Shown in pieces: positions 1 through 64,000 of a stretch of 64,000 bases of DNA (the stretch's first letter is position 1; the number at the start of each line of letters is the position of its first letter). The DNA is from Thermococcus onnurineus NA1 (GTDB lineage Archaea > Methanobacteriota_B > Thermococci > Thermococcales > Thermococcaceae). The position numbers and the translations under genes are program-made. The notes beneath the pieces are model-generated. The model was given only the letters and a program-made list of their open reading frames with translations. It ran no database searches and had not been told where the DNA came from. The stretch lies in contig NC_011529.1 in the NCBI RefSeq assembly GCF_000018365.1, positions 1,488,001-1,552,000 on the forward strand, written 5' to 3'.

Positions 1-266
1 TAGCACCCGGGGCAACCGGTGAGGGCGTGATAATCCTCAGGATAGACCGCGATGCCATACCCAAGGACTACAGGATCCAGCTCAGGATAAGGGCCGTCGG
101 AGACCCCAACCAGGGTGACGACAACGTCTACGTCTTCGAAAGGACCGTAGATGTAACGGTGAAGGAGAACACCAAGACCTCAACCAATCTGAGGAACCTC
201 GCCGTGATCGTGGGAGTACTGGTGGTGATCGTGGTAATCTACATCCACAGGGGAAGGGCCAGCTGA
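1..266 (+). CDS. C-terminal end of a membrane-anchored extracellular protein (5' truncated)
   Basis: The reading frame is open from the left edge, so the gene starts outside the window; the GTG at 27 is not its start. What remains is a beta-rich segment (VIILRIDRDAIPKDY, IQLRIRAVGDP, RTVDVTVKE) that looks like the end of an Ig/NEW3-like domain. A single C-terminal transmembrane helix follows (NLAVIVGVLVVIVVIYI), then a short basic tail. This topology fits a surface protein with its bulk outside and a C-terminal anchor. A TATA-like AAACATTTAAACG lies just after the stop and probably belongs to the next gene. Function unknown. Confidence 0.7.
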   Translation, partial: APGATGEGVIILRIDRDAIPKDYRIQLRIRAVGDPNQGDDNVYVFERTVDVTVKENTKTSTNLRNLAVIVGVLVVIVVIYIHRGRAS

Positions 267-320
267 GAAAATAGGAAACATTTAAACGCCCCACAGATAA
301 CAAATAGGAAGGTGAGAGAA

Positions 321-1220
321 ATGAACTGGAAAATAGCGGTCTTAGCAGTACTCCTCGCGTTCATACTGTGGGGCAGTTACGTCGGCTATGCCATCCTCAC
401 GCTTCAGCCTAGTATCAACGCCCAGTGGGGCTACGTGGACGAAAGCACCACAGAGATCTGGATAAATGCCCACCTCAATAAGCCCCTGCTCGTTCCGGCA
501 TCCATAGAGAACGTTAGCCTCGAGTTCGCTGATGTCCCTATGGCAAGGGTGGAGAGGTTCGATTACGGGGCAACTAAAAAAGACGTGACGCTCGCGATAT
601 CCATAGACAACAGAAACCTCGTGAAGGCCATGATAAACTACTTGAACAACGGGCAAAGAGGCGCCTTCACCGTCCACCTCAAAGGTAAGCTCCTCGGAGT
701 GGTGCCGGTGGAGGGAAGCATCAGCGAAGAGGTAAACGAGGATATACTGAGCTATCTCGATGTAAAAGCCGAGAGCAGAGATCTTGGCATAGCCAAAACT
801 CCCGCCCTCGTCGAAACAAAGGCAGAGTGGGCTGGAGTGCGGGGGAACAAGGCGATAATAATTAACCATCTAAAGCTCTACAACCCCAATCCCTTCCCCC
901 TCCCGGTCACCGGGGTCAGCTACACTCTCTACGTGAACGGGGTCAAGATAAGTGAAGGCACCATAGTCGAGAGCGTCGTCCTTCCGGCGAAGAGCTACGG
1001 AACGGTTGATGTTGAAACGCTCATAGACACAAACGCCCTCCCAGAGGCCTGGGCCAGGCACATAAAGAACAAAGAGACCAGCTACGTGAAAGCAGAGATA
1101 TACCTCGACGTCACGGTGCTTGGCAAGGAGTTCAAGATGGAACTGGCGACGGTGGACGAGACCGTCAGGACGGACATGATGGGAGACCTCAACAGGATGC
1201 TGGAGGGGCTTGTGAGGTAA
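321..1220 (+). CDS. LEA14-like (WHy/LEA_2 domain) membrane-anchored protein
   Basis: 300 aa. The ATG at 321 is chosen because GGTGAG sits at the right distance before it; the GTG at 312 lies inside that ribosome site. An N-terminal signal anchor (residues 3-25) precedes two similar beta-sandwich halves. The second half (about residues 170-270) contains the hallmark LKLYNPNPFPLPV, then SYTLYVNGVKISEG and VVLPAKSYGTVDV, typical of the LEA14/WHy fold. The family occurs in archaea, bacteria and plants and is linked to stress or desiccation, but has no known archaeal activity. The protein is probably outside the membrane. The fold assignment is from motif recognition; the function is unknown. Confidence 0.7.
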   Translation: MNWKIAVLAVLLAFILWGSYVGYAILTLQPSINAQWGYVDESTTEIWINAHLNKPLLVPASIENVSLEFADVPMARVERFDYGATKKDVTLAISIDNRNLVKAMINYLNNGQRGAFTVHLKGKLLGVVPVEGSISEEVNEDILSYLDVKAESRDLGIAKTPALVETKAEWAGVRGNKAIIINHLKLYNPNPFPLPVTGVSYTLYVNGVKISEGTIVESVVLPAKSYGTVDVETLIDTNALPEAWARHIKNKETSYVKAEIYLDVTVLGKEFKMELATVDETVRTDMMGDLNRMLEGLVR

Positions 1221-1265
1221 CCAAAGTTTTTAAGCCCTCCATCTTTTTCCTTTCTGGTGGGAGAA

Positions 1266-1784
1266 ATGAACGTGAGAGAGGTTCATGAGTTTCTCAACGA
1301 GATGTGGGAGAGCATTTTCAGGCTCAACGAGGAACTTAAGGCCGAGCTTCCCGAGAAGGGCTTCAAAGTGGAGGACGTGGAGGAGGTCTTTGGCGCTTAC
1401 ATCTTCCTTGACGGCGAATGGAGGCTCATGAAGTACCCACACCCGGCCTTCGAGATAAAGCCCCAGATAGAAGTTGGGGCAACACCAGAGGCTTACTACT
1501 TCGTGGTCGCGGTTCCAAAGGAAAGGATAAGCGAGAACTTCGTTGGCCTCTTCGTGGAGCTCTTCCCGAGGAGCTTCATCTACGGGGCGGAGGACTTCCT
1601 GAGCGACGTATACAACTGGAGGCGCGACGGGAGGATTTCTCCGAGCGAGATAATGGCGCGCATAGAGAAAAGCGATGAGAAGATTTTCCAGTTCGAGGCC
1701 AACTTCGAGAGCGTGGAGACCCTCAGAGAGGGCATTGAGAGGCTCATTGATATCGGGAAGCGCTTTGAAATCTTCGATCTCTGA
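1266..1784 (+). CDS. conserved Thermococcales protein, possibly DUF3201
   Basis: 172 aa, soluble, acidic, no signal peptide. The ATG at 1266 follows GGTGGGAG, which excludes the in-frame GTG at 1257. Its pattern is an N-terminal helix (VHEFLNEMWESIFRLNEEL), a central beta region (GAYIFLDGEWRLMKYPHPAFEI, AYYFVVAVPK) and a C-terminal helical part. From memory this resembles the Thermococcales-restricted DUF3201 family, but I cannot confirm that. It ends 9 bp before the NSUN6-like methyltransferase and is probably co-transcribed with it. No catalytic motif is visible. Confidence 0.6.
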   Translation: MNVREVHEFLNEMWESIFRLNEELKAELPEKGFKVEDVEEVFGAYIFLDGEWRLMKYPHPAFEIKPQIEVGATPEAYYFVVAVPKERISENFVGLFVELFPRSFIYGAEDFLSDVYNWRRDGRISPSEIMARIEKSDEKIFQFEANFESVETLREGIERLIDIGKRFEIFDL

Positions 1785-1793
1785 GGTGTCGGG

Positions 1794-2945
1794 ATGAGCT
1801 ACGAGGAGGCCTTTCCAGCGGAGCTGAAGGAGTACTACAGGCGGCTCTTTGGCGAAGAGGCCGAGGAGATAATGGCCTCCCTCAGGACGCCGGTTGAGAA
1901 GTACTACATCCGCGTTAACACACTCAAGACGAGCCGCTCAAAGCTGATGAGAATTCTCCGAAAGGAAGGTCTGAAGCCAAAGAGGAGTCCCTATCTGGAG
2001 GAGGGCATCTACTTCGAGCGCGAAGGCCCAAACTTTCCTGATGACTATGAGCCCGGCCTTCCCGTTGTAAGAGCAAACAAGTTCGCCAGCGAGAGCGTCT
2101 ATCAGGGGGCAATGCTCTACGCACCCGGTGTCCTCCAGGCGGACAAGAAAATCAAGCCCGGCGACGAGGTCGAGATTCGCGATCCACGGGGCCTCCTCGT
2201 TGGAATTGGAATAGCGAGGATGAGCGCCAAAGAGATGATCGTCTCGACGAGGGGTATAGCGGTGGAGGTCACCCTGCCCAAGTTCAGACTTCCCAGCCTG
2301 AGCGAACTGGAGAGCTTTAAGGAGGGGCTCTTCTACGCCCAGAGCCTGCCTTCAATGGTCGTTGCGAGGATTTTAGAGCCGAGCGAGGAGGAGCTGATAA
2401 TCGACATGGCGGCCGCTCCAGGAGGAAAAACGAGCCACATCGCGCAGCTCATGCAGAACAGGGGTGAGATAATAGCCATCGACAAATCAAAGAACCGGCT
2501 GAGGAAAATGGAGGAGGAGCTCAAGAGACTCGGGGTCAAAAATGTCAAACTGATCCACATGGACTCAAGGAAGCTGCCCGAGCTCGGAATAGAGGCCGAT
2601 AAGATACTCCTCGATGCTCCCTGTACAGCCTTGGGAATTAGGCCAAAGCTCTGGGAGAGCAGGACGCCAAAGGACATCGAGGCGACGGCGCGCTACCAGA
2701 GACACTTCATCAACGCGGCAATCAAATCCCTCAGGAAGGGTGGCGTTCTGGTTTACTCCACATGCACGCTCAGCTATGAGGAAAACGAGGCGAACGTTAA
2801 GTACATGCTGAGCAAAGGTTTAAAGCTCGAGGAGCAGAGCCTATTCATAGGCTCCCACGGCATAGGTCTCGACGGAGTGCAGAGGTTTTATCCGAACAGA
2901 CATCTAACTCAGGGCTTCTTCATAGCGAAGCTCAGGAAGGTGTGA
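1794..2945 (+). CDS. NSUN6-type tRNA (cytosine-5-)-methyltransferase with PUA domain
   Basis: 383 aa. An N-terminal RNA-binding part leads into a PUA domain (residues about 92-165; GVLQADKKIKPGDEVEIRDP). A class I SAM methyltransferase follows, with motif I DMAAAPGGKTSHIAQ, motif IV DAPCTALG and motif VI STCTLSYEENE. The cysteines of motifs IV and VI are the two expected in RNA m5C methyltransferases (release and nucleophile). A PUA domain placed before the catalytic core is characteristic of NSUN6 and its Pyrococcus homologue, which modifies the 3' side of the tRNA acceptor stem. The ATG at 1794 follows GAGGTGTCGGG. The stop lies within the ribosome site of the next gene, so translation may be coupled. 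Confidence 0.88.
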   Translation: MSYEEAFPAELKEYYRRLFGEEAEEIMASLRTPVEKYYIRVNTLKTSRSKLMRILRKEGLKPKRSPYLEEGIYFEREGPNFPDDYEPGLPVVRANKFASESVYQGAMLYAPGVLQADKKIKPGDEVEIRDPRGLLVGIGIARMSAKEMIVSTRGIAVEVTLPKFRLPSLSELESFKEGLFYAQSLPSMVVARILEPSEEELIIDMAAAPGGKTSHIAQLMQNRGEIIAIDKSKNRLRKMEEELKRLGVKNVKLIHMDSRKLPELGIEADKILLDAPCTALGIRPKLWESRTPKDIEATARYQRHFINAAIKSLRKGGVLVYSTCTLSYEENEANVKYMLSKGLKLEEQSLFIGSHGIGLDGVQRFYPNRHLTQGFFIAKLRKV

Positions 2946-2947
2946 GA

Positions 2948-3994
2948 ATGGACTGGAAAAAAATAGCATTCCTCACCCTCGGACTGCTCATAATTGCCCT
3001 CCTTATTGAATGGGCAGGGGTAGAGGAGGTATTGGACGTTTTAAAAAAGGCCAGATTGGACTACTTCCTGCTCGCCGTTCTCGCTTATATAGCTGGAGTT
3101 TTCATCTGGGCCCTTCGCTGGCGTGTACTTCTTAAGAGCCTCGGCATAAACGCACCCTTCAAGGCCATCCTTGGGGCAATATTCGTCGGTATCTTTGTAA
3201 ACAACGTTACGCCAGGAGCGAGAGGCGGTGGTGAGCCCATTAGAATGTATTACCTCTCTAAACGCTCCAACGGGGCCTACGGTCCAGTCTTTGCCACAGT
3301 CATGGCAGACAGGATACTCGACCTCATTCCCGTGGTGATAATGCTTATGACCTCCACCATCTATGTTTACCTTCTCGGTTCGAGGTCCCTAACGATAATG
3401 CTCCTCATACTCGACTTCCTCCTTGCCCTCCTCATCGTCATAACCCTCGCCATACTCCTCAACGAGAGGAGGACGAAGAAGATACTCTACTGGTTCTTTA
3501 ACTTGGTCTCCAGAATCATGCCCAAAAGGGCACAGAAGTACGATGAGAAATTCATTCACAACATAGAGGTCAGCGTTCCCAAGTTTCAGGAGGGCTTCAG
3601 GCTCCTGCTGAAGGATAAGAAGACCTTCTTTTTGGCCCTGGCTTATTCCTTCGTTTTCTGGTTTCTGACCATCCTCCGCGCATATTTCATCTTTCTGAGC
3701 ATAAACTATCCCATAGGACTGATGGACGTAATGGTCGTTCAGATGATAAGCATAGTTGTCGGGCTGCTTAGCATAATTCCCGGTGGAGCAGGCTTCATCG
3801 AGGCTATTAATTCAGGTGTTTATGTCCTTCTTGGCATAGACAAGAACTTCGCGGTAACGGCAACACTCATCGAGAGGGTCGTATCTTACTGGGCCCCAAC
3901 GATTTTCGGAGGATTCATAACAACTCACTTCGGCATTAAGGTCAGTGAGGAGAAGAAAAAGAAAAGTTTAACTGATGAAGGGGAGAAGAAGTAA
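2948..3994 (+). CDS. UPF0104/lysylphosphatidylglycerol-synthase-TM family membrane protein
   Basis: 348 aa with about eight transmembrane helices. The family signature is visible as [24 protein letters not shown] (shown in part: [15 protein letters not shown]) and, near the C-terminus, [14 protein letters not shown]. This flippase-like family (MprF N-terminal domain relatives) is common in archaea and is thought to move or act on lipid-linked groups; its substrate here is unknown. The start at 2948 overlaps the ribosome site in the previous gene's stop (GGTGTGAG). A Lys/Glu-rich cytoplasmic tail ends the protein. It lies 2 bp from NAD kinase, so the two are likely co-transcribed. Confidence 0.8.
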
Positions 3995-3996
3995 CT

Positions 3997-4816
3997 ATGA
4001 AGTTCGGGATAGTGGCCAGAAGGGATAAAGAGGCCGCCCTCAAGCTCGCATACAGGGTCTACGACTTCCTCAAGGTCAGCGGTTATGAGGTGTACGTGGA
4101 TACCGATACATACAAATATCTTCCCGAGTTCCATGAGGAGGACGTTCTCCCGCTGGAGGACTTCGACGTCGATTTCATCATCGTTATCGGGGGAGATGGA
4201 ACGATTCTCAGAGTGGAGCACAAGACCAAAAAGGAAATACCCCTGCTGGGCATCAACATGGGGACGCTCGGTTTTCTCACGGAGGTTGAACCACACGAGG
4301 CCTTTTTTGCCCTCAGCAAGCTGATTGAAGGTGATTACCACATAGATGAGCGCATAAAGCTGAGGACATATCTAAACGGCGAGAACGTAGTTCCCGATGC
4401 CCTCAACGAGGTTGCCATCCTGACCGGTATACCAGGCAAGATAATCCATCTGCGCTACTACATAGACGAAGGCCTCGCCGATGAAATCCGGGCGGATGGG
4501 CTCATAGTATCGACTCCGACGGGCTCGACTGGCTACGCCATGAGCGCAGGAGGTCCCTTTGTAGACCCAAGGCTCGACGTAATAGTGATAGCCCCTCTTG
4601 CACCGATAGCTTTGAGCTCAAGGCCGATGATAGTACCCTCCTACACCAAAATAGATGTTAGGAACTTAGCCGTAACTAGAGAGATAATCCTGGCGATAGA
4701 CGGCCAGTTCTACACCTACCTCGAGCCTGAAACGGAGATAACGATAAGACTCTCCCCGAGAAAGACAAAATTCGTAAGATTCACGAATGAGGTCTACCCA
4801 AAGTACACAATGAAGA

Positions 4817-4833
<17 letters not shown>
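3997..4833 (+). CDS. nadK: NAD kinase
   Basis: 278 aa, the usual archaeal length. It phosphorylates NAD to NADP using ATP or polyphosphate. The GGDGT motif is present ([13 protein letters not shown], residues about 64-76), as are [10 protein letters not shown], the NE(A/V) substrate motif ([10 protein letters not shown]) and the [14 protein letters not shown] loop. The ATG is 2 bp after the upstream stop, with GGGGAGAAG as a plausible ribosome site. Its 3' end overlaps the convergent DUF835 gene by 17 bp. Identification is firm. Confidence 0.95.
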
Positions 4834-7180
<2,347 letters not shown>

Positions 7181-7189
7181 TTAAAAGCC

Positions 7190-8506
7190 TCAGCGACGGG
7201 AGAGCCACGCCAAAGCTTTGGCTGCCCTCTCCGGTGTAGGGAAGTTCTTTATTCCACCTTCCTCCAGCAGCTTAACCCCATCCCTAACGAGCTCTCCAGC
7301 CATGAAGTTCACTATCACCGGTTTGTCGCACTCGGCGTCAATTACAGCCTTCGCTATCTCCTCGCTCGGGACAAATATCGGCGGGACGCAGATTACCAGC
7401 AAAGCATCGACGTTCCCGTCCCTGCAGACGATCTCAATCGTTTTCTTGTAGCGCTCGTAGTCCGCATCAGCTATGAGATCTATCGGGTTCTTAACCGAGC
7501 ACTGCGGTGGAAGGAACGAGCGGAGTTCTTCAACGGTTTCATCGCTTAGCTGAGCTATTTCGAGGCCAAGACTCTCGAGCTTGTCGGTAGCGAGAACACC
7601 GGGCCCGCCAGAATTGGTAATCACGGCAACGCGCCTCCCGGCTTTCTCGTACATCTCAAAGGCCTTCGCTGCGTCGAATAGCCCCTCCATCTCCTCAACC
7701 TCTATGGCGCCGGCCTGCTTGAAGGCCGCCCTGTAAATCTCATAGCTTCCGGCGAGCGAACCGGTGTGAGAAGCGGCTGCCCTTGCACCACTCTTGCTCT
7801 TTCCAGCCTTGAGGATTATCACAGGCTTTTTGCCAGCTGCATAGCGGAGGGCCTCCATGAAGCGCCTCCCGTCCCTAACGCCCTCAATGTAGAGTGCTAT
7901 GGCCTTCGTGTTTTTGTCATCTGCAAAATACCTCAGAAAGTCGCTCTCGTTCAGGTCAGCCGCGTTTCCATAAGAAACGAAGGCCGAGAAGCCTATCCTC
8001 TCGTCGTTGCCCATCGCTAAAGCGGCACCGCCGAAGGCGCCGCTCTGACTTATGAGCGCCAGACCACCCGGCTTAACGCGAACCTCGAAGGAGCCGAAAA
8101 ACTTGCCGTGGACGCCGAAGATGCCGGCGCAGTTAGGGCCGATGATTCTAATGCCATGCTTTCTGGCTTTCTCGACGAGCTCGCGCTCAAGCTCAACGTT
8201 TCCGACTTCGGAAAAGCCGGCACTTATGACGACGGCACCCTTGATGAGTTCACCAATCTCGTCTATGAGCGATGGAACGAACTTCGCAGGAATGGCAATT
8301 ATGGCAGCATCAACGGGCTCCTCCAGCTTCGGACGAATTTCAAAGGCTTTCCCCGCGATCTCAACGGTTCCACCCTTTGGGTTAACTGGAACTATCCTCC
8401 CATCAAAGCCACCTTCGACGATGTTCCTGAGAATCTCGTAGGCTATCGCACCCTCCTTGAAGGAGCCAAAGATCGCGACGCTCTTGGGATAAAAGAAGAA
8501 GTCCAT
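7190..8506 (-). CDS. ADP-forming acyl-CoA synthetase, alpha-subunit type (lone)
   Basis: 438 aa. A CoA-binding Rossmann domain (FFYPKSVAIFGSFKEG) is followed by the succinyl-CoA-ligase-like domain with ISQSGAFGGAALAMG and the phosphohistidine loop AAASHTGSLAGSYEIYRAAF. Such enzymes convert acyl-CoA + ADP + Pi to acid + CoA + ATP, the energy-conserving last step of sugar and peptide fermentation in Thermococcales. Only the alpha part is present; the ATP-grasp beta subunit must be elsewhere. The start ATG directly follows the upstream stop, with GGAGGTGAG inside that gene. Acyl specificity cannot be read from the sequence. A second alpha chain lies at 41056-42465. Confidence 0.9.
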   Translation of the reverse strand: MDFFFYPKSVAIFGSFKEGAIAYEILRNIVEGGFDGRIVPVNPKGGTVEIAGKAFEIRPKLEEPVDAAIIAIPAKFVPSLIDEIGELIKGAVVISAGFSEVGNVELERELVEKARKHGIRIIGPNCAGIFGVHGKFFGSFEVRVKPGGLALISQSGAFGGAALAMGNDERIGFSAFVSYGNAADLNESDFLRYFADDKNTKAIALYIEGVRDGRRFMEALRYAAGKKPVIILKAGKSKSGARAAASHTGSLAGSYEIYRAAFKQAGAIEVEEMEGLFDAAKAFEMYEKAGRRVAVITNSGGPGVLATDKLESLGLEIAQLSDETVEELRSFLPPQCSVKNPIDLIADADYERYKKTIEIVCRDGNVDALLVICVPPIFVPSEEIAKAVIDAECDKPVIVNFMAGELVRDGVKLLEEGGIKNFPTPERAAKALAWLSRR

Positions 8507-9712
8507 TCACTCACCTCCCGGTTCGGAGGTCTCATCACTTAACTCCTCGACTTCTTCATTTTCAGTGCGTCCTTCTTCAACAGCCCCACTCTCTTCCCCA
8601 GTTGGCTGCTCTGGCTCCTCTGAAGATGTCCCACGCCTCTTGATCCAGAGTATTCCGAGAACGACAACCAGAATCAGGCCCGCCCAGATGTAAGGCAGAC
8701 GGCTCGTCTTTTTCTCAGTCACAGTGATTACGATGGTGTTGTCGGGAGCCATCTTGTAGGTGCCGCCCACCACTGAAACCCTGTCAAACGACCCGGGCAG
8801 TTTAAGAAGGGCCTCCCATATCTTTTCGGAGGAGGTCTCCCTGTAGGCCACCTTGGGTTTTGCCACACCGATGACAACCAAGGTGCCGTTCTCCTCGCGG
8901 GTGTCCAGACTTATTATGTCCATCGTGGCCTTGAAGCTCGAGAGGAGCTGATCGATAACTACCGGCGTTGCGTTGGCACCGGTAAATGTGGCATTGAACT
9001 GGACGTAGCCCTCGTGGGGGTCGTACTGGAGCGATATCTCCTTCCTGGTCGAGTTCAGAAATATCACATAAGAATACACGGGTGTATAAAGCTCTATCAG
9101 GGGTATGAAGTCGCCGTTGGTCCAGACGGCAACGTTGTTACTGAAGTCGTCAGGAGCAGGAGCAAGGTTTCTCACCTCGTAGTCCTTCGGAAGCACGACC
9201 GTCAGCTTGTCCCAGCTGTAGTCGAAAACGTGGCCCTTAAAGACGAAGTCCATCGGGCCGCTAAGAGGACAGCTGATGATTTTTCCATCGCTGACAAGGA
9301 AGTTTGAGAGAGCAAAGGTAACGACAGCAGACCAGTTGTCGAGAACTTTAACCGGACCTCCTGAGGGAAGGTAAATTGTGCTGTTAATGCCTTTGGCCTC
9401 AAAACGATCCTTGAAGTTGTTCTTCAGGTTATCGTAAATCAGCTGTTTGACGAATGACCTGAACTCCTCGTTTGCCTTCGTCGTGTTGTTTGCCGCGAGA
9501 TGGTCAAAATAGGCCCTGTAACCCGGATCCTTGAGGGTGGCATATATCCTGAACTGGCCCATCCAGGTGGAAGAGCCGTTTATGACCACCGGCGAGACCC
9601 GAATCATGATCTCGATCTTGAAAAGGGGCTGTGAGTTCCCGGCGGCATTGACCTCACTGACCAAGGGCGTGAGAAGAAGGATCGTCAGAATGAACGCGAT
9701 GAGCTTCTTCAT
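8507..9712 (-). CDS. secreted membrane-anchored protein of unknown function
   Basis: 401 aa. The N-terminal signal peptide is clear (KKLIAFILTILLLTPLVSEVNA). A long beta-rich extracellular part with several N-glycosylation sequons follows, then a C-terminal helix (YIWAGLILVVVLGILWI), KRR and a strongly acidic Glu/Ser/Thr tail on the cytoplasmic side. The start has a strong GGAGGTGGT. The gene abuts the acyl-CoA synthetase gene with no gap, so they share a transcript. No family is recognised. The architecture matches other Thermococcales surface proteins. Confidence 0.75.
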   Translation of the reverse strand: MKKLIAFILTILLLTPLVSEVNAAGNSQPLFKIEIMIRVSPVVINGSSTWMGQFRIYATLKDPGYRAYFDHLAANNTTKANEEFRSFVKQLIYDNLKNNFKDRFEAKGINSTIYLPSGGPVKVLDNWSAVVTFALSNFLVSDGKIISCPLSGPMDFVFKGHVFDYSWDKLTVVLPKDYEVRNLAPAPDDFSNNVAVWTNGDFIPLIELYTPVYSYVIFLNSTRKEISLQYDPHEGYVQFNATFTGANATPVVIDQLLSSFKATMDIISLDTREENGTLVVIGVAKPKVAYRETSSEKIWEALLKLPGSFDRVSVVGGTYKMAPDNTIVITVTEKKTSRLPYIWAGLILVVVLGILWIKRRGTSSEEPEQPTGEESGAVEEGRTENEEVEELSDETSEPGGE

Positions 9713-9784
9713 TCTACCACCTCCAGGAAAAATCTCTGGAAGTTGATAAAAAAGCTTATTGGTCCCTCAGCCTAATTTCAGCCC

Positions 9785-10267
9785 ATGAGGAAAAAGTACC
9801 GCAAAGTGGTCGTCGGAGGAACCTTTGACAGGCTCCACCTCGGACATAAGGCGTTGCTGAGGAAGGCCTTCGAGGTGGGAAAGTACGTCTATGTTGGACT
9901 GACTGCCGACGAGATGGTGAGAAACAAGCCCCACGCAGATAAAATCCTTCCCTACAAGCTCCGCCTGAGGGATCTGCTCAAGTTCTTCGAGGTTAACGGC
10001 TACTCCAACTACAGGATCATCAAGATACACACGGCCATAGGCTTCGCGGATAAGATGAAAAGCCTTGACGCCATAGTCGTCAGTGAGGAGACCTACAAAG
10101 GGGCACTCATAGTGAACAGAGCCAGAGAAGAGAGGGGCCTGAAGCCCCTCGAGATAGTGACCATCGGGATCGTAAGGAGCAGCCTCGGGGCGAAGATAAG
10201 CTCCTCCCTGATCAGAGCAGGCCTCATCGACCCGCTCGGAAACCCTAGGAAGAGAGATTCACCGTAA
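9785..10267 (+). CDS. phosphopantetheine adenylyltransferase (archaeal type)
   Basis: 160 aa. A nucleotidyltransferase-fold enzyme making dephospho-CoA from 4'-phosphopantetheine and ATP. It shows the nucleotidyltransferase signature VVVGGTFDRLHLGHKALLRKAF with the HxGH motif, and the C-terminal KISSSLIRAG equivalent of ISSTxxR. It is the archaeal/eukaryotic COG1019 type rather than bacterial CoaD. The ATG is at the start of the gene with no GGTGA before it. A TATA-like AAAAAAGCTTATTGG lies about 30 bp upstream, consistent with a leaderless message transcribed away from the neighbouring secreted protein. Confidence 0.93.
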   Translation: MRKKYRKVVVGGTFDRLHLGHKALLRKAFEVGKYVYVGLTADEMVRNKPHADKILPYKLRLRDLLKFFEVNGYSNYRIIKIHTAIGFADKMKSLDAIVVSEETYKGALIVNRAREERGLKPLEIVTIGIVRSSLGAKISSSLIRAGLIDPLGNPRKRDSP

Positions 10268-11266
<999 letters not shown>

Positions 11267-11304
11267 GCTTTCCTTTTTCAACTATTTCTGACATCGACCA
11301 GCTT

Positions 11305-11318
11305 AAGATTTATAAGTC
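11305..11318 (+). promoter_or_regulatory. TATA box for tRNA-Gln
   Basis: A TTTATAAG core (11309-11316) preceded by AAGA lies about 30 bp before the tRNA 5' end, the normal archaeal distance for transcription starting at or just before the tRNA. Confidence 0.65.
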
Positions 11319-11341
11319 CTGGGGAACTCTTTTTATCGGGC

Positions 11342-11417
11342 AGCCCCGTGGTGTAGCGGCCAAGCATGCGGGACTTTGGATCCCGCGACCCGGGTTCGAA
11401 TCCCGGCGGGGCTACCA
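11342..11417 (+). tRNA. tRNA-Gln (anticodon TTG)
   Basis: 76 nt. The acceptor arm AGCCCCG pairs with CGGGGCT, followed by discriminator A and an encoded CCA. The anticodon stem CGGGA/TCCCG encloses the loop CTTTGGA, giving anticodon TTG at positions 34-36. The T arm is CCCGG GTTCGAA CCGGG-like (GGGTTCGAATCCC). No intron. It is followed directly by a perfect hairpin. Confidence 0.95.
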
Positions 11418-11967
11418 TAGAAACTTTGCCTTCGCAAAGTTTCATCAAAGTTTGTAGTCCATTTAAAAGGCTAATTCTGCGTGATTTTCTTTTTGAGTAG
11501 TCGTTTTTAAAGTGAGAACTCCCCAAATTATCCCCATTGGCTCCGGTTTAACTAAAAATCAACGCCCCGAGGGCGTCAAGGAAGGGTTAAACCCTTTAAA
11601 AGCTTTTTCAGGGAATTCTCGCTTAGAAAATGAGCACTCTCGGATAGAAAATCCTGCATTAGGGCCTTTTCTAAGAGAGACTACATGCTTTTGGCGAAGC
11701 TTTTTCTAAAAGCTTCCTTCGCAAGCGCTGGCGGAAGATTATGTGCCTTTTCTAAAGGTTTGATTTTGAAAAGGGTTTACGCTCAAATTGCCCTTCTGCG
11801 AGTGTTTCACTCTACAAACGGCGTCCGAAGGACACCAGTAACAAATTGAAACTACGTAGAAGGCTTCATTTAGTGTTAAACCCCAGCCAAAGTTGCCCTT
11901 GAATAGTGCACGACTAATTTTTCTGCCAGTTTGATGAGGAGGGTATTCTTTTCGCCAGAAAAGTTTG
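11418..11967. repeat. 550-bp non-coding block rich in short hairpins
   Basis: No coding frame here has support. The block begins with a perfect inverted repeat GAAACTTTGC / GCAAAGTTTC with loop CTTC (11420-11443). It then holds AACGCCC / GGGCGT(C) (about 11560-11577), GGGTTAAACCC (about 11585), AAAGCTTTTT / AAAAGCTT (about 11696-11715), and ends with AGTTTGC / GCAAACT (11962-11981) overlapping the stop of the minus-strand gene. Several loops are CTTC/GAAG-like. It looks like a decayed or dispersed non-coding repeat, but I cannot test for copies elsewhere in the genome. Confidence 0.45.
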
Positions 11968-11981
11968 CTAGAAGGCAAACT
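11962..11981 (-). terminator. possible hairpin terminator of the zinc-ribbon gene
   Basis: On the minus strand AGTTTGC, loop CTTCTA, GCAAACT is followed by TTTC. The stem spans the stop codon of the gene ending at 11968. A stem plus short T-run could end transcription, although archaeal termination relies mainly on the T-run. Confidence 0.35.
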
Positions 11982-12654
11982 CGTCCACGCTGAAGCTCTC
12001 CATGACACGCTCGAAGTCGTTTTCCGGAGCGTAAACGAAGCCGCAACGGGTGCACTTAAGAACGCCGTTCTCCTCACTCAGCGGAGAGAAGCAGACCGGA
12101 CAGCGGTACTCCTCGCGCTGGAGGGAATCATAGACCTCATCCTTCATCACAAGGAGGTTGAGTTCTGCCTCCCAGTCCTCGTGGAGCATGCCCCAGTAGG
12201 GCGTTTCGATGGGATAAAAGTCCTCCAAAATCAGGGCGTTTATTCCGATGCTCTTAACACCAGGCGGGAGCTTTCCTGTCGGTTCTATACTGACCACGTA
12301 CTGATCGTAGAACTCGATGTGCTCCGCGCGGATCGTTAAGCCGCGGGAGAGCCTTGAGCGGAGGGGAATAATCTGAAGGAAGAGATTTTCCCGCTCGACG
12401 TCCCAGCTCGCGCTTATCGAGACGCTACCCTTCGTAAAGAATTGAGTGATATAACCGTCGTCCCTTTCTTCACCCGCCAGAGAAAAGCCCAGCTTGGCCA
12501 TTGCACGGTTTAGGAAGTTCGGCCGCGGGAGCTTCTGGTAATTTATCAGATACTCCCCCACCCATCCGGCCAGGGGCATGGAATAGCCGAGGAAGACCTG
12601 CCTCTGCACGCGGAGGTAGGCGACGCTGGGGAGCAGTTTGAACTGGTCGTACAT
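11968..12654 (-). CDS. conserved hypothetical protein with C-terminal zinc ribbon
   Basis: 228 aa. The C-terminal part carries a clear four-cysteine zinc ribbon (CPVC near residue 190, then CTRC about 13 residues later, in YRCPVCFSPLSEEN and LKCTRCGFVYAPEN). The rest is a beta-rich domain of unknown type. The ATG at 12654 (MYDQFKLLPS) is about 25 bp from a TATA-like CATATATATTATTATG, which suggests leaderless translation; the ATG at 12672 would lie too close to that box. It is downstream of the PolD operon but has its own promoter. I do not recognise the family. Confidence 0.65.
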   Translation of the reverse strand: MYDQFKLLPSVAYLRVQRQVFLGYSMPLAGWVGEYLINYQKLPRPNFLNRAMAKLGFSLAGEERDDGYITQFFTKGSVSISASWDVERENLFLQIIPLRSRLSRGLTIRAEHIEFYDQYVVSIEPTGKLPPGVKSIGINALILEDFYPIETPYWGMLHEDWEAELNLLVMKDEVYDSLQREEYRCPVCFSPLSEENGVLKCTRCGFVYAPENDFERVMESFSVDEFAF

Positions 12655-12692
12655 CAAAAAAAAGGGCGACATAATAATATATATGATTAACG

Positions 12693-15600
12693 CTAGGAAC
12701 CAAAAAACTCGTCCAGGCTTATGCCCTTCTTGGGCTTCTTCATCTTGGACTTCTCCTTCCTAATGTCATTCTCAAGACCTTCAGAAGGCTTGGTCTTTTT
12801 CTCAGCTTTTTTAGACTTCTTTTCAGCTTTCGTCTCGGCTTTTGACTTCTCAGCCTTTTTCTTGAGCTTCCCGTTGGCCTTAAGCTCGTCAAGGTAGCCG
12901 TTCCTGCCGTTGGACTTGCCGGTTCTGGCCTTTATCATCTTCTCGCAGATGTCAGCGGAGAAGCCCATCAAAGTCCTCTGCCTCTCCGGGAAGACGTTCT
13001 CAAAGAGGCTCTTGATGTCCTTTTCTGTCATGCATATCCTCTGCCTCGTGTAGTCCAGCACGTTGTACCGCGTAACCAACATCTTGGCCGTCGGCAGGTA
13101 CTTCTCAATTGCACCTTTACTGACGGTCAGGACGATTTTGCCGCCGCACTTGGGGCACTTGCCGGTGAGCGGTGGTCTCCGGTACTTCGTGTTGCACTTG
13201 ACGCAGCGGAACTCCTGTCTGGTGAAGCTCCTGAGGTTGCCCCTCAGGTCTGGAACGAGGTGGGAGTTGATTATCGTCTCGGCAACGTGGTGCTCGTCAA
13301 CCGCACGAATACGCTCCGCCAAAGCCAGCTGACGGGCGACCTTCTCCTCCATGTCGCCGAGCTGTTTGTACAGGCTCATCTTCGGGCCGAGGCCGATGTC
13401 ATCAGTGTCGTGGGTGAACTTTATGCCCTCGTACATCTCGGGCTTTCCTAGGCGGTCCTCAACGCGCTCGATGAACTTTATCTCCTTGGGCGATTTCATC
13501 TCGTAAGTCGCCGCGTAGAACTCGAGCGGATAATACCTGACAACGTCCATGTTATGGACCTCACTGTCCACCTCGCGCGGGTCAAGGCGGGTGGTAACAA
13601 CCAGCGGCGCGTCCATCTTCCCACCGCGCTTCTCAGGGAGGTAATACTTGCTGAAGTTCAGGAGGGCATCGAGGAGGAGCATTACTGCATCTTCGTCGCC
13701 GTCGCATTGGTGCGTTACCAAATTTTCATTAATCAGAACATTGTGGTAATCTTTGGCGTTTAGTGAGAAGACGAATTCCTCTCTGGGCCTGACGTATTCA
13801 ACACGCCTAACTTTCACGAGCCAGCCATTTTCGGAGAGGTATTTGTCATGATGCCTCTTTTTATCAGAGTGCAGTGAATACACAGAATTCTTCCGGTCAC
13901 TCACAAAGCCTATTTTCTCAAAGAATCTGTCATAGTACTCACCGGCTATGTTCAAGGCATAGACTTTCGAAACCGGAGGCTCACCTCCACGTTCAACATG
14001 GTAGAGCCTGCCGCGGGCATTGCCACGATTGGCGTTCTTGTCAAGGGTGTAGTAACCACGGATTCCAAATTTGGCGAGGAGTAACGTTTCGATATCCTCA
14101 AGCAGAACCTTGTTAACGCTGTAGACGACCACCCTTGGCACGGTTTTGAGAGCGCTCCCATCTCCCTCAAAGTAGGCCCTCAGCATCTCGGCCACAAGTT
14201 CAGGAGTTAGCTTGAAAACAAAGGCAGGAACTCTCTTCGTGTGTGCGTTTCTTCCAGCTTTCAGCACCTCCGTGAAGAGGAGGTACAGGATGCGTGAGCC
14301 GACAGTAACCTTCTCGCCCCTCTCATGAATTCCAAAGCCCTCGCCGAAGGCCTCCCTTAAAGCTTTCTTGAGGTCTTCCCTGGCCTCTTCGTCCGCTATC
14401 GAGAAGCCTATCTGGTAAACGCTATTGCTCTTGCGGGCATAGCCTTCTGCCAAGTAGTAGCCAAGGACGCGGAGGAATGGTCCAACCGGAACGAAGCGCT
14501 TTATCCTAACCTTGTCCCGCTTGAAGCCTAAGTAGCAGTCTGGAACGTCTTTAATCGAGAGTCCCTTCTCCTTCAGAACATTGAGTAGAACATCCAGAGG
14601 CATGGAGTCCCTGCGGAGGTAATCTTCCTTCACTCCAGCACCTATTGACATAAACCATCCAGAGAGACCACGAACCATTATCCTGTCCCACAGCTCTTTA
14701 AACTCCTCGCGAGAGAATTCCTCAAGCAAGTCAATGGACTCAACGTCCGCCTCTGGAAGCTCTAGCTTGGGAACGAGTATCCTGTCGCCCTCCTTGACCT
14801 CAAATGCCCTCTTCTCTATGAATTTCCCGTTTTCGTAGACAAGAACCGGATGGTCAACGGTTGTCTCAAAGGCCCTTCCCAACTCAAGCTCGAAGCGAAT
14901 GGTGTGGTCAGTGCTTGGAGCTTTGATGACATCCTCGATATCTGTCAGAACGACCTTTCCGCTCTCTGGGTCGAAGGAGTAAACTTTGACATCAACCTTC
15001 GGCTTCCTTCTGACGTAAACCATGTTCTCGTAGTGTTCATCCTCGAAGAGCTCGTAGAGCTCTCTAAGCGTTATCCTCATTGGCATTCCGTCAATCTGGA
15101 CGAGTATCCTCGTGTCACCAGGGAAGCAGTTCCTTCTCTTCGCGGCATGATAATACGGGTGGGCATAACCAACCAGCACGTCGGAAAAGCCTATTATCCT
15201 GCCAATAATTCCGGCAGACGTGTGGGGAGCAAGACCGATGACGAGGTGGCCTATCAAATCCTCCATCTTCTCGGCGTTGTAGAACCTTGGCAGTCCGTAG
15301 AACTTCTCAAGCAGGTCATCTATGAAGCGTGCGACTTTGAGGAGGTATCTGCCAGCCTCGTAGGAGAGGATTACGTCCTGCACCTTGAGCTCGACTATCT
15401 GATCGTCCCGCTCTAACGGTTTACCCTCGAAGTCGTGGGTGTAGCCAAGCTCGCGGAGCTTCTCAACGCTTACGCCTATCTCCCGCGGCTTGAAGTGGGT
15501 TATCGGGGCATCGGTGGCGTCGAAACGGATTGTACCATCTTTAAATACGTAGACGTCGTTCTTGGCCCGGAGGAGGCCTTTCTCTAAAGGCTCGGCCATC

Positions 15601-18008
15601 TTGTAGCCGGAGGTCATTCCCTGGACACCCTTGAGCTTGTCTATGCCGTAGACCTTAACGTTCTCCATAGCGGCGCGGAGAAGCTCAGAGGGTTTTATCC
15701 TCCGCCTGGCGTAGGGCTTGAGCTCGATCCCACACTTCGGACACCGGAAGTCGAAGTTATCGGCCTCACCCTCAAGATAATCAGTGCTGCACTTCGGGCA
15801 GTGCCAGAGAAGCTCTTTCCTCGTTCCGCAGCTCGGACATATATGTTCTGGCCCAACGTGGCCGCATTTTGGACACTTGAAGAAGGCTATCTCCACCTCC
15901 GTAGTCTTGCCTTCTTCGGCGGCCTTCTTTATGTCACGGGAGCTTCCACCGGCGAGACCGATCGGGAAGAGCACCTGAACGGGTGGCTTCATCTTCCTCT
16001 CTTTGGCCTTCTCGGGCCTGCCCATTCTCGCGCCGATCCAGCTTATACCCCGATCGCGGAGCTTAATCCTATTGCCCTTGTTGATGATGTCAATTACTGT
16101 GTGGAAGGGCTTGGCCTTGAATTCCCACTCGAGGTTGCCGAGGGGAGTCAGTAATGCGGCACTCCAGGGATATTCGATTACGATAACCTTCTTCCGATCT
16201 TCCGTCCGCTCCAATCGGTGCGGAAGGCCCAAAAGCTCGAGGTAGCGCTTTATCTTCGAGTCGTTGTCGAGGACGACTTTTCTCGCGAACTTGTTTTTCA
16301 TGTGCTCGTCCCACTCGATTTGAGCGCCGAGAAGGGCCTTCTGGAGATCCTCAACTTCCTCCGGCTTTAGTGTGTTCCAGTAGAGGGTGTAGTGGGGGTG
16401 GAAGGGAATGTCGAGAACCTTGGAGATGTGTATGGCTTCTTCAATGCTCGGCCTGACGCGGAGAGGGTCTTTAAGGAGCCTTTCAAGGAAGTCAGGATCA
16501 AGCTCGACGTATTCAGCGGCCTCTTCTACCGCCTCGCGTGGGTTGTCCTCGAAGGGCTTCAGCTCGACCTCGTAGATATCCGCGATAGCTTTAGCAAACT
16601 CCTGAATCCACCATTCTTCAGCGTAGTTGGCAGGCAAGAGAGTCTGATTGTTCTCAACAAAGTCGCCGAAGTTGACAAGGGCGTCGCCGACGTAGAGTAT
16701 CTCCTCGATTTTGTCGCGGATTTTGAGGGCGGTTTGATAGTCGTCAACTCGGATAACCGAGCCATCCTTGAGCTTGACTATCGGGCCTTCGACGGTGGTT
16801 GCGGGGGTTACGATACAGCCCTTTCCGGGGCGTTCAGTCTTCATCTGCGTGCCTATGGCTATGAACTCGTCGAGGATGAGCATGGTTGCAGGATTGACGC
16901 TCCAGGTTGCGAAGCCACTAACCCTCGAACGGCCGTATCTAAGCCTGAAGCCACCGTTAGTGGAGGGTTCGGCGAAGAGCGGCCTGCCACCGATTATCTC
17001 CTTCGTGTACTTCTTGTTGGGGGCGATATTGGCCCTGAACTTCTCGTAGAGTTCGTAGTAGAAGCCCTTCTCAATTTTCTCCTCAACTTTCTCAGTGGGA
17101 GCTTCTTCACCGGCGCTCTCGACCTTCTCTTCCTTGACCTCAGCCTTGCCTTTCTCCTTCGCCTCGACGAACTCCTTTATCCAGTCCCAGCCCTCTATGC
17201 CCATCTTGTCAATGTACTTGACGAGCTTCTTGGCCTTCTGGAGGACACCTTCAGCAAGAACGAGGATTGCACCGCCGCGCAGGTGGTTGGTCTCCACTCC
17301 AGGGACATCGCGGTGGGAAACTTCAACCTTGTCGGTCTCTTCGCCGGTTATCTCTATGGGGATGTTCTTCATGGCAAGTCTTACTTCGTCTGCCTCCGGA
17401 TGATACTGGAGCCTCGTAACTGCCCGGTGGTAGAGGTCTATCTCCTCAACCATTCTCTCAATGTGCTTCTCGCTCGGCTTGAACCTGTCGAGGCCGAGCT
17501 TTTTTCTCACGTAATCACCAACGAGAACACTCAAAGCCTGAGCCGTTCCACCAGAGCTTCTTATTGGCCCGGCATAGTAGAGGGCTAAGTACTCACTCCC
17601 ATCAGCCCACTCGTTGCGCTTGATTTTAACGTCGGCTATTCCTTCCAGCGGGGCGGAGACGATGCCCTCAGTGAGAATAGCAAGGGCCGTCCTTACCGCC
17701 TGCTCTGCGTATTTCTCCTTGCTCCCAAGGTCACCGAATTTGCCGTCTATTATCTCGTCAACGACCTTAAGGGCGGCCAGTTCCTTTCCATACTCTTTGA
17801 CGAGCGCCCTAATCCTCTCGGCAACGCCTGGAGGGCCAACGAGGCTTTCGACACGACCGGCCATGTCAGTAGCTTGAGGAACCTCAACATCGGTGCTCGG
17901 GTCCTTACCCTGAGCGCGGGCCTTTCTCGCTATCTCGTAGGCCCTGTCAATCTCGCGCTGGAGAGATTCAAAGTAAGCTTTCATTTTTTCAGAATACAGC
18001 TCGGCCAT
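12693..18008 (-). CDS. polC: DNA polymerase D large subunit DP2, interrupted by an intein
   Basis: 1771 aa including a 474-aa intein, so the mature protein is about 1297 aa. It is the catalytic subunit of the archaeal replicative PolD. Visible features: two zinc modules (CPKCGHVGPEHICPSCG with CPKCS and CPKCG after it; CVKCN with CPKCGG near the C-terminus), an active-site loop reading RRN-CDGDEDAVMLLLDAL after splicing, a Lys-rich linker and a C-terminal PCNA-binding tail (ISLDEFFGS). The ATG at 18008 follows GAGGGTGT; the TTG at 18014 overlaps the DP1 stop. DP2 starts 3 bp after DP1 within the orc1-DP1-DP2 operon. Two bases separate the genes, so translation is probably coupled. Confidence 0.96.
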   Translation of the reverse strand: MAELYSEKMKAYFESLQREIDRAYEIARKARAQGKDPSTDVEVPQATDMAGRVESLVGPPGVAERIRALVKEYGKELAALKVVDEIIDGKFGDLGSKEKYAEQAVRTALAILTEGIVSAPLEGIADVKIKRNEWADGSEYLALYYAGPIRSSGGTAQALSVLVGDYVRKKLGLDRFKPSEKHIERMVEEIDLYHRAVTRLQYHPEADEVRLAMKNIPIEITGEETDKVEVSHRDVPGVETNHLRGGAILVLAEGVLQKAKKLVKYIDKMGIEGWDWIKEFVEAKEKGKAEVKEEKVESAGEEAPTEKVEEKIEKGFYYELYEKFRANIAPNKKYTKEIIGGRPLFAEPSTNGGFRLRYGRSRVSGFATWSVNPATMLILDEFIAIGTQMKTERPGKGCIVTPATTVEGPIVKLKDGSVIRVDDYQTALKIRDKIEEILYVGDALVNFGDFVENNQTLLPANYAEEWWIQEFAKAIADIYEVELKPFEDNPREAVEEAAEYVELDPDFLERLLKDPLRVRPSIEEAIHISKVLDIPFHPHYTLYWNTLKPEEVEDLQKALLGAQIEWDEHMKNKFARKVVLDNDSKIKRYLELLGLPHRLERTEDRKKVIVIEYPWSAALLTPLGNLEWEFKAKPFHTVIDIINKGNRIKLRDRGISWIGARMGRPEKAKERKMKPPVQVLFPIGLAGGSSRDIKKAAEEGKTTEVEIAFFKCPKCGHVGPEHICPSCGTRKELLWHCPKCSTDYLEGEADNFDFRCPKCGIELKPYARRRIKPSELLRAAMENVKVYGIDKLKGVQGMTSGYKMAEPLEKGLLRAKNDVYVFKDGTIRFDATDAPITHFKPREIGVSVEKLRELGYTHDFEGKPLERDDQIVELKVQDVILSYEAGRYLLKVARFIDDLLEKFYGLPRFYNAEKMEDLIGHLVIGLAPHTSAGIIGRIIGFSDVLVGYAHPYYHAAKRRNCFPGDTRILVQIDGMPMRITLRELYELFEDEHYENMVYVRRKPKVDVKVYSFDPESGKVVLTDIEDVIKAPSTDHTIRFELELGRAFETTVDHPVLVYENGKFIEKRAFEVKEGDRILVPKLELPEADVESIDLLEEFSREEFKELWDRIMVRGLSGWFMSIGAGVKEDYLRRDSMPLDVLLNVLKEKGLSIKDVPDCYLGFKRDKVRIKRFVPVGPFLRVLGYYLAEGYARKSNSVYQIGFSIADEEAREDLKKALREAFGEGFGIHERGEKVTVGSRILYLLFTEVLKAGRNAHTKRVPAFVFKLTPELVAEMLRAYFEGDGSALKTVPRVVVYSVNKVLLEDIETLLLAKFGIRGYYTLDKNANRGNARGRLYHVERGGEPPVSKVYALNIAGEYYDRFFEKIGFVSDRKNSVYSLHSDKKRHHDKYLSENGWLVKVRRVEYVRPREEFVFSLNAKDYHNVLINENLVTHQCDGDEDAVMLLLDALLNFSKYYLPEKRGGKMDAPLVVTTRLDPREVDSEVHNMDVVRYYPLEFYAATYEMKSPKEIKFIERVEDRLGKPEMYEGIKFTHDTDDIGLGPKMSLYKQLGDMEEKVARQLALAERIRAVDEHHVAETIINSHLVPDLRGNLRSFTRQEFRCVKCNTKYRRPPLTGKCPKCGGKIVLTVSKGAIEKYLPTAKMLVTRYNVLDYTRQRICMTEKDIKSLFENVFPERQRTLMGFSADICEKMIKARTGKSNGRNGYLDELKANGKLKKKAEKSKAETKAEKKSKKAEKKTKPSEGLENDIRKEKSKMKKPKKGISLDEFFGS
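13707..15128 (-). other. PolD (Pol-II type) intein with LAGLIDADG homing endonuclease
   Basis: 474 aa (DP2 residues about 961-1434). The N-terminus is CFPGDTRILVQ (splicing block A). The C-terminal block is YHNVLINENLVTHQ, followed by the +1 residue Cys. The final residue is Gln instead of the usual Asn, as in the known Pyrococcus PolII inteins. A two-motif LAGLIDADG endonuclease is embedded (VLGYYLAEGYA and MLRAYFEGDGSAL), with acidic residues retained in both, so it may be active. The insertion splits N|CDGDED in the polymerase active site, so DP2 can only be catalytic after splicing. Confidence 0.95.
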
Positions 18009-18010
18009 TG

Positions 18011-20116
18011 TCAAACACCCTCACAGTACTGGTCAAAGTGCACAACGGCCCTCAAACGGGCGGTTTCCACATCGATTATTGGAACCCTTGCAGGGGTAGG
18101 AACGATGTTCACCATCTTCTGGAACTCCGTCTGGGCCTGCCATGTGCCGGTGTTTATCAAAAAGACGCCGTTGTAAATCTTATACTGCATAACGTGGACG
18201 TGGCCGGCCTGGAAGAGGTCTGGAACGCTCTCTATGACAAGGGTATCCTCCGGATCCGGAGCTATTGGCACCTTCTCACCGAAGGTTGGTGCAAGGTGGC
18301 GGAGCTTGAGGAGGTCGAGCATTGCCTCCGCAGGCCTGTGATGGGTTCTGTTCGGGATAAAGCTGACGACGTCCTCTATCCCCCTTCCGTGAGCTATGAG
18401 AAAGTCCCTGCCATGAAGCTTTACCACCGCAGGATTGCTTATTATGACCGCGTTCTTGAGCTTAAGGAGAGGTCTGGCATATTCTTCGTAAAAGCCCGGC
18501 TGAGGAAGGGCCGTTCTGGCCGCATCGTGGTTGCCCGGGCCAATAAACATTGTTATATGGTCCGGGACGTTGGAGAGGAGGTTCGCCAAAGCCTCGTACT
18601 GATCGAAAATGTCAGGAATAGCAAGCTCGTTGTACTGGCCGGGATAGATGCCTATGCCATCAACGACGTCGCCAGCGATTATCATGTACTTAATCCGGCT
18701 CACGAGCTCCTCCTCGGCCCTGTTGTTGACATCTCCGTTGAGCCACTCGAGGAAGCGCATAAAGGCTTTCTCGCAGAACTTATTGCTTCCGACGTGGACG
18801 TCACTGAGCAGAACAGCGTAGACCTTTTCCTCAAGGGGCGGCTTTTCGCGCTTGAACTTTGGAACGTCCGGCAGGTAAATCTTATCCGCGAAGAAGATGC
18901 CCCTTCCAGAGTAGCGACCCTTGAAGGCCACCACAGCGTCGGGCATTATCTCGAAGAACTTCTTCGAGTCCTCGTTGTTGCGGTTTATGAAGACCTTGAT
19001 TATTCCCGTGTTGTCCTCAACCTCGAACATGAAACCCTTAGCAGTCTCCCTTTTAGAGTTCACGAGGCCGATTATCGTGACGTCATCATCGGTTCTAACG
19101 TAACTTAGCTTGGCTATGTCTATCACACTGCCTATCTCCGGATTCTCGCGAAGAATACGGCGCATCTTCTTGAGCCTGCTCCTGAAGTAGTCCGCATAGA
19201 CCTTGATTATTATCTCCCCCTCCTTGCCCCGGGCGTCCTTGGCCTTCGGAATGGTGAACTTGACGTCCTTGACATCGAAGGCAATTTCATAATCCTCTGG
19301 AATCTCTTTGGCCCTGTAGTAGAAGCCTTCCTTTGGAGATATCCTAAAGTCAGAATAGACTGAATAGCTCTTCTCTTCTTCAGGAACCTCCTCGACGTAG
19401 GCTATCGGAACACCATAGTCACCGTAGACTATCCTCGGCTTGACGCCGTTATCGGCCTCCTCACTGCTCACGTAGCTGGGGACATTGCCATTGTCGTTTC
19501 CAGTCGGAGCCTCTTCGACTGAAAGCCCCCCTTCCACTGGAAGGGTTTCATCAGCAACCTCAGAAATGGAGGCCTCCATGACTTCGGTTTCAGATTCAGA
19601 GTCACCTATAAGGGGGGATTCCTCCAGAGTTCCAGTGGAAATATAACTCTCCCCCCCAGAAAAGTTGGGCTCTTCTTGCCCCAACGGGCCCATTTCAGAC
19701 ATATCACCCCCGCTTTCAGAGGAGGTTCCAGTGGAAATAGACGTTCCTTCGTCAGCACTATGAACAGCAGCCACAGTTGTCAGTTCGAGTATTTCTCCAT
19801 CCACAGCAGACGATTCGACAGTTCCAGGCGTTTCAACAAGCATTTCAGCTTCAGAAGCCATATCTTCTGAAGTTTGCTCTTCAACATGGGGGTGGAATTC
19901 TGCAGAAGAAGAGATCGAACTTTCCAATGGAGCCATGCCCTTCTCCATGAGAAACTCCCTGGCGACGGTGGAGTCTATTACAAAGGTACCCCTTGCCTTG
20001 GCGAACTTGATGAGCTCAGCGAGAGTAAAGTCCTTCTTATAGCCATCAACAAGGAGGTAATAGGCCGACGGAGTGATTAGATAGTTGTTAGCCATTAAAT
20101 CCTCAATCAGACCCAT
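18011..20116 (-). CDS. polB: DNA polymerase D small subunit DP1 (3'-5' exonuclease)
   Basis: 701 aa. N-terminal helical domain (NYLITPSAYYLL, residues 11-22), a long acidic Ser/Thr/Glu-rich disordered linker (about 62-225), an OB fold (about 300-415), then an MRE11-like phosphodiesterase: SDVHVGSNKF, AGDVVDGIG, GPGNHDAAR, AHGRG and GHVHV supply the metal ligands. It proofreads for DP2. The start ATG overlaps the orc1 stop by one base (TGATG). The linker looks longer than in Pyrococcus DP1, and its DNA holds three ORB cores (19532, 19630, 19726); two of them encode the repeated peptide ISTGT. Confidence 0.95.
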   Translation of the reverse strand: MGLIEDLMANNYLITPSAYYLLVDGYKKDFTLAELIKFAKARGTFVIDSTVAREFLMEKGMAPLESSISSSAEFHPHVEEQTSEDMASEAEMLVETPGTVESSAVDGEILELTTVAAVHSADEGTSISTGTSSESGGDMSEMGPLGQEEPNFSGGESYISTGTLEESPLIGDSESETEVMEASISEVADETLPVEGGLSVEEAPTGNDNGNVPSYVSSEEADNGVKPRIVYGDYGVPIAYVEEVPEEEKSYSVYSDFRISPKEGFYYRAKEIPEDYEIAFDVKDVKFTIPKAKDARGKEGEIIIKVYADYFRSRLKKMRRILRENPEIGSVIDIAKLSYVRTDDDVTIIGLVNSKRETAKGFMFEVEDNTGIIKVFINRNNEDSKKFFEIMPDAVVAFKGRYSGRGIFFADKIYLPDVPKFKREKPPLEEKVYAVLLSDVHVGSNKFCEKAFMRFLEWLNGDVNNRAEEELVSRIKYMIIAGDVVDGIGIYPGQYNELAIPDIFDQYEALANLLSNVPDHITMFIGPGNHDAARTALPQPGFYEEYARPLLKLKNAVIISNPAVVKLHGRDFLIAHGRGIEDVVSFIPNRTHHRPAEAMLDLLKLRHLAPTFGEKVPIAPDPEDTLVIESVPDLFQAGHVHVMQYKIYNGVFLINTGTWQAQTEFQKMVNIVPTPARVPIIDVETARLRAVVHFDQYCEGV
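19532..19542 (-). promoter_or_regulatory. ORB-like core inside the DP1 gene (copy 1)
   Basis: Plus-strand TTCCACTGGAA; read on minus it is TTCCAGTGGAAGGGGGG, so the dyad is followed directly by a G-run and lacks the ARCTC arm. It encodes LPVEG (about residues 191-195) in the DP1 linker. Confidence 0.45.
19629..19649 (+). promoter_or_regulatory. ORB element inside the DP1 gene (copy 2, full arm)
   Basis: TTCCAGTGGAAATATAACTC starts at 19630 and matches the oriC element at every consensus position. The run that follows is CCCCCCC in place of the GGGGGG seen at 22785. It encodes YISTGT on the minus strand. Confidence 0.6.
19725..19748 (+). promoter_or_regulatory. ORB-like element inside the DP1 gene (copy 3)
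   Basis: TTCCAGTGGAAATAGA starts at 19726, followed by CGTTCC, a weak arm. It is 96 bp from copy 2 and encodes SISTGT, a repeat of the peptide encoded there. Confidence 0.5.
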
Positions 20117-21363
20117 CAGAGCAGCCTCCTCTGGCGGGACATGCTTATAGTGAGCACCGTCTGGAGCTGGTGATCATGACGGTATATGTTCTTGACCTTA
20201 TAAGGAGTTACGTTGAGCCTTATCTCCTTGGTTCTACCATAGCGGCCCTTGCTGACGACCTTGGCGTTTATGATGCCGAGCATATCTAGTTCATTTATTA
20301 AATCACTCACGCGCCTCTGAGTTAGCGGTTCAAGGTCTATGTGGTCGCAGAGGGACTTGTAGACAGAATAGACGTCGCCAGTGTTTGCGGGCAGCTCGCC
20401 GTTCTCGTCCAGGAGAACGATAGCATAGAGGAGAACCTTTGAGTGGAGCGGAAGGGTCTTTATGACCTCCTCCATGGTGTCCTGCTCTATCTTCTCTTGG
20501 GCCTTCCAGACGTGGCGCTCGGTTACCTTGCTCGCCCCTTCGCGCTCGGCTATTTCTCCAGCGACGCGGAGCAGGTCGAGGGCGCGCCTTGCATCACCGT
20601 GCTCGCGGGCTGCCAAGGCAGCACAGAGGGGAACTACACCGTCATCGAGAACACCTTCGTTAAAGGCATCCTTAGCACGCTGCATGAGTATATCCCGCAG
20701 CTGATTGGCGTCGTAAGGTGGGAAGACAACCTCCTCCTCGCTTAGACTTGAAAGAACGCGCGGGTCCAGGTAGTCCTTGAACTTGAGGTCGTTGGATATG
20801 CCAATTATGCTAACCTTCGCCCGGTGAAGTTCGGTGTTTATCCTCGTGAGAGAGTAAAGAATATCGTCACCGCTCTTTTTGATGAGTTTGTCAATCTCAT
20901 CGAGGACTATGATGACGAAGCGCTCTTTGGCATCTATGACCGCCTTGAGCTTGGAGTACACCTCATCGGTCGGCCATCCTACGAGCGGAACTTCAACGCC
21001 ACTCTCCTCGCGGAAGTGGTTCACTATGTTGGCAAGAACACGGTACTGTGTGTCGACTATCTCACAGTTGACATAGATAACATCAACGGGAACGTTGTAC
21101 TTTTGGGATATCTTCTTCAGCTCCTCTGTGACGAACTTTATGGTGACGGTCTTACCAGTACCGGTTTTGCCGTAGACGAAAACGTTGGAAGGAGTTTCAC
21201 CTCTAAGAACCGGAACGAGAATGTGCGCAAGGTTCTCAATCTGTTCACGCCTGTGAGGAAGCTCTCTGGGCGTATAGCTATGCCTTAAAACCTCCTTATT
21301 CTTGAAAATCTTCTTGGCATGAAGATACTTCTCGAAGATTGAATCAAGGTAATTGTCGTCCAT
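20116..21363 (-). CDS. orc1: Orc1/Cdc6 replication initiator
   Basis: 415 aa. AAA+ initiator that binds ORB DNA and recruits MCM. Walker A is VYGKTGTGKT, Walker B IIVLDEIDKL, sensor I IGISND, and sensor II lies near AREHGDARRALDLLR. A winged-helix domain forms the C-terminus (LTQRRVSDLINELDMLGI, KGRYGRTKEIRL). The ATG at 21363 is preceded by GGTGGTG; the upstream in-frame ATG at 21381 lies inside an ORB core. It is the first gene of orc1-DP1-DP2 and lies near the origin. A TATA-like CTTTAAAATTG about 85 bp upstream may be its promoter. Confidence 0.97.
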   Translation of the reverse strand: MDDNYLDSIFEKYLHAKKIFKNKEVLRHSYTPRELPHRREQIENLAHILVPVLRGETPSNVFVYGKTGTGKTVTIKFVTEELKKISQKYNVPVDVIYVNCEIVDTQYRVLANIVNHFREESGVEVPLVGWPTDEVYSKLKAVIDAKERFVIIVLDEIDKLIKKSGDDILYSLTRINTELHRAKVSIIGISNDLKFKDYLDPRVLSSLSEEEVVFPPYDANQLRDILMQRAKDAFNEGVLDDGVVPLCAALAAREHGDARRALDLLRVAGEIAEREGASKVTERHVWKAQEKIEQDTMEEVIKTLPLHSKVLLYAIVLLDENGELPANTGDVYSVYKSLCDHIDLEPLTQRRVSDLINELDMLGIINAKVVSKGRYGRTKEIRLNVTPYKVKNIYRHDHQLQTVLTISMSRQRRLL

Positions 21364-21375
21364 CAGCACCACCCA

Positions 21376-21395
21376 TTCCACTGGAAATCCAGCTC
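21376..21395 (+). promoter_or_regulatory. ORB element in the orc1 leader
   Basis: TTCCACTGGAAATCCAGCTC matches the ORB pattern with arm GCTC at the standard spacing. It lies 13 bp upstream of the orc1 start codon, so bound Orc1 could repress its own operon. Confidence 0.65.
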
Positions 21396-21622
21396 CAGCC
21401 GTGATTATTGTACAGAGCTCCGAATCACAGTTGGAACGTATGACAATTTTAAAGACAATAACTGTAAATCATACGACTTCATCATTGTGATCATGAACGC
21501 TAAACATGTGCTCCACAGGAAGCACCGGATACAGAGGAAAGCGTAGGTAGTGAGCTTCAGGGGTTTATATGCCTTGTTGAACAGAGGGATGTAAAAAGAA
21601 TAGAGGGCCAACAGAAAAATCG

Positions 21623-22249
21623 TCAGAGATATATTGTGTTGTCCTGTTCACGAGAGTTAGCCTCTTCCTGGGCCTCGAATATCTCTTTGAGCAGCCGTTT
21701 GGCATCGGCTTCAGGCATTCCGACTTTAACCACCAGGAAGCGGAGAAGTTCTTCCCGTGTAGCCCCTTTCTGAAGCCTCTCGAAGATCATCCAGACAATG
21801 CGATCAAACACATCCCGGGCAAAGGCCTCCTCTAAGCCAAGGGCCTCGACGGCCGATTGAAGACCTACCAGAAGTGACGTCAGGGCATCATTGAACTCGG
21901 CCTTACCCAGGGATTTCTTGTCGAGGTCCACACGGAGGTATATCTCATCGTTCATCCCGGAGAGTGTGAATTTCATGAGGTTGACTCTATCATTGAGCAG
22001 GAGAAGTGTGTGGTAAATCTTCAAGCGCTCGTCTTTCGTCATGGAAATGGTCTCCAGACGAAGAGGAACTATCAGATGGACAAAGTCATTAGAGAACATC
22101 ACGATAAGGCCAAATGGCATACGGGGATGCTCAGCAACGTAAGCGTTCTGACCGACGTTTTTTATGACCCAAGGAAGATCCACAATGTCCTTAGCGTTGT
22201 CGTCACCATCCCTAAGCCAGCTGAGAACTTGATTCTCAATATCTTCCAC
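21623..22249 (-). CDS. unknown protein between orc1 and oriC, with C-terminal Ile-Tyr-Leu
   Basis: 208 aa, no signal or membrane segment. The GTG at 22249 is chosen because GGTGAT lies just before it and TTATTAAG upstream fits a TATA box; the longer frame to 22345 would run through that promoter. The central part (LPWVIKNVG, GLIVMFSNDFVHLIVPLRL, IYHTLLLLNDRVNLMKFTL, EIYLRVDLD) resembles a YbjN/type III chaperone-like fold. The C-terminal 70 residues are helical. The protein ends in Ile-Tyr-Leu, as PbaB at 26356 does, which fits the HbYX proteasome-docking pattern. No published function known to me. Confidence 0.65.
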   Translation of the reverse strand: MEDIENQVLSWLRDGDDNAKDIVDLPWVIKNVGQNAYVAEHPRMPFGLIVMFSNDFVHLIVPLRLETISMTKDERLKIYHTLLLLNDRVNLMKFTLSGMNDEIYLRVDLDKKSLGKAEFNDALTSLLVGLQSAVEALGLEEAFARDVFDRIVWMIFERLQKGATREELLRFLVVKVGMPEADAKRLLKEIFEAQEEANSREQDNTIYL

Positions 22250-22295
22250 TGAAATCACCAAGGGAACTTTCGATTCGAAACTTAATAACGGTATC

Positions 22296-22317
22296 GTTCC
22301 AGCGGAAACTGAAGGGG
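22296..22317 (+). promoter_or_regulatory. ORB element of oriC (outer left, degenerate)
   Basis: GTTCCAGCGGAAAC, then TGAA, then GGGG. The dyad has one change and the ARCTC arm is lost, but the G-run is kept. Confidence 0.6.
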
Positions 22318-22503
22318 TCAAAGAACATAATAGTGCATCAAACATTTACATTCGAAAATGAACAATAGCATCCAGATGGGCATTTCCACTGAAAGAAGAA
22401 TGAACATTTTTGGACAGAAAATCATGTACACTAATGCTCCAAATCGTACTATTTTGGTAAACATATGTACTAAACACAAGACAGAACATTAAACGGTTTC
22501 GTA

Positions 22504-22530
22504 GTCCCCCAGAGTTCTGTTTCCGGTGGA
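22504..22530 (-). promoter_or_regulatory. ORB element of oriC (inner left)
   Basis: On the minus strand TCCACCGGAAACAGAACTC is followed by TGGGGG. Arm and G-run are identical in spacing to the inner right copy; two dyad bases differ. Confidence 0.75.
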
Positions 22531-22589
22531 GGCGGGCTTTGGCTACTCCCATATTGTCCTTTGGTTTTTGGTGAAACTCTCCCGCTTTC

Positions 22590-22740
22590 TTTACAATTCC
22601 CAATATTTATATTTTTTCATGAACAATGTTCATAAAAAATCTCAAACTCATAAAGATCATGAAAATTAGTCTAAATATTCAAAGAGTAGATTTAAAATCT
22701 GTTGATTTTATGTTTGTAATGTCCTTTATAAATGGAGCTT
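22590..22740. other. A+T-rich duplex-unwinding region of oriC
   Basis: An almost uninterrupted A/T stretch (CCAATATTTATATTTTTTC, AAAATTAGTCTAAATATTC, TAGATTTAAAATCTG) lying between the two inverted G-run ORBs. It contains the palindrome ATGAAC-aat-GTTCAT (22619-22633) and a second inverted pair AGATTTAAAATCT. No gene is present. Confidence 0.75.
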
Positions 22741-22783
22741 TCTGTTTTTTCTGGCATGTAATCCATCCATTCTCCGAAATTGG

Positions 22784-22813
22784 GTTCCAGTGGAAATGAA
22801 ACTCTGGGGGGTC
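22784..22813 (+). promoter_or_regulatory. ORB element of oriC (inner right, best match)
   Basis: GTTCCAGTGGAAATGAAACT, then C TGGGGGG TC. It has the full dyad, arm AACTC and a six-G run; the reference copy for this window. Confidence 0.9.
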
Positions 22814-22842
22814 TTTCAAATAATCATCGAAAAAGACCTTTG

Positions 22843-22864
22843 TTTCCAGTGGAAATCTAACTCC
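22843..22864 (+). promoter_or_regulatory. ORB element of oriC (outer right, mini-ORB)
   Basis: TTTCCAGTGGAAATCTAACT, then C. Full dyad and arm, no G-run. It lies about 35 bp before the TATA box of the K+ channel gene. Confidence 0.8.
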
Positions 22865-22892
22865 ATTACTGGACACCACAAAGCATTAATGA

Positions 22893-22904
22893 TACTTTTT
22901 TAAA
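22893..22904 (+). promoter_or_regulatory. TATA box of the K+ channel gene
   Basis: ACTTTTTTAAAC centred about 26 bp before the ATG at 22927, so the message is probably leaderless. Its closeness to the outer ORB means origin binding and channel transcription could interfere. Confidence 0.6.
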
Positions 22905-22926
22905 CCTGCTAACGATAGTGTACAAC

Positions 22927-23943
22927 ATGATTCCAGTACCCCTCGTTAGAAGACTCTTGAAGCTCAAGATCCGGGTGAGCAGGAACAAGCTTCTCCTAAT
23001 TGCTACTGTGGTTCTGGGACTGGCGTTAGCTTTTGCGGGTCTGTTCATGTATTTGGAGGGCGTGGACTTCTTTACCGCGTTCTACTGGGCAATAATAACC
23101 ATGGCCACGATCGGCTATGGGGACATAATCCCCCAAACCGAAGCCGGCCGGATAGTGGCTATGATAGCCGCTGTCGCTGGAATCTCGACTTTCACCGCCC
23201 TGGTTTCCATTCTAGCTGAATATTTCATTTCATCGTCTTTGAGGAGGATGACGGGCATGCATCGCGTAAGGTATTCTAGACATTACGTTATCATAGGTCA
23301 GGGAAGTAGCGTTCCCAGCTGTGTGAGTGAGCTCATGTCGGCGATTTCCTCTGGAGATGCTGATGCAAGGCCGATAGTCGTTGTTCTCCCCAGTGAAGAG
23401 GAGCGCAAAAAACTGGAACTTCCGGAAGAGGTGGAGGTTCTCATCGGGGATCCCACGAATAGAGAGACTCTTGAGAGGGCCAAGGTAGGGGATGCGTCCT
23501 ATGTGATACTTTCCCTCGAGGACGACTCGAAGTCTGTCTTCACAACCCTAATGATAAAGCGCATATCTGATGCAAAAGTCTTCGTGGAAGCACTGAAGCC
23601 AGAGAGCGTCGAGCTGCTTAAGCAGGCAGGTGCCGACAGGGTTATAACAAGCAGGAGCCTCGCGGGCAGACTTTTAGCGAGTTCAGTCTTCGAACCCGAA
23701 GTCGTTGATGTCATAGATGACCTGACGACCACCTCCCGGGGCTATGACATATCCACTATTGTAAGGAAGAACCTCTGGGGTGTTCCCTACATCGAGGCGT
23801 TTCAGAAGCTTTATTCGGAGGGCTACTTCCTCGTCGGTTACTACACTGATAGGGCTATCCTCGGACCAAATCTCAATGAACCCATCCCGGAAGGGGCAAA
23901 ACTGCTCGTGATAAGGAGTGTTGTTTCCACTGGAAAAGGCTGA
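22927..23943 (+). CDS. two-helix potassium channel with RCK/TrkA-N domain
   Basis: 338 aa. Two transmembrane helices (LLLIATVVLGLALAFAGLFM; about residues 64-90) flank the pore with selectivity filter TIGYGD. A cytoplasmic RCK domain follows (HYVIIGQGSSVPSCV, then IGDPTNRETLERAKVGDASYVILS, VFVEALKPESVELLKQAGADRVITSRSLAGRLLA) and a TrkA-C-like end. The architecture is MthK-like, gated by a cytoplasmic ligand. The RCK start motif is GQGSS, not GxGxxG, so nucleotide binding may be altered. The ATG at 22927 fits the TATA distance better than the GTG at 22918. Its last codons contain an ORB. Confidence 0.85.
   Translation: MIPVPLVRRLLKLKIRVSRNKLLLIATVVLGLALAFAGLFMYLEGVDFFTAFYWAIITMATIGYGDIIPQTEAGRIVAMIAAVAGISTFTALVSILAEYFISSSLRRMTGMHRVRYSRHYVIIGQGSSVPSCVSELMSAISSGDADARPIVVVLPSEEERKKLELPEEVEVLIGDPTNRETLERAKVGDASYVILSLEDDSKSVFTTLMIKRISDAKVFVEALKPESVELLKQAGADRVITSRSLAGRLLASSVFEPEVVDVIDDLTTTSRGYDISTIVRKNLWGVPYIEAFQKLYSEGYFLVGYYTDRAILGPNLNEPIPEGAKLLVIRSVVSTGKG
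23916..23935 (-). promoter_or_regulatory. ORB element in the 3' end of the K+ channel gene
   Basis: On the minus strand TTCCAGTGGAAACAACACTC: exact dyad and arm ACTC at the standard spacing. In the coding frame it encodes VVSTGK, the last residues before Gly-stop. Confidence 0.6.
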
Positions 23944-24057
23944 ACTCCTGGGATTTCTGGGCTTTTGCTTTATTGTCCTGTGCTTACTCCACTAAATTTG
24001 GCCAATTTGATGGTCTTTTGGCTTTAGAACCAAAATCTTAAAAGTTCCTTTCCCTGA

Positions 24058-24072
24058 GAAAAGTATATAACC
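24058..24072 (+). promoter_or_regulatory. radA promoter (TATA box)
   Basis: AGAAAAGTATATAACC: a strong archaeal BRE/TATA. Transcription would start about 24095, giving a short leader with GGGTGAG before the ATG at 24120. Confidence 0.7.
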
Positions 24073-24119
24073 CTCCAGTTTTTTACCCCTATGGAAGGTA
24101 GTCGTAGCGGGTGAGTGGG

Positions 24120-25181
24120 ATGCCGAAGAAAAAGAAGGCTGAGGATGAAATAAAAGAGCTCGAGGAGTTTGAGGAGCTCGACGTTGTTGAGGAGTCATCA
24201 TCAAGCTCAACCAAGAAGAAGCAGAAAGAGATTAAGACGTTAGAGGATCTTCCGGGCGTTGGTCCCGCCACTGCCGAGAAGCTCCGCGAGGCTGGCTACG
24301 ACAGCATTGAGGCTATAGCCGTTGCATCTCCGATGGAGCTTAAGGAGATAGCCGGTATAAGCGAGGGGGCGGCACTCAAGATAATCCAAGCTGCCAGAGA
24401 GGCAGCTAACATAGGAACCTTCATGCGCGCCGACGAGTACATGGAAAAGCGGAGGACCATAGGCAAGATATCCACCGGAAGCAAGAGCCTCGATAAGCTG
24501 GTCGGCGGTGGTATAGAAACCCAGGCCATAACCGAGGTCTTTGGTGAGTTTGGAAGCGGTAAGACCCAGCTGGCCCACACTCTGGCAGTAATGGTTCAGC
24601 TTCCGCCAGAAGAAGGTGGACTTCAAGGTTCGGTCATCTGGATAGACACGGAGAACACTTTCAGGCCCGAGAGAATACGGCAGATTGCTGAAAACCGCGG
24701 TCTCGATCCGGAGGAGGTCCTCAAGAACATCTATGTTGCAAGGGCATTCAACAGCAACCACCAGATGCTTCTTGTCGAGAGGGCAGAGGAGATAATCAAG
24801 GAGAAAGCCGAGACTGAGAGGCCCGTCAAGCTGATCGTCATAGATTCGCTTATGGCCCACTTCAGAAGTGAGTACGTTGGAAGGGGAACTCTTGCCGAGA
24901 GGCAGCAGAAGCTGGCAAAGCACTTAGCAGACCTTCACCGCATCGCTGACCTCTACGACATAGCAGTCTTCGTCACCAACCAGGTCCAGGCGAAACCTGA
25001 CGCCTTTTTCGGCGATCCGACGAGGCCCGTTGGAGGTCATATACTCGCACACTCCGCGACGCTGAGGATATACCTCAGGAAGGGCAAGGCTGGAAAGCGC
25101 GTCGCCAGGCTCATAGACAGCCCGCACCTGCCCGAGGGAGAGGCTATATTCCGCATCACCGACAAGGGCGTCGAGGACTGA
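24120..25181 (+). CDS. radA: RadA recombinase
   Basis: 353 aa. Archaeal RecA/Rad51 strand-exchange protein. A Lys/Glu/Ser-rich tail (1-38) is followed by an HhH domain ([20 protein letters not shown]), the linker with polymerisation Phe ([10 protein letters not shown]) and the ATPase core: Walker [12 protein letters not shown], Walker [14 protein letters not shown]1/L2 region [13 protein letters not shown] and [15 protein letters not shown]. The ATG at 24120 follows GGGTGAG; the GTG at 24111 lies inside that ribosome site. The radA-nucS neighbourhood near oriC is typical of Thermococcales. Confidence 0.97.
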
Positions 25182-25216
25182 GTTAGCTTTTTAACCCCTC
25201 TTCTTTACCTCTTCCC

Positions 25217-25969
25217 ATGTCAAAAGTTGAGGCAGTGACGAACCCCTCCCGCGAGGAGCTTCTAGGGATAATCGATTCCGCGCTATCAAAGGAGGCCATG
25301 CTGACGATTTTTGCCCGGTGTAAGGTTCACTACGACGGCAGGGCTAAGAGCGAGCTCGGTTCTGGCGACAGGGTTATACTTGTCAAGCCCGACGGTGCTT
25401 TTCTCATTCACCAGAGCAAGAAGCGTGAGCCTGTCAACTGGCAACCGCCCGGAAGCTTCGTAACCGTCGAGGAGCGCGATGGGATTATCGTCCTCCGATC
25501 CGTAAGAAGGAAGCCCAAAGAAATCCTTGAAGTCGAGCTGGAGGAGGTTTACCTCGCCTCCCTCTTTAAGGCCGAGGACTACGAGGAGCTGGCATTAACC
25601 GGCAGCGAGGCTGAGATGGCGGAGATGATATTCAAAAACCCCGAGCTAATTGAGCCTGGCTTCAGGCCCCTCTTCCGCGAGAAGTCCATTGGCCACGGCA
25701 TAGTGGACATCCTTGGAAGGGATAGGGAGGGCAACCTCGTGGTTCTGGAGCTCAAGCGCAGGAGGGCAGACCTCCACGCGGTGAGTCAGCTCAAGCGCTA
25801 CGTTGAGGCTTTGAGGGCTGAGCACCCAGCCGTCAGGGGAATTCTCGTCGCACCTTCGCTTACCTCTGGCGCTAAGAAGCTCCTTGAAAAAGAAGGTCTG
25901 GAATTCAGAAGGGTTCAGCCGCCCAAGAGGGAAAGCGTGACTAAAGGCAGGCAAACGACGCTGTTTTAG
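25217..25969 (+). CDS. nucS: NucS/EndoMS mismatch-specific endonuclease
   Basis: 250 aa. Cleaves both strands at mismatches and works with PCNA. An N-terminal beta-sandwich DNA-binding domain (CKVHYDGRAKSELGSGDRVIL; INWQPPG-like VNWQPPGSFV) precedes a RecB-like nuclease: GHGIVDILGRD, VVLELKRRRA (the D-ExK active site) and VSQLKRYVEAL. The C-terminus RQTTLF resembles a PCNA-interacting peptide. The gene follows radA after 35 bp, with its own TATA-like CTTTTTAAC and no GGTGA, so it may be leaderless. It overlaps the next convergent gene by 4 bp. Confidence 0.95.
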   Translation: MSKVEAVTNPSREELLGIIDSALSKEAMLTIFARCKVHYDGRAKSELGSGDRVILVKPDGAFLIHQSKKREPVNWQPPGSFVTVEERDGIIVLRSVRRKPKEILEVELEEVYLASLFKAEDYEELALTGSEAEMAEMIFKNPELIEPGFRPLFREKSIGHGIVDILGRDREGNLVVLELKRRRADLHAVSQLKRYVEALRAEHPAVRGILVAPSLTSGAKKLLEKEGLEFRRVQPPKRESVTKGRQTTLF

Positions 25970-26346
25970 CCAATGTCCATCTCCTGCGGGAACATCTCCC
26001 TGACTCTGACGAACAAAATTGTATTCTTCTTCCTTATCTCGACGATTCTTCCCAGTCCCAGCAGCCTCAATTGCGCCCTGCAGACTGTGATTTCTCTTTC
26101 ATCGCTCTCCTCCCATGGAATGCGCTGCTCCATGCTCTCGAGTTTTAGCAACTCGGCGAGGAGTCCTTCCGTTCCGATGGTTATGTCCTGGTAGGTTTCG
26201 TATGTGAGAAAGACCCTTCCCAGCTCGCGCGCCCTTTCGAGGGCTACGACGTTCCTCGCGCTTCTGATTTCCAGCGTCTTGTAGGGGCTTCTGAGGAGCT
26301 CATCCAGAACGCGTCTTGCGATTCCAGCTAAGGTCACCGCCTCCAT
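25966..26346 (-). CDS. small conserved protein upstream-paired with PbaB
   Basis: 126 aa, soluble, mainly helical: AGIARRVLDELLRSPYKTLEIRSARNVVALERARELGRVF, with a final beta strand RKKNTILFVRVREMF (both shown only as landmarks; first is residues 7-46). The start has GAGGTGAGAG and lies 9 bp after the pbaB stop, so it is co-transcribed. I do not recognise a family or any catalytic motif. Co-transcription with a proteasome chaperone gene is the only clue. Confidence 0.6.
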   Translation of the reverse strand: MEAVTLAGIARRVLDELLRSPYKTLEIRSARNVVALERARELGRVFLTYETYQDITIGTEGLLAELLKLESMEQRIPWEESDEREITVCRAQLRLLGLGRIVEIRKKNTILFVRVREMFPQEMDIG

Positions 26347-26355
26347 GCTCTCACC

Positions 26356-27084
26356 TCACAGGTAGATGCTCTCGTACTGCTTCTCGGTCTTTCTCCTCGC
26401 CTGCTCCATCTGCTCGTGCATTTTTCTGAGCTGTTCCTCTATCATCTCTGCCTCCTTGATAAGAGGCTCCGTGGAGACCTCTATGGGCGTCAGCTTCTTG
26501 AGAACCTCAACAACGTTGGCTGCTGCCCTCGGGTCTGGTCTGTCCCCAAAGGTCTCGCCGAGGAGAACGTAGGCGTCCAAACCTTCTTTGCTTGCCTCCC
26601 ATAGGAGCTTGCCACTCATGCCCATTATTGAGCCGTACTGGAGTATCTTGACGCCGAAGTTTTCCAGCTCCTTGTTGAGCTCCTCGCGCGCACCGACGCC
26701 CCAGACATCCATTTTCTCCTTGAATAGGCCAATACCAATGCCTCCAAGAGAAATTACCTTCGCTGCGTTCATATCTTTCAGATACCTCACTAGTTCCTTG
26801 GCTATTTCGCTTACTAGAGTTGGAGGCACGTAGATATCGGCAACGGCGAGGATTATGTTGTCTTTTCCGTAGAACCTGAGTGGTGGGTTGGGCTTCCCCT
26901 CAAGGATGAGCGCCATCGGAGGAATGAATGGACTCTCCACGTAGCCTACCATCTCCATTCCGAGTTCCTTCGCTAAGAAGTTGGCCGCTATGTGGCCGAC
27001 CAGGCCTATTCCGGGATATCCCTCGATGAGAATGGGGTCCTTTATCTCTGGCAGAACTATCTTGACTGGCTTCCCGTTCTCCAT
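26356..27084 (-). CDS. proteasome assembly chaperone/activator, PAC2 family (PbaB-like)
   Basis: 242 aa. PAC2-family motifs: LIEGYPGIGLVGHIAANFLAKEL, ESPFIPPMALILEGK, VISLGGIGIG and LWEASKEGLDAYVLLGETF (landmarks across residues 20-190). A C-terminal coiled coil (IEEQLRKMHEQMEQARRKTEK) ends in SIYL, an HbYX-type tail that docks into the 20S proteasome alpha ring. From memory, PbaB is encoded beside MTA phosphorylase in P. furiosus, as here. The ATG at 27084 follows GGGTGAG; the TTG at 27096 is rejected. It is divergent from mtnP. Confidence 0.85.
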   Translation of the reverse strand: MENGKPVKIVLPEIKDPILIEGYPGIGLVGHIAANFLAKELGMEMVGYVESPFIPPMALILEGKPNPPLRFYGKDNIILAVADIYVPPTLVSEIAKELVRYLKDMNAAKVISLGGIGIGLFKEKMDVWGVGAREELNKELENFGVKILQYGSIMGMSGKLLWEASKEGLDAYVLLGETFGDRPDPRAAANVVEVLKKLTPIEVSTEPLIKEAEMIEEQLRKMHEQMEQARRKTEKQYESIYL

Positions 27085-27132
27085 GTTCTCACCCAAGGAA
27101 ATTTTTAGTTTCTAAAGGTTATTAAAGTTTCG

Positions 27133-27152
27133 GAGCTCTATTTCCACTGGAA
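27133..27152 (-). promoter_or_regulatory. ORB element upstream of MTA phosphorylase
   Basis: On the minus strand TTCCAGTGGAAATAGAGCTC: exact dyad and arm GCTC at the standard spacing. It lies just before the TATA-like CTTAAATAAC (about 27162-27171) of mtnP and about 50 bp from the divergent pbaB start. Confidence 0.65.
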
Positions 27153-27201
27153 AGGCAAGTCTTAAATAACTCAAGCCTGATTTTTACAGGGTGATGTCCA
27201 A

Positions 27202-27975
27202 ATGCCGAGGATAGGTATCATAGGCGGTTCCGGTGTTTACGGCGTTTTTGATCCAGAAGAGACCGTCAAGGTTCACACTCCCTACGGCAGGCCTTCGGCT
27301 CCAGTGGAAATCGGGAAGATTGGGGGCGTCGAGGTCGCCTTCATACCGCGCCACGGCAAGCACCACGAGTTCCCGCCGCACGAGGTTCCATATAGGGCGA
27401 ACATCTGGGCTCTCAAGGAGCTTGGCGTCGAGCGCGTCATCGGCGTAACAGCCGTCGGCTCGCTCCGCGAGGAGTACAAGCCGGGAGACATCGTCATAAC
27501 CGACCAGTTCATTGACTTCACGAAAAAGCGCGACTACACCTTCTACAACGGGCCAAGAGTTGCCCACGTCAGCATGGCCGACCCCTTCTGCCCCGAGATG
27601 AGGAAAATATTCTACGAGACGGCTAAAGAGCTCGGCTTCCCTGTCCATGAGAAGGGCACCTACGTCTGTATAGAGGGTCCGAGGTTCTCAACGAGGGCCG
27701 AGAGCTTTATGTTCAGACAGTACGCTCACATCATCGGCATGACGCTTGTTCCGGAGATAAACCTCGCCAGGGAGCTTGGCATGTGCTACGTAAACATCGC
27801 AACCGTTACCGACTACGACGTCTGGGCCGACAAGCCCGTCGATGCTCAGGAGGTCATGAAGGTCATGGCTGAGAACAACTATAAAGTTCAGGAGCTTCTC
27901 AAGAAGGGAATTCCACGCATACCGGAGGAGAGGAAGTGCGGTTGCGCCGAGGTGCTGAAGAGCATGTTTGTTTGA
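27202..27975 (+). CDS. mtnP: 5'-methylthioadenosine phosphorylase
   Basis: 257 aa. Cleaves MTA (from polyamine synthesis) with phosphate to adenine and methylthioribose-1-phosphate. Visible: [33 protein letters not shown] (as landmarks), the phosphate-site [39 protein letters not shown] and TDYDVWAD. The C-terminal KCGCAEVLK holds the CxC disulfide motif of the P. furiosus enzyme. The ATG is preceded by GGGTGATG. MtaD-type deaminase at 28653 acts on the same substrate. Confidence 0.94.
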
Positions 27976-28121
27976 GCTTTCATTTTTATTCTATGTTGTC
28001 CTTTGTGCGACTATCTAGTTCTGGTGTTTTGAGATAATATAATATTTCTATTTTTTGTGGAATTTTAACATATATGCGAAATCTTTTTATGTTTCTTTTG
28101 TATTTTTCTCCGGTGATTCCC

Positions 28122-28580
28122 ATGGGGCGGAGTGCATTGTTCCTTACATCCGTGATCCTTATGGTGGTTTTTGTCTCTGGTTTTGCCAGTGCCTACGAGT
28201 TTGAGGCCTATGGGAAGGTGATTGATGTTGTTGACGGCGATACTATCTGGTTCCAGTCTTACAGTGGCTACCATGCTGGAGAGACGTTCAAGATACGCCT
28301 TGCGGACATAAACGCGCCGGAAATTTACACAAGCGATGGCAAAAAGGCATGGCGTGCCCTTACCAGGTTGATACTTGGAGAGTACGTTTACATCGATGTC
28401 GACGATATATACGAAACCGACCCATACGACCGTGTTGTCGCTGTTGTTTATCTTCCCTACTGGGACGACGGTTATGCTCTCAACGTCAATGAGTGGCTGG
28501 TTGAGAACGGCTACGCCTACATTTGGGATCACTATAACGAGTTCAATCCCTACGAATGGGCTCTTTGGGTTCCCCTTTGA
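28122..28580 (+). CDS. secreted thermonuclease-like (SNase) protein
   Basis: 152 aa. A signal peptide (ALFLTSVILMVVFVSGFASA) precedes a staphylococcal-nuclease fold: VIDVVDGDTIWF, IRLADINAPEI, KAWRALTRLILGEYVYIDVDD and DPYDRVVAVVYL. The catalytic Arg (RLADINAPE), Glu and second Arg (DRVVA) are all kept, so the enzyme should cleave DNA/RNA outside the cell. The ATG at 28122 follows CCGGTGATT; the upstream ATG at 28074 adds 16 codons spanning the likely promoter. It stands alone between two MTA-metabolism genes. Confidence 0.88.
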   Translation: MGRSALFLTSVILMVVFVSGFASAYEFEAYGKVIDVVDGDTIWFQSYSGYHAGETFKIRLADINAPEIYTSDGKKAWRALTRLILGEYVYIDVDDIYETDPYDRVVAVVYLPYWDDGYALNVNEWLVENGYAYIWDHYNEFNPYEWALWVPL

Positions 28581-28652
28581 CTTTTCTCTCTTTCCCGACA
28601 TCTTTTTAACTTATCTTCTAAATATCCCCTCTTAAAAAAGAGGGTGGTAGTT

Positions 28653-29927
28653 ATGAGCATCCTAATCAAGAACGGCTACGTGGTTTACGGCGAGAACCTT
28701 GAAGTTATCAAAGCGGACGTCCTCATCGAGAGTAATAAAATAGTGGAGGTTGCCAAAAACATCAACAAGAGCGCCGACACTGTCATAGACGCCAAGGGAA
28801 AAGTTGTTTCTCCAGGCTTCGTCAACCTGCATACCCACTCTCCAATGGGGCTCTTCCGCGGCCTCGCCGACGATCTGCCGTTGATGGACTGGCTCCAGGA
28901 CCACATCTGGCCGAAAGAGGCTAAGCTGACAAGGGAGTACACCAAAGTCGGCGCTTACCTTGGCGCGCTGGAGATGATAAAAAGCGGAACAACGACGTTT
29001 TTGGATATGTACTTCTTCATGGACGCGGTCGCCGAGGTGACCCTCGAAAGCGGTCTGAGGGGATATCTGAGCTACGGCATGATCGACCTGGGCGACCCTG
29101 AGAAGACGGAGAAGGAGGTAAATGAAGCTCTCAGGATAATGAAATTCATAGAGGGACTTGACTCAGATAGAGTTCACTTCGTCTTCGGGCCGCACGCCCC
29201 GTATACCTGCTCGATAGCCCTCCTTAAAGAGGTCAGGAGACTCGCGAATGAACACGGCAAGCTCATAACCATCCACGTCAGCGAAACAATGGCCGAGATA
29301 GGTCAGATCTCCGAACGCTATGGCAAGAGCCCGGTGGTTCTGCTTGACGACATCGGTTTCTTTGGAAGGGATGTCATAATAGCTCATGGCGTCTGGCTAG
29401 ACAGCAGAGACATACAGATTCTGGCGAGACACGGCGTTACCGTCGCCCACAACCCTGCGAGCAACATGAAGCTCGCCAGCGGCGTTATGCCCCTTCAGAG
29501 GCTTCTTAATGCGGGCGTTAACGTCGGCCTTGGTACTGACGGTTCAGCGAGCAACAACAACCTCGACATGCTTGACGAGATGAAGCTTGCGGCTCTCCTC
29601 CATAAGGTTCACAACCTCGACCCCACCGTTGCCGATGCAGAGACCGTCTTCAGAATGGCGACCGTTAACGGTGCGAGGGCACTCGGGCTCAAGGCAGGCA
29701 TAATCAAGGAGGGCTACTTGGCCGACATCGCGATAATCGACTTCAACAAGCCTCACCTGAGGCCGATTAATAACGTCATCAGCCACTTGGTTTACTCCGC
29801 CAACGGCAATGACGTCGAGACAACTATAGTGGACGGAAAAGTTTTAATGCTGGATCGGGAATTATTCACTTTGGATGAGGAGAAAATCCTTAATGATGCC
29901 GAACGGGTGATCGGTGAGCTAACATGA
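28653..29927 (+). CDS. mtaD: MTA/S-adenosylhomocysteine deaminase (amidohydrolase)
   Basis: 424 aa. Metal-dependent amidohydrolase deaminating methylthioadenosine or SAH. Ligands and motifs: NLHTHSPMGLFRGLADD (HxH), FGPHAPYTCS, ITIHVSET, IAHGVW, HNPASNMKLASG and GLGTDGSASNN (catalytic Asp). The family also contains guanine and chlorohydrolase types, but the PHAPYTCS and DLPLMDWL features fit MTA/SAH deaminase, and mtnP is nearby. The ATG at 28653 follows GGGTGGTAG; the GTG at 28644 is rejected. It overlaps the next gene by 4 bp (ATGA). Confidence 0.88.
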   Translation: MSILIKNGYVVYGENLEVIKADVLIESNKIVEVAKNINKSADTVIDAKGKVVSPGFVNLHTHSPMGLFRGLADDLPLMDWLQDHIWPKEAKLTREYTKVGAYLGALEMIKSGTTTFLDMYFFMDAVAEVTLESGLRGYLSYGMIDLGDPEKTEKEVNEALRIMKFIEGLDSDRVHFVFGPHAPYTCSIALLKEVRRLANEHGKLITIHVSETMAEIGQISERYGKSPVVLLDDIGFFGRDVIIAHGVWLDSRDIQILARHGVTVAHNPASNMKLASGVMPLQRLLNAGVNVGLGTDGSASNNNLDMLDEMKLAALLHKVHNLDPTVADAETVFRMATVNGARALGLKAGIIKEGYLADIAIIDFNKPHLRPINNVISHLVYSANGNDVETTIVDGKVLMLDRELFTLDEEKILNDAERVIGELT

Positions 29928-30883
29928 TGGAGCTCGTCTTTGGGGTTGCTCTTATCGTTTCATATGTTCTCCTTTTCTATAATTACCACGTTACTGGGCG
30001 GAAGGCATTAGCTTACTACGCGCTCGCATGGTTCAGCCTTTCTGTTCACTTCTTCGTCCCGAGGGAATCTGTGTACATCGTAGGTCTGGCATTTTTTGCG
30101 TTCCTCGTTTGGCTTGGGAATCTCCGCGCCTCGGAAGAGCTCCTCTGTAATATCTCCTATGTCCGTGAGCTAAGATATTTTTCTGCTGTCCCTCTAGCAG
30201 GGCTGATATTCCTGTTTCCTGAGCATATGACGTACTCCATGGTTGTTTTGGCGGGAAGTGTGGCTTTTTCAGGGGTTTACCTCCTCCTTACCAGAAACGA
30301 ATCTCTCAGACTAATGGGTATCTTGGAGATGGCTTTTGCCGCCATCGTCTTTTTGAGGGGCTACTACTTTACTAACCAGTATATAGGTCTCGTTACCGCT
30401 GTCTTTGCTGTTGTTCTAGCGTACGTTTCAATAAAGACGTTCCTCGATAGTTCTTTTATCGGTGAATTTGAGCTCTCTGATGTTAAACTCGAGCTCAAAA
30501 ACGGCCTTACAATGATGCCTTCTGTTCCCGATGACATCTTGGAAGGAGCACTCGTATTTTCTAGGGTACATAAGGACGGATCGAACTGGTTCTGGATAAC
30601 CAAGTTGTCAGAAGAGCGTGCAATAAGTCCTACGAACCTGGCCAAGATGCTTGATATGGCCGTTAAGTTCATGAAAAGTGCATCTGATCTGGGAAAGAAT
30701 GCTGTCATCGTCATAGACGGGCTTGAGTACCTAATCTTAGAGAATGGTTTTGCTCCGGTGATGAAGTTTTTGTCCGCGCTGAGGGATTACTCACTTCTGA
30801 ATGGGGCAACGGTAATATTGATTGGTGACGACTCTTTTCTTGGTGAGAGGGAGAGACGGATTCTTAGGAAGCTTTTTGACTGA
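29924..30883 (+). CDS. multi-pass membrane protein with C-terminal DUF835 domain
   Basis: 319 aa. Five or six N-terminal transmembrane helices (residues about 3-165), then a cytoplasmic DUF835 domain: LKNGLTMMPS, LEGALVFSRVHKDGSNWFWITKLSEE, FMKSASDLGKNAVIVIDGLEYLILENGF and FLSALRDYSLLNGATVILIGDD (landmarks). A paralogue at 4817-5608 has fewer helices. The ATG overlaps the mtaD stop, with GGTGAG just before, so the two are translationally coupled. DUF835 proteins in this order are often called KaiC-like or regulatory, but no function is established. Confidence 0.75.
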   Translation: MMELVFGVALIVSYVLLFYNYHVTGRKALAYYALAWFSLSVHFFVPRESVYIVGLAFFAFLVWLGNLRASEELLCNISYVRELRYFSAVPLAGLIFLFPEHMTYSMVVLAGSVAFSGVYLLLTRNESLRLMGILEMAFAAIVFLRGYYFTNQYIGLVTAVFAVVLAYVSIKTFLDSSFIGEFELSDVKLELKNGLTMMPSVPDDILEGALVFSRVHKDGSNWFWITKLSEERAISPTNLAKMLDMAVKFMKSASDLGKNAVIVIDGLEYLILENGFAPVMKFLSALRDYSLLNGATVILIGDDSFLGERERRILRKLFD

Positions 30884-30893
30884 GGTGGGGGGT

Positions 30894-31451
30894 ATGGTCT
30901 CCTTTGGGGTTGTTATGGGGGACATTACCCGCTTTCCTGCTGAGGCGATAGTTAATGCAGCCAACCGCTATCTGGAGCACGGTGGCGGCGTTGCTTACGC
31001 AATAGCCAAAGCGGCCGCCGGTGATGTTCGTGAGTATATACGGATAAGTAAGGAAGCGATGCATGAACAGCTCGGGAAGGACTCCATCGAGCACGGCGAG
31101 GTCGTTGTAACACCGGCGTTGGGGTTGGAGCGATACGGGATTAAGTACGTCATTCACGCGGTTGGTCCCTACTGCGGCGGTCGCTGGGATGAGGATAAAA
31201 AGGAAAAGCTGAGGAAGGCTATACTCGGCGCTCTGAGGAAGGCAGAGGAACTTGGCGTCAAAACGATAGCCTTTCCGGCGATAAGTGCGGGAATCTACGG
31301 CTGTCCCCTTGAGGGAGTCGTGAGAACCTTCCAGGAGACAGTGGAAGAGTTCTCACAGGAAGCGAAGAGTCTGGAGAAAGTCTACCTTGTGCTCTATTCG
31401 GAGAGGGACTATGATAGGGCCAGAGCGGTGCTCGAAAATGGCGATCATTGA
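30894..31451 (+). CDS. macro-domain (ADP-ribose-binding/hydrolase) protein
   Basis: 185 aa. Single macro domain: [37 protein letters not shown]-like N-terminus ([15 protein letters not shown]), [20 protein letters not shown] and [17 protein letters not shown]. The Asn and the two Gly-rich loops that bind ADP-ribose are intact. Such proteins remove or bind ADP-ribose or O-acetyl-ADP-ribose. The ATG at 30894 follows GAGGTGGGG; an upstream in-frame GTG at 30822 lies inside the previous gene. Its end overlaps the start of the broken ABC ATPase by 14 bp. Confidence 0.9.
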   Translation: [185 protein letters not shown]

Positions 31452-32119
31452 AGTTGAACGCCTGACGAAGCGCTCTCCTACCCCAGGAGGTCAGAGCGCA
31501 CTTCTACACCCTCACGCCGAGGGAGTACATATACCACTACCTCAGAATGCGCGGCCTTCCGGGGGGCGAAGCGAGGGCAAAGGCCAGCGAGTGGTTGGAA
31601 AAGCTTAACATCTATTACGCGGACAGGCCGATGGTCGAGCTCTCCGGTGGGATGGCTAGGAAGGCCCTACTCGCGATGGTTCTGGCCTATGACGCCGAGC
31701 TCTACTTTCTCGACGAGCCGACGGTTGGTCTCGACCCCTCTGCGAGATTCGAGCTCTGGGACGTTCTGAGGGAGAAGTCCGAAAACGCCACGATTTTTCT
31801 AACAAGCCACTACGTGGACGGGATCTCCAGGGTATGCGATGAGGTGATACTCCTCAAGAGGCGGGTTCTCCTGAAGGGGAGGCCAGAGGAAATAGCCAGG
31901 CTCTACCTTCCGCACTTCAGGAAGAAGGTGGTGCTCTTTGAGAGCTTTGAGCTGGAGGGCTTCACATCGAAGCGCGCCGGGAGGTACACCTTCGTCTACC
32001 CTGCGAGCGAGACCGAGCTGAGGGAGCTTGAAGGCCTTCTCCTTGATAGGGGCGTTCCCTTCAGGGTGGAGGAACTAACAATCGAGGATCTCTTCTTACT
32101 GGGGTGGGAGCATGATTAG
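31438..32119 (+). pseudogene. ABC transporter ATPase with internal deletion and frameshift (no Walker A)
   Basis: The start is normal (ATG at 31438, MAIIEVERLTKRS), but at about 31472 the sequence jumps, one frame away, to LPQEVRAHFYTLTPREYIYHY, the Q-loop region. From there it reads on intact to 32119 with signature LSGGMARKAL, Walker B LYFLDEPTVGLD and the H-loop TSHYVDG. About 80 codons with the Walker A loop are missing, so the product cannot bind ATP normally and translation from the native start fails. A truncated protein from the ATG at 31547 is possible. The cognate permease follows. Confidence 0.85.
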
Positions 32120-32819
32120 CATGCTGGAATACTACGCGAGGGCCTTAACTAAAAACCGCTCCTCTCTCATCAGCTTCGCGATTCAGCCGCTCTCGTTTAT
32201 CTTCCTCTTGACAGTCATCAGCGGTGGACGGCCCCTTCCGAACGCTCTAATCGGTGCGATGGTGAGCTTTATCGCCGGCGTCGGAATAGCTGACCTGGCC
32301 ATAGAGTTGGCAGGTCTTAAAACCCGCTCGAAGTTCTACGACATTCTCATGACTCTCCCAGTGCATCCACTCAAACTGGGACTCGGCATCTCCATTGGAA
32401 TGAGCCTTCCCGCGCTACCTTACCTGGTTCTGCTGGTTCTATCCTTGGCTTACCTCGAAGGTCTGTCGTTCCCCAAAGTCCTCTCGCTCCTCGCGGCTCT
32501 CGCCCTGCTATGGCTCTGGAGCGTCTTCGTAGGTCTTTACCTCGGGGTGAAGCTGAAGGAGCCCATCGTTATTATACGCGCCTCAAACATAGCGCTAACG
32601 CTCCTCACGGTCTTCCTGCCCGTTTACTATCCCGTCGAGGTCTTGCCGAGCGTTCTCCAAAAGCCTTTACTACTGTTCCCCACGAGTGCCGCTGCCTACC
32701 TCATAAGGTCACTCTACGAGCCCCTGCCTTACTGGAAGCTCTCCCTCGCCGCTCTGCTCATGTGGGCTGCCCTCTCTGGAATGATGGCTTTTTGGGAGGG
32801 GATTTTCAGGGAGGAGTAG
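32112..32819 (+). CDS. ABC-2 type permease
   Basis: 235 aa with six transmembrane helices in the ABC-2 pattern (LISFAIQPLSFIFLLTVISGG; FYDILMTLPVHPLKLGLGISIGM; AALALLWLWSVFVGLYLGV; VFLPVYYPVEVLPSVLQKPLLLFPTSAAAYLIR as landmarks). This is the membrane partner of the upstream ATPase and overlaps it by 8 bp, with GGGGTGGGAGC before the ATG. The permease frame is intact while the ATPase is broken, so the system is probably inactive or uses another ATPase. The substrate is unknown (drug or lipid export is common for the family). Confidence 0.8.
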   Translation: MISMLEYYARALTKNRSSLISFAIQPLSFIFLLTVISGGRPLPNALIGAMVSFIAGVGIADLAIELAGLKTRSKFYDILMTLPVHPLKLGLGISIGMSLPALPYLVLLVLSLAYLEGLSFPKVLSLLAALALLWLWSVFVGLYLGVKLKEPIVIIRASNIALTLLTVFLPVYYPVEVLPSVLQKPLLLFPTSAAAYLIRSLYEPLPYWKLSLAALLMWAALSGMMAFWEGIFREE

Positions 32820-32989
32820 TTGTCCTAACTCTGGAATTGGAATTGTTGAATGGACACTTAAGAAGAATCTTTAAAGTGTCTATTCTGTTCTATGCTCGGA
32901 AAATTATAAAAAGCCTCGATACTTTTGTACTTCCTTTTATGAGATACTTTTTTAAGTATTTTTGGAGTATTAATTGAGAGGTGTTTGCT

Positions 32990-35023
32990 ATGAGACGGAT
33001 AGTGATTGTTTCTCTAATTATTGCGTTTATAATTCCGGGTGTCTTCGCTGGCTTATTGTCACAGGTTTTTCAGATGGAATTAGAAAATGGTGGAAAAATG
33101 GAGGCAATTGTAATGCATGATAGATATCTAGTGTTTCATGTTGACAATGGAGCATCTCCCTCTTATTTGGAAATACTGGATCTTGAGACCAACAGGACTG
33201 TTTTTGAGGATATATATCTCGGTTATGGGTTTGGTAGCTTCTTGATAACTCCTGATAGTCGGTATGTAGTATTTGATATCAACAATAGAGTGTACGTTTA
33301 TGAAAACGACCCCTGGGGATATTCAGTCAGGTCCACTTTTTCTCTTGAGGGTGTTCGTCTAAATTCTTTTAGTAATTATTTATTCTTTATCCCAGACACT
33401 AAAGAACTAATTGTGTTCGTTTCTGAGTGGGTTAACTCAAGCATTGGATACAAATCCTGGTTGTTTGTTACAGATATTAATGGCAATATTGCCTTCAAAA
33501 AGAATGTTTATTGGGTGAGATGGGCCTATACTGACGGTGAGAACGTGTATTTCATTGATACGGATGTTCGAACGGAGGAGTCCCGTTTTGTAGTGCTGTC
33601 TCTTAATGGCTACAACAATTACTCTATTTCTTTGGGTAAATTGATAGTTCCCCAAGTCCTCCCTGTGAATGATTCCTGTGAGTCAGTTCAGAGTGCTGGT
33701 GAAAGTAATACTCCTTATTTTGTAATCTATGGAGTGCCATTCAACACTGGGTTGGGAAATTATATAACCTGCATTCGCGTTGATCAAGAGGGCATCGATG
33801 TGGTTTACAATTCGAAGTATATTGATTGGGAAATTCGCGATCTCGTTTTTACCAATGGTTCGTTCTATGCTCTTGCACGGGAGAGTGGGGTCTCTTTGGG
33901 ACAACTTCGAGTGGTTAGGTTCAATTGGGATTTTTCTAGTCCAGGAATTCTCTTAAGTGTTCCAGTTCATACTATGAAAGGGTATAGTCCGTCGAGGTAT
34001 GATATTGCCGTTCTTGATGGATATCTTGTTATTGCACTAGGTTTGATAAACTGGGGGACAAGGGAAGGAGTTGGATGGATAGGGGTTGTTGATCCATCCA
34101 GTGGTGTTTTACTTTGGGATCAGTATTTGGAATCTCTAAATGGTATTGTAGAACCGAAGATTTATGGCCATTATGTGGTATGGAATCCTCCTAGCATAGT
34201 GGGTATTCCAGATAATAGGTTCTATGTTTACTCTATTGATTTGTCTAATTTGCCCTCTTTTGTTGAGGTCTGGGCTCCAGTTACTTCTAGGGTGTATCTT
34301 GATGGTGTCTTTGTAGGTGAGACACCTTTGAGGCTTAATGTGTCGCCTGGAATTCACACGTTTAGGATTGTTGAGGAGCTGTACTACCCATATAACATCA
34401 CTTTGAATGTTGAATCTGGCAGAGGCTATCTCTTGGATGCTGACCTCCGACCTCTTGAGGGGGTTTTATCGGTGCTATCTTCACCAGAGGCAATCGTTAT
34501 CATTGATGGACATGGGAATTTCACAGCACCGTTTAACCTAACACTTGCTCCTGGAAAATACTTGCTGAAGTTTCAATCTGCAGAGTATCCAGAGCAGTAT
34601 ATGACTATTACAAAAATAGTTCAAGTTTTTTCAAATCGGACGACAGTTGTTTCAGTAAGTTTGCCACTTGTCTATTCAAATCTTACAATAATGAGCTCAC
34701 CACAAGGTGCTAGAATTATCCTAAATGGCTCTGAGGTTGGGATTACACCGATGAGTGTTCTCCTTAAGCCCGGATTATATAACATATCACTTCAGCTTGA
34801 AGGATACAAACCCTTTAGTACTGCTATTGATCTCAGGAGCAGAGAGTTCACGATTAACGCGACTCTTGAAAGGCTTCTTTTAAACAATACTGCTCATCAA
34901 GAACTCGCAGATCGAGAACACAATACATCTTCAAAAGAGACGCCCTCTGGGAACACAATATGTGGGCCTGCCTTTCTAGTATCTCTCTTGTTAATAATGA
35001 CTTTCCTTGGACGTCGTTTCTAA
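32990..35023 (+). CDS. CGP-CTERM cell-surface protein with PEGA repeats
   Basis: 677 aa. A signal peptide (IVIVSLIIAFIIPGVFAG) leads a long beta-propeller-like region (about 30-420) with many sequons. Three PEGA-type beta domains follow (SRVYLDGVFVGETPLRL; VIIDGHGNFTAPFNLTLAPGKY; ARIILNGSEVGITPMSVLLKPG). The end is CGPAFLVSLLLIMTFLGRRF, a CGP-CTERM sorting signal, which in Thermococcales is cut near Cys and lipid-anchored. Base composition is visibly more A+T-rich than its neighbours, with a long A+T-rich leader; it may be acquired. The ATG at 32990 follows GAGGTG. It follows the broken ABC operon on the same strand. Confidence 0.85.
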   Translation: MRRIVIVSLIIAFIIPGVFAGLLSQVFQMELENGGKMEAIVMHDRYLVFHVDNGASPSYLEILDLETNRTVFEDIYLGYGFGSFLITPDSRYVVFDINNRVYVYENDPWGYSVRSTFSLEGVRLNSFSNYLFFIPDTKELIVFVSEWVNSSIGYKSWLFVTDINGNIAFKKNVYWVRWAYTDGENVYFIDTDVRTEESRFVVLSLNGYNNYSISLGKLIVPQVLPVNDSCESVQSAGESNTPYFVIYGVPFNTGLGNYITCIRVDQEGIDVVYNSKYIDWEIRDLVFTNGSFYALARESGVSLGQLRVVRFNWDFSSPGILLSVPVHTMKGYSPSRYDIAVLDGYLVIALGLINWGTREGVGWIGVVDPSSGVLLWDQYLESLNGIVEPKIYGHYVVWNPPSIVGIPDNRFYVYSIDLSNLPSFVEVWAPVTSRVYLDGVFVGETPLRLNVSPGIHTFRIVEELYYPYNITLNVESGRGYLLDADLRPLEGVLSVLSSPEAIVIIDGHGNFTAPFNLTLAPGKYLLKFQSAEYPEQYMTITKIVQVFSNRTTVVSVSLPLVYSNLTIMSSPQGARIILNGSEVGITPMSVLLKPGLYNISLQLEGYKPFSTAIDLRSREFTINATLERLLLNNTAHQELADREHNTSSKETPSGNTICGPAFLVSLLLIMTFLGRRF

Positions 35024-35065
35024 AATCCTTTTAAGTTTTGTTTTCTATTTCATTAAGGTGAGACC

Positions 35066-36508
35066 ATGAGAATCGAGGACGTTTACATCTGGGACATCAA
35101 CGCCAAGTGGCTTGGAATCTCACCCTTCCAGCTCATGGAAAATGCTGGCGCTGGAGTTGCCAGAACGATTGAGGAAAAGTTTGGGAAAGGCCTCAAGGTA
35201 GCCGTCTTCTCTGGAACTGGCAACAACGGCGGCGACGGCTTTGTTGCCGCTCGGCATCTCAGCTTCGAGAACGATGTTACTCTCTTTCTCATAGGCGATG
35301 AGGCTAAGATACGGAGTGAGGAAGCTAAGCATAACTGGGAAATCCTGAAGGGCCTCGACTTCGTGAGAATCAAGATCCTCAAGGACTCGACATACATTAA
35401 GGCCCTCGATTTGTCTGGCTTCGATGTCATAGTAGATGCCCTTCTTGGAGCCGGCACAAAGGGCGAGCCGCGCGAGCCGATACGCTCGGCCATCGAGAAG
35501 ATAAACGAATACGCCGGAAAGGCCAAGATAGTCAGTGTTGACCTGCCAAGCGGCTACCCATCTGCGGTTCGCGTTAAGGCCGACTTCGCCGTAACATTCC
35601 AGTGGGACAAGGAGGAGTATGATGGCTTCGAGCGCGTTGTGGTTAAGATAGGCTATCCCAAGGAACTCTACCACCTCGTTGGCCCCGGTGATGCGAAGTT
35701 CGCACTCAGAAAGAAGGGCGAGCACAAGGGTCAGAACGGAAGGCTGTTAATAATCGGCGGAAGCGAGGACTACTTCGGCGCGCCCTACTTGGCGGCAAAA
35801 GCTGCTTCATATCTTGTGGACTTGGTTTATTTAGTGATGCCGGAATATCCTGCGAAGCGCATAGCCGACCCGGATATTATTCTAAGGCCAGTCGAAGGAA
35901 AGAACTTCACAAAAGAGCATCTTGAAGAAGTCTTGGCACTGGCAGAAAAGTCTGATGCCGTCATCATAGGGCCTGGCATAGGATTAAGGGAAGAAACTAA
36001 GGAGTTCGTCAGGGAATTTGTAAAGCGCTGCGAAAAGCCTTTAGTCATAGACGCCGACGGCCTAAAGGGCATAGCTGAGGACTTGAGCGTTCTCAAGGGC
36101 AAGACCTTCGTCCTAACTCCCCACGGTGGCGAGTTCAAGGTCCTCTTTGGCGTCAAGCCTGAGGGTTCCTTTCAGGAAAAAGCAGAGCTCGTGAGGGCAA
36201 AGGCAAGGGAAATTGGTGGCGTTATCCTGCTCAAGGGTGCTTACGACGTCATAAGCGACGGAAAAACCTGGAAGTACAACAGAACCGGCAACAGGGGAAT
36301 GACCACCGGAGGAACTGGAGATGTGTTGGCTGGCCTCGTTGGGGCCCTGCTGGCTCTGGGCAACGAGCCGCTAAGGGCCGCTTCCGTTGGCGCCTTCATC
36401 AACGGCCTCGCTGGGGATATGGTGAAGGACGAGCTCGGCGAGAACTTCACCGCTTTGGAGGTTGCCAAAAAGGTGCCGCACGCGGTTAAATGGGTGGTGG
36501 AGTTCTAA
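35066..36508 (+). CDS. nnr: bifunctional NAD(P)HX epimerase/dehydratase
   Basis: 480 aa. Repairs damaged hydrated NADH/NADPH. The N-terminal YjeF epimerase domain (1-210) has MENAGAGVARTI, GTGNNGGDGFVAARHL, DALLGAGTKGEPREPI and SVDLPSGYPS. The C-terminal ribokinase-like dehydratase (about 215-480) has IGGSEDYFGAPYLAAKAA, IGPGIGLREET, VLTPHGGEFKVLFG and the catalytic GMTTGGTGDVLAGLVGALLA (landmark). Full length, both active sites intact. GGTGAGACC precedes the ATG, with a TATA-like region about 30 bp upstream. Confidence 0.94.
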   Translation: MRIEDVYIWDINAKWLGISPFQLMENAGAGVARTIEEKFGKGLKVAVFSGTGNNGGDGFVAARHLSFENDVTLFLIGDEAKIRSEEAKHNWEILKGLDFVRIKILKDSTYIKALDLSGFDVIVDALLGAGTKGEPREPIRSAIEKINEYAGKAKIVSVDLPSGYPSAVRVKADFAVTFQWDKEEYDGFERVVVKIGYPKELYHLVGPGDAKFALRKKGEHKGQNGRLLIIGGSEDYFGAPYLAAKAASYLVDLVYLVMPEYPAKRIADPDIILRPVEGKNFTKEHLEEVLALAEKSDAVIIGPGIGLREETKEFVREFVKRCEKPLVIDADGLKGIAEDLSVLKGKTFVLTPHGGEFKVLFGVKPEGSFQEKAELVRAKAREIGGVILLKGAYDVISDGKTWKYNRTGNRGMTTGGTGDVLAGLVGALLALGNEPLRAASVGAFINGLAGDMVKDELGENFTALEVAKKVPHAVKWVVEF

Positions 36509-36546
36509 TCTTCTTCGTCTTTTTAAATAGGAAAAGAAAACAGAGT
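36509..36546. terminator. convergent T-rich terminators
   Basis: The 38-bp gap between the converging nnr and amylase genes contains CGTCTTTTTAAAT on the plus strand and CTGTTTTCTTTTCC on the minus strand: T-runs that can end archaeal transcription in both directions. Confidence 0.5.
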
Positions 36547-37923
36547 TCAGCCAACACCACAGTAGCTCCAGACGGAGTAGCCGTACTGGCCGTTGGCCGG
36601 GTCGTGGGCCGGGGCTTCAAGGTAGACCCAGCCGCTTGAGTCCACCCACTTGTCAATCCAGCCGCCGAGGTTGCCGGTGTACTCGTGTATGCACGACCCG
36701 GCAAACTTCGGAACGTAGACCCACCTTCCGGCTTTGCTTGAGCCGAGGTTGATATAGGTTATCAGTCCCGGTTTGCTTCCGTAGCCGCTTCTGACGAATA
36801 TCAGCTCGTCGCTGTCGTAGTAGACTATGTCGGTGCTCCCCCCCGCGAGGTTGTCGTGTATCCAGATGAGGTTTATCAGCTTGTCCTTGTTGAGCCACTC
36901 CTCGTAGTCGCGGTAGAATATCATGGGCTGACCCTCGTAGGTGAGGATGAACGCATAAGCTGGATACTTGTTCCAGATTATGTCCGTGTCGTGGTTGGCG
37001 ACGAAGGTCACTGCCTTGAACGGGTCGCGGCTAACTACGGTCTGGCCGTATCTGAGGGCATCGACGAGGGCGGGGATGTTGTTGTTATCGAAGGCCTCGT
37101 CCATCTTGTAGTAGAGCGGGAAGTCAAAGACTTTGGCACCACTGGAGTAAGCCCAGTTGAGAAGGGCGTCGACGTTAGTGTCCCAGTATTCTCCAACGGC
37201 CCAGCCTCCCCAGTAGCTCAGCCACGAGTTAACCACCCACGCCGGGTAGCCCTTGACGTAGTCAAAGCGCCAGGCGTCAATTCCAATGCTCCTGAGGTAA
37301 GCAGCGTAGCTCTCGTTGCTCTTCCACAGCCAGTACTGGTTCCACTCTTTGTCGTGGTCTATGTCGGGGAAACCTCCGAAGGTGCCTTCATCGGCGTAGC
37401 TGACGTCATTGGGATGGAAGTCGAGGTAGCAGGCGGTGTATTTGCCTGAGGCAACACCAGAAAAGTCCGTCCAGGTGTAGTCGTTGACGAAGGGGTTCCA
37501 CTCTAAATCGCCGCCCGCCCTGTGGTTTATGACTATGTCCGCTACCACCTTCATGTTGTAGGCGTGTGCCGTGTTGATTAGGGATATGAGCTCGTCCTTT
37601 GAGCCGAACCTCGTTTCTACCGTTCCCTTCTGGTCATACTCGCCGAGGTCGAAGTAGTCGTATGGATCGTAGCCCATGGAGTAGTTGCCGCTCATGCCTT
37701 TACTCGCCGGAGGTAGCCATATTGCGGCTATGCCCGCTTGTGACCACTCCGGCACCTTGGCTCTTATTGTATCCCACCAAATTCCACCCATTGGCACATC
37801 CCAGTAGAAGGCCTGCATTATGACTCCGCCGTTTTCCAGTGTTTCCGCCCTGGCTGGAACTGCAAACAGGCTCATGGAAATCAGAATGGCCATCAAAACT
37901 GCAACGGCTGCTTTTCTGGCCAT
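36547..37923 (-). CDS. secreted alpha-amylase (GH13)
   Basis: 458 aa. The signal peptide ([20 protein letters not shown]) is followed by a TIM barrel with GH13 motifs: [23 protein letters not shown] (nucleophile Asp), AVGEYWDTN (acid/base Glu) and FVANHDTD (third Asp). It closely resembles the Thermococcus/Pyrococcus extracellular Ca/Zn amylases as I remember them. It hydrolyses starch to maltooligosaccharides outside the cell. The leader carries a TrmBL1/Tgr box downstream of the TATA, so it should be repressed when maltodextrin is absent. GGGTGGTAAC lies before the ATG. Confidence 0.96.
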
Positions 37924-37952
37924 GTTACCACCCGGGTAAGCTGCTCACAATA

Positions 37953-37969
37953 TATCACCGATGGTGAAA
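37953..37969 (-). promoter_or_regulatory. TGM box (TrmBL1/Tgr operator) of alpha-amylase
   Basis: TATCAC-CGATG-GTGAAA, one base from the Thermococcales glycolytic motif TATCAC-N5-GTGATA. It lies just downstream of the TATA box AAGTTTAAATA (about 37970-37980, minus strand). In T. kodakarensis that placement goes with repression of sugar-degradation genes. Confidence 0.85.
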
Positions 37970-38072
37970 TATTTAAACTTTGCCGCCAATGTGCATTGGA
38001 GAACCTAATCGTTCATCCACTGGGCGATGAAAATGAAACTTCACGTTTTATCGGGAATGATAAAAAGAAGCC

Positions 38073-38630
38073 TCAGAATTCCACGAGCTTCTTTACTTCT
38101 TTGGCTTTCTCGCAGAGCTCGCAGCTCTGGAGGAAAACGAGCATGTTGAAAAGGTGGAAGAGCTCTACCTCCGTCAGATCCACTTTGGCTTGGGATATTC
38201 TCTTGAGTATAGGCTGGGAGTTGAGTTCAATTTCGTTGAGCACCGTCTTGGTGAGATGCTTTAGTTTTTCTCGGTCTTTTATTTTGGCGCCTGCTTTTTC
38301 AAGGATTTGGATGAGCTTTTCAGCCTCTACCTGGAGATAGGCCTGTCTGAACTCTTCTATGACCTCGTCAGGGTCTGCTTTTATGAGGAAGAGCCTCGCT
38401 GTCCTGGTGTATATCCTCTCGTTACCGTCATTGTCGAGCTCCTTGATGAGTCCCGCGTTCTCGAGAATCTTCACGTGTCGATAGACGGTTGTTCTGTCCT
38501 TTCCAAGTGCGCTGCTAAGCTCGATAATTGTCATTGGACGCTCTCTTAGTAATTGGAGGATTTTGAATCGTGTCTCCTCTGATAGGACTTTTACCTTCTC
38601 GGGTTCTGTTATTATCAAAACGCCTTTCAC
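38073..38630 (-). CDS. ArsR-type winged-helix regulator
   Basis: 185 aa. An N-terminal winged helix (VLSEETRFKILQLLRERPMTIIELSSALGKDRTTVYRHVKILENAGLI region, residues 15-62) precedes an alpha-helical C-terminal half with a CELC motif near the end (LQSCELCEKAKE). The start is GTG directly after the DUF211 stop, with GGAGG before it. It belongs to the operon HTH-DUF211-HTH. The ligand is unknown; the two cysteines might bind metal or sense redox, but this is only suggestive. Confidence 0.8.
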   Translation of the reverse strand: MKGVLIITEPEKVKVLSEETRFKILQLLRERPMTIIELSSALGKDRTTVYRHVKILENAGLIKELDNDGNERIYTRTARLFLIKADPDEVIEEFRQAYLQVEAEKLIQILEKAGAKIKDREKLKHLTKTVLNEIELNSQPILKRISQAKVDLTEVELFHLFNMLVFLQSCELCEKAKEVKKLVEF

Positions 38631-38936
38631 TCAGTACTCCTCCAACTTGTCTTGAGGGGTTTCTCCTTCCTCAACGATTTTCTTCCCGGCTGCGACCATA
38701 TCGATGCTGTGAACAACTCCGCCGAACTCCTCGATAGTCCTAACTATCTCCTCGTAATCCAGATTGTCTCCGACCATGGTTATCTTGACGTTCTCCGTCT
38801 CCTTATCTATCTCTACGAGGGTTATGTTAACTCCATCTACCCCCTCGAGCTCGCTCAGTCCCAAAGCCAGCTCTGTCACTATCGGCTGGTGCGGCTTAAG
38901 CACGTCTAGAACTAGAAGCCTTATCCCCTTTGCCAT
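38631..38936 (-). CDS. DUF211 protein
   Basis: 101 aa. Ferredoxin-like fold typical of DUF211: GIRLLVLDVLKPHQPIV, LSELEGVDGVNITLVEID, VKITMVGDNLDYEEIV and EEFGGVVHSIDMVAAGK. These small archaeal proteins form oligomers that may bind metal or small ligands; the function is unproven. It sits between two winged-helix regulators in one operon, which suggests it is a sensory or effector component of the pair. Confidence 0.85.
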   Translation of the reverse strand: MAKGIRLLVLDVLKPHQPIVTELALGLSELEGVDGVNITLVEIDKETENVKITMVGDNLDYEEIVRTIEEFGGVVHSIDMVAAGKKIVEEGETPQDKLEEY

Positions 38937-38960
38937 AGTCCATCGCTTCTCCTTTCACTC

Positions 38961-39536
38961 TCACTTTTTAAGTATTTTCCCGAGCTTCCGGAGGAGCTCC
39001 ATCGCTTCCTCATCGCGGCCCATCTTGGCCATTGCCAGCCATTCTATGGCGTGGATTATGTCTTCGTTGGAGAAGTCCTTAAGCTTCTCCTCGTTTACCT
39101 CTATCTCCTTGGATATCTCGGTCTTGTATTCGTGCTCCTTCTCGAGGATGTTGTCCATCACGTCAAGGAGCTCATCGTCGTCGAATTCATATCCCAGGGC
39201 CTTGAATATCTCGAGTTTGGTCTTGAGCCTCGAGCGGGCAAGGTAGCGGAGTTCTTCATCGCCGAGATAGAGGTTGATGTAAAAGGCATCTGCCGTTCTT
39301 CCATAGTACTTCTCGACGAGGTTGCCTTTCATCTCCGTCCTCTTGACCTCAACGAGACCGGCCTCCTTGAGCTTCTCTATGTGGTGGTATATTGTCTGTG
39401 GCGTCTTACCGAGAATCTCGCTGAGCTGGGAAATTGTCATCTCCTTGTTGCGGAGCAGCTGAAGTATCTTCCTCCTCGTATCTTCGAGCATCAATTTTAT
39501 TATCTCTGGGTCAGTTATGACTTTAATCTTTGCCAT
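38961..39536 (-). CDS. ArsR-type winged-helix regulator (PH1932-like)
   Basis: 191 aa. A winged helix (DTRRKILQLLRNKEMTISQL, TPQTIYHHIEKLKEAGLV, residues about 17-63) precedes a long helical dimerisation part. I recognise it as close to P. horikoshii PH1932, whose structure is known. The ATG at 39536 follows GGGTGGGAG and is downstream of a TATA box at about 39583-39592. An inverted repeat AACGTTC / GAACGTT overlaps the start of transcription, which points to autorepression. It is the first gene of the HTH-DUF211-HTH operon and is divergent from the SLC13 transporter. Confidence 0.85.
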   Translation of the reverse strand: MAKIKVITDPEIIKLMLEDTRRKILQLLRNKEMTISQLSEILGKTPQTIYHHIEKLKEAGLVEVKRTEMKGNLVEKYYGRTADAFYINLYLGDEELRYLARSRLKTKLEIFKALGYEFDDDELLDVMDNILEKEHEYKTEISKEIEVNEEKLKDFSNEDIIHAIEWLAMAKMGRDEEAMELLRKLGKILKK

Positions 39537-39553
39537 CGCTCCCACCCAATTTA

Positions 39554-39579
39554 AACGTTCTAACGGTTCTTTGAACGTT
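39554..39579. promoter_or_regulatory. inverted-repeat operator of the HTH operon
   Basis: AACGTTC (39554-39560) and GAACGTT (39573-39579) form a perfect 7-bp inverted repeat with a 12-bp spacer. An inner pair GTTC-TTT-GAAC (39566-39576) is nested within. It overlaps the predicted transcription start of the regulator gene. Confidence 0.6.
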
Positions 39580-39607
39580 ATGGCATATAACCCTTTTGCT
39601 TTCGGCG

Positions 39608-39621
39608 GTAGGTTTATATAT
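39608..39621 (+). promoter_or_regulatory. TATA box of the SLC13 transporter
   Basis: GTAGGTTTATATATG lies about 65 bp before the ATG at 39681. Transcription would begin near 39645, leaving a leader with GGGTGAG. The divergent regulator operator is about 30 bp away. Confidence 0.55.
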
Positions 39622-39680
39622 GTCAAGGCTGCCCTCCACTTGATAAGATTTGCGGATAAAATATCCAATGGGTGAGTGGC

Positions 39681-40997
39681 ATGGAGCGCAAGGAACTTGT
39701 CCATGGGATCATAATTTCGGCGGTTGTTTTGGGTTTTTATGTTCTCTCGAAGGTTTTAACGTCTGCTCAAATGTCTCTCCTTCTACTTGGTGTGGCTTTT
39801 GTTCTGTTCTTCACTGAGATAATCCCTATTGCATTTACCGCCGTCCTCGTCCCCGTGGTGCTCTCCGTAACAGGAATTCTTGACGCAAATACGGCCTTCT
39901 CCTATTTCGGTTACAAATGGGTCATAGTGTTCCTCTTCATGTTCATGGTAGGGGAAGGCCTCTTCAGGACAGGCGCGGCTCAAAAAATCGGTGAGCTTGT
40001 CGTCAGAATCTCCGGAACAAGCGAGGTTCGTCTTATGCTCTTCATTATGATAGTTACGGCAATCCTCAGCGGTTTTCTCAGCAACACCGCAACCACCGTC
40101 GCCTTACTGCCAATTGTCGTTGCTGCCTCTCGCTCGGCTGGAATAAGTCCCAAGCGAATGCTTCTTCCGCTGGCCTGGGCTGCTTCGCTAGGCGGAACTC
40201 TCACGGTCATTGGAACACCACCCAACGGAATAGTCAATAGCGTTTTAGAAGAGATGAGCCTTCAGCCTTTTGGCTTCTTTGAGTTTGGAAAAATAGGACT
40301 TCCTCTGACGATACTCGGTATAGCCCTGGCGGTAACAGTTGGAAGGAGGTTTCTGCCGAGTTCAGAAGCGTCATTCAGTGGGAGGGCTATCTCAGAACTC
40401 GAAGAGGTCCGGGATGACAGAATGTGGCTGGCGATAGTCATCTTCGTACTGACCATACTTGCCATGATGCTCAAGCTCCTTCCGTATCAGACGGCTGCAG
40501 CACTTGGGGCCGTCCTCATGGTGGCCTTTGGTATAATCTCTGCTAAAGAGGCCTTCAACTCCGTCAGTTGGACAACTGTCTTCCTCTTCGCTGGAATGCT
40601 CCCGCTGAGTAAGGCGATGGAAGTAACTGGGGCAGCGGAGATGGTAGGAAAGGCCGTCACCGGCTATATTCACTCTCCTTATATTCTCCTGCTGGCGATA
40701 ATGGTTATAGCCTTCCTTCTCGGCAACAGCATGTCCCACACGGCTACAACAGCCATACTATCACCTTTAGCTGTGAGCATTTCCCAGTCTGCTGGTATAA
40801 GCCCCTACCCGCTCCTAATGGCGATAGCGATGACCTCATCAATAGGGTTCTGGACGCCGGTTTCAACACCACCCAACACAATAGTCTTCGGTCCTGGGGA
40901 ATATAGCTTCATGGACTACATAAGGGCGGGAGCAATAATAGAAATTCCCCTCTTCATAGCGCTCTACCTCCTGATAATCCTCCTCTATCCATTTTGA
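39681..40997 (+). CDS. SLC13/DASS-family anion transporter
   Basis: 438 aa, about 11 transmembrane helices. Two inverted halves each end in the family's Na+/substrate motif: SNTATTVALLPI with GTPPNGIV, and SHTATTAILSPLAVSIS with STPPNTIVFGPG. The family moves dicarboxylates, citrate, sulfate or similar anions with Na+; the substrate cannot be read from the sequence. The ATG at 39681 follows GGGTGAG, excluding the GTG at 39672. It is divergent from a winged-helix regulator whose operator is close, so the two may be co-regulated. Confidence 0.88.
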   Translation: MERKELVHGIIISAVVLGFYVLSKVLTSAQMSLLLLGVAFVLFFTEIIPIAFTAVLVPVVLSVTGILDANTAFSYFGYKWVIVFLFMFMVGEGLFRTGAAQKIGELVVRISGTSEVRLMLFIMIVTAILSGFLSNTATTVALLPIVVAASRSAGISPKRMLLPLAWAASLGGTLTVIGTPPNGIVNSVLEEMSLQPFGFFEFGKIGLPLTILGIALAVTVGRRFLPSSEASFSGRAISELEEVRDDRMWLAIVIFVLTILAMMLKLLPYQTAAALGAVLMVAFGIISAKEAFNSVSWTTVFLFAGMLPLSKAMEVTGAAEMVGKAVTGYIHSPYILLLAIMVIAFLLGNSMSHTATTAILSPLAVSISQSAGISPYPLLMAIAMTSSIGFWTPVSTPPNTIVFGPGEYSFMDYIRAGAIIEIPLFIALYLLIILLYPF

Positions 40998-41055
40998 TTT
41001 TTAGGGAGGGAAAACTTAAATAGAACTGACCGAAAAAATTTCGGAGGTGAATGAG

Positions 41056-42465
41056 ATGGGGGCACCAAAACTGGACTTCATGTTTTACCCGAAAAGCGTG
41101 GCTGTCATAGGCGCTTCAAATGTTCCAGGAAAGGTTGGAAACGCGATAATGCGCTCGATAACGCTCAAGTATGAGGGTAAGGTCTACGCTGTCAACGTCA
41201 AGGGTGGCGAAGTAGAGGTCAATGGAAAGAAGTTCCCAGTTTATAGGAGCATTAAGGAAATTTCCGATGAGATTGATGTGGCAGTTATCGCCGTTCCGGC
41301 CAAGTTTGTTCCTGATGTTATCGATGAGTGTGGCGAGAAGGGTGTTAAGGGCGCAGTCGTCATTTCTGCTGGCTTCAAGGAAGCCGGAAGGGCAGACCTT
41401 GAGGAGGAAATTGTTAAGAGAGCCAGAAAGTGGGGCATTCGCTTGGTTGGTCCGAACTGTCTCGGCGTCACAAACCTTGAGAACGGCTTTGACTGCAACT
41501 TCAATCCTCCAGAAAGACAGGCTAGGCCACCCGCTGGCAAGATAGCCTTCATGAGCCAGAGTGGTGCTTTTGGGGCTGCCATTCTTGATTGGGCGGCAAG
41601 TCACAAGATAGGGATGAGCAAGTTCATCAGCCTCGGCAACATGGCTGACCTTGACGAGAGCGACTTCATGGCCTATCTCGGTGAGGATCCGAAAACGGGC
41701 GTCATAACCGGCTACATCGAGGGGGTCAAGGACGGAAGGAAGTTCTTTAACACTGCCAAAGAGGTCACCCTCAAGAAGCCTGTCATAATCCTCAAGAGTG
41801 GAAGAACCGAGGCCGGAGCTAAGGCGGCAGCGAGCCACACAGGCTCACTTGCCGGCTCTTACGCCATATACCAGGCAGCTTTCAAACAAGCCGGTGTTCT
41901 CGAGGCGAAGAGCATGCGCCAGCTCTTCAACTACGCCAAGGCTCTGGCAATGCAGAAGCCTGCAATGGGCAATCGCGTTGCCATAGTCACAAACGGTGGT
42001 GGCGCTGGAGTCATGATGAGCGATGGCCTGCTTGAGCGTGGAATGGAGCTTGCCGAGTTCACCGAGCAGACTAATGAGCGCTTTAGGAAGGACATAGAGG
42101 AGGGCAAGCTCCCGCACCACATGAGCTACAAGAACCCGATAGACGTCATTGGCGACGCCCCATCCAACAGATACGAGAGGGCCATGCGCTACGCCCTTGA
42201 GGATCCGAACGTTGACGTTCTTGTCGTTATCGCACTCTTCCAGAGCCCCGCTCTCGACGAGGGAATCGTTGATGCTGTTGCAAAGATGCAGGAATACGGC
42301 AAGCCTATAGTCTTCGTCGCCCCGGGAGGAGACTATCCGCACAAGATGGCAAGGAATATCGAGCTCAAAGGCGTTCCGGTCTACGAGACTGTTGAGGACG
42401 GCGTCGATGCCGTCTATGCCCTCGTCAGATACGGCGAGTGGCTTAGGGAGAATGGAAAACTTTAA
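41056..42465 (+). CDS. ADP-forming acetyl/acyl-CoA synthetase alpha subunit
   Basis: 469 aa. The CoA-binding domain (MFYPKSVAVIGASNVPGKVGNAI) and ligase domain (FMSQSGAFGAAILDWAA) are followed by the phosphohistidine loop AAASHTGSLAGSYAIYQAAFKQAG (landmark) and IVTNGGGAGVMMSDG. It resembles the ACS-I alpha chain of P. furiosus, which uses acetyl-CoA and other acyl-CoAs. The beta subunit is not adjacent. GGAGGTGA precedes the ATG at 41056, and AACTTAAATAG is a plausible TATA box. Confidence 0.93.
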   Translation: MGAPKLDFMFYPKSVAVIGASNVPGKVGNAIMRSITLKYEGKVYAVNVKGGEVEVNGKKFPVYRSIKEISDEIDVAVIAVPAKFVPDVIDECGEKGVKGAVVISAGFKEAGRADLEEEIVKRARKWGIRLVGPNCLGVTNLENGFDCNFNPPERQARPPAGKIAFMSQSGAFGAAILDWAASHKIGMSKFISLGNMADLDESDFMAYLGEDPKTGVITGYIEGVKDGRKFFNTAKEVTLKKPVIILKSGRTEAGAKAAASHTGSLAGSYAIYQAAFKQAGVLEAKSMRQLFNYAKALAMQKPAMGNRVAIVTNGGGAGVMMSDGLLERGMELAEFTEQTNERFRKDIEEGKLPHHMSYKNPIDVIGDAPSNRYERAMRYALEDPNVDVLVVIALFQSPALDEGIVDAVAKMQEYGKPIVFVAPGGDYPHKMARNIELKGVPVYETVEDGVDAVYALVRYGEWLRENGKL

Positions 42466-42550
42466 ATCCTCTTCCTTCCTTTTTCTTCCCATGCTTGGTG
42501 ATTGTTTTTGGCCTTGGTGAAGCCTTCCTCTTCTGCCCCCGCTTAGTCTG

Positions 42551-42570
42551 GAGTTTCGTTTCCACTGGAA
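42551..42570 (-). promoter_or_regulatory. ORB element in the trpS leader
   Basis: On the minus strand TTCCAGTGGAAACGAAACTC: exact dyad and exact AACTC arm, as close to the oriC copy as any in the window. A G-run (GGGGG) is present but displaced by about 9 bp. It sits 3 bp before the trpS ribosome site GGAGGTG (42573-42579). Confidence 0.7.
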
Positions 42571-42585
42571 ATGGAGGTGCTTTGA

Positions 42586-43740
42586 ATGGACGAGTTTAAG
42601 GTTACCCCATGGGACGTTGAGGGTTTGGTGGACTACAACAAGCTGATAGAGGAATTTGGAACGAGTCCTTTGACGGACGAGCTGCTTGAGAAGACCGCCC
42701 AGCTGACCAAGAGCGAGCTACCGCTCTACTTCAGGAGGAGGTTCTTCTTCTCCCACAGGGACTACGATAAGGTTCTTCAGGACTACGAGAGTGGAAAAGG
42801 TTTCTTCCTCTACACCGGGAGGGGTCCGAGCGGGCCGATGCACATAGGCCACATCATACCCTTCTTCGCGACGAAGTGGCTCCAGGAGAAGTTCGGCGTG
42901 AACCTCTACATCCAGATAACCGACGACGAGAAGTTCCTGTTCAAGGACAAGCTCACCTTTGAGGACACCAAGTATTGGGCCTATCAGAACATCCTTGATA
43001 TAATAGCGGTCGGCTTCGACCCGGACAGGACATTCATCTTCCAGGACAGCGAGTTCACCAAGATTTACGAGATGGCCATTCCGATAGCCAAGAAGATAAA
43101 CTTCTCGATGGCGAAAGCCGTTTTCGGCTTTACCGAGCAGAGCAAGATTGGAATGATTTTCTATCCGGCTATTCAGGCTGCACCGACCTTCTTTGAGAAG
43201 AAGCGCTGTCTCATTCCGGCGGCCATAGACCAGGATCCCTACTGGAGGCTCCAGCGCGACTTTGCCGAGAGCCTTGGCTACTACAAGACCGCAGCCATCC
43301 ACAGCAAGTTCGTGCCGGGACTTATGGGCCTCGAAGGGAAGATGAGCGCCAGCAAGCCCGAGACGGCCATCTACCTGACCGACGATCCGGAAGAGGTCGG
43401 CAGGAAGATATGGAAGTACGCCCTCACCGGAGGGAGGGCGACAGCAAAGGAGCAACGCGAGAAGGGAGGGGAGCCCGAGAAGTGCGTCGTCTTCAAGTGG
43501 CTGGAGATATTCTTCGAAGAGGACGACAAGAAGCTCATGGAGCGCTACCACGCCTGTAAAAACGGCGAGCTTCTCTGCGGCCAGTGCAAGCGCTACCTCA
43601 TAAAGAAGGTGCAGGAGTTCCTGAAGGAGCACCAGAAGAAGCGCAAGGAGGCCGAGAAGAAGGTCGAAAAGTTCAAGTACACGGGCGAGCTGGCGAGGGA
43701 ACAGTGGGATAAAGCCGTTCCGGAGGCGCTGAAGGGCTGA
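42586..43740 (+). CDS. trpS: tryptophanyl-tRNA synthetase
   Basis: 384 aa, eukaryote-like archaeal form. Class I signatures: GRGPSGPMHIGHIIPF (HIGH) and KMSASKPETAIYL (KMSKS). A C-terminal cysteine cluster (CKNGELLCGQCKRYL) may bind zinc, and a Lys-rich helical end follows. It charges tRNA-Trp. The ATG follows GGAGGTGCTTTGA. An ORB element lies directly before the ribosome site, so Orc1 binding could affect expression. Confidence 0.95.
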   Translation: MDEFKVTPWDVEGLVDYNKLIEEFGTSPLTDELLEKTAQLTKSELPLYFRRRFFFSHRDYDKVLQDYESGKGFFLYTGRGPSGPMHIGHIIPFFATKWLQEKFGVNLYIQITDDEKFLFKDKLTFEDTKYWAYQNILDIIAVGFDPDRTFIFQDSEFTKIYEMAIPIAKKINFSMAKAVFGFTEQSKIGMIFYPAIQAAPTFFEKKRCLIPAAIDQDPYWRLQRDFAESLGYYKTAAIHSKFVPGLMGLEGKMSASKPETAIYLTDDPEEVGRKIWKYALTGGRATAKEQREKGGEPEKCVVFKWLEIFFEEDDKKLMERYHACKNGELLCGQCKRYLIKKVQEFLKEHQKKRKEAEKKVEKFKYTGELAREQWDKAVPEALKG

Positions 43741-43752
43741 GGGGGTGCGCCC

Positions 43753-44430
43753 TTGCTCCGTCTCCCCTTCCGTGACACCTATTACGAGATCAGGCCGACC
43801 AAGATAATAGCGCTCGCCAAGAACTACGCAGAGCACGCTAAGGAAATGGAGAGCGACGTCCCCGAAAGGCCGGTCTTCTTCCTAAAGCCGCCCTCGGCTC
43901 TAATCGGTCCCAACTCAACGATAGTCCTCCCACGGATGAGCAAGCGCGTTGACCACGAGGTCGAGCTTGCTGTGATAATCGGCAAGCGCGCGAGAAACGT
44001 TCCTGCGAAGAAGGCCCTCGACTACGTCCTCGGTTACACAATACTGCTCGACATTACGGCGAGAGATTTGCAGGCGGAAGCGAGGAAAAGCGGCATGCCA
44101 TGGACCCTCTCGAAGGGCTTCGATACATTCGCACCTATCGGGCCCAGAGTTGTGGATAAGCGCGAGCTTGACATCAGCGACCTTGAAATCGGTCTGAAGG
44201 TAAACGGCGAGCTCAGACAACTCGGCAGAACGAGCGAGATGGTCTTTAAAGTTCCCGAGCTGATAGAGTACATCTCAAGCGTGATGACCCTTGAGCCTGG
44301 CGATATAATAGCCACTGGAACGCCCGCTGGTGTCGGTCCGCTCAGGCACGGCGACAGGATTGAGGCGTGGATAGAGGGTATTGGGACTTTAGAGGAGGAC
44401 GTTATTGCGGAGGACTCGATACTTTGCTGA
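43753..44430 (+). CDS. fumarylacetoacetate hydrolase family protein
   Basis: 225 aa. FAH catalytic fold: KIIALAKNYAEHAKEM, FFLKPPSALIGP, DHEVELAVIIGKRARN (metal-binding Glu pair), YTILLDITARDLQ, SKGFDTFAPIGP and IIATGTPAGVGP. Members hydrolyse acylpyruvates or decarboxylate oxaloacetate; the substrate cannot be read from the sequence. The start is TTG with GGGGGTG before it, 12 bp after trpS, so the genes are co-transcribed. No ATG lies nearby in frame, so TTG is accepted. Confidence 0.88.
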   Translation: MLRLPFRDTYYEIRPTKIIALAKNYAEHAKEMESDVPERPVFFLKPPSALIGPNSTIVLPRMSKRVDHEVELAVIIGKRARNVPAKKALDYVLGYTILLDITARDLQAEARKSGMPWTLSKGFDTFAPIGPRVVDKRELDISDLEIGLKVNGELRQLGRTSEMVFKVPELIEYISSVMTLEPGDIIATGTPAGVGPLRHGDRIEAWIEGIGTLEEDVIAEDSILC

Positions 44431-44464
44431 GAAACTTTTTTCTTTCATAACTCTTTCCGGTTGT

Positions 44465-44791
44465 GTGGATGAGTGCCTTGCTGTTTTCCTCGTTGTGCTT
44501 TTGGTTCTCTCTGCCGGCTGCGTTGAGACCAAGTTCGTTTACATCAAAGCGAAGTTCTTAGGTTCTGGAGAAACTCTGGAGTACGTCTTCGCTGGCCCCT
44601 CTAACCTAACGGTGAAGATTGACTCCAACATTCCTGCAGATGTGAAGATATTATCAAACGACGGTGAAGTTTTGACGGACTTTGGAGAAACCCAGCGCAT
44701 AGACATGGTGATTGAGCTGCCCAAAGGAAAGTGGAAGCTCATCATACACAATCCGGGCAACAAAAAAGCCGTTTTAAATATATGGCACTGA
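44465..44791 (+). CDS. small lipoprotein
   Basis: 108 aa from a GTG start. A signal (VFLVVLLVLSAGC) ends in lipobox LSAGC, followed by a beta-rich domain (FVYIKAKFLGSGETLEYVFAGPSNLTVKID). It resembles secreted ligand-free beta sandwiches. The frame is open further upstream to 44405 into the FAH gene, but that region has no ribosome site. An ATG at 44470 in another frame encodes only a short peptide. Start choice is uncertain, and a leaderless transcript is likely. Confidence 0.6.
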   Translation: MDECLAVFLVVLLVLSAGCVETKFVYIKAKFLGSGETLEYVFAGPSNLTVKIDSNIPADVKILSNDGEVLTDFGETQRIDMVIELPKGKWKLIIHNPGNKKAVLNIWH

Positions 44792-45059
44792 GGGGTTAAT
44801 AAGTCGACTTTCATTCGTTTTCTTTTGAATTTCTTCTAAGTTGCTTTGAGTTCTCTTCTCCGACGGGTCATCGTTCGTTTTGTTCTATCTGTCCTCAAAG
44901 ATTCTTCGATACTGTAATAACGTAATGTGCGCTGGTGCCCATTTGAACATGCTGCTGATGAGTCCTTATTCATGAAATATCAAAAACCGTCATAAAGGCT
45001 TAATTCGGCTGTTCATTGGTTTTAAATTCTCGTTCTTGAATTTTAGCGTTCTAACAAAC

Positions 45060-45067
45060 TTTATATT
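45060..45067 (+). promoter_or_regulatory. TATA box of the OPT transporter
   Basis: AACTTTATATTTC context. Transcription would start about 45090. Confidence 0.6.
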
Positions 45068-45111
45068 TCAAAAAAAGCAATATCTATGCCTTAAACTCTT
45101 CGTACCAATGC

Positions 45112-45125
45112 GAACATGAATGTTC
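45112..45125. promoter_or_regulatory. palindromic operator candidate before the OPT transporter
   Basis: A perfect 6-bp inverted repeat GAACAT / ATGTTC with a 2-bp spacer, lying about 20 bp after the predicted transcription start and 24 bp before the ATG. The regulator is unknown. Confidence 0.45.
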
Positions 45126-45148
45126 ATAACTGTGCAGGAGGTTTGGAA

Positions 45149-46861
45149 ATGGGTGGAGAAAAGGGAACCTATCGCGAAGTCACGCCCGCTGCGATAATAC
45201 TCGGTGTGATCTGGGGCGCCTTCATGGCTGCGAGCTTCACCTACGCCGGAATGATTATGGGATTCACCTCCGGCGGCTCTGCAATAGCCGCTATAGTCGG
45301 CTGGGGAATCCTTAGGGGACTGCTCAAGAAGGGAACCATCGTTGAGAACAACATCGTCCAGACAATAGCCTCTGCAGTCAACATCTCGGTCTCCGGAGTC
45401 ATATTCACCATACCGGCGCTCTATATAATGGGTCTCAACGAGGAAATCAACATGCCATACTTCTTCATCGCGACGGCTGCTGGAGCCATACTGGGAATCA
45501 CCTTCATAATCCCCCTGAGGAAGCAGATGATCGAGATAGACCGCCTTAGGTTCCCGACGGGAACTGCAGTCGCTACCGTTCTCAAGACCCCAGGAAGCGG
45601 AATCGAGAAGGCCAGATTGCTCTTCCTTGGAATGATAGTCAGTGCCGGAGTCTATCTCGTCCAGCAGTTCCCCATCCTCGGCCTTCCGGAGATAATCCCG
45701 GAGTACGTTGACCTCGGCTCTGTCCTCCACCTGCCCTCTTGGATCAACCTCACGATAGCGCTCTCTCTCATGGTCTTCGGAATGGGACTCATAACCGGAA
45801 GGAACGGTCTCATAGTCCTTGCCGGTGGAGTGCTCTCGTACTACATCATAACCCCACTCGTCAAGGCCCTTGGATGGCTTCCGAGTGATGTCACCGACGG
45901 TGCGATAAGCTCCTTCGTCTACGCCAACATGACAAGGCCCCTCGGTATCGGAATGCTCCTTGGAGGCTCCATAGCTGGTCTCATACTCTCGCTTCCAGTC
46001 ATAGTCGTTGCCATCAAGAGCATTGCGGGAGCCAGCAAGCTGGGCTCAAGGGCTAGGAACGAGGAGCTGCCGATAAGCTACCTCTACGCTGGAATCGTCC
46101 TGGCGTTCCTCCTCCTGCTGGTGACGACCTACCAGCTTGGAGACCTCGGCCTGGGCAGGAGCCTGCTCACGGCACTCGTCGGCGTCGCGTGGATTTTCAT
46201 CGCCTCGCTCCTCGTTGCAATGTCCACTGGAATGACCGACTGGAGCCCAGTCTCGGGTCTCTCACTCGTCTCGGTCATGATACTCCTCTACCTGACTAAC
46301 AAGAACGTCCCGCTCACCATACTCCTTGGCGCCACCGTCGGAGTCGCTATCTCTGGAGCGGCCGATATGATGCAGGACCTCAAAACGGGCCACCTCGTCG
46401 GAGGCATTCCATCAAAGCAGCAGAAGGTCGAGCTCCTCACAGCCTGGATAGGACCGATAATAGCCCTGACCGTCGTCGGTCTCATCTGGAAGGCCTACGG
46501 AATAGGAAACGAGATGGTTCCGGCGCCGCAGGCAATGGCCCTCAAGTCGATGGTCGAGGCTATCCTCGGAGGAAACGTCCCGGTAGACAAGTTCATCGCC
46601 GGTGGAATCCTCGGCTTCGCCCTCTCGATGAGCGGCATTCCAGGACTTGGAGTTCTCGTTGGACTCTCAATGTACCTGCCGATGCTCTACATCATCCCCT
46701 ACGGAATCGGCTGTATAGTCCACGAGGTCGCCAAGAGGAAGAAGGGACACGAGTTCATTACGGAGAAGGTCCTCCCGGTTGCAGCAGGTCTGATGGTGGG
46801 AGAGGCCGCGATGACCCTCCTGTTCGCGGTCCTCACCGTGCTGGGAGTCCTTCACCCATGA
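45149..46861 (+). CDS. OPT-family oligopeptide transporter
   Basis: 570 aa, about 14-15 transmembrane helices. Family motifs: TPAAIILGVIWGAFMAASFTYAGMIMG (landmark), NIVQTIASAV, RKQMIEIDRLRFPTGTAVA and DMMQDLKTGHLVGGIPSKQQ. OPT/YSL transporters import oligopeptides or metal chelates by proton or sodium symport. The ATG at 45149 follows GGAGGTTTGG; the ATG at 45116 lies over the palindrome. The next gene starts 10 bp later, suggesting a shared transcript. Confidence 0.9.
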   Translation: MGGEKGTYREVTPAAIILGVIWGAFMAASFTYAGMIMGFTSGGSAIAAIVGWGILRGLLKKGTIVENNIVQTIASAVNISVSGVIFTIPALYIMGLNEEINMPYFFIATAAGAILGITFIIPLRKQMIEIDRLRFPTGTAVATVLKTPGSGIEKARLLFLGMIVSAGVYLVQQFPILGLPEIIPEYVDLGSVLHLPSWINLTIALSLMVFGMGLITGRNGLIVLAGGVLSYYIITPLVKALGWLPSDVTDGAISSFVYANMTRPLGIGMLLGGSIAGLILSLPVIVVAIKSIAGASKLGSRARNEELPISYLYAGIVLAFLLLLVTTYQLGDLGLGRSLLTALVGVAWIFIASLLVAMSTGMTDWSPVSGLSLVSVMILLYLTNKNVPLTILLGATVGVAISGAADMMQDLKTGHLVGGIPSKQQKVELLTAWIGPIIALTVVGLIWKAYGIGNEMVPAPQAMALKSMVEAILGGNVPVDKFIAGGILGFALSMSGIPGLGVLVGLSMYLPMLYIIPYGIGCIVHEVAKRKKGHEFITEKVLPVAAGLMVGEAAMTLLFAVLTVLGVLHP

Positions 46862-46871
46862 GGTGATGGAA

Positions 46872-47384
46872 ATGAAGAAGCTCATAGGCAACGTCATACT
46901 CACCATTGGTCTCGTTGGGGGAGCTATCACGGCCGCCAGGATACCGCCGATGTGGGGTGGCCTGGCGGTTTCGCTCGGCGTCATGGCCGTTGGCATAGTC
47001 CTGAGAAGGCAGGGTGCCAAAGAGGAGCTCCACAGAGCTGCCCAGAGCGGAACCGGCGGCGTCAAGGAGCTTGAAAGGCTCCTCACCGAGAGTCTCGCAA
47101 GGTTAGAGGCCATAATGGACGCCCCGAAGGATAGGGTTCTCAGTGAACTCACCGCCGTACTGGAGGAGCTCGAAGAGTTCGCAGAGAAGGCCCAGCCTCT
47201 CAGGATAGAGGGTCTCATGACCTATGGAACTATAATGACGGTCTTCAGCAGGGGCGAGAGGGCCCTTAACAGAGCCTGGAGCGCCTTCGCCGACGGCTGT
47301 GAGGATGAGGGAAGGAAGTATCTGCGCTTTGGTTATGAAGATCTGAAGGAGACCCTCAAGGCCATCAAGAGCCTGAGGGTCTGA
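46872..47384 (+). CDS. small membrane protein co-transcribed with the OPT transporter
   Basis: 170 aa. Two N-terminal helices (LIGNVILTIGLVGGAITA; LAVSLGVMAVGIVL) are followed by a cytoplasmic, Glu/Arg-rich helical part (LERLLTESLARLEAIMDAPKDRVLSELTAVLEELEEF as landmark). GGTGATGG precedes the ATG at 46872. No family is recognised. Its close linkage to the transporter suggests an accessory role. Confidence 0.65.
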   Translation: MKKLIGNVILTIGLVGGAITAARIPPMWGGLAVSLGVMAVGIVLRRQGAKEELHRAAQSGTGGVKELERLLTESLARLEAIMDAPKDRVLSELTAVLEELEEFAEKAQPLRIEGLMTYGTIMTVFSRGERALNRAWSAFADGCEDEGRKYLRFGYEDLKETLKAIKSLRV

Positions 47385-47477
47385 CTCTCTTTCCTCTTCT
47401 TCTTAGCTGTTATTTATGCCCTTTTGGGAGCGAGAAGCTGTGGACTGGCTTTAGCTCTTTAGGAAGATTGGGGGTAG

Positions 47478-48578
<1,101 letters not shown>

Positions 48579-48581
48579 TCA

Positions 48582-49655
48582 TCACTCCATTATCACAACG
48601 ACACCCTTCCACTTCTTCCCAAAGCACTCACTCGCAAGGGCGTGCTTTCCGGTGAGCTTTTCGAGGAGCTTTATTCCGCCGTCGCACTTCTTGAAGCCCG
48701 TCGCGATGCCAACGGTGAACCCCTCAATTTCCCTTATTCCAACCCGCTTCGTGTTGTCAAGCTTTTCCCTCAGCTCTTCGCCGTATTTCCAGAGTATCCT
48801 CCTTGGGTCGAGGAGCAAATCCTTCTCGATGCCATCAAGAACATCCTCGAAGTCCCAGACGAACTCTTGGCCTTTCTCTTCCTCCTTTCCAAAGAGGGTG
48901 AACCTTCCGGTCTGCCACTCGCGGAGAAGCCAGCGAGCCGTTTCCTCAAGGTCAACCTCACCGCCCTTCCTGATTATGCCCTTTCGCTTTCCTATCTCCC
49001 TGAGGATATCTTCCTCGCTGGAAAAGTCTTCAATGCCAAACTTCTCCGTTAGCGCCTCCTTTCTCGTCTCCAGGATTCTGCCGATGAGCTTCAGTGCCGG
49101 CTTAACTGGCTCCTCTATCTTGTCTGCAGGAAAACCTCCTTTGATGACTAGCTCGTCGAAGTCATCTATGGGAACAACTCCAGGACTGTCGAGAAGCCAT
49201 ATCTTTTTGCTCAGCCTTATGAGCTGCTTCCCCTTTGTGTAGCCTGGAATAGGGGCTGTTCCTACGGCCTTCTTGCCCTTCAGCGTGTTGATTATCGTGC
49301 TCTTGCCGACGTTGGGATAGCCTATGAGGGCCACCTTAACTTTATCCTGATAGTCCAGCAGGCCCTTTGCGAGCTTTTTGATTTCCCTCCTTAAAATTCC
49401 AGTTCCCTTCCTCTCGCGGGCGGAGATAAAAACGACCGGAATCTCGCTCTTTCTCTTATACTCCTCGGCCCACTCCTTGGGCACGAGGTCAGCCTTGTTC
49501 ATGACTATAAGGAGCGGCTTTCCCTCCTCCTTAACGAGCCTCTCCAGTTTTCTGTTCCTCGTTCCTATAGGGTCTCGCGCGTCAACTACCTCGACGATGA
49601 TATCGGCCTCGTCAATTACCTCTCTCACAACCCGCCAAGCTTTTCTCTGCTTCAT
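48582..49655 (-). CDS. circularly permuted GTPase (YlqF/RbgA/Nog2 family)
   Basis: 357 aa. GTPase motifs are in permuted order: G4 NKADLV first, then SAR (SARERKG), G1 GYPNVGKSTI and G3 DSPGVVP. An N-terminal helix-rich part (VREVIDEADIIVEVVDARDP) and a C-terminal domain (GIATGFKKCDGGIKLLEKLTG) complete the archaeal form. Relatives mature the large ribosomal subunit. GGTGGTGCGAG precedes the ATG. The gene overlaps the TIGR04076 gene upstream by 44 bp. Confidence 0.9.
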   Translation of the reverse strand: MKQRKAWRVVREVIDEADIIVEVVDARDPIGTRNRKLERLVKEEGKPLLIVMNKADLVPKEWAEEYKRKSEIPVVFISARERKGTGILRREIKKLAKGLLDYQDKVKVALIGYPNVGKSTIINTLKGKKAVGTAPIPGYTKGKQLIRLSKKIWLLDSPGVVPIDDFDELVIKGGFPADKIEEPVKPALKLIGRILETRKEALTEKFGIEDFSSEEDILREIGKRKGIIRKGGEVDLEETARWLLREWQTGRFTLFGKEEEKGQEFVWDFEDVLDGIEKDLLLDPRRILWKYGEELREKLDNTKRVGIREIEGFTVGIATGFKKCDGGIKLLEKLTGKHALASECFGKKWKGVVVIME

Positions 49656-49944
49656 CTCGCACCACCGTTATCTCAAAGATTACCGTCCCTCCGTCTGTGT
49701 AGGGCGGTCCAGGATCAAGGCACTGCACGTAGGCTTTCTCTCCCCTACCAAGCCCAAGTTCTTTTGGCTTAATACCCTTTCGCAGTGCAACTATGTACGG
49801 CAGTAGCGAGGCAAGAGCATGGGTGCACAGTGCGTCTGTCTCCTTTAGGTTGATGGTTGGGCCGTCAATCACAATTTTGTCCCCGGAACGAAAAACGGGA
49901 CATTTCCCCCGAATTTCCACTACTCGAATCTCTAACCGCTCCAT
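49612..49944 (-). CDS. TIGR04076-family protein
   Basis: 110 aa. The family pattern is seen in ETRVVEIRGKCPVFRSGDKI-like RVVEIRGKCPVFRSGDKIVI, CTHALASLLPYIVALRKGI, YVQCLDPGPPYTDGGTVIFE. Four conserved cysteines may bind metal. Function unknown. The ATG at 49944 follows GGTGGTG directly. The last 44 bp overlap the downstream GTPase gene in another frame, implying tight coupling. Confidence 0.8.
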   Translation of the reverse strand: MERLEIRVVEIRGKCPVFRSGDKIVIDGPTINLKETDALCTHALASLLPYIVALRKGIKPKELGLGRGEKAYVQCLDPGPPYTDGGTVIFEITVVRDEAEKSLAGCERGN

Positions 49945-50035
49945 ACCACCACCGAAATCTAAATAAAGCTTGAGGTTCAAAAAACTATTTGATATGAGAA
50001 GCTGATTATGATAACAGTTGATGGTGGTGCTCAAC

Positions 50036-51466
50036 GTGTCCGAAGATATCGAGGCGAAGATTCGCCGTTTGAGGGAACTAGGTAAGGCCAGTGTGGAATC
50101 TGATGTTCCTAAAATGGCCAAACCCCCAGTCAAAAAACCCCCTAAAAAACCCCGTTCAGTGGGGAGCATTAGGGAAAGGGAGAGACGAAAGAGAATTCTT
50201 ACTGGTGCTGCGATTCTCATCGTTATCATTCTTGTAATCTCTGTTGGAGCATATGTCTATCTTCAAAATCGTGCGGCAGAGCAGCTATCGCAGGCTAAGG
50301 CCAAAAAGCTGGCCGAGGTAAACCAGTACTTCCAAGGAGAGATAATGAACAGTACCATTGGTCAGCAGACTAAGCAAGAGCTCATAAACGAGATTAACTC
50401 TGCTCAGTCCGTTGATGAAGTCAACGCAATAGACGTTAAGGCCGCCTATGCAAAGGCTTGGCAGGAATATCAGGCATACCTCGCGGAGCAGAAGCGTCTC
50501 GAATACGAGAGGCAGCTTAACCAGACCAAACAGGAAAAGATAAAGAGTATAGAGATGGAGTTCCAGCCGCTTCTCTCGATGCCTCTGCCTGACGACCTCA
50601 AAAAGAAGGTTATTGACTCTATGAAGAGTCTCGAAGATCAGATTGCGAGCGCAACCACGATAGAGGAGGTCAACTCTATCACAACCTCACCGTACCTTCT
50701 CGAGCTCTGGAGGGATTATTACTACTACCTAATCGATACCATGCCAACTCAAAACGTTATACTGCAGAAGGGTGACTCTAAGAGAATCGTCACAAAGACT
50801 GAGGCTAAGTCCATCCTTGGGGGAATAATGGATTACGGGGAGCTCATCCAGTACAGGATTTACAAGGTTGAGTTCGTTGACATTGCCCTTGTTCTCTCGA
50901 GGGACAAGATAAACGGTGCCTTCCTTGTTCCGGGAGATAAGATAATGATATTCGCCAAGAACGCCACCAACGCCCAGTTCAAGGAGATAGTGAACGAGGG
51001 CTACGTCCAGCTCGTCCTCCTACCGACTGAGGTCGGAGCCATATCGGTCAACGAGGCCCAGAGCCAGACCAGCTCTTCAAGCAGCTCCTCTTCAACCCAG
51101 TACACCGAGGATCACACGACCACATACACGCCGGGAGACACTTCAATAACCAACGGTCAGGCCATCAGCGATATCTACACGAACACTCAGACGGCCACCC
51201 AGAGCGCCTCGGCGAGCTACACCTACACCGTCGACCTCACTGAGATACTCAAGGCGATAGCAGCTGGAAAGATACAGGCCAGCGAGGATGTTAAAGAGCA
51301 GCTCAGGGCATATGGATGGGAGATAGTCGACCTGGAGAAGGAGTCGGGCATGCTCGTGCTCGATCCGAACACCCAGTTCCTCGTCATCGTTAGAGTTCCG
51401 TCAATCTTCGTACCAGACATACTCTCCAACCAGCAGTACCTCTACATAGCGAAGGTCGCGAGCTGA
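50036..51466 (+). CDS. DUF515-like membrane protein of the pilus/secretion operon
   Basis: 476 aa. A basic Pro/Lys-rich N-terminal tail (residues 28-45), one transmembrane helix (ILTGAAILIVIILVISVGAYVYL) and a long extracellular coiled coil are followed by a globular end and a Ser/Thr-rich stretch (SSSSSSSSTQ). The architecture matches DUF515, often beside archaeal type II/IV secretion ATPases. The GTG start at 50036 follows GGTGGTG; the upstream TTG at 50018 is less likely. First gene of the operon ending at 56317. Confidence 0.75.
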   Translation: MSEDIEAKIRRLRELGKASVESDVPKMAKPPVKKPPKKPRSVGSIRERERRKRILTGAAILIVIILVISVGAYVYLQNRAAEQLSQAKAKKLAEVNQYFQGEIMNSTIGQQTKQELINEINSAQSVDEVNAIDVKAAYAKAWQEYQAYLAEQKRLEYERQLNQTKQEKIKSIEMEFQPLLSMPLPDDLKKKVIDSMKSLEDQIASATTIEEVNSITTSPYLLELWRDYYYYLIDTMPTQNVILQKGDSKRIVTKTEAKSILGGIMDYGELIQYRIYKVEFVDIALVLSRDKINGAFLVPGDKIMIFAKNATNAQFKEIVNEGYVQLVLLPTEVGAISVNEAQSQTSSSSSSSSTQYTEDHTTTYTPGDTSITNGQAISDIYTNTQTATQSASASYTYTVDLTEILKAIAAGKIQASEDVKEQLRAYGWEIVDLEKESGMLVLDPNTQFLVIVRVPSIFVPDILSNQQYLYIAKVAS

Positions 51467-51477
51467 GGTGATTAACC

Positions 51478-52461
51478 ATGAAGCGCCTTGCAGTATCTCT
51501 CTTTATTCTTTTGTTAGCTTCGTCTCTAGTTAGTGCAGCGACCTACACTCTTCCCGGGGACACCTACAACAACATCGGTATAATGGGACAGGTAATGATA
51601 GACCTGAATGTCACCATAGTCAACACGGCCTCTTTCCCGAAGTTTATAGTGGTCAATCCGCGCTATGACTTCACAGTTTACAGGCTCGACAACAGTGAGG
51701 CGATGAAGGCATTTTTCCTTGGGGATAGTGTAATTCATAACCTCTCAAACATCCAGAGGACGACCCTCAACTATTACACTGGCTTTTGGATAATGCCCTA
51801 TGAAACGGTTGTTGTGAACTTCAGGATAACCTCCCACTACTCCTACATCGTCCCAACTGTGAATTATCAAACTGTCTGTGGTGATCAGGCTAAGATAACT
51901 TCTGTTGAGTACAATGGAAGTCAGGTTAGTGGCGTTATAGGGGATCTTGATGATATCTCAGTAATAAGCTGTGGTGTTATATACCCACAGCTCATAAACA
52001 CTCCCAAGGTCGTATATCTGAAAAGTATGTTTCCAATAGTTGATGGTCACATTAAAATCCTTAAGTACGACGGAACGGTCACCTTCCGCCTCACTAACGT
52101 TCCCAACGAAGGCGGACTTTTCAACACGTTCTTCGCAGCATCGATACCTGTCATCTTCGATGGTGCCAAGACCTACGACTTCGTACCTAACTATACCATG
52201 ACCTACAAAGAGTACATGGAGGACTTTGTCTGGAGATACAAAGGTCTCACCTCACCGCAGAAGACTCCTCAGCCGCAACCGGCTCCGTCCCTCCCGGGAA
52301 TGTTCCAGCTCTCGAACACGCTGATAAGTGGTATCTCAGTAGGAACACCTGAAATCACTCCCCCCCAGCAGGCGGGATTCGACTTCCCGGTCTGGATAAT
52401 CTTCATGGGGAGAAGTGTGGATATAACCTATCACGTTAGCTGGACGAAAGAGGGGCGGTGA
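51478..52461 (+). CDS. secreted component of the pilus/secretion operon
   Basis: 327 aa. A signal peptide (LFILLLASSLVSA) precedes a beta-rich exported protein with sequons and a Pro-rich linker (PQKTPQPQPAPSLPG). No class III (type IV pilin) signal-peptide motif is visible, so it is not a pilin. Its position between DUF515 and the ATPase suggests it forms part of the secretion or pilus envelope assembly. GAGGTGATTAACC precedes the ATG. Confidence 0.65.
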   Translation: MKRLAVSLFILLLASSLVSAATYTLPGDTYNNIGIMGQVMIDLNVTIVNTASFPKFIVVNPRYDFTVYRLDNSEAMKAFFLGDSVIHNLSNIQRTTLNYYTGFWIMPYETVVVNFRITSHYSYIVPTVNYQTVCGDQAKITSVEYNGSQVSGVIGDLDDISVISCGVIYPQLINTPKVVYLKSMFPIVDGHIKILKYDGTVTFRLTNVPNEGGLFNTFFAASIPVIFDGAKTYDFVPNYTMTYKEYMEDFVWRYKGLTSPQKTPQPQPAPSLPGMFQLSNTLISGISVGTPEITPPQQAGFDFPVWIIFMGRSVDITYHVSWTKEGR

Positions 52462-52467
52462 GAGTTG

Positions 52468-54327
52468 GTGTTGGATGGGAAGAAAAAGAAGAAGGAAGGC
52501 CTCTCATGGATAGATGAGATACTTAACGGAGAGGATGATCTCCTTGAGAGCATGCTTAGGGATGAAAAGAAAAAAGAAAAAGAGGAGTCGCTTCCTTTTG
52601 TGGATAGGAAAGGTGGAATTGATCTAGATGAAATCCTTAGTAAGCCTTCTTCCGAGGATACCCTGAATAGCAGACCAACTGGCGCTGATATCCTCGGGGA
52701 GATACTCACCAAGGATACCCTGGAGAAAAAACCCACACCTGTTGAAAAGCCAAAACCCAAGCCTCCTTCAACACTTCAGGACATACTTGGCTCATCCGCC
52801 AGTAAAGAGGAGACAACCTATGCCGGAAGGGCTGAGGTCCTCGATGCCTATGGCAACGTCCGTATTCTCAAGGTTAAGGGAGAGCCAGTTCCAATATATG
52901 AGATTCGTCTTCCCAAACTCACCCGCGATGAGGAGGAGCTTTTTAGGAGGATCAAGGAGAGGGCAATAACAGAGCTTCAGATCGATCCTACGGCATTTCC
53001 AGACCCCGAAGAGCGCCGGCGGGTGTTCATGAACGCCATCAGAAAGATGATAAAGGAGGATGCACCACACTTCTCGGAGGGTAGGATCGAGATACTCACT
53101 GAGATGATCGTCCAGTCAATGATAGGCTACGGTAAACTCGACCCGCTTGTCCGCGACGACAACCTTGAGGAGATTATGGTAATCGGAACCAAAAGACCCG
53201 TTTATGTCTGGCATCGGCGCTTTAATATGTGTAAGACTAACATAATTTTCCCCGAAGACAGGGAGATACTCAACATAATCGAGCGCATAGCTAGAGAGGT
53301 CGGCAGGAGGATAGACCAGCAAAGTCCTCTTCTCGATGCCCGTTTGCCTGATGGAAGCCGTGTGAACGCTACCATACCTCCGATAAGTCTTGATGGACCC
53401 ACCATAACCATCCGTAAGTTTAAGAAAGATCCGCTCACGATTATAGACCTCATCAAGTACGGAACTATGAGCACTGACATAGCATCTCTGCTGTGGATAT
53501 TCGTTGATGGTCTTGGAGTCAAGCCTGCCAACGTACTCGTCGCCGGTGGAACTGGCTCGGGTAAGACCACTACCCTGAACGCCATTGGAATGTTCATCCC
53601 CCCGAGCGAGCGTGTCATCACTATTGAGGATACTGCGGAACTCCAGCTTCCAGTTGAACACTGGGTGCGTCTTGAAACGAGGCCCCCTAACCTTGAAGGT
53701 AAGGGAGAAATAACCATGGATGATCTCGTTAAGAACACCCTGCGTATGCGTCCTGATAGAATCATCGTTGGTGAGGTCCGTGGCCCAGAGGCAAGAACAA
53801 TGTTCACTGCAATGAACACGGGTCACGATGGCTGTATGGGCACAATCCATGCTAACTCTGCTAGGGAAACTATAGTCCGTCTCGAGAGTCCACCGATGAA
53901 CGTCCCTAAGATAATGATTCCGGCCCTCGACATTATCATAATGCAGGTCAGGTTCCACAGCAGGAAGAAGGGAACCATCAGAAGGATAACAGAGATAGCA
54001 GAGATTTCGGGTGTAGAAGGGGAAAATATTCAGCTGAACAAGTTGTACAAGTATGATCCTGCCAAGGATGAGCTCGTTCCTACGGGTGTTCCGAGCAAGA
54101 CCCTCAACGCACTCGCCCACCACACTGGAATGAGCATGGCAGAGCTGGAGTTGGAAAAAGAAAAGAGGAAAATAATCCTTGACTGGATGGTTGAACAGGG
54201 CATCAGGGGCATTGAGAAGGTTGGATACTACATAAGGCAGTTCTATGTTGATGAAGAGGCGTTATTCAAGAAGATTGAGGCTGAGAGCGACGTTGAAACC
54301 AGCAGGCAGATTAGGAATCTGATTTAA
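52468..54327 (+). CDS. type II/IV secretion-system ATPase (GspE/TadA family)
   Basis: 619 aa. An acidic Lys-rich N-terminal linker (1-130) is followed by an N1D-like domain and the motor: VLVAGGTGSGKTTTLNAIG (Walker A), ITIEDTAELQL (Asp box), RPDRIIVGEVRGPEARTM (Walker B) and GHDGCMGTIHANSARETI (His box). It powers pilus assembly or secretion. Start uncertain: GTG at 52468 (6 bp from GGTGA) is preferred over TTG at 52465 or 52471. All motifs intact. Confidence 0.92.
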   Translation: MLDGKKKKKEGLSWIDEILNGEDDLLESMLRDEKKKEKEESLPFVDRKGGIDLDEILSKPSSEDTLNSRPTGADILGEILTKDTLEKKPTPVEKPKPKPPSTLQDILGSSASKEETTYAGRAEVLDAYGNVRILKVKGEPVPIYEIRLPKLTRDEEELFRRIKERAITELQIDPTAFPDPEERRRVFMNAIRKMIKEDAPHFSEGRIEILTEMIVQSMIGYGKLDPLVRDDNLEEIMVIGTKRPVYVWHRRFNMCKTNIIFPEDREILNIIERIAREVGRRIDQQSPLLDARLPDGSRVNATIPPISLDGPTITIRKFKKDPLTIIDLIKYGTMSTDIASLLWIFVDGLGVKPANVLVAGGTGSGKTTTLNAIGMFIPPSERVITIEDTAELQLPVEHWVRLETRPPNLEGKGEITMDDLVKNTLRMRPDRIIVGEVRGPEARTMFTAMNTGHDGCMGTIHANSARETIVRLESPPMNVPKIMIPALDIIIMQVRFHSRKKGTIRRITEIAEISGVEGENIQLNKLYKYDPAKDELVPTGVPSKTLNALAHHTGMSMAELELEKEKRKIILDWMVEQGIRGIEKVGYYIRQFYVDEEALFKKIEAESDVETSRQIRNLI

Positions 54328-54338
54328 GGGTGATAATC

Positions 54339-55406
54339 GTGGACATCGTTAAAGCGTTCTCAGACTTTTTGGAGCGACTAGGTGGAAAGACCATTGAAGT
54401 AACTGAAAAGCCTATTAGAAGAATCCCAAAAGGTAAAAGCGTTCAGGAAAGGTTGAGGGCCCTTAAGGAGCTTCAAAAAGAGATTGAAAAGGAAAGGACA
54501 GAGGCAGTAGACAAGGAAAAAGAAATAGAAGAAATTCTCGAATGGAGAAAACAGGAGATCCAAAAACCATTCTCGGAGAGGCTCGCAGAAACAATGCTCC
54601 GCTATTTTAGAGGCCCAATAGAGTCGCTCACAGGCTTCTTTAAAGGCCTTGATCAGGATCTATACAGGGCCAGCATTTTGATGCCCAAGGATAAGTACGT
54701 TGCCCTCATGCTTAGTGTTGCAATATTCTCGGGTATTTTTGGGTTCCTCTTCTCATACCTCATTTACATGCCGATAGATACATCCATTTTAATTGGCATT
54801 CTTGGTTTCATTGGTGGCTTCATATACATGAGGCAGTATCCTAAAATGATGTGGAAACGCAGGGTCGTCGAGGTTGAGAGAGCGATGCCGTATGCGCTTA
54901 GACACATGGCATCACTCCTTAGTGCGGGAGTTGGTATATCCGAGGCAATACTATCAGTTGCACGTGCCGATTACGGTGTCATCTCTGAGGAGTTTGAGCT
55001 CATACTCAGAGACATGAGAACAGGTTCCTCCTTTGAAGAGGCTTTAACGAAGTTCGACGAGAAGATGAGTTCAGAAAATGTGAGCAGGGTTGTTAAACAG
55101 ATCCTTAGAGCTGTGAAGTTTGGTGGAAACCTATCGGAAGTCCTCTACAAGATGGCAGAAGATTTCGCCTTTGAGTACAGGATGAAGCTGATAGAGTATG
55201 TTCAGAGGGTCAACGGTATAGCCTTCATTTACATGTTCATAACCATAGTCATGCCAACGATGTTCGTCGTCGGAATCCTAGCGGGGTCAGTAATGGCACA
55301 GTCGCTCATAATGCCGCCTGAGACCCTTGCAGTGATTTTGCTGTTTGCATTTCCGGCACTGTCGTTCATCATAGTCAATATGATTAAGAAGGGAGAGCCG
55401 AGGTGA
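54339..55406 (+). CDS. TadC/GspF-type membrane platform protein 1
   Basis: 355 aa. An N-terminal Lys/Glu-rich cytoplasmic segment precedes transmembrane helices (VALMLSVAIFSGIFGFLFSYLIYMPI region) and the F domain RAMPYALRHMASLLSAGVGI-like (AMPYALRHMASLLSAGVGISEA), then FEEALTKFDEKMSSENVSRVVKQILRAVKFGGNL and C-terminal helices. The GTG start at 54339 follows GGGTGAT. Partners the second platform protein. Confidence 0.85.
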   Translation: MDIVKAFSDFLERLGGKTIEVTEKPIRRIPKGKSVQERLRALKELQKEIEKERTEAVDKEKEIEEILEWRKQEIQKPFSERLAETMLRYFRGPIESLTGFFKGLDQDLYRASILMPKDKYVALMLSVAIFSGIFGFLFSYLIYMPIDTSILIGILGFIGGFIYMRQYPKMMWKRRVVEVERAMPYALRHMASLLSAGVGISEAILSVARADYGVISEEFELILRDMRTGSSFEEALTKFDEKMSSENVSRVVKQILRAVKFGGNLSEVLYKMAEDFAFEYRMKLIEYVQRVNGIAFIYMFITIVMPTMFVVGILAGSVMAQSLIMPPETLAVILLFAFPALSFIIVNMIKKGEPR

Positions 55407-55411
55407 AAAAG

Positions 55412-56317
55412 ATGCCCCGAAGACTGTCATCACTTTCAACACGACTTATTGAACGGCTTATTCCAAAGATGTGGTTAAAGCGCTATGAAGTTTTCATATA
55501 CTCCGCTGGAATAAACTTTCTGGCTGTCGAGTATCTCGTTGTGTCTTTCCTTGTAGGGATAATTGGAGCCCTCGTGGTTGATTTGTTCCTTACTAAACTC
55601 TATGCACTCGCCGCGTTCTTGGCGCTGTTTCTTGGCATGGCCTTTGGCTATCCCTACTGGAAAATAACCAAGCGTATTGAGGAAATGGAGAAGATGCTTC
55701 CGGATGCATTTTTCTATCTGGCAAGCTCCCTCAGGGCGGGTATATCCTTCTCTGAGGCACTTGAAGAGCTCACTACGGCCAAGTTTGGTGCACTAACAGA
55801 GGAGTTCAAGAAAACTGTTGCCGAGATAAAGAAGGGCCGTTCAACTGTCGAAGCCCTCAGAGCGTTTGCCATAAGGAACAGGAAGTCTACTGTTATCTAC
55901 AGATCCATGATGATTATCATTGAGGCCATTGAAAGGGGTGCCCCTATGAGTGATATCCTTGTCTTCGTTGGAAACGACGTCAGAGAAATACTCAGAATCA
56001 AAAAGGAGCGCAAGGCCTCAACAGGGATGCAGGTGATGTTTTTCATAGTCACGAGTGGATTCATAGGCCCCCTAATCCTTGGCATAGTCTCTCAGGTCAT
56101 GGGAGCCATGAGCACTGGAGAAATTACATTCCCAATAGACACTATAAAAACAATACTTCTTGGCTTTGTCGTTCTACAGGCGATAGTCTCTGGCCTTGGA
56201 ATTGGCGTTATAAGAGAAGGAAAGTTCTCAGCAGGCCTTAAATACAGCCTGCTGCTTGTGGTAATGGGCGTTGTAATATTCCAAGGAGCATCAAACTTCC
56301 AGATCGGAGGCCTCTGA
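55412..56317 (+). CDS. TadC/GspF-type membrane platform protein 2
   Basis: 301 aa. Similar to the preceding gene product: N-terminal helices, then MLPDAFFYLASSLRAGISFSEALEEL and STVEALRAFAIRNRKSTVIYRSMMIIIEAIERGAPM, with C-terminal helices. Archaeal pilus systems commonly have two such subunits. The ATG at 55412 follows GAGGTGA. It overlaps the convergent FKBP gene by 27 bp. No prepilin peptidase or pilin gene is in the operon. Confidence 0.85.
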   Translation: MPRRLSSLSTRLIERLIPKMWLKRYEVFIYSAGINFLAVEYLVVSFLVGIIGALVVDLFLTKLYALAAFLALFLGMAFGYPYWKITKRIEEMEKMLPDAFFYLASSLRAGISFSEALEELTTAKFGALTEEFKKTVAEIKKGRSTVEALRAFAIRNRKSTVIYRSMMIIIEAIERGAPMSDILVFVGNDVREILRIKKERKASTGMQVMFFIVTSGFIGPLILGIVSQVMGAMSTGEITFPIDTIKTILLGFVVLQAIVSGLGIGVIREGKFSAGLKYSLLLVVMGVVIFQGASNFQIGGL

Positions 56318-56782
56318 TTCTTTAACCTTTTGTATGTCCACTATCTCGACCTCAAAGACAAGGGTCTTGCCCGCGAGCGGGTGGTTGAAGTCGAGGGTAA
56401 CGTTATCCGATCCAACCTTTGCTATCTTGGCTATTCCTGAATCGGTCATTACGTACATACCCTCGATGGGCTCTATGCCAACGCTTGAGAAGTCGGCTAT
56501 GGGTACCTCAATGATTAGTTCCGGGTTTGGCATGCCGTAGCCTTTTTCGGGTGGTATGGTGATGGTCTTCTTCTCACCAATCCCCATTCCGATAAGTGCC
56601 TCGTCAAGACCGGGTATTATCTCACCAACGCCAACGTTAACTCCGAGGGGCCCGTATTCCCTCTCCTCCACGTATATCTCGTTCTCCTTTGCGATATCCT
56701 CGTAACTCGTGTCAAAAATTTCTCCATCCTCAAATCTTCCGATGTAGTTGAACACCACAAAATCTCCAACTTCTACTTTCAT
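56291..56782 (-). CDS. FKBP-type peptidyl-prolyl isomerase (SlyD-like)
   Basis: 163 aa. FKBP domain with an IF (insert-in-flap) insertion typical of the short archaeal FKBP/SlyD type: VGDFVVFNYIGRFEDGEIFDTS, GVNVGVGEIIPGLDEALIGMGIGEKKT, PEKGYG and NHPLAGKTLVFEVEIVD. It acts as a folding helper chaperone. The ATG at 56782 fits the TATA-like GTTATAAGG and leaderless or near-leaderless start better than the TTG at 56797. Confidence 0.9.
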   Translation of the reverse strand: MKVEVGDFVVFNYIGRFEDGEIFDTSYEDIAKENEIYVEEREYGPLGVNVGVGEIIPGLDEALIGMGIGEKKTITIPPEKGYGMPNPELIIEVPIADFSSVGIEPIEGMYVMTDSGIAKIAKVGSDNVTLDFNHPLAGKTLVFEVEIVDIQKVKESEASDLEV

Positions 56783-56904
56783 TTCCTTCAACTCCAAAAG
56801 TGTTTCAGTAGGAGTGGACGCACGCCCTTATAACGATTTCTATTAACGAAGCGAGGTAATATATAGAAGAATAACAAGCTAATTCTAAGGTTGAGGTATA
56901 CGAA

Positions 56905-57198
56905 ATGGGATGTCTTTCAGATAGACTCCGGGAGGAGTATAAGGACCTCCAGATCAAGGAGGTTTACGCCACAAAGCTCGGAGACACAGACATTGAGATC
57001 CTTGAGGTCTCGAAGGATGGGCAGAAGTTTATAGCCATGTTTCAGAGCCGGCTCCTCAAAGATGGTATCTTCCAGTGGTCTCTCATAATAACAAGCGCAA
57101 ACAATACGAGAACCATCAAAGGTCTGGATCCAATGGACGGCATAAAACTTGCCCTTAAGTCGAGCATAGACGCCATGATAGCTGGGATGAAAGAGTGA
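56905..57198 (+). CDS. small conserved hypothetical protein
   Basis: 97 aa, soluble, alpha/beta: CLSDRLREEYKDLQIKEVYATKLGDTDIEIL, FIAMFQSRLLKDGIFQWSLIITSA (landmarks). The ATG has GAGGTAT upstream. It is transcribed alone, divergent from FKBP. No family is recognised. Confidence 0.6.
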   Translation: MGCLSDRLREEYKDLQIKEVYATKLGDTDIEILEVSKDGQKFIAMFQSRLLKDGIFQWSLIITSANNTRTIKGLDPMDGIKLALKSSIDAMIAGMKE

Positions 57199-57237
57199 AT
57201 CCCTACCAACGTCTAAAAATTTAGACAAAGGTGGGGA

Positions 57238-57732
57238 CTACTCTTCCGGAAGAATGTAGTAGACGTAGTGCGGTCTATTGGTTATTTCGTCAATGAAGAC
57301 AACCGTTCCTGTCTTGGGAGGCTTGAGATAGTGGACTTCGCCCTTCTTTGTCGTTACCGCTGCGAAGGCGTCACCGGTTCTGACGCGATTGCCCACGTTG
57401 GCTATGAGGGTTTTAGTGTAGCCCTCGACCGGGAGAAGGAGAAGCTCGTCGCCTTTCCTTAGGTATATTCTTGTCCTCCCGTCTGGGAGCACAAGGACGG
57501 CATCCACCTCCATCCTGCCCTTGAGTCTGTCCACGTGAAGGTAGAACCTGTCGTAGACTTCTTTGGCGAGGAACTTGGCCTTCTCGACGTCGATGAACTC
57601 TGGAACACTCTCACCTTTCCTCAGCCATACCTCAACGTTGTTCATTATGATGAGACAGTCCCTCGAAGCCTTGTTGTTTTCGATACACCCCTCTTTGGGG
57701 ACTTCAACGTAAAGCTTTGGCATCTTCTCCAT
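57238..57732 (-). CDS. DUF2118-like protein
   Basis: 164 aa. The C-terminal part resembles a biotinyl/lipoyl-type barrel (VEGYTKTLIANVGNRVRTGDAFAAVTTKKGEVHYLKPPKTGTVVFI as landmark) but the lipoyl-lysine motif (MKME-like) is absent. This matches archaeal DUF2118, a family of unknown function. The ATG at 57732 follows GGTGAT. Transcribed convergently with the 97-aa gene. Confidence 0.7.
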   Translation of the reverse strand: MEKMPKLYVEVPKEGCIENNKASRDCLIIMNNVEVWLRKGESVPEFIDVEKAKFLAKEVYDRFYLHVDRLKGRMEVDAVLVLPDGRTRIYLRKGDELLLLPVEGYTKTLIANVGNRVRTGDAFAAVTTKKGEVHYLKPPKTGTVVFIDEITNRPHYVYYILPEE

Positions 57733-57801
57733 ACATATCACCTGACCTTTACCTGGGGGTAAAAGTTTTTAAACCTGCCCTCCATACTACACCCGATAAA
57801 A

Positions 57802-58662
57802 ATGTCCACTAGGGTAAAATTTCTAACCCTCTTTGGACTGCTATTTTCATTGATGACACTTCTGTTGAGCTACGATACTAAAACCGGAGAGCTGAAAAAA
57901 AGCCCCGCCCCGTTCACAGGCTTTCTGGTAATTGCCGCCGCTATAGTTTCGGCGGTAATTCTCTTCCTTCTCTTTCTCAGCTGGCGCGATTCAACTTCCA
58001 GGAGAGAGTTTGAGGTCGACAAGCTCCGGTACGTGATTTCCTGGATCGTGATGGGGATTGGGGCCCTGGGGTACGTATACTTCGGTAGAAACCAAAAAAC
58101 GCTGCCCTTGTTTCCTAACATATCCTTCAACGAGACCCTCAACAACACCTCCATCGGTGAGACAGTAACCCCACCGTCTCCCCTTTACTACAACAACACC
58201 TTCGCAAACACAACCCCAACGGTTTCTCCTCAGACTAACTATCTGCTCTACGCCTTCGTCGCGATCTTCATAGTGGGAGCGGTTTACTTTGCCGTTGTCT
58301 ACTACCGTGAGGCCCTCAGGAAGAGGAAAAGGAAGAAGATGTGCGAGAGGGCAGAGCTGTTCGATAAAAAGCTCGATGAGCTCGGCCTCGACATGTTCAG
58401 CGACCCGAAGGAGGCTGTTGTTGGTATATACAAGAACGCCGTCCTCTGGCTCGAAGTCTTGGGAATACCGTATAGGAAGAGTTGGACCCACTGGGAGCAC
58501 GCGAGGAACGTGAACGTGTCCCTATTCAAAGAGCCGTTCGTTGGTTTAACGAAGCTCTTTGAAAAGGCAAAGTATGCCCCCGAGAAGGTTACATGGGACG
58601 ATGCGGAGAAAGCCCTCGAGCTTTACAGAAAGATGCGGGGTGCGTTGAATGGGGCTACATAA
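57802..58662 (+). CDS. membrane protein with DUF4129-like C-terminus (MoxR operon)
   Basis: 286 aa. Three to four helices (TLFGLLFSLMTLLLSY; FTGFLVIAAAIVSAVILFLLFL; VISWIVMGIGALGYVYF; LLYAFVAIFIVGAVYFAVVYY) with an N-glycosylated extracellular loop, then a cytoplasmic domain (KEAVVGIYKNAVLWLEVLGIPYRKSWTHWEHAR) typical of DUF4129. The TATA box TTTTTAAACC (about 57765-57774) sits ~28 bp before the ATG, so a leaderless start is likely. First gene of the five-gene operon. Confidence 0.8.
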   Translation: MSTRVKFLTLFGLLFSLMTLLLSYDTKTGELKKSPAPFTGFLVIAAAIVSAVILFLLFLSWRDSTSRREFEVDKLRYVISWIVMGIGALGYVYFGRNQKTLPLFPNISFNETLNNTSIGETVTPPSPLYYNNTFANTTPTVSPQTNYLLYAFVAIFIVGAVYFAVVYYREALRKRKRKKMCERAELFDKKLDELGLDMFSDPKEAVVGIYKNAVLWLEVLGIPYRKSWTHWEHARNVNVSLFKEPFVGLTKLFEKAKYAPEKVTWDDAEKALELYRKMRGALNGAT

Positions 58663-59101
58663 AGCCGTGGTCATCGTCGGTGCCGTTCTGTTGCTTATAG
58701 CTACAATTGCGGGTTCGTACATGGTCAGATGGTTAGCGGTTCTCTTCCTTGGGATCTTTCTGGCGTTCTTTCTCTTTGGCATAGAGATACGAGTGGCGAG
58801 ACCCAGGCTGAGACGTTCGATGCAGGTGAAAAGAAAGACAGACGTCGACAGAACCATCGCCCTCATAGACAAGGCCAAAACTGGTAAAGTCGCCCGCTCT
58901 CTTGTGGAGGAGAAGATAATAGACATCTACGCGACCCTTTCCGACGATTACAACTCAACCTACCGCTCACTCCTCTCCAAGCCGAACGAGGCATTGAAGG
59001 CTCTTCGCTCGGAGCGGGACTTTCTTGACAACCTTGAAAAGGCACTCAAGATTGTGGAGGCTGATCTAAATGAAGGTAGAAGAGGTAAGCCTGAAGGGTA
59101 A
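58649..59101 (+). CDS. small membrane protein of the MoxR operon
   Basis: 150 aa. Two helices ([36 protein letters not shown]) then a basic, helical cytoplasmic tail. Starts 14 bp before the previous stop, with GGGGTGCG before the ATG, and overlaps the MoxR gene by 32 bp. No family is recognised; it seems an operon-specific partner. Confidence 0.7.
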
Positions 59102-60023
59102 TCTGGTCTTGGAAGAGGTCAAGAGGGCCATAGTAGGAAAGGACGAGGTGCTCAAGTTAATCCTGACAACGATACTCGCTGATGGCCACGTACTGCTCGA
59201 GGATCTTCCGGGTCTCGCAAAGACCCTGATGGCGAAGAGCTTCGCCAAGGCTTTGGGTCTTGATTTCAAGCGCGTTCAGTTCACTCCAGATCTACTTCCG
59301 AGTGACATTCTTGGCGTGAGCGTCTTCGACCAGAAAACGCTTGAGTTCGAGTTCAAGAAGGGGCCAGTATTCACCAACATCCTTCTCGCTGACGAGATAA
59401 ACCGTGCCCCACCGAAGACCCAGAGTGCGCTCCTTGAGGCAATGCAGGAGAGACAGGTTACAGTGGAGGGTAAGACCTACGAGCTGTCCAAGCCCTTCAT
59501 AGTTATAGCCACCCAGAACCCAATAGAGCAGGAGGGAACCTATCCCCTGCCAGAGGCCCAGCTCGACAGGTTTCTGGTTAGGCTCCGCGTCGGTTACCCG
59601 AGCAAGGACGAGGAGATCGAGATACTCCGCAGGAGAATGGCCAGAAAGAAGGAGGAAGTAGACATAAACTCCATCCTTACTCCTGAGGAAGTCGTGGAGA
59701 TGCAGAGGGCAATCGAGGATGTCTACGTCAGCGACGCCATCCTTGAGTACATAACGGATATCGTCATCGCCACCCGGGAGGACAGAAGGGAGATAGAGGT
59801 CGGTGCCTCTCCGAGGGGAAGTCTCGCCCTCCTCAAGCTCTCCCGCGCCTATGCCGCACTCGAGGGCAGGGACTACGTGATTCCCGACGATGTTAAAGCG
59901 ATAGCCGTTCCTGCCCTGAGCCACAGGCTCATCCTCAAGCGCGAGCTCTGGTACACCAAGGTCAGCCAGGAGAGCATCATGGAGAAGCTCCTTGAGCGCG
60001 TTCCCGTTCCCAAGTTCGAGTGA
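59070..60023 (+). CDS. MoxR-family AAA+ ATPase
   Basis: 317 aa. AAA+ motifs: Walker [19 protein letters not shown], Walker [25 protein letters not shown], sensor 1 [23 protein letters not shown], arginine finger and sensor 2 [18 protein letters not shown]. MoxR ATPases act as chaperones and mature partner complexes, often with the DUF58 protein encoded next. GGAGGCTGAT precedes the ATG. Confidence 0.93.
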
Positions 60024-60032
60024 GGTGGAAGA

Positions 60033-61340
60033 GTGGCCGAGAGCGGTGAGGTCATACTCCGGACCCCGACGAACGTTAAGGGAAGGGAAAAGCCTGCAGG
60101 ACTAGCTGGGAGAATGATGCCCACCGAGAAAGCCGAGGAGATACTGATAGCCCTGTGGCTCATTGTCCTCTTTGCCTTTCTCTTGCTCCGCTGGGAGATG
60201 GTTTACCTTACTCTTCCAATCCTCTGGCTGCTCTTCATAGCCGTTTTCTTCTTCAAGCCCAGCCTGAACGTTGAGATAGAGCGTATTATTCCCCACAATC
60301 GTTTTCTGGAGGGCACCGAAGTCGAAATCCAGCTCAGGATAAAGTCCCGCGAGAGGATTCCGAGCCTTAAGCTTGTGGAGAACATACCAGAAGGGCTTGA
60401 GCTTGTAGAGGGTAGCAAGGAGTATGTGATTTCCCTAAAGAAGGGTGAGGAGAGAATCCTGAGATATAGAGTTAGGGTAAAGAGGGGTATCCACGAGTTC
60501 AACTGGGTCGGTCTCAGCTACCGTGATCCCTTCGGCTTTTTCAAGGTTGATAAGAAGATTGAACTCTACACTGAAATCGTTGGCGTCCCCATCATAGAGG
60601 ACGTCCCCACCCCATACTCCACGAGGGGAACGAAGATAACCGTCGGTCCACTGCCATCGCCAAGGGTCGGCGAAGGTGTCGAGTTCCACGCTATAAGGGA
60701 GTACCAGCCCGGTGACCCGCTCAAGATAATCAACTGGAAGGCCACCGCAAGGACTGGAAGGATAATGGCCAACGAGTACGAGAGCGAGAGGAAGGTGGAC
60801 GTCGTCTTCATCGTCGATTCCTCCTACACGGGAGAGCTCGTCTTTGACTATCTCGTCCGTGCTGCTGCCTCGCTCATGCTCGACGCCCTTAACAACGGCA
60901 CGAGCTTCGGTTTGCTCTTAGCTGAAGAAGTCCCCCTCTGGGTCCGGATAGACTACGGAAAGAGGCACTTCTTCAAGTGTGTTGATTTTCTCAGCACTGC
61001 AAAGCCGGACAAGAACAACCTGATTGCCTACCAGGTTGAGCATCTCATAAAGTCCCGCTTTCCGGCGAGGGCTCAGCTGCTATACTTCTCGCCCCTCCTG
61101 GCAGAAGAGAGCAGGGAGGCGCTTAAAACCATGGCGAGGTACGGCTACAACGTCGTTGTCATAAGTCCCAACCCATACACGGCCCTCGAGCCGAAGAGCA
61201 GGGAAGAGGAGCTCGCATTAAAGCTTCTCAGCCTTCAGAGAAAGGCCATGCTGAGGAAGATGGCAGCCTATGGAATAATAATCGATTGGGACGTCAGGAA
61301 GCCCCTCAAGTCTGCGATAGCAGAGGTGATAAGCCTATGA
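60033..61340 (+). CDS. DUF58/VWA-like protein, MoxR partner
   Basis: 435 aa. Two N-terminal helices, a beta-rich domain with EVEIQLRIKSRERIPSLKLVENIPEGL, then the DUF58 signature EFHAIREYQPGDPLKIINWKATARTGRIMANEYESER and a VWA-like core VVFIVDSSYTGE. This is the usual MoxR partner. GTG start at 60033 with GAGGTGGAAGA. Overlaps the next gene by 4 bp (ATGA). Confidence 0.9.
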   Translation: MAESGEVILRTPTNVKGREKPAGLAGRMMPTEKAEEILIALWLIVLFAFLLLRWEMVYLTLPILWLLFIAVFFFKPSLNVEIERIIPHNRFLEGTEVEIQLRIKSRERIPSLKLVENIPEGLELVEGSKEYVISLKKGEERILRYRVRVKRGIHEFNWVGLSYRDPFGFFKVDKKIELYTEIVGVPIIEDVPTPYSTRGTKITVGPLPSPRVGEGVEFHAIREYQPGDPLKIINWKATARTGRIMANEYESERKVDVVFIVDSSYTGELVFDYLVRAAASLMLDALNNGTSFGLLLAEEVPLWVRIDYGKRHFFKCVDFLSTAKPDKNNLIAYQVEHLIKSRFPARAQLLYFSPLLAEESREALKTMARYGYNVVVISPNPYTALEPKSREEELALKLLSLQRKAMLRKMAAYGIIIDWDVRKPLKSAIAEVISL

Positions 61341-61762
61341 AGATAAAGAGGCGGCTCTTTTCAGTGATTCCATTGGCTCTCCTCTTTGCGCTGCTGGCGA
61401 GGATTGACGGCAGGATCCTCTTCCTGATCCCCCTTGGCCTTATGGGAATCCAGTGGTACTTCATCGGCTCCCTCTTTCTCGTGACCGTTGGGGTATTCCT
61501 GATATACACACGCACCGGCGGACTTTACGGCCTCGCGATAATAGCCCTAACCCTTCTGGCCATCGAGATGGGCTACCTCGACAGGGAGAGGGCTCCAAAG
61601 GAGCATTACTTCGTCGTCTTAGCTGCGGTGGTGCTGGCTTTTCCAACTTATCTCCTCATGGAGAGCATCTCCCCTGCCCTTCCGAGGCTCGAGGTTACTG
61701 CCTTGGCCGCTTTCCTGCTCATAGCACTGTACGTCTTCGCGAAGGCCGTTGCTGAGAGCTAA
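61337..61762 (+). CDS. small multi-pass membrane protein, last gene of the MoxR operon
   Basis: 141 aa with about five helices (LFSVIPLALLFALLA, FLIPLGLMGIQWYFIGSLFLVTVGVFLIY, GLAIIALTLLAIEMGYL, HYFVVLAAVVLAFPTYLLM, ALAAFLLIALYVFAKAV). GAGGTGATAAGC precedes the ATG at 61337, which overlaps the DUF58 stop. No family is recognised. Its 3' end overlaps the convergent PfkB gene by 4 bp. Confidence 0.75.
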   Translation: MKIKRRLFSVIPLALLFALLARIDGRILFLIPLGLMGIQWYFIGSLFLVTVGVFLIYTRTGGLYGLAIIALTLLAIEMGYLDRERAPKEHYFVVLAAVVLAFPTYLLMESISPALPRLEVTALAAFLLIALYVFAKAVAES

Positions 61763-62592
61763 ACCTCTATGCTCCAGCTCCCCATCTTTTTGAGGATCTC
61801 GCGGGCTCTCTCGAGACCCGTTCTAACGCACTCCTCGAGCGGTGCTCCCTTAGAGTATCCCGCCAGGAAGCCACCCGCGAATGCATCTCCAGCCCCGGTC
61901 GGATCCACTATCTCCTCGGGACTTATTGGGAGTGCCGGGAACTCTTTGAAGGTTCCATCGTAGATTAAAACTCCCCTCTCGCTCCTTGTGATGACCACCA
62001 GCTTCGCGCCCCAGTCGTGGAGAATCTTTGCGGCTTCCTCCGCGGTCTCGGCTTTCGTTATCGTTAACGCCTCCCTCTCGTTGGGGAAGATAACCTCAAC
62101 GCGCGAGACTATCTCCTTCATAAGTTTGGTTTTCCTCTTGTAGTCCTCCATGTAGGTCGGGTTGAAGTCAATGCTTATCCTTTTCCCTTCGAGCCTTTTG
62201 ATGGCTTTCAGTTGTTCCCCTGGGGGAATGGGAGCTATGTGGAAGAGTTTGGCTTTGAGATATTCTTCGGGAATGGGTGTCTCCCCCATGGCCTGGGCAA
62301 CTCCCATGTCAACGGGTGCATCCACGCTTCCGTCCTCATGGTATATCATGTAGATATGTATCGTCCTTCCCGGGAGAACCTGAACGCCTCTAACGTCAAG
62401 GATCGATGAGAGTTTCTCCAGCCACTCTCCCGGGAAATCCTCGCCCACCTTGGTAACGAGGCCCACCTTGGCCCCTGCTAGAGCCGCAGAAGTCGCCACT
62501 GCCGTTGCAGCTCCTCCCGGAAGGAGTATCTCTTCCTTGCCCGGAAACCTGAGATGATCTATTGAGACATGACCGAGCACGACGAGGTCCAT
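61759..62592 (-). CDS. PfkB-family carbohydrate kinase
   Basis: 277 aa. Ribokinase fold: LVVLGHVSIDHL, LLPGGAATAVATSAALAG (substrate glycine pair), and the ATP/anion-hole motif VDPTGAGDAFAGGFLAGYSKG with catalytic Asp. Substrate cannot be assigned; nucleoside, ribose and sugar-phosphate kinases share this fold. The ATG at 62592 follows GGTGATGAGG; the GTG at 62601 and ATG at 62598 lie inside that site. Confidence 0.88.
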   Translation of the reverse strand: MDLVVLGHVSIDHLRFPGKEEILLPGGAATAVATSAALAGAKVGLVTKVGEDFPGEWLEKLSSILDVRGVQVLPGRTIHIYMIYHEDGSVDAPVDMGVAQAMGETPIPEEYLKAKLFHIAPIPPGEQLKAIKRLEGKRISIDFNPTYMEDYKRKTKLMKEIVSRVEVIFPNEREALTITKAETAEEAAKILHDWGAKLVVITRSERGVLIYDGTFKEFPALPISPEEIVDPTGAGDAFAGGFLAGYSKGAPLEECVRTGLERAREILKKMGSWSIEV

Positions 62593-62748
62593 CCTCATCA
62601 CCGTCTTTTATTTTGGCCATCATTATGAACCGGTCTTTAAGCGATTTCCGGTTGAGTAATCGATTTCTACCCCTCCGTTCAGATGTTCATCGAAAAGATT
62701 AAAAGAGCCTAATTCCAATGCTGAATCAAAGAGAGTGGGGTGGTTGCT

Positions 62749-64000
62749 ATGGAGGAAGTTTTCCAGAACGAAACCATCAAGCAGATTCTCGCCAAGTATA
62801 GGCGCATCTGGGCCATTAGCCACGCCCGGAGCGTCCTTGGCTGGGACATGGAGGTTAACATGCCTAGAGAGGGCATATTCGAGCGCTCCGTTGCCCAGGG
62901 TGAGCTGAGCGTTCTCAGCCAGGAGTTCCTCCTCAAGCCCGAGTTCGTCGAGCTCGTCGAGAAGGCGAAGGGAATCGAAGACCTCAACGAGTACGAGCGC
63001 GGCGTCGTTCGCGTCCTCGACCGCTCAATCAGGATAAGCAAGTCCTTCCCACCTGAGTTCCTCAGGGAGATGAGCGAGGTAACGAGCCAGGCAACGAAAG
63101 CATGGGAAGAGGCTAAAAGAACCAACGACTACTCCAAGTTCGAGCCTTGGCTCGACAGAATCATAGACCTCGCCAAGAGGGCCGCTGACTACCTCGGCTA
63201 CGAGGACGAGCCTTACGATGCCCTGCTCGATCTCTTTGAGGAGGGGACAACCACAAGAGACGTCGAAAGAATGTTCAAAAAGCTGGAGAAGGAGCTCAAA
63301 CCGCTCCTCGAAAAGATAATGGACGAGGGAAAGGTTCCGCAGAGCCACCCGCTCGAAAAGGAGAAGTACAAGAGGGAGCAGATGGAGCGCGTTAACCTCT
63401 GGATTTTGGAGAAGTTCGGCTTTCCGCTCGGCGTCCGCTCGAGGCTTGACGTCTCGGCCCATCCGTTCACCACGGAGTTTGGCATAAGGGACGTCAGGAT
63501 AACGACCAGATACGAGGGCTACGACTTTAGGAGGACCATACTGAGCACTGTCCACGAGTTCGGTCATGCCCTCTACGAGCTCCAGCAGGATGAGCGCTTC
63601 ATGTTCAGTCCGATCGCTGGAGGTGTCTCCCTTGGAATCCATGAGAGCCAGAGCAGGTTCTGGGAGAACGTAATCGGAAGGAGCAGGGAGTTCGCCGAGC
63701 TGATTCACCCAGTGCTCAAGGAAAACCTGCCGTTCATGGCCAACTACACGCCCGAGGATGTTTACCTCTACTTCAACATGGTCAGGCCGGACTTCATCAG
63801 GACAGAGTCTGATGTTGTAACCTACAACTTCCACATACTCCTTCGCTTCAAGCTCGAGAGGATGATGCTCAACGAGGGCGTCAAGGCGAAAGATCTCCCT
63901 GAGCTCTGGAACGAGGAGATGGAGAGGCTCCTCGGCATAAGGCCCAAGACCTACGCCGAGGGAATACTCCAGGACATCCACTGGGCCCACGGGACGGTCG
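62749..64000 (+). CDS. thermostable carboxypeptidase, M32 family (3' truncated)
   Basis: At least 417 aa, open at the right edge (family about 500 aa). Zinc motif HEFGHALYE with downstream Glu in HESQSRFWENV (IHESQSRFWE), typical of carboxypeptidase Taq/M32. Removes C-terminal residues from peptides in the cytoplasm. The ATG at 62749 follows GGGGTGGTTGCT. The family recognises the motif TVHEFGHALYELQ. Function firm. Confidence 0.93.
   Translation, partial: MEEVFQNETIKQILAKYRRIWAISHARSVLGWDMEVNMPREGIFERSVAQGELSVLSQEFLLKPEFVELVEKAKGIEDLNEYERGVVRVLDRSIRISKSFPPEFLREMSEVTSQATKAWEEAKRTNDYSKFEPWLDRIIDLAKRAADYLGYEDEPYDALLDLFEEGTTTRDVERMFKKLEKELKPLLEKIMDEGKVPQSHPLEKEKYKREQMERVNLWILEKFGFPLGVRSRLDVSAHPFTTEFGIRDVRITTRYEGYDFRRTILSTVHEFGHALYELQQDERFMFSPIAGGVSLGIHESQSRFWENVIGRSREFAELIHPVLKENLPFMANYTPEDVYLYFNMVRPDFIRTESDVVTYNFHILLRFKLERMMLNEGVKAKDLPELWNEEMERLLGIRPKTYAEGILQDIHWAHGTV

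Follow-up and report, generated by a model that had tools for sequence, protein, structure and literature searches.

In the gene for bacterial release factor 2 (RF2, prfB), the +1 frameshift takes place at the site CUU_U, or in a minority of cases UUU_U, with a Shine-Dalgarno (SD) stimulator upstream and the slow codon UGA in the A site, and in the yeast element Ty1 the shift site is CUU_AGG_C, where GGC is the +1 codon (PMC5009743). In the literature that was searched, regulatory +1 shifts due to a specific uncharged tRNA appear as a starvation artefact, in retroelements, or as RF2-like stop-codon feedback, and it contains no cellular amino-acid sensor of such kind, nor a case in which an aminoacyl-tRNA synthetase gene or biosynthetic operon is controlled in this way. 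A search for reports of frameshifting in trpS or the trp operon in archaea found nothing; neither trpS nor tryptophan nor Thermococcus is mentioned in a review of archaeal recoding (PMC8211752), and according to a transcriptome paper on T. kodakarensis, attenuators in archaea lacked direct support (PMC4247193).

The trpS leader of Thermococcus onnurineus NA1 is compared here with these systems. All positions are those of the window, viz. the whole stretch of 64,000 nt that was analysed. Based on the sequence characteristics described below, it is quite likely that this leader works as a +1 programmed frameshift cassette that senses tryptophan, by means of which a shortage of charged tRNA-Trp would raise the levels of TrpRS and TrpC. 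The features of the leader are as follows.

42460..42467, plus strand: TATA box CTTTAAAT of the trpS promoter, with AAAA (BRE-like) just upstream; it overlaps the end of the upstream gene, acetate-CoA ligase alpha
42490..42491, plus strand: transcription start predicted from the TATA spacing, making the leader ORF leaderless or nearly so
42491..42520, plus strand: zero-frame leader ORF MLGDCFWPW and stop, 9 codons, ATG CTT GGTGAT TGT TTT TGG CCT TGG TGA
42497..42502, plus strand: internal SD-like GGTGAT, predicted frameshift stimulator, with GGT bias and a match to the SD consensus
42506..42511, plus strand: predicted +1 slip site TTT_T, then Trp TGG (42509-42511) as the slow A-site codon
42510..42599, plus strand: +1-frame extension that would be entered by the slip, GLGEAFLFCPRLVWSFVSTGNGGALNGRV and stop, the stop overlapping the trpS start
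42573..42579, plus strand: trpS SD sequence GGAGGTG
42586..43740, plus strand: trpS, tryptophanyl-tRNA synthetase (NCBIfam NF008924, 755 bits, and TIGR00233, 353 bits, both above cut-off)

The promoter sequence AAAAnnTTTAWAT is invariant in the aligned Thermococcaceae leaders and the first base of TTTAWA lies 29-30 nt upstream of the leader ATG in 67 of the 75 leaders. As the median TATA-to-start distance in T. kodakarensis is 23 bp (PMC4247193), transcription is predicted to start at or beside the leader ATG at 42491. The zero-frame ORF, whose stop lies 65 nt before trpS, is the kind of short ORF with Trp codons upstream of a Trp-related gene that is seen in the bacterial trp attenuators. However, this leader differs from them in keeping a slip site and an open +1 frame, and no terminator/antiterminator pair was established. 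Every readable Thermococcaceae leader has a zero-frame ORF that includes an in-frame Trp codon, the peptide having the form Met-x-Gly-[Gly/Asp]-x-[Phe/Leu]-Trp, and in all 77 Thermococcaceae leaders with the motif described below the zero frame stops 2-4 codons on (UGG counted), despite changes in the last codons and the stop triplet. Of 41 genomes, 21 have a single match to the 30-nt leader-ORF pattern, in each case before trpS, and none has a match elsewhere. A second ORF, starting from the TTG in CTTTGG, was rejected, as it is not kept open across genera.

The core motif that is shared across phyla is GGTGR-N4-YTTTGG, which in the leader is laid out as GGTGRN-NNN-YTT-TGG. In all 98 motif loci the Trp codon TGG directly follows TTT (78 loci) or CTT (20 loci), never a synonym, with the qualification that the motif search itself demanded YTTTGG and that the unbiased subset is the Thermococcaceae leaders, of which 77 of the 77 complete ones match; the sole one that does not match (L077) is cut by a contig end. 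In the Thermococcaceae trpS genes, by comparison, TTT makes up 24% of Phe codons and CTT 18% of Leu codons. The first Gly codon is likewise GGT in 97 of the 98 motif loci versus 19% of the Gly codons in Thermococcaceae trpS, and no fixed choice is seen at codon 5 or at the third position of codon 4. A reading of the leader as purely a Trp arrest peptide was dropped, because what is constrained is the nucleotide sequence (GGT, YTT) and the +1 frame. The leader GGTGAT also fits the SD consensus GGDGRD (PMC5316973), and GGTGRN is placed 3 nt before the slip codon. In these respects the cassette resembles RF2, viz. a short zero-frame ORF, an SD-like stimulator separated from the slip codon by 3 nt, a CUU_U or UUU_U site, a slow A-site codon decoded via the gene's own product and, in the fused lineages and trpC discussed below, a main product in the +1 frame. 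However, the A-site codon is the Trp codon UGG rather than the stop codon UGA, so that the site may work in an RF2-like manner but is not a prfB site; further, the cassette is archaeal, it would sense charged tRNA-Trp rather than a release factor, its zero frame ends 2-4 codons later, and in Thermococcaceae the +1 frame meets trpS by overlap and not by fusion. The yeast Ty1 and ABP140 sites (CUU_AGG_C) are similar in having a slippery CUU, a poorly supplied sense codon in the A site and GGC as the +1 codon, which in the cassette is GGN, but they lack an SD stimulator, employ an Arg codon and serve retroelement expression rather than feedback. A search with the general slip pattern, allowing any A-site codon, recovered mainly trpS in 13 genomes and otherwise a few scattered single matches, and no convincing case of the same architecture without the GGTGRN motif was found in other archaeal trpS leaders.

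All 77 Thermococcaceae leaders have a +1 frame that is free of stops up to the trpS start, whereas the other two frames are open in none of the 77, and the +1-frame stop is found between -6 and +11 relative to the trpS ATG in 74 of 75 leaders, i.e. the frame overlaps trpS rather than being fused to it. In neutral simulations within the genus, 23 of 400 kept all tips open, making openness alone weakly surprising, and for five divergent spacer clusters the joint probability of openness is about 0.003. The openness of this frame taken alone is thus of limited statistical force and the architecture is the stronger evidence. The +1 peptide showed no excess of third-position change and no coding-type constraint, and it seems that only the openness of the frame is kept, not the peptide sequence.

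Outside Thermococcaceae, the +1 frame is continuous with that of trpS in 17 loci (L079-L082, L084-L087, L101, L107, L108, L113, L122, L123, L130, L134 and L168), and likewise in L132, where the zero-frame start is GTG. In these fused trpS loci, as in nine trpC genes, the zero frame ends early and the product is encoded in the +1 frame. One example of this kind is L134 (Methanodesulfokora), in which the part of the trpS frame that runs from a stop to the conserved N-terminus contains no ATG, GTG or TTG, and in which the zero frame has a good SD followed by ATG ATG GGG GAT CGT CTT TGG. Due to the lack of a start codon in the trpS frame, a frameshift seems the simplest route to the enzyme in this case. 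In three other loci (L165, L175 and L176) the +1 frame is unfused and ends 7-13 nt before the trpS-aligned region, i.e. they represent the overlapping type outside Thermococcaceae. The loci L079, L081 and L084 come from 'Thermoproteota'/'Crenarchaeota' MAGs (G088-G090), which encode a Thermococcus-like TrpRS (78-79% identical) with the cassette and also a second TrpRS (38-40% identical). The L079-L087 cases, with a second TrpRS in the three genomes checked, look like horizontal transfers of trpS together with its leader. On the basis of these comparisons it is likely that several archaeal phyla share a device in which UGG is placed at an RF2-like slip site, such that scarcity of charged tRNA-Trp would drive a +1 shift into trpS and trpC.

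The trpC gene, which is the first gene of the trp operon, was detected above the family cut-off in 7 of 41 sampled Thermococcaceae, and the genome of T. onnurineus NA1 is not among these seven. All seven of the trpC genes found by the family search carry a fused cassette, as do two further trpC genes that were identified in a pattern search of 94 genomes; the ten other matches in this search were not in trpC, were mostly inside coding frames, and look like chance. The trpC cassette consists of an SD, a spacing of 5-6 nt, ATG or GTG, and GGTGRN NNN TTT TGG, with the +1 frame fused to TrpC; in the seven family-search genes the zero-frame stop follows after 3-10 codons, the Trp codon counted. The spacing of the SD suits the zero-frame start and not the +1-frame GTG. 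Hence in Thermococcaceae the predicted cassette is a mark of both Trp-related transcripts that were tested, viz. trpS and trpC. However, the T. kodakarensis trp operon has a known transcription regulator, Tar (PMC6737238), which counts against the cassette explanation.

The conservation and geometry of the site, the frames and the starts point to slipping of the ribosome, to tryptophan shortage as its driver, and to a coupling with trpS, in the following manner. Ribosomes would begin at the leaderless ATG at 42491 and reach the stage where the Phe/Leu codon YUU is in the P site and UGG is in the A site. If charged tRNA-Trp is ample, UGG would be read and translation would terminate two codons later, about 65 nt upstream of trpS. 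However, if charged tRNA-Trp is scarce, the ribosome would pause at UGG and the SD-like GGTGRN would aid the slip of the P-site tRNA from YUU to UUU, after which translation would proceed in the +1 frame. In Thermococcaceae, where this frame ends overlapping or touching the trpS start, coupling would lift trpS translation and perhaps transcription readthrough; reinitiation, unfolding and protection from termination are candidate routes. In the other lineages and in trpC, the +1 frame would be the enzyme itself, as in bacterial RF2. Thermococcaceae trpS has its own SD, which counts against this explanation to the extent that the leader need not be obligatory.

The trpS leader also contains a sequence resembling the origin recognition box (ORB), the Orc1/Cdc6 site of Thermococcales, for which the relevant features are as follows.

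42551-42570, minus strand: ORB-like site TTCCAGTGGAAACGAAACTC, exact 20-mer match, scored with the ORB matrix
22785..22804, plus strand: best origin ORB, differing from the trpS site at one position
20116..21381, minus strand: cdc6/orc1, replication initiator, given as reference (NCBIfam NF001625, 744 bits)

This site lies about 21-22 kb from cdc6, and the trpS SD (42573-42579) begins 2 bp past its end. At up to 3 mismatches, the chance expectation for the 20-mer is 0 matches in the 64,000-nt window, and in the whole genome (1,847,607 bp) its first 17 nt are found at up to 1 mismatch only in the trpS leader and in the origin copy at 22785. Genome-wide there are just nine copies of the 12-mer core TTTCCASTGGAA, of which six are within about 7.5 kb of the cdc6/origin region, one is at trpS, one is 5.7 kb past trpS and one is distant. 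With a matrix built from 103 ORBs close to cdc6 in 30 same-genus genomes, the site scores 34.9 versus a median of 33.5 for origin ORBs and ranks third within the window, which agrees with the ORB consensus and bears out the initial annotation, where the site was described as a perfect ORB as good as the origin copy. The G-run at non-standard spacing that had also been reported is likewise seen: the nearest one, GGGGG, begins some 10-12 bp past the site, as opposed to 1 bp for the GGGGGG of the origin copy at 22785, and the canonical G-run is thus missing. The trpS site is similar to other Thermococcales ORBs and mini-ORBs in its sequence, its orientation-specific flank and its near-origin position, but differs in being single, in a gene leader, without the canonical G-run and restricted to a genus. 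The cluster of origin ORBs itself (19526-27311, with a copy at 27140) is wider than the intergenic region adjoining cdc6; it stretches over cdc6, from the gene for the small subunit of polD to past radA. In the same window, a DNA polymerase D large-subunit-like ORF of 1773 aa (12693-18014, minus strand) contains an apparent intein (CFPGDTRILVQIDG ... LINENLVTHQC). A single palindromic ORB core is present at G000:C1:1102818-1102830, about 0.4 Mb from the origin.

Conservation in the trpS leaders of relatives, which had been proposed as a check, was borne out within the genus: the ORB is present in the same orientation in 26 of 28 sampled same-genus genomes. However, it is present in only 1 of 30 leaders from other Thermococcaceae genera. 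This one leader (L016, from G009) precedes a TrpRS that is 90% identical, and its trpS may have been transferred from the genus of T. onnurineus. As two same-genus genomes (G060 and G022) and nearly all other genera retain the leader but are without the ORB, the two elements are separable and control of trpS does not hinge on the ORB. The putative Orc1 site is best regarded as a genus-specific addition within the spacer read by the +1 frame, which reads it as SFVSTGNGG.

Several other explanations of this leader need to be considered. It is possible that no frameshift takes place and that translation starts from the GTG of GGTG (or from the ATG in the GTGATG of trpC), giving an ORF of 30-odd codons that overlaps trpS in Thermococcaceae and the true enzyme start in the fused lineages and trpC, with the Trp codon of the other frame a by-product of a conserved Phe-Gly. 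The GTG inside GGTG is indeed a possible +1-frame start in nearly all loci, a fact that counts against the frameshift explanation, and the fused frames are open from it. However, L134 is without such a start, all loci but one retain an out-of-frame ATG 1-6 codons before the motif, and this ATG sits at the start fixed by the promoter, or, in trpC, 5-6 nt past an SD from which the GTG is too distant. Leaderless mRNAs of T. onnurineus moreover start with ATG in 94.9% of cases (PMC5316973), and a GTG start leaves unexplained why the codon is TTT and never TTC, why a pyrimidine precedes, why G stands before GTG and why the zero frame stops 2-4 codons on. Based on these considerations, we regard this explanation as unlikely. 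Control by a classical leader peptide, in which stalling at the Trp codon without any shift would alter RNA folding, termination or mRNA stability before trpS, fits with the presence of the Trp codon near the end of a short promoter-proximal ORF in all leaders and with the U-rich stretches downstream in some genera. However, the open +1 frame, the fused trpS and trpC genes, and the fixed GGT and YTT are left unexplained by it, an Rfam scan of the trpS leader gave no match, and it is considered very unlikely.

The ORB could also be the main regulator, with Orc1 acting as a roadblock to elongation at +61 to +80, or being titrated, and thus tying trpS to replication. The ORB-grade score, the match that extends past the palindrome, and the retention in one orientation in the same-genus genomes can be cited in its favor, as can the distance from cdc6, usually 17-135 kb; in G060, where trpS is about 650 kb away, the ORB has been lost, although this single genome is only suggestive of a loss with distance. 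Against a main role, the ORB is missing in G022, where trpS is 78 kb from cdc6, and nearly everywhere in other genera, even at 13-25 kb. Further, the canonical G-run is missing, and in T. kodakarensis cdc6 and the presumed origin can be deleted with no effect on growth (PMC5663688). The initial annotation had stated that binding here would block trpS transcription. However, this claim is weak, as the site, at about +61 to +80, lies in the message, which is probably translated here, rather than in the promoter; given a TATA box at 42460-42467 and a start predicted near 42491, only an elongation roadblock would be possible and not promoter occlusion. From the sequence comparisons, a main regulatory role for the ORB is thus most improbable, though Orc1 may play an additional part at this site. 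It is also rather improbable, albeit compatible with the frameshift explanation as an added layer, that the ORB palindrome is retained as an RNA hairpin, UUUCC-ACU-GGAAA, beside the trpS SD. The five inner pairs are retained in 41 of 44 leaders, some as G-U pairs, and G060 retains CCUUUU/GAAAGG after loss of the ORB. However, three leaders break one pair yet keep the ORB, compensatory changes are few, the conservation runs past the hairpin (GAGTTTC), and a stem of five A-U-rich pairs would have little stability at 80 C.

If the frameshift explanation is correct, then the start sites of trpC, and those of TrpRS in several lineages, are probably misannotated. As T. kodakarensis is genetically tractable, the idea is directly testable. 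Further, trpS and trpC would then constitute a two-gene frameshift regulon, in which cells use frameshifting at a hungry codon as an amino acid sensor.
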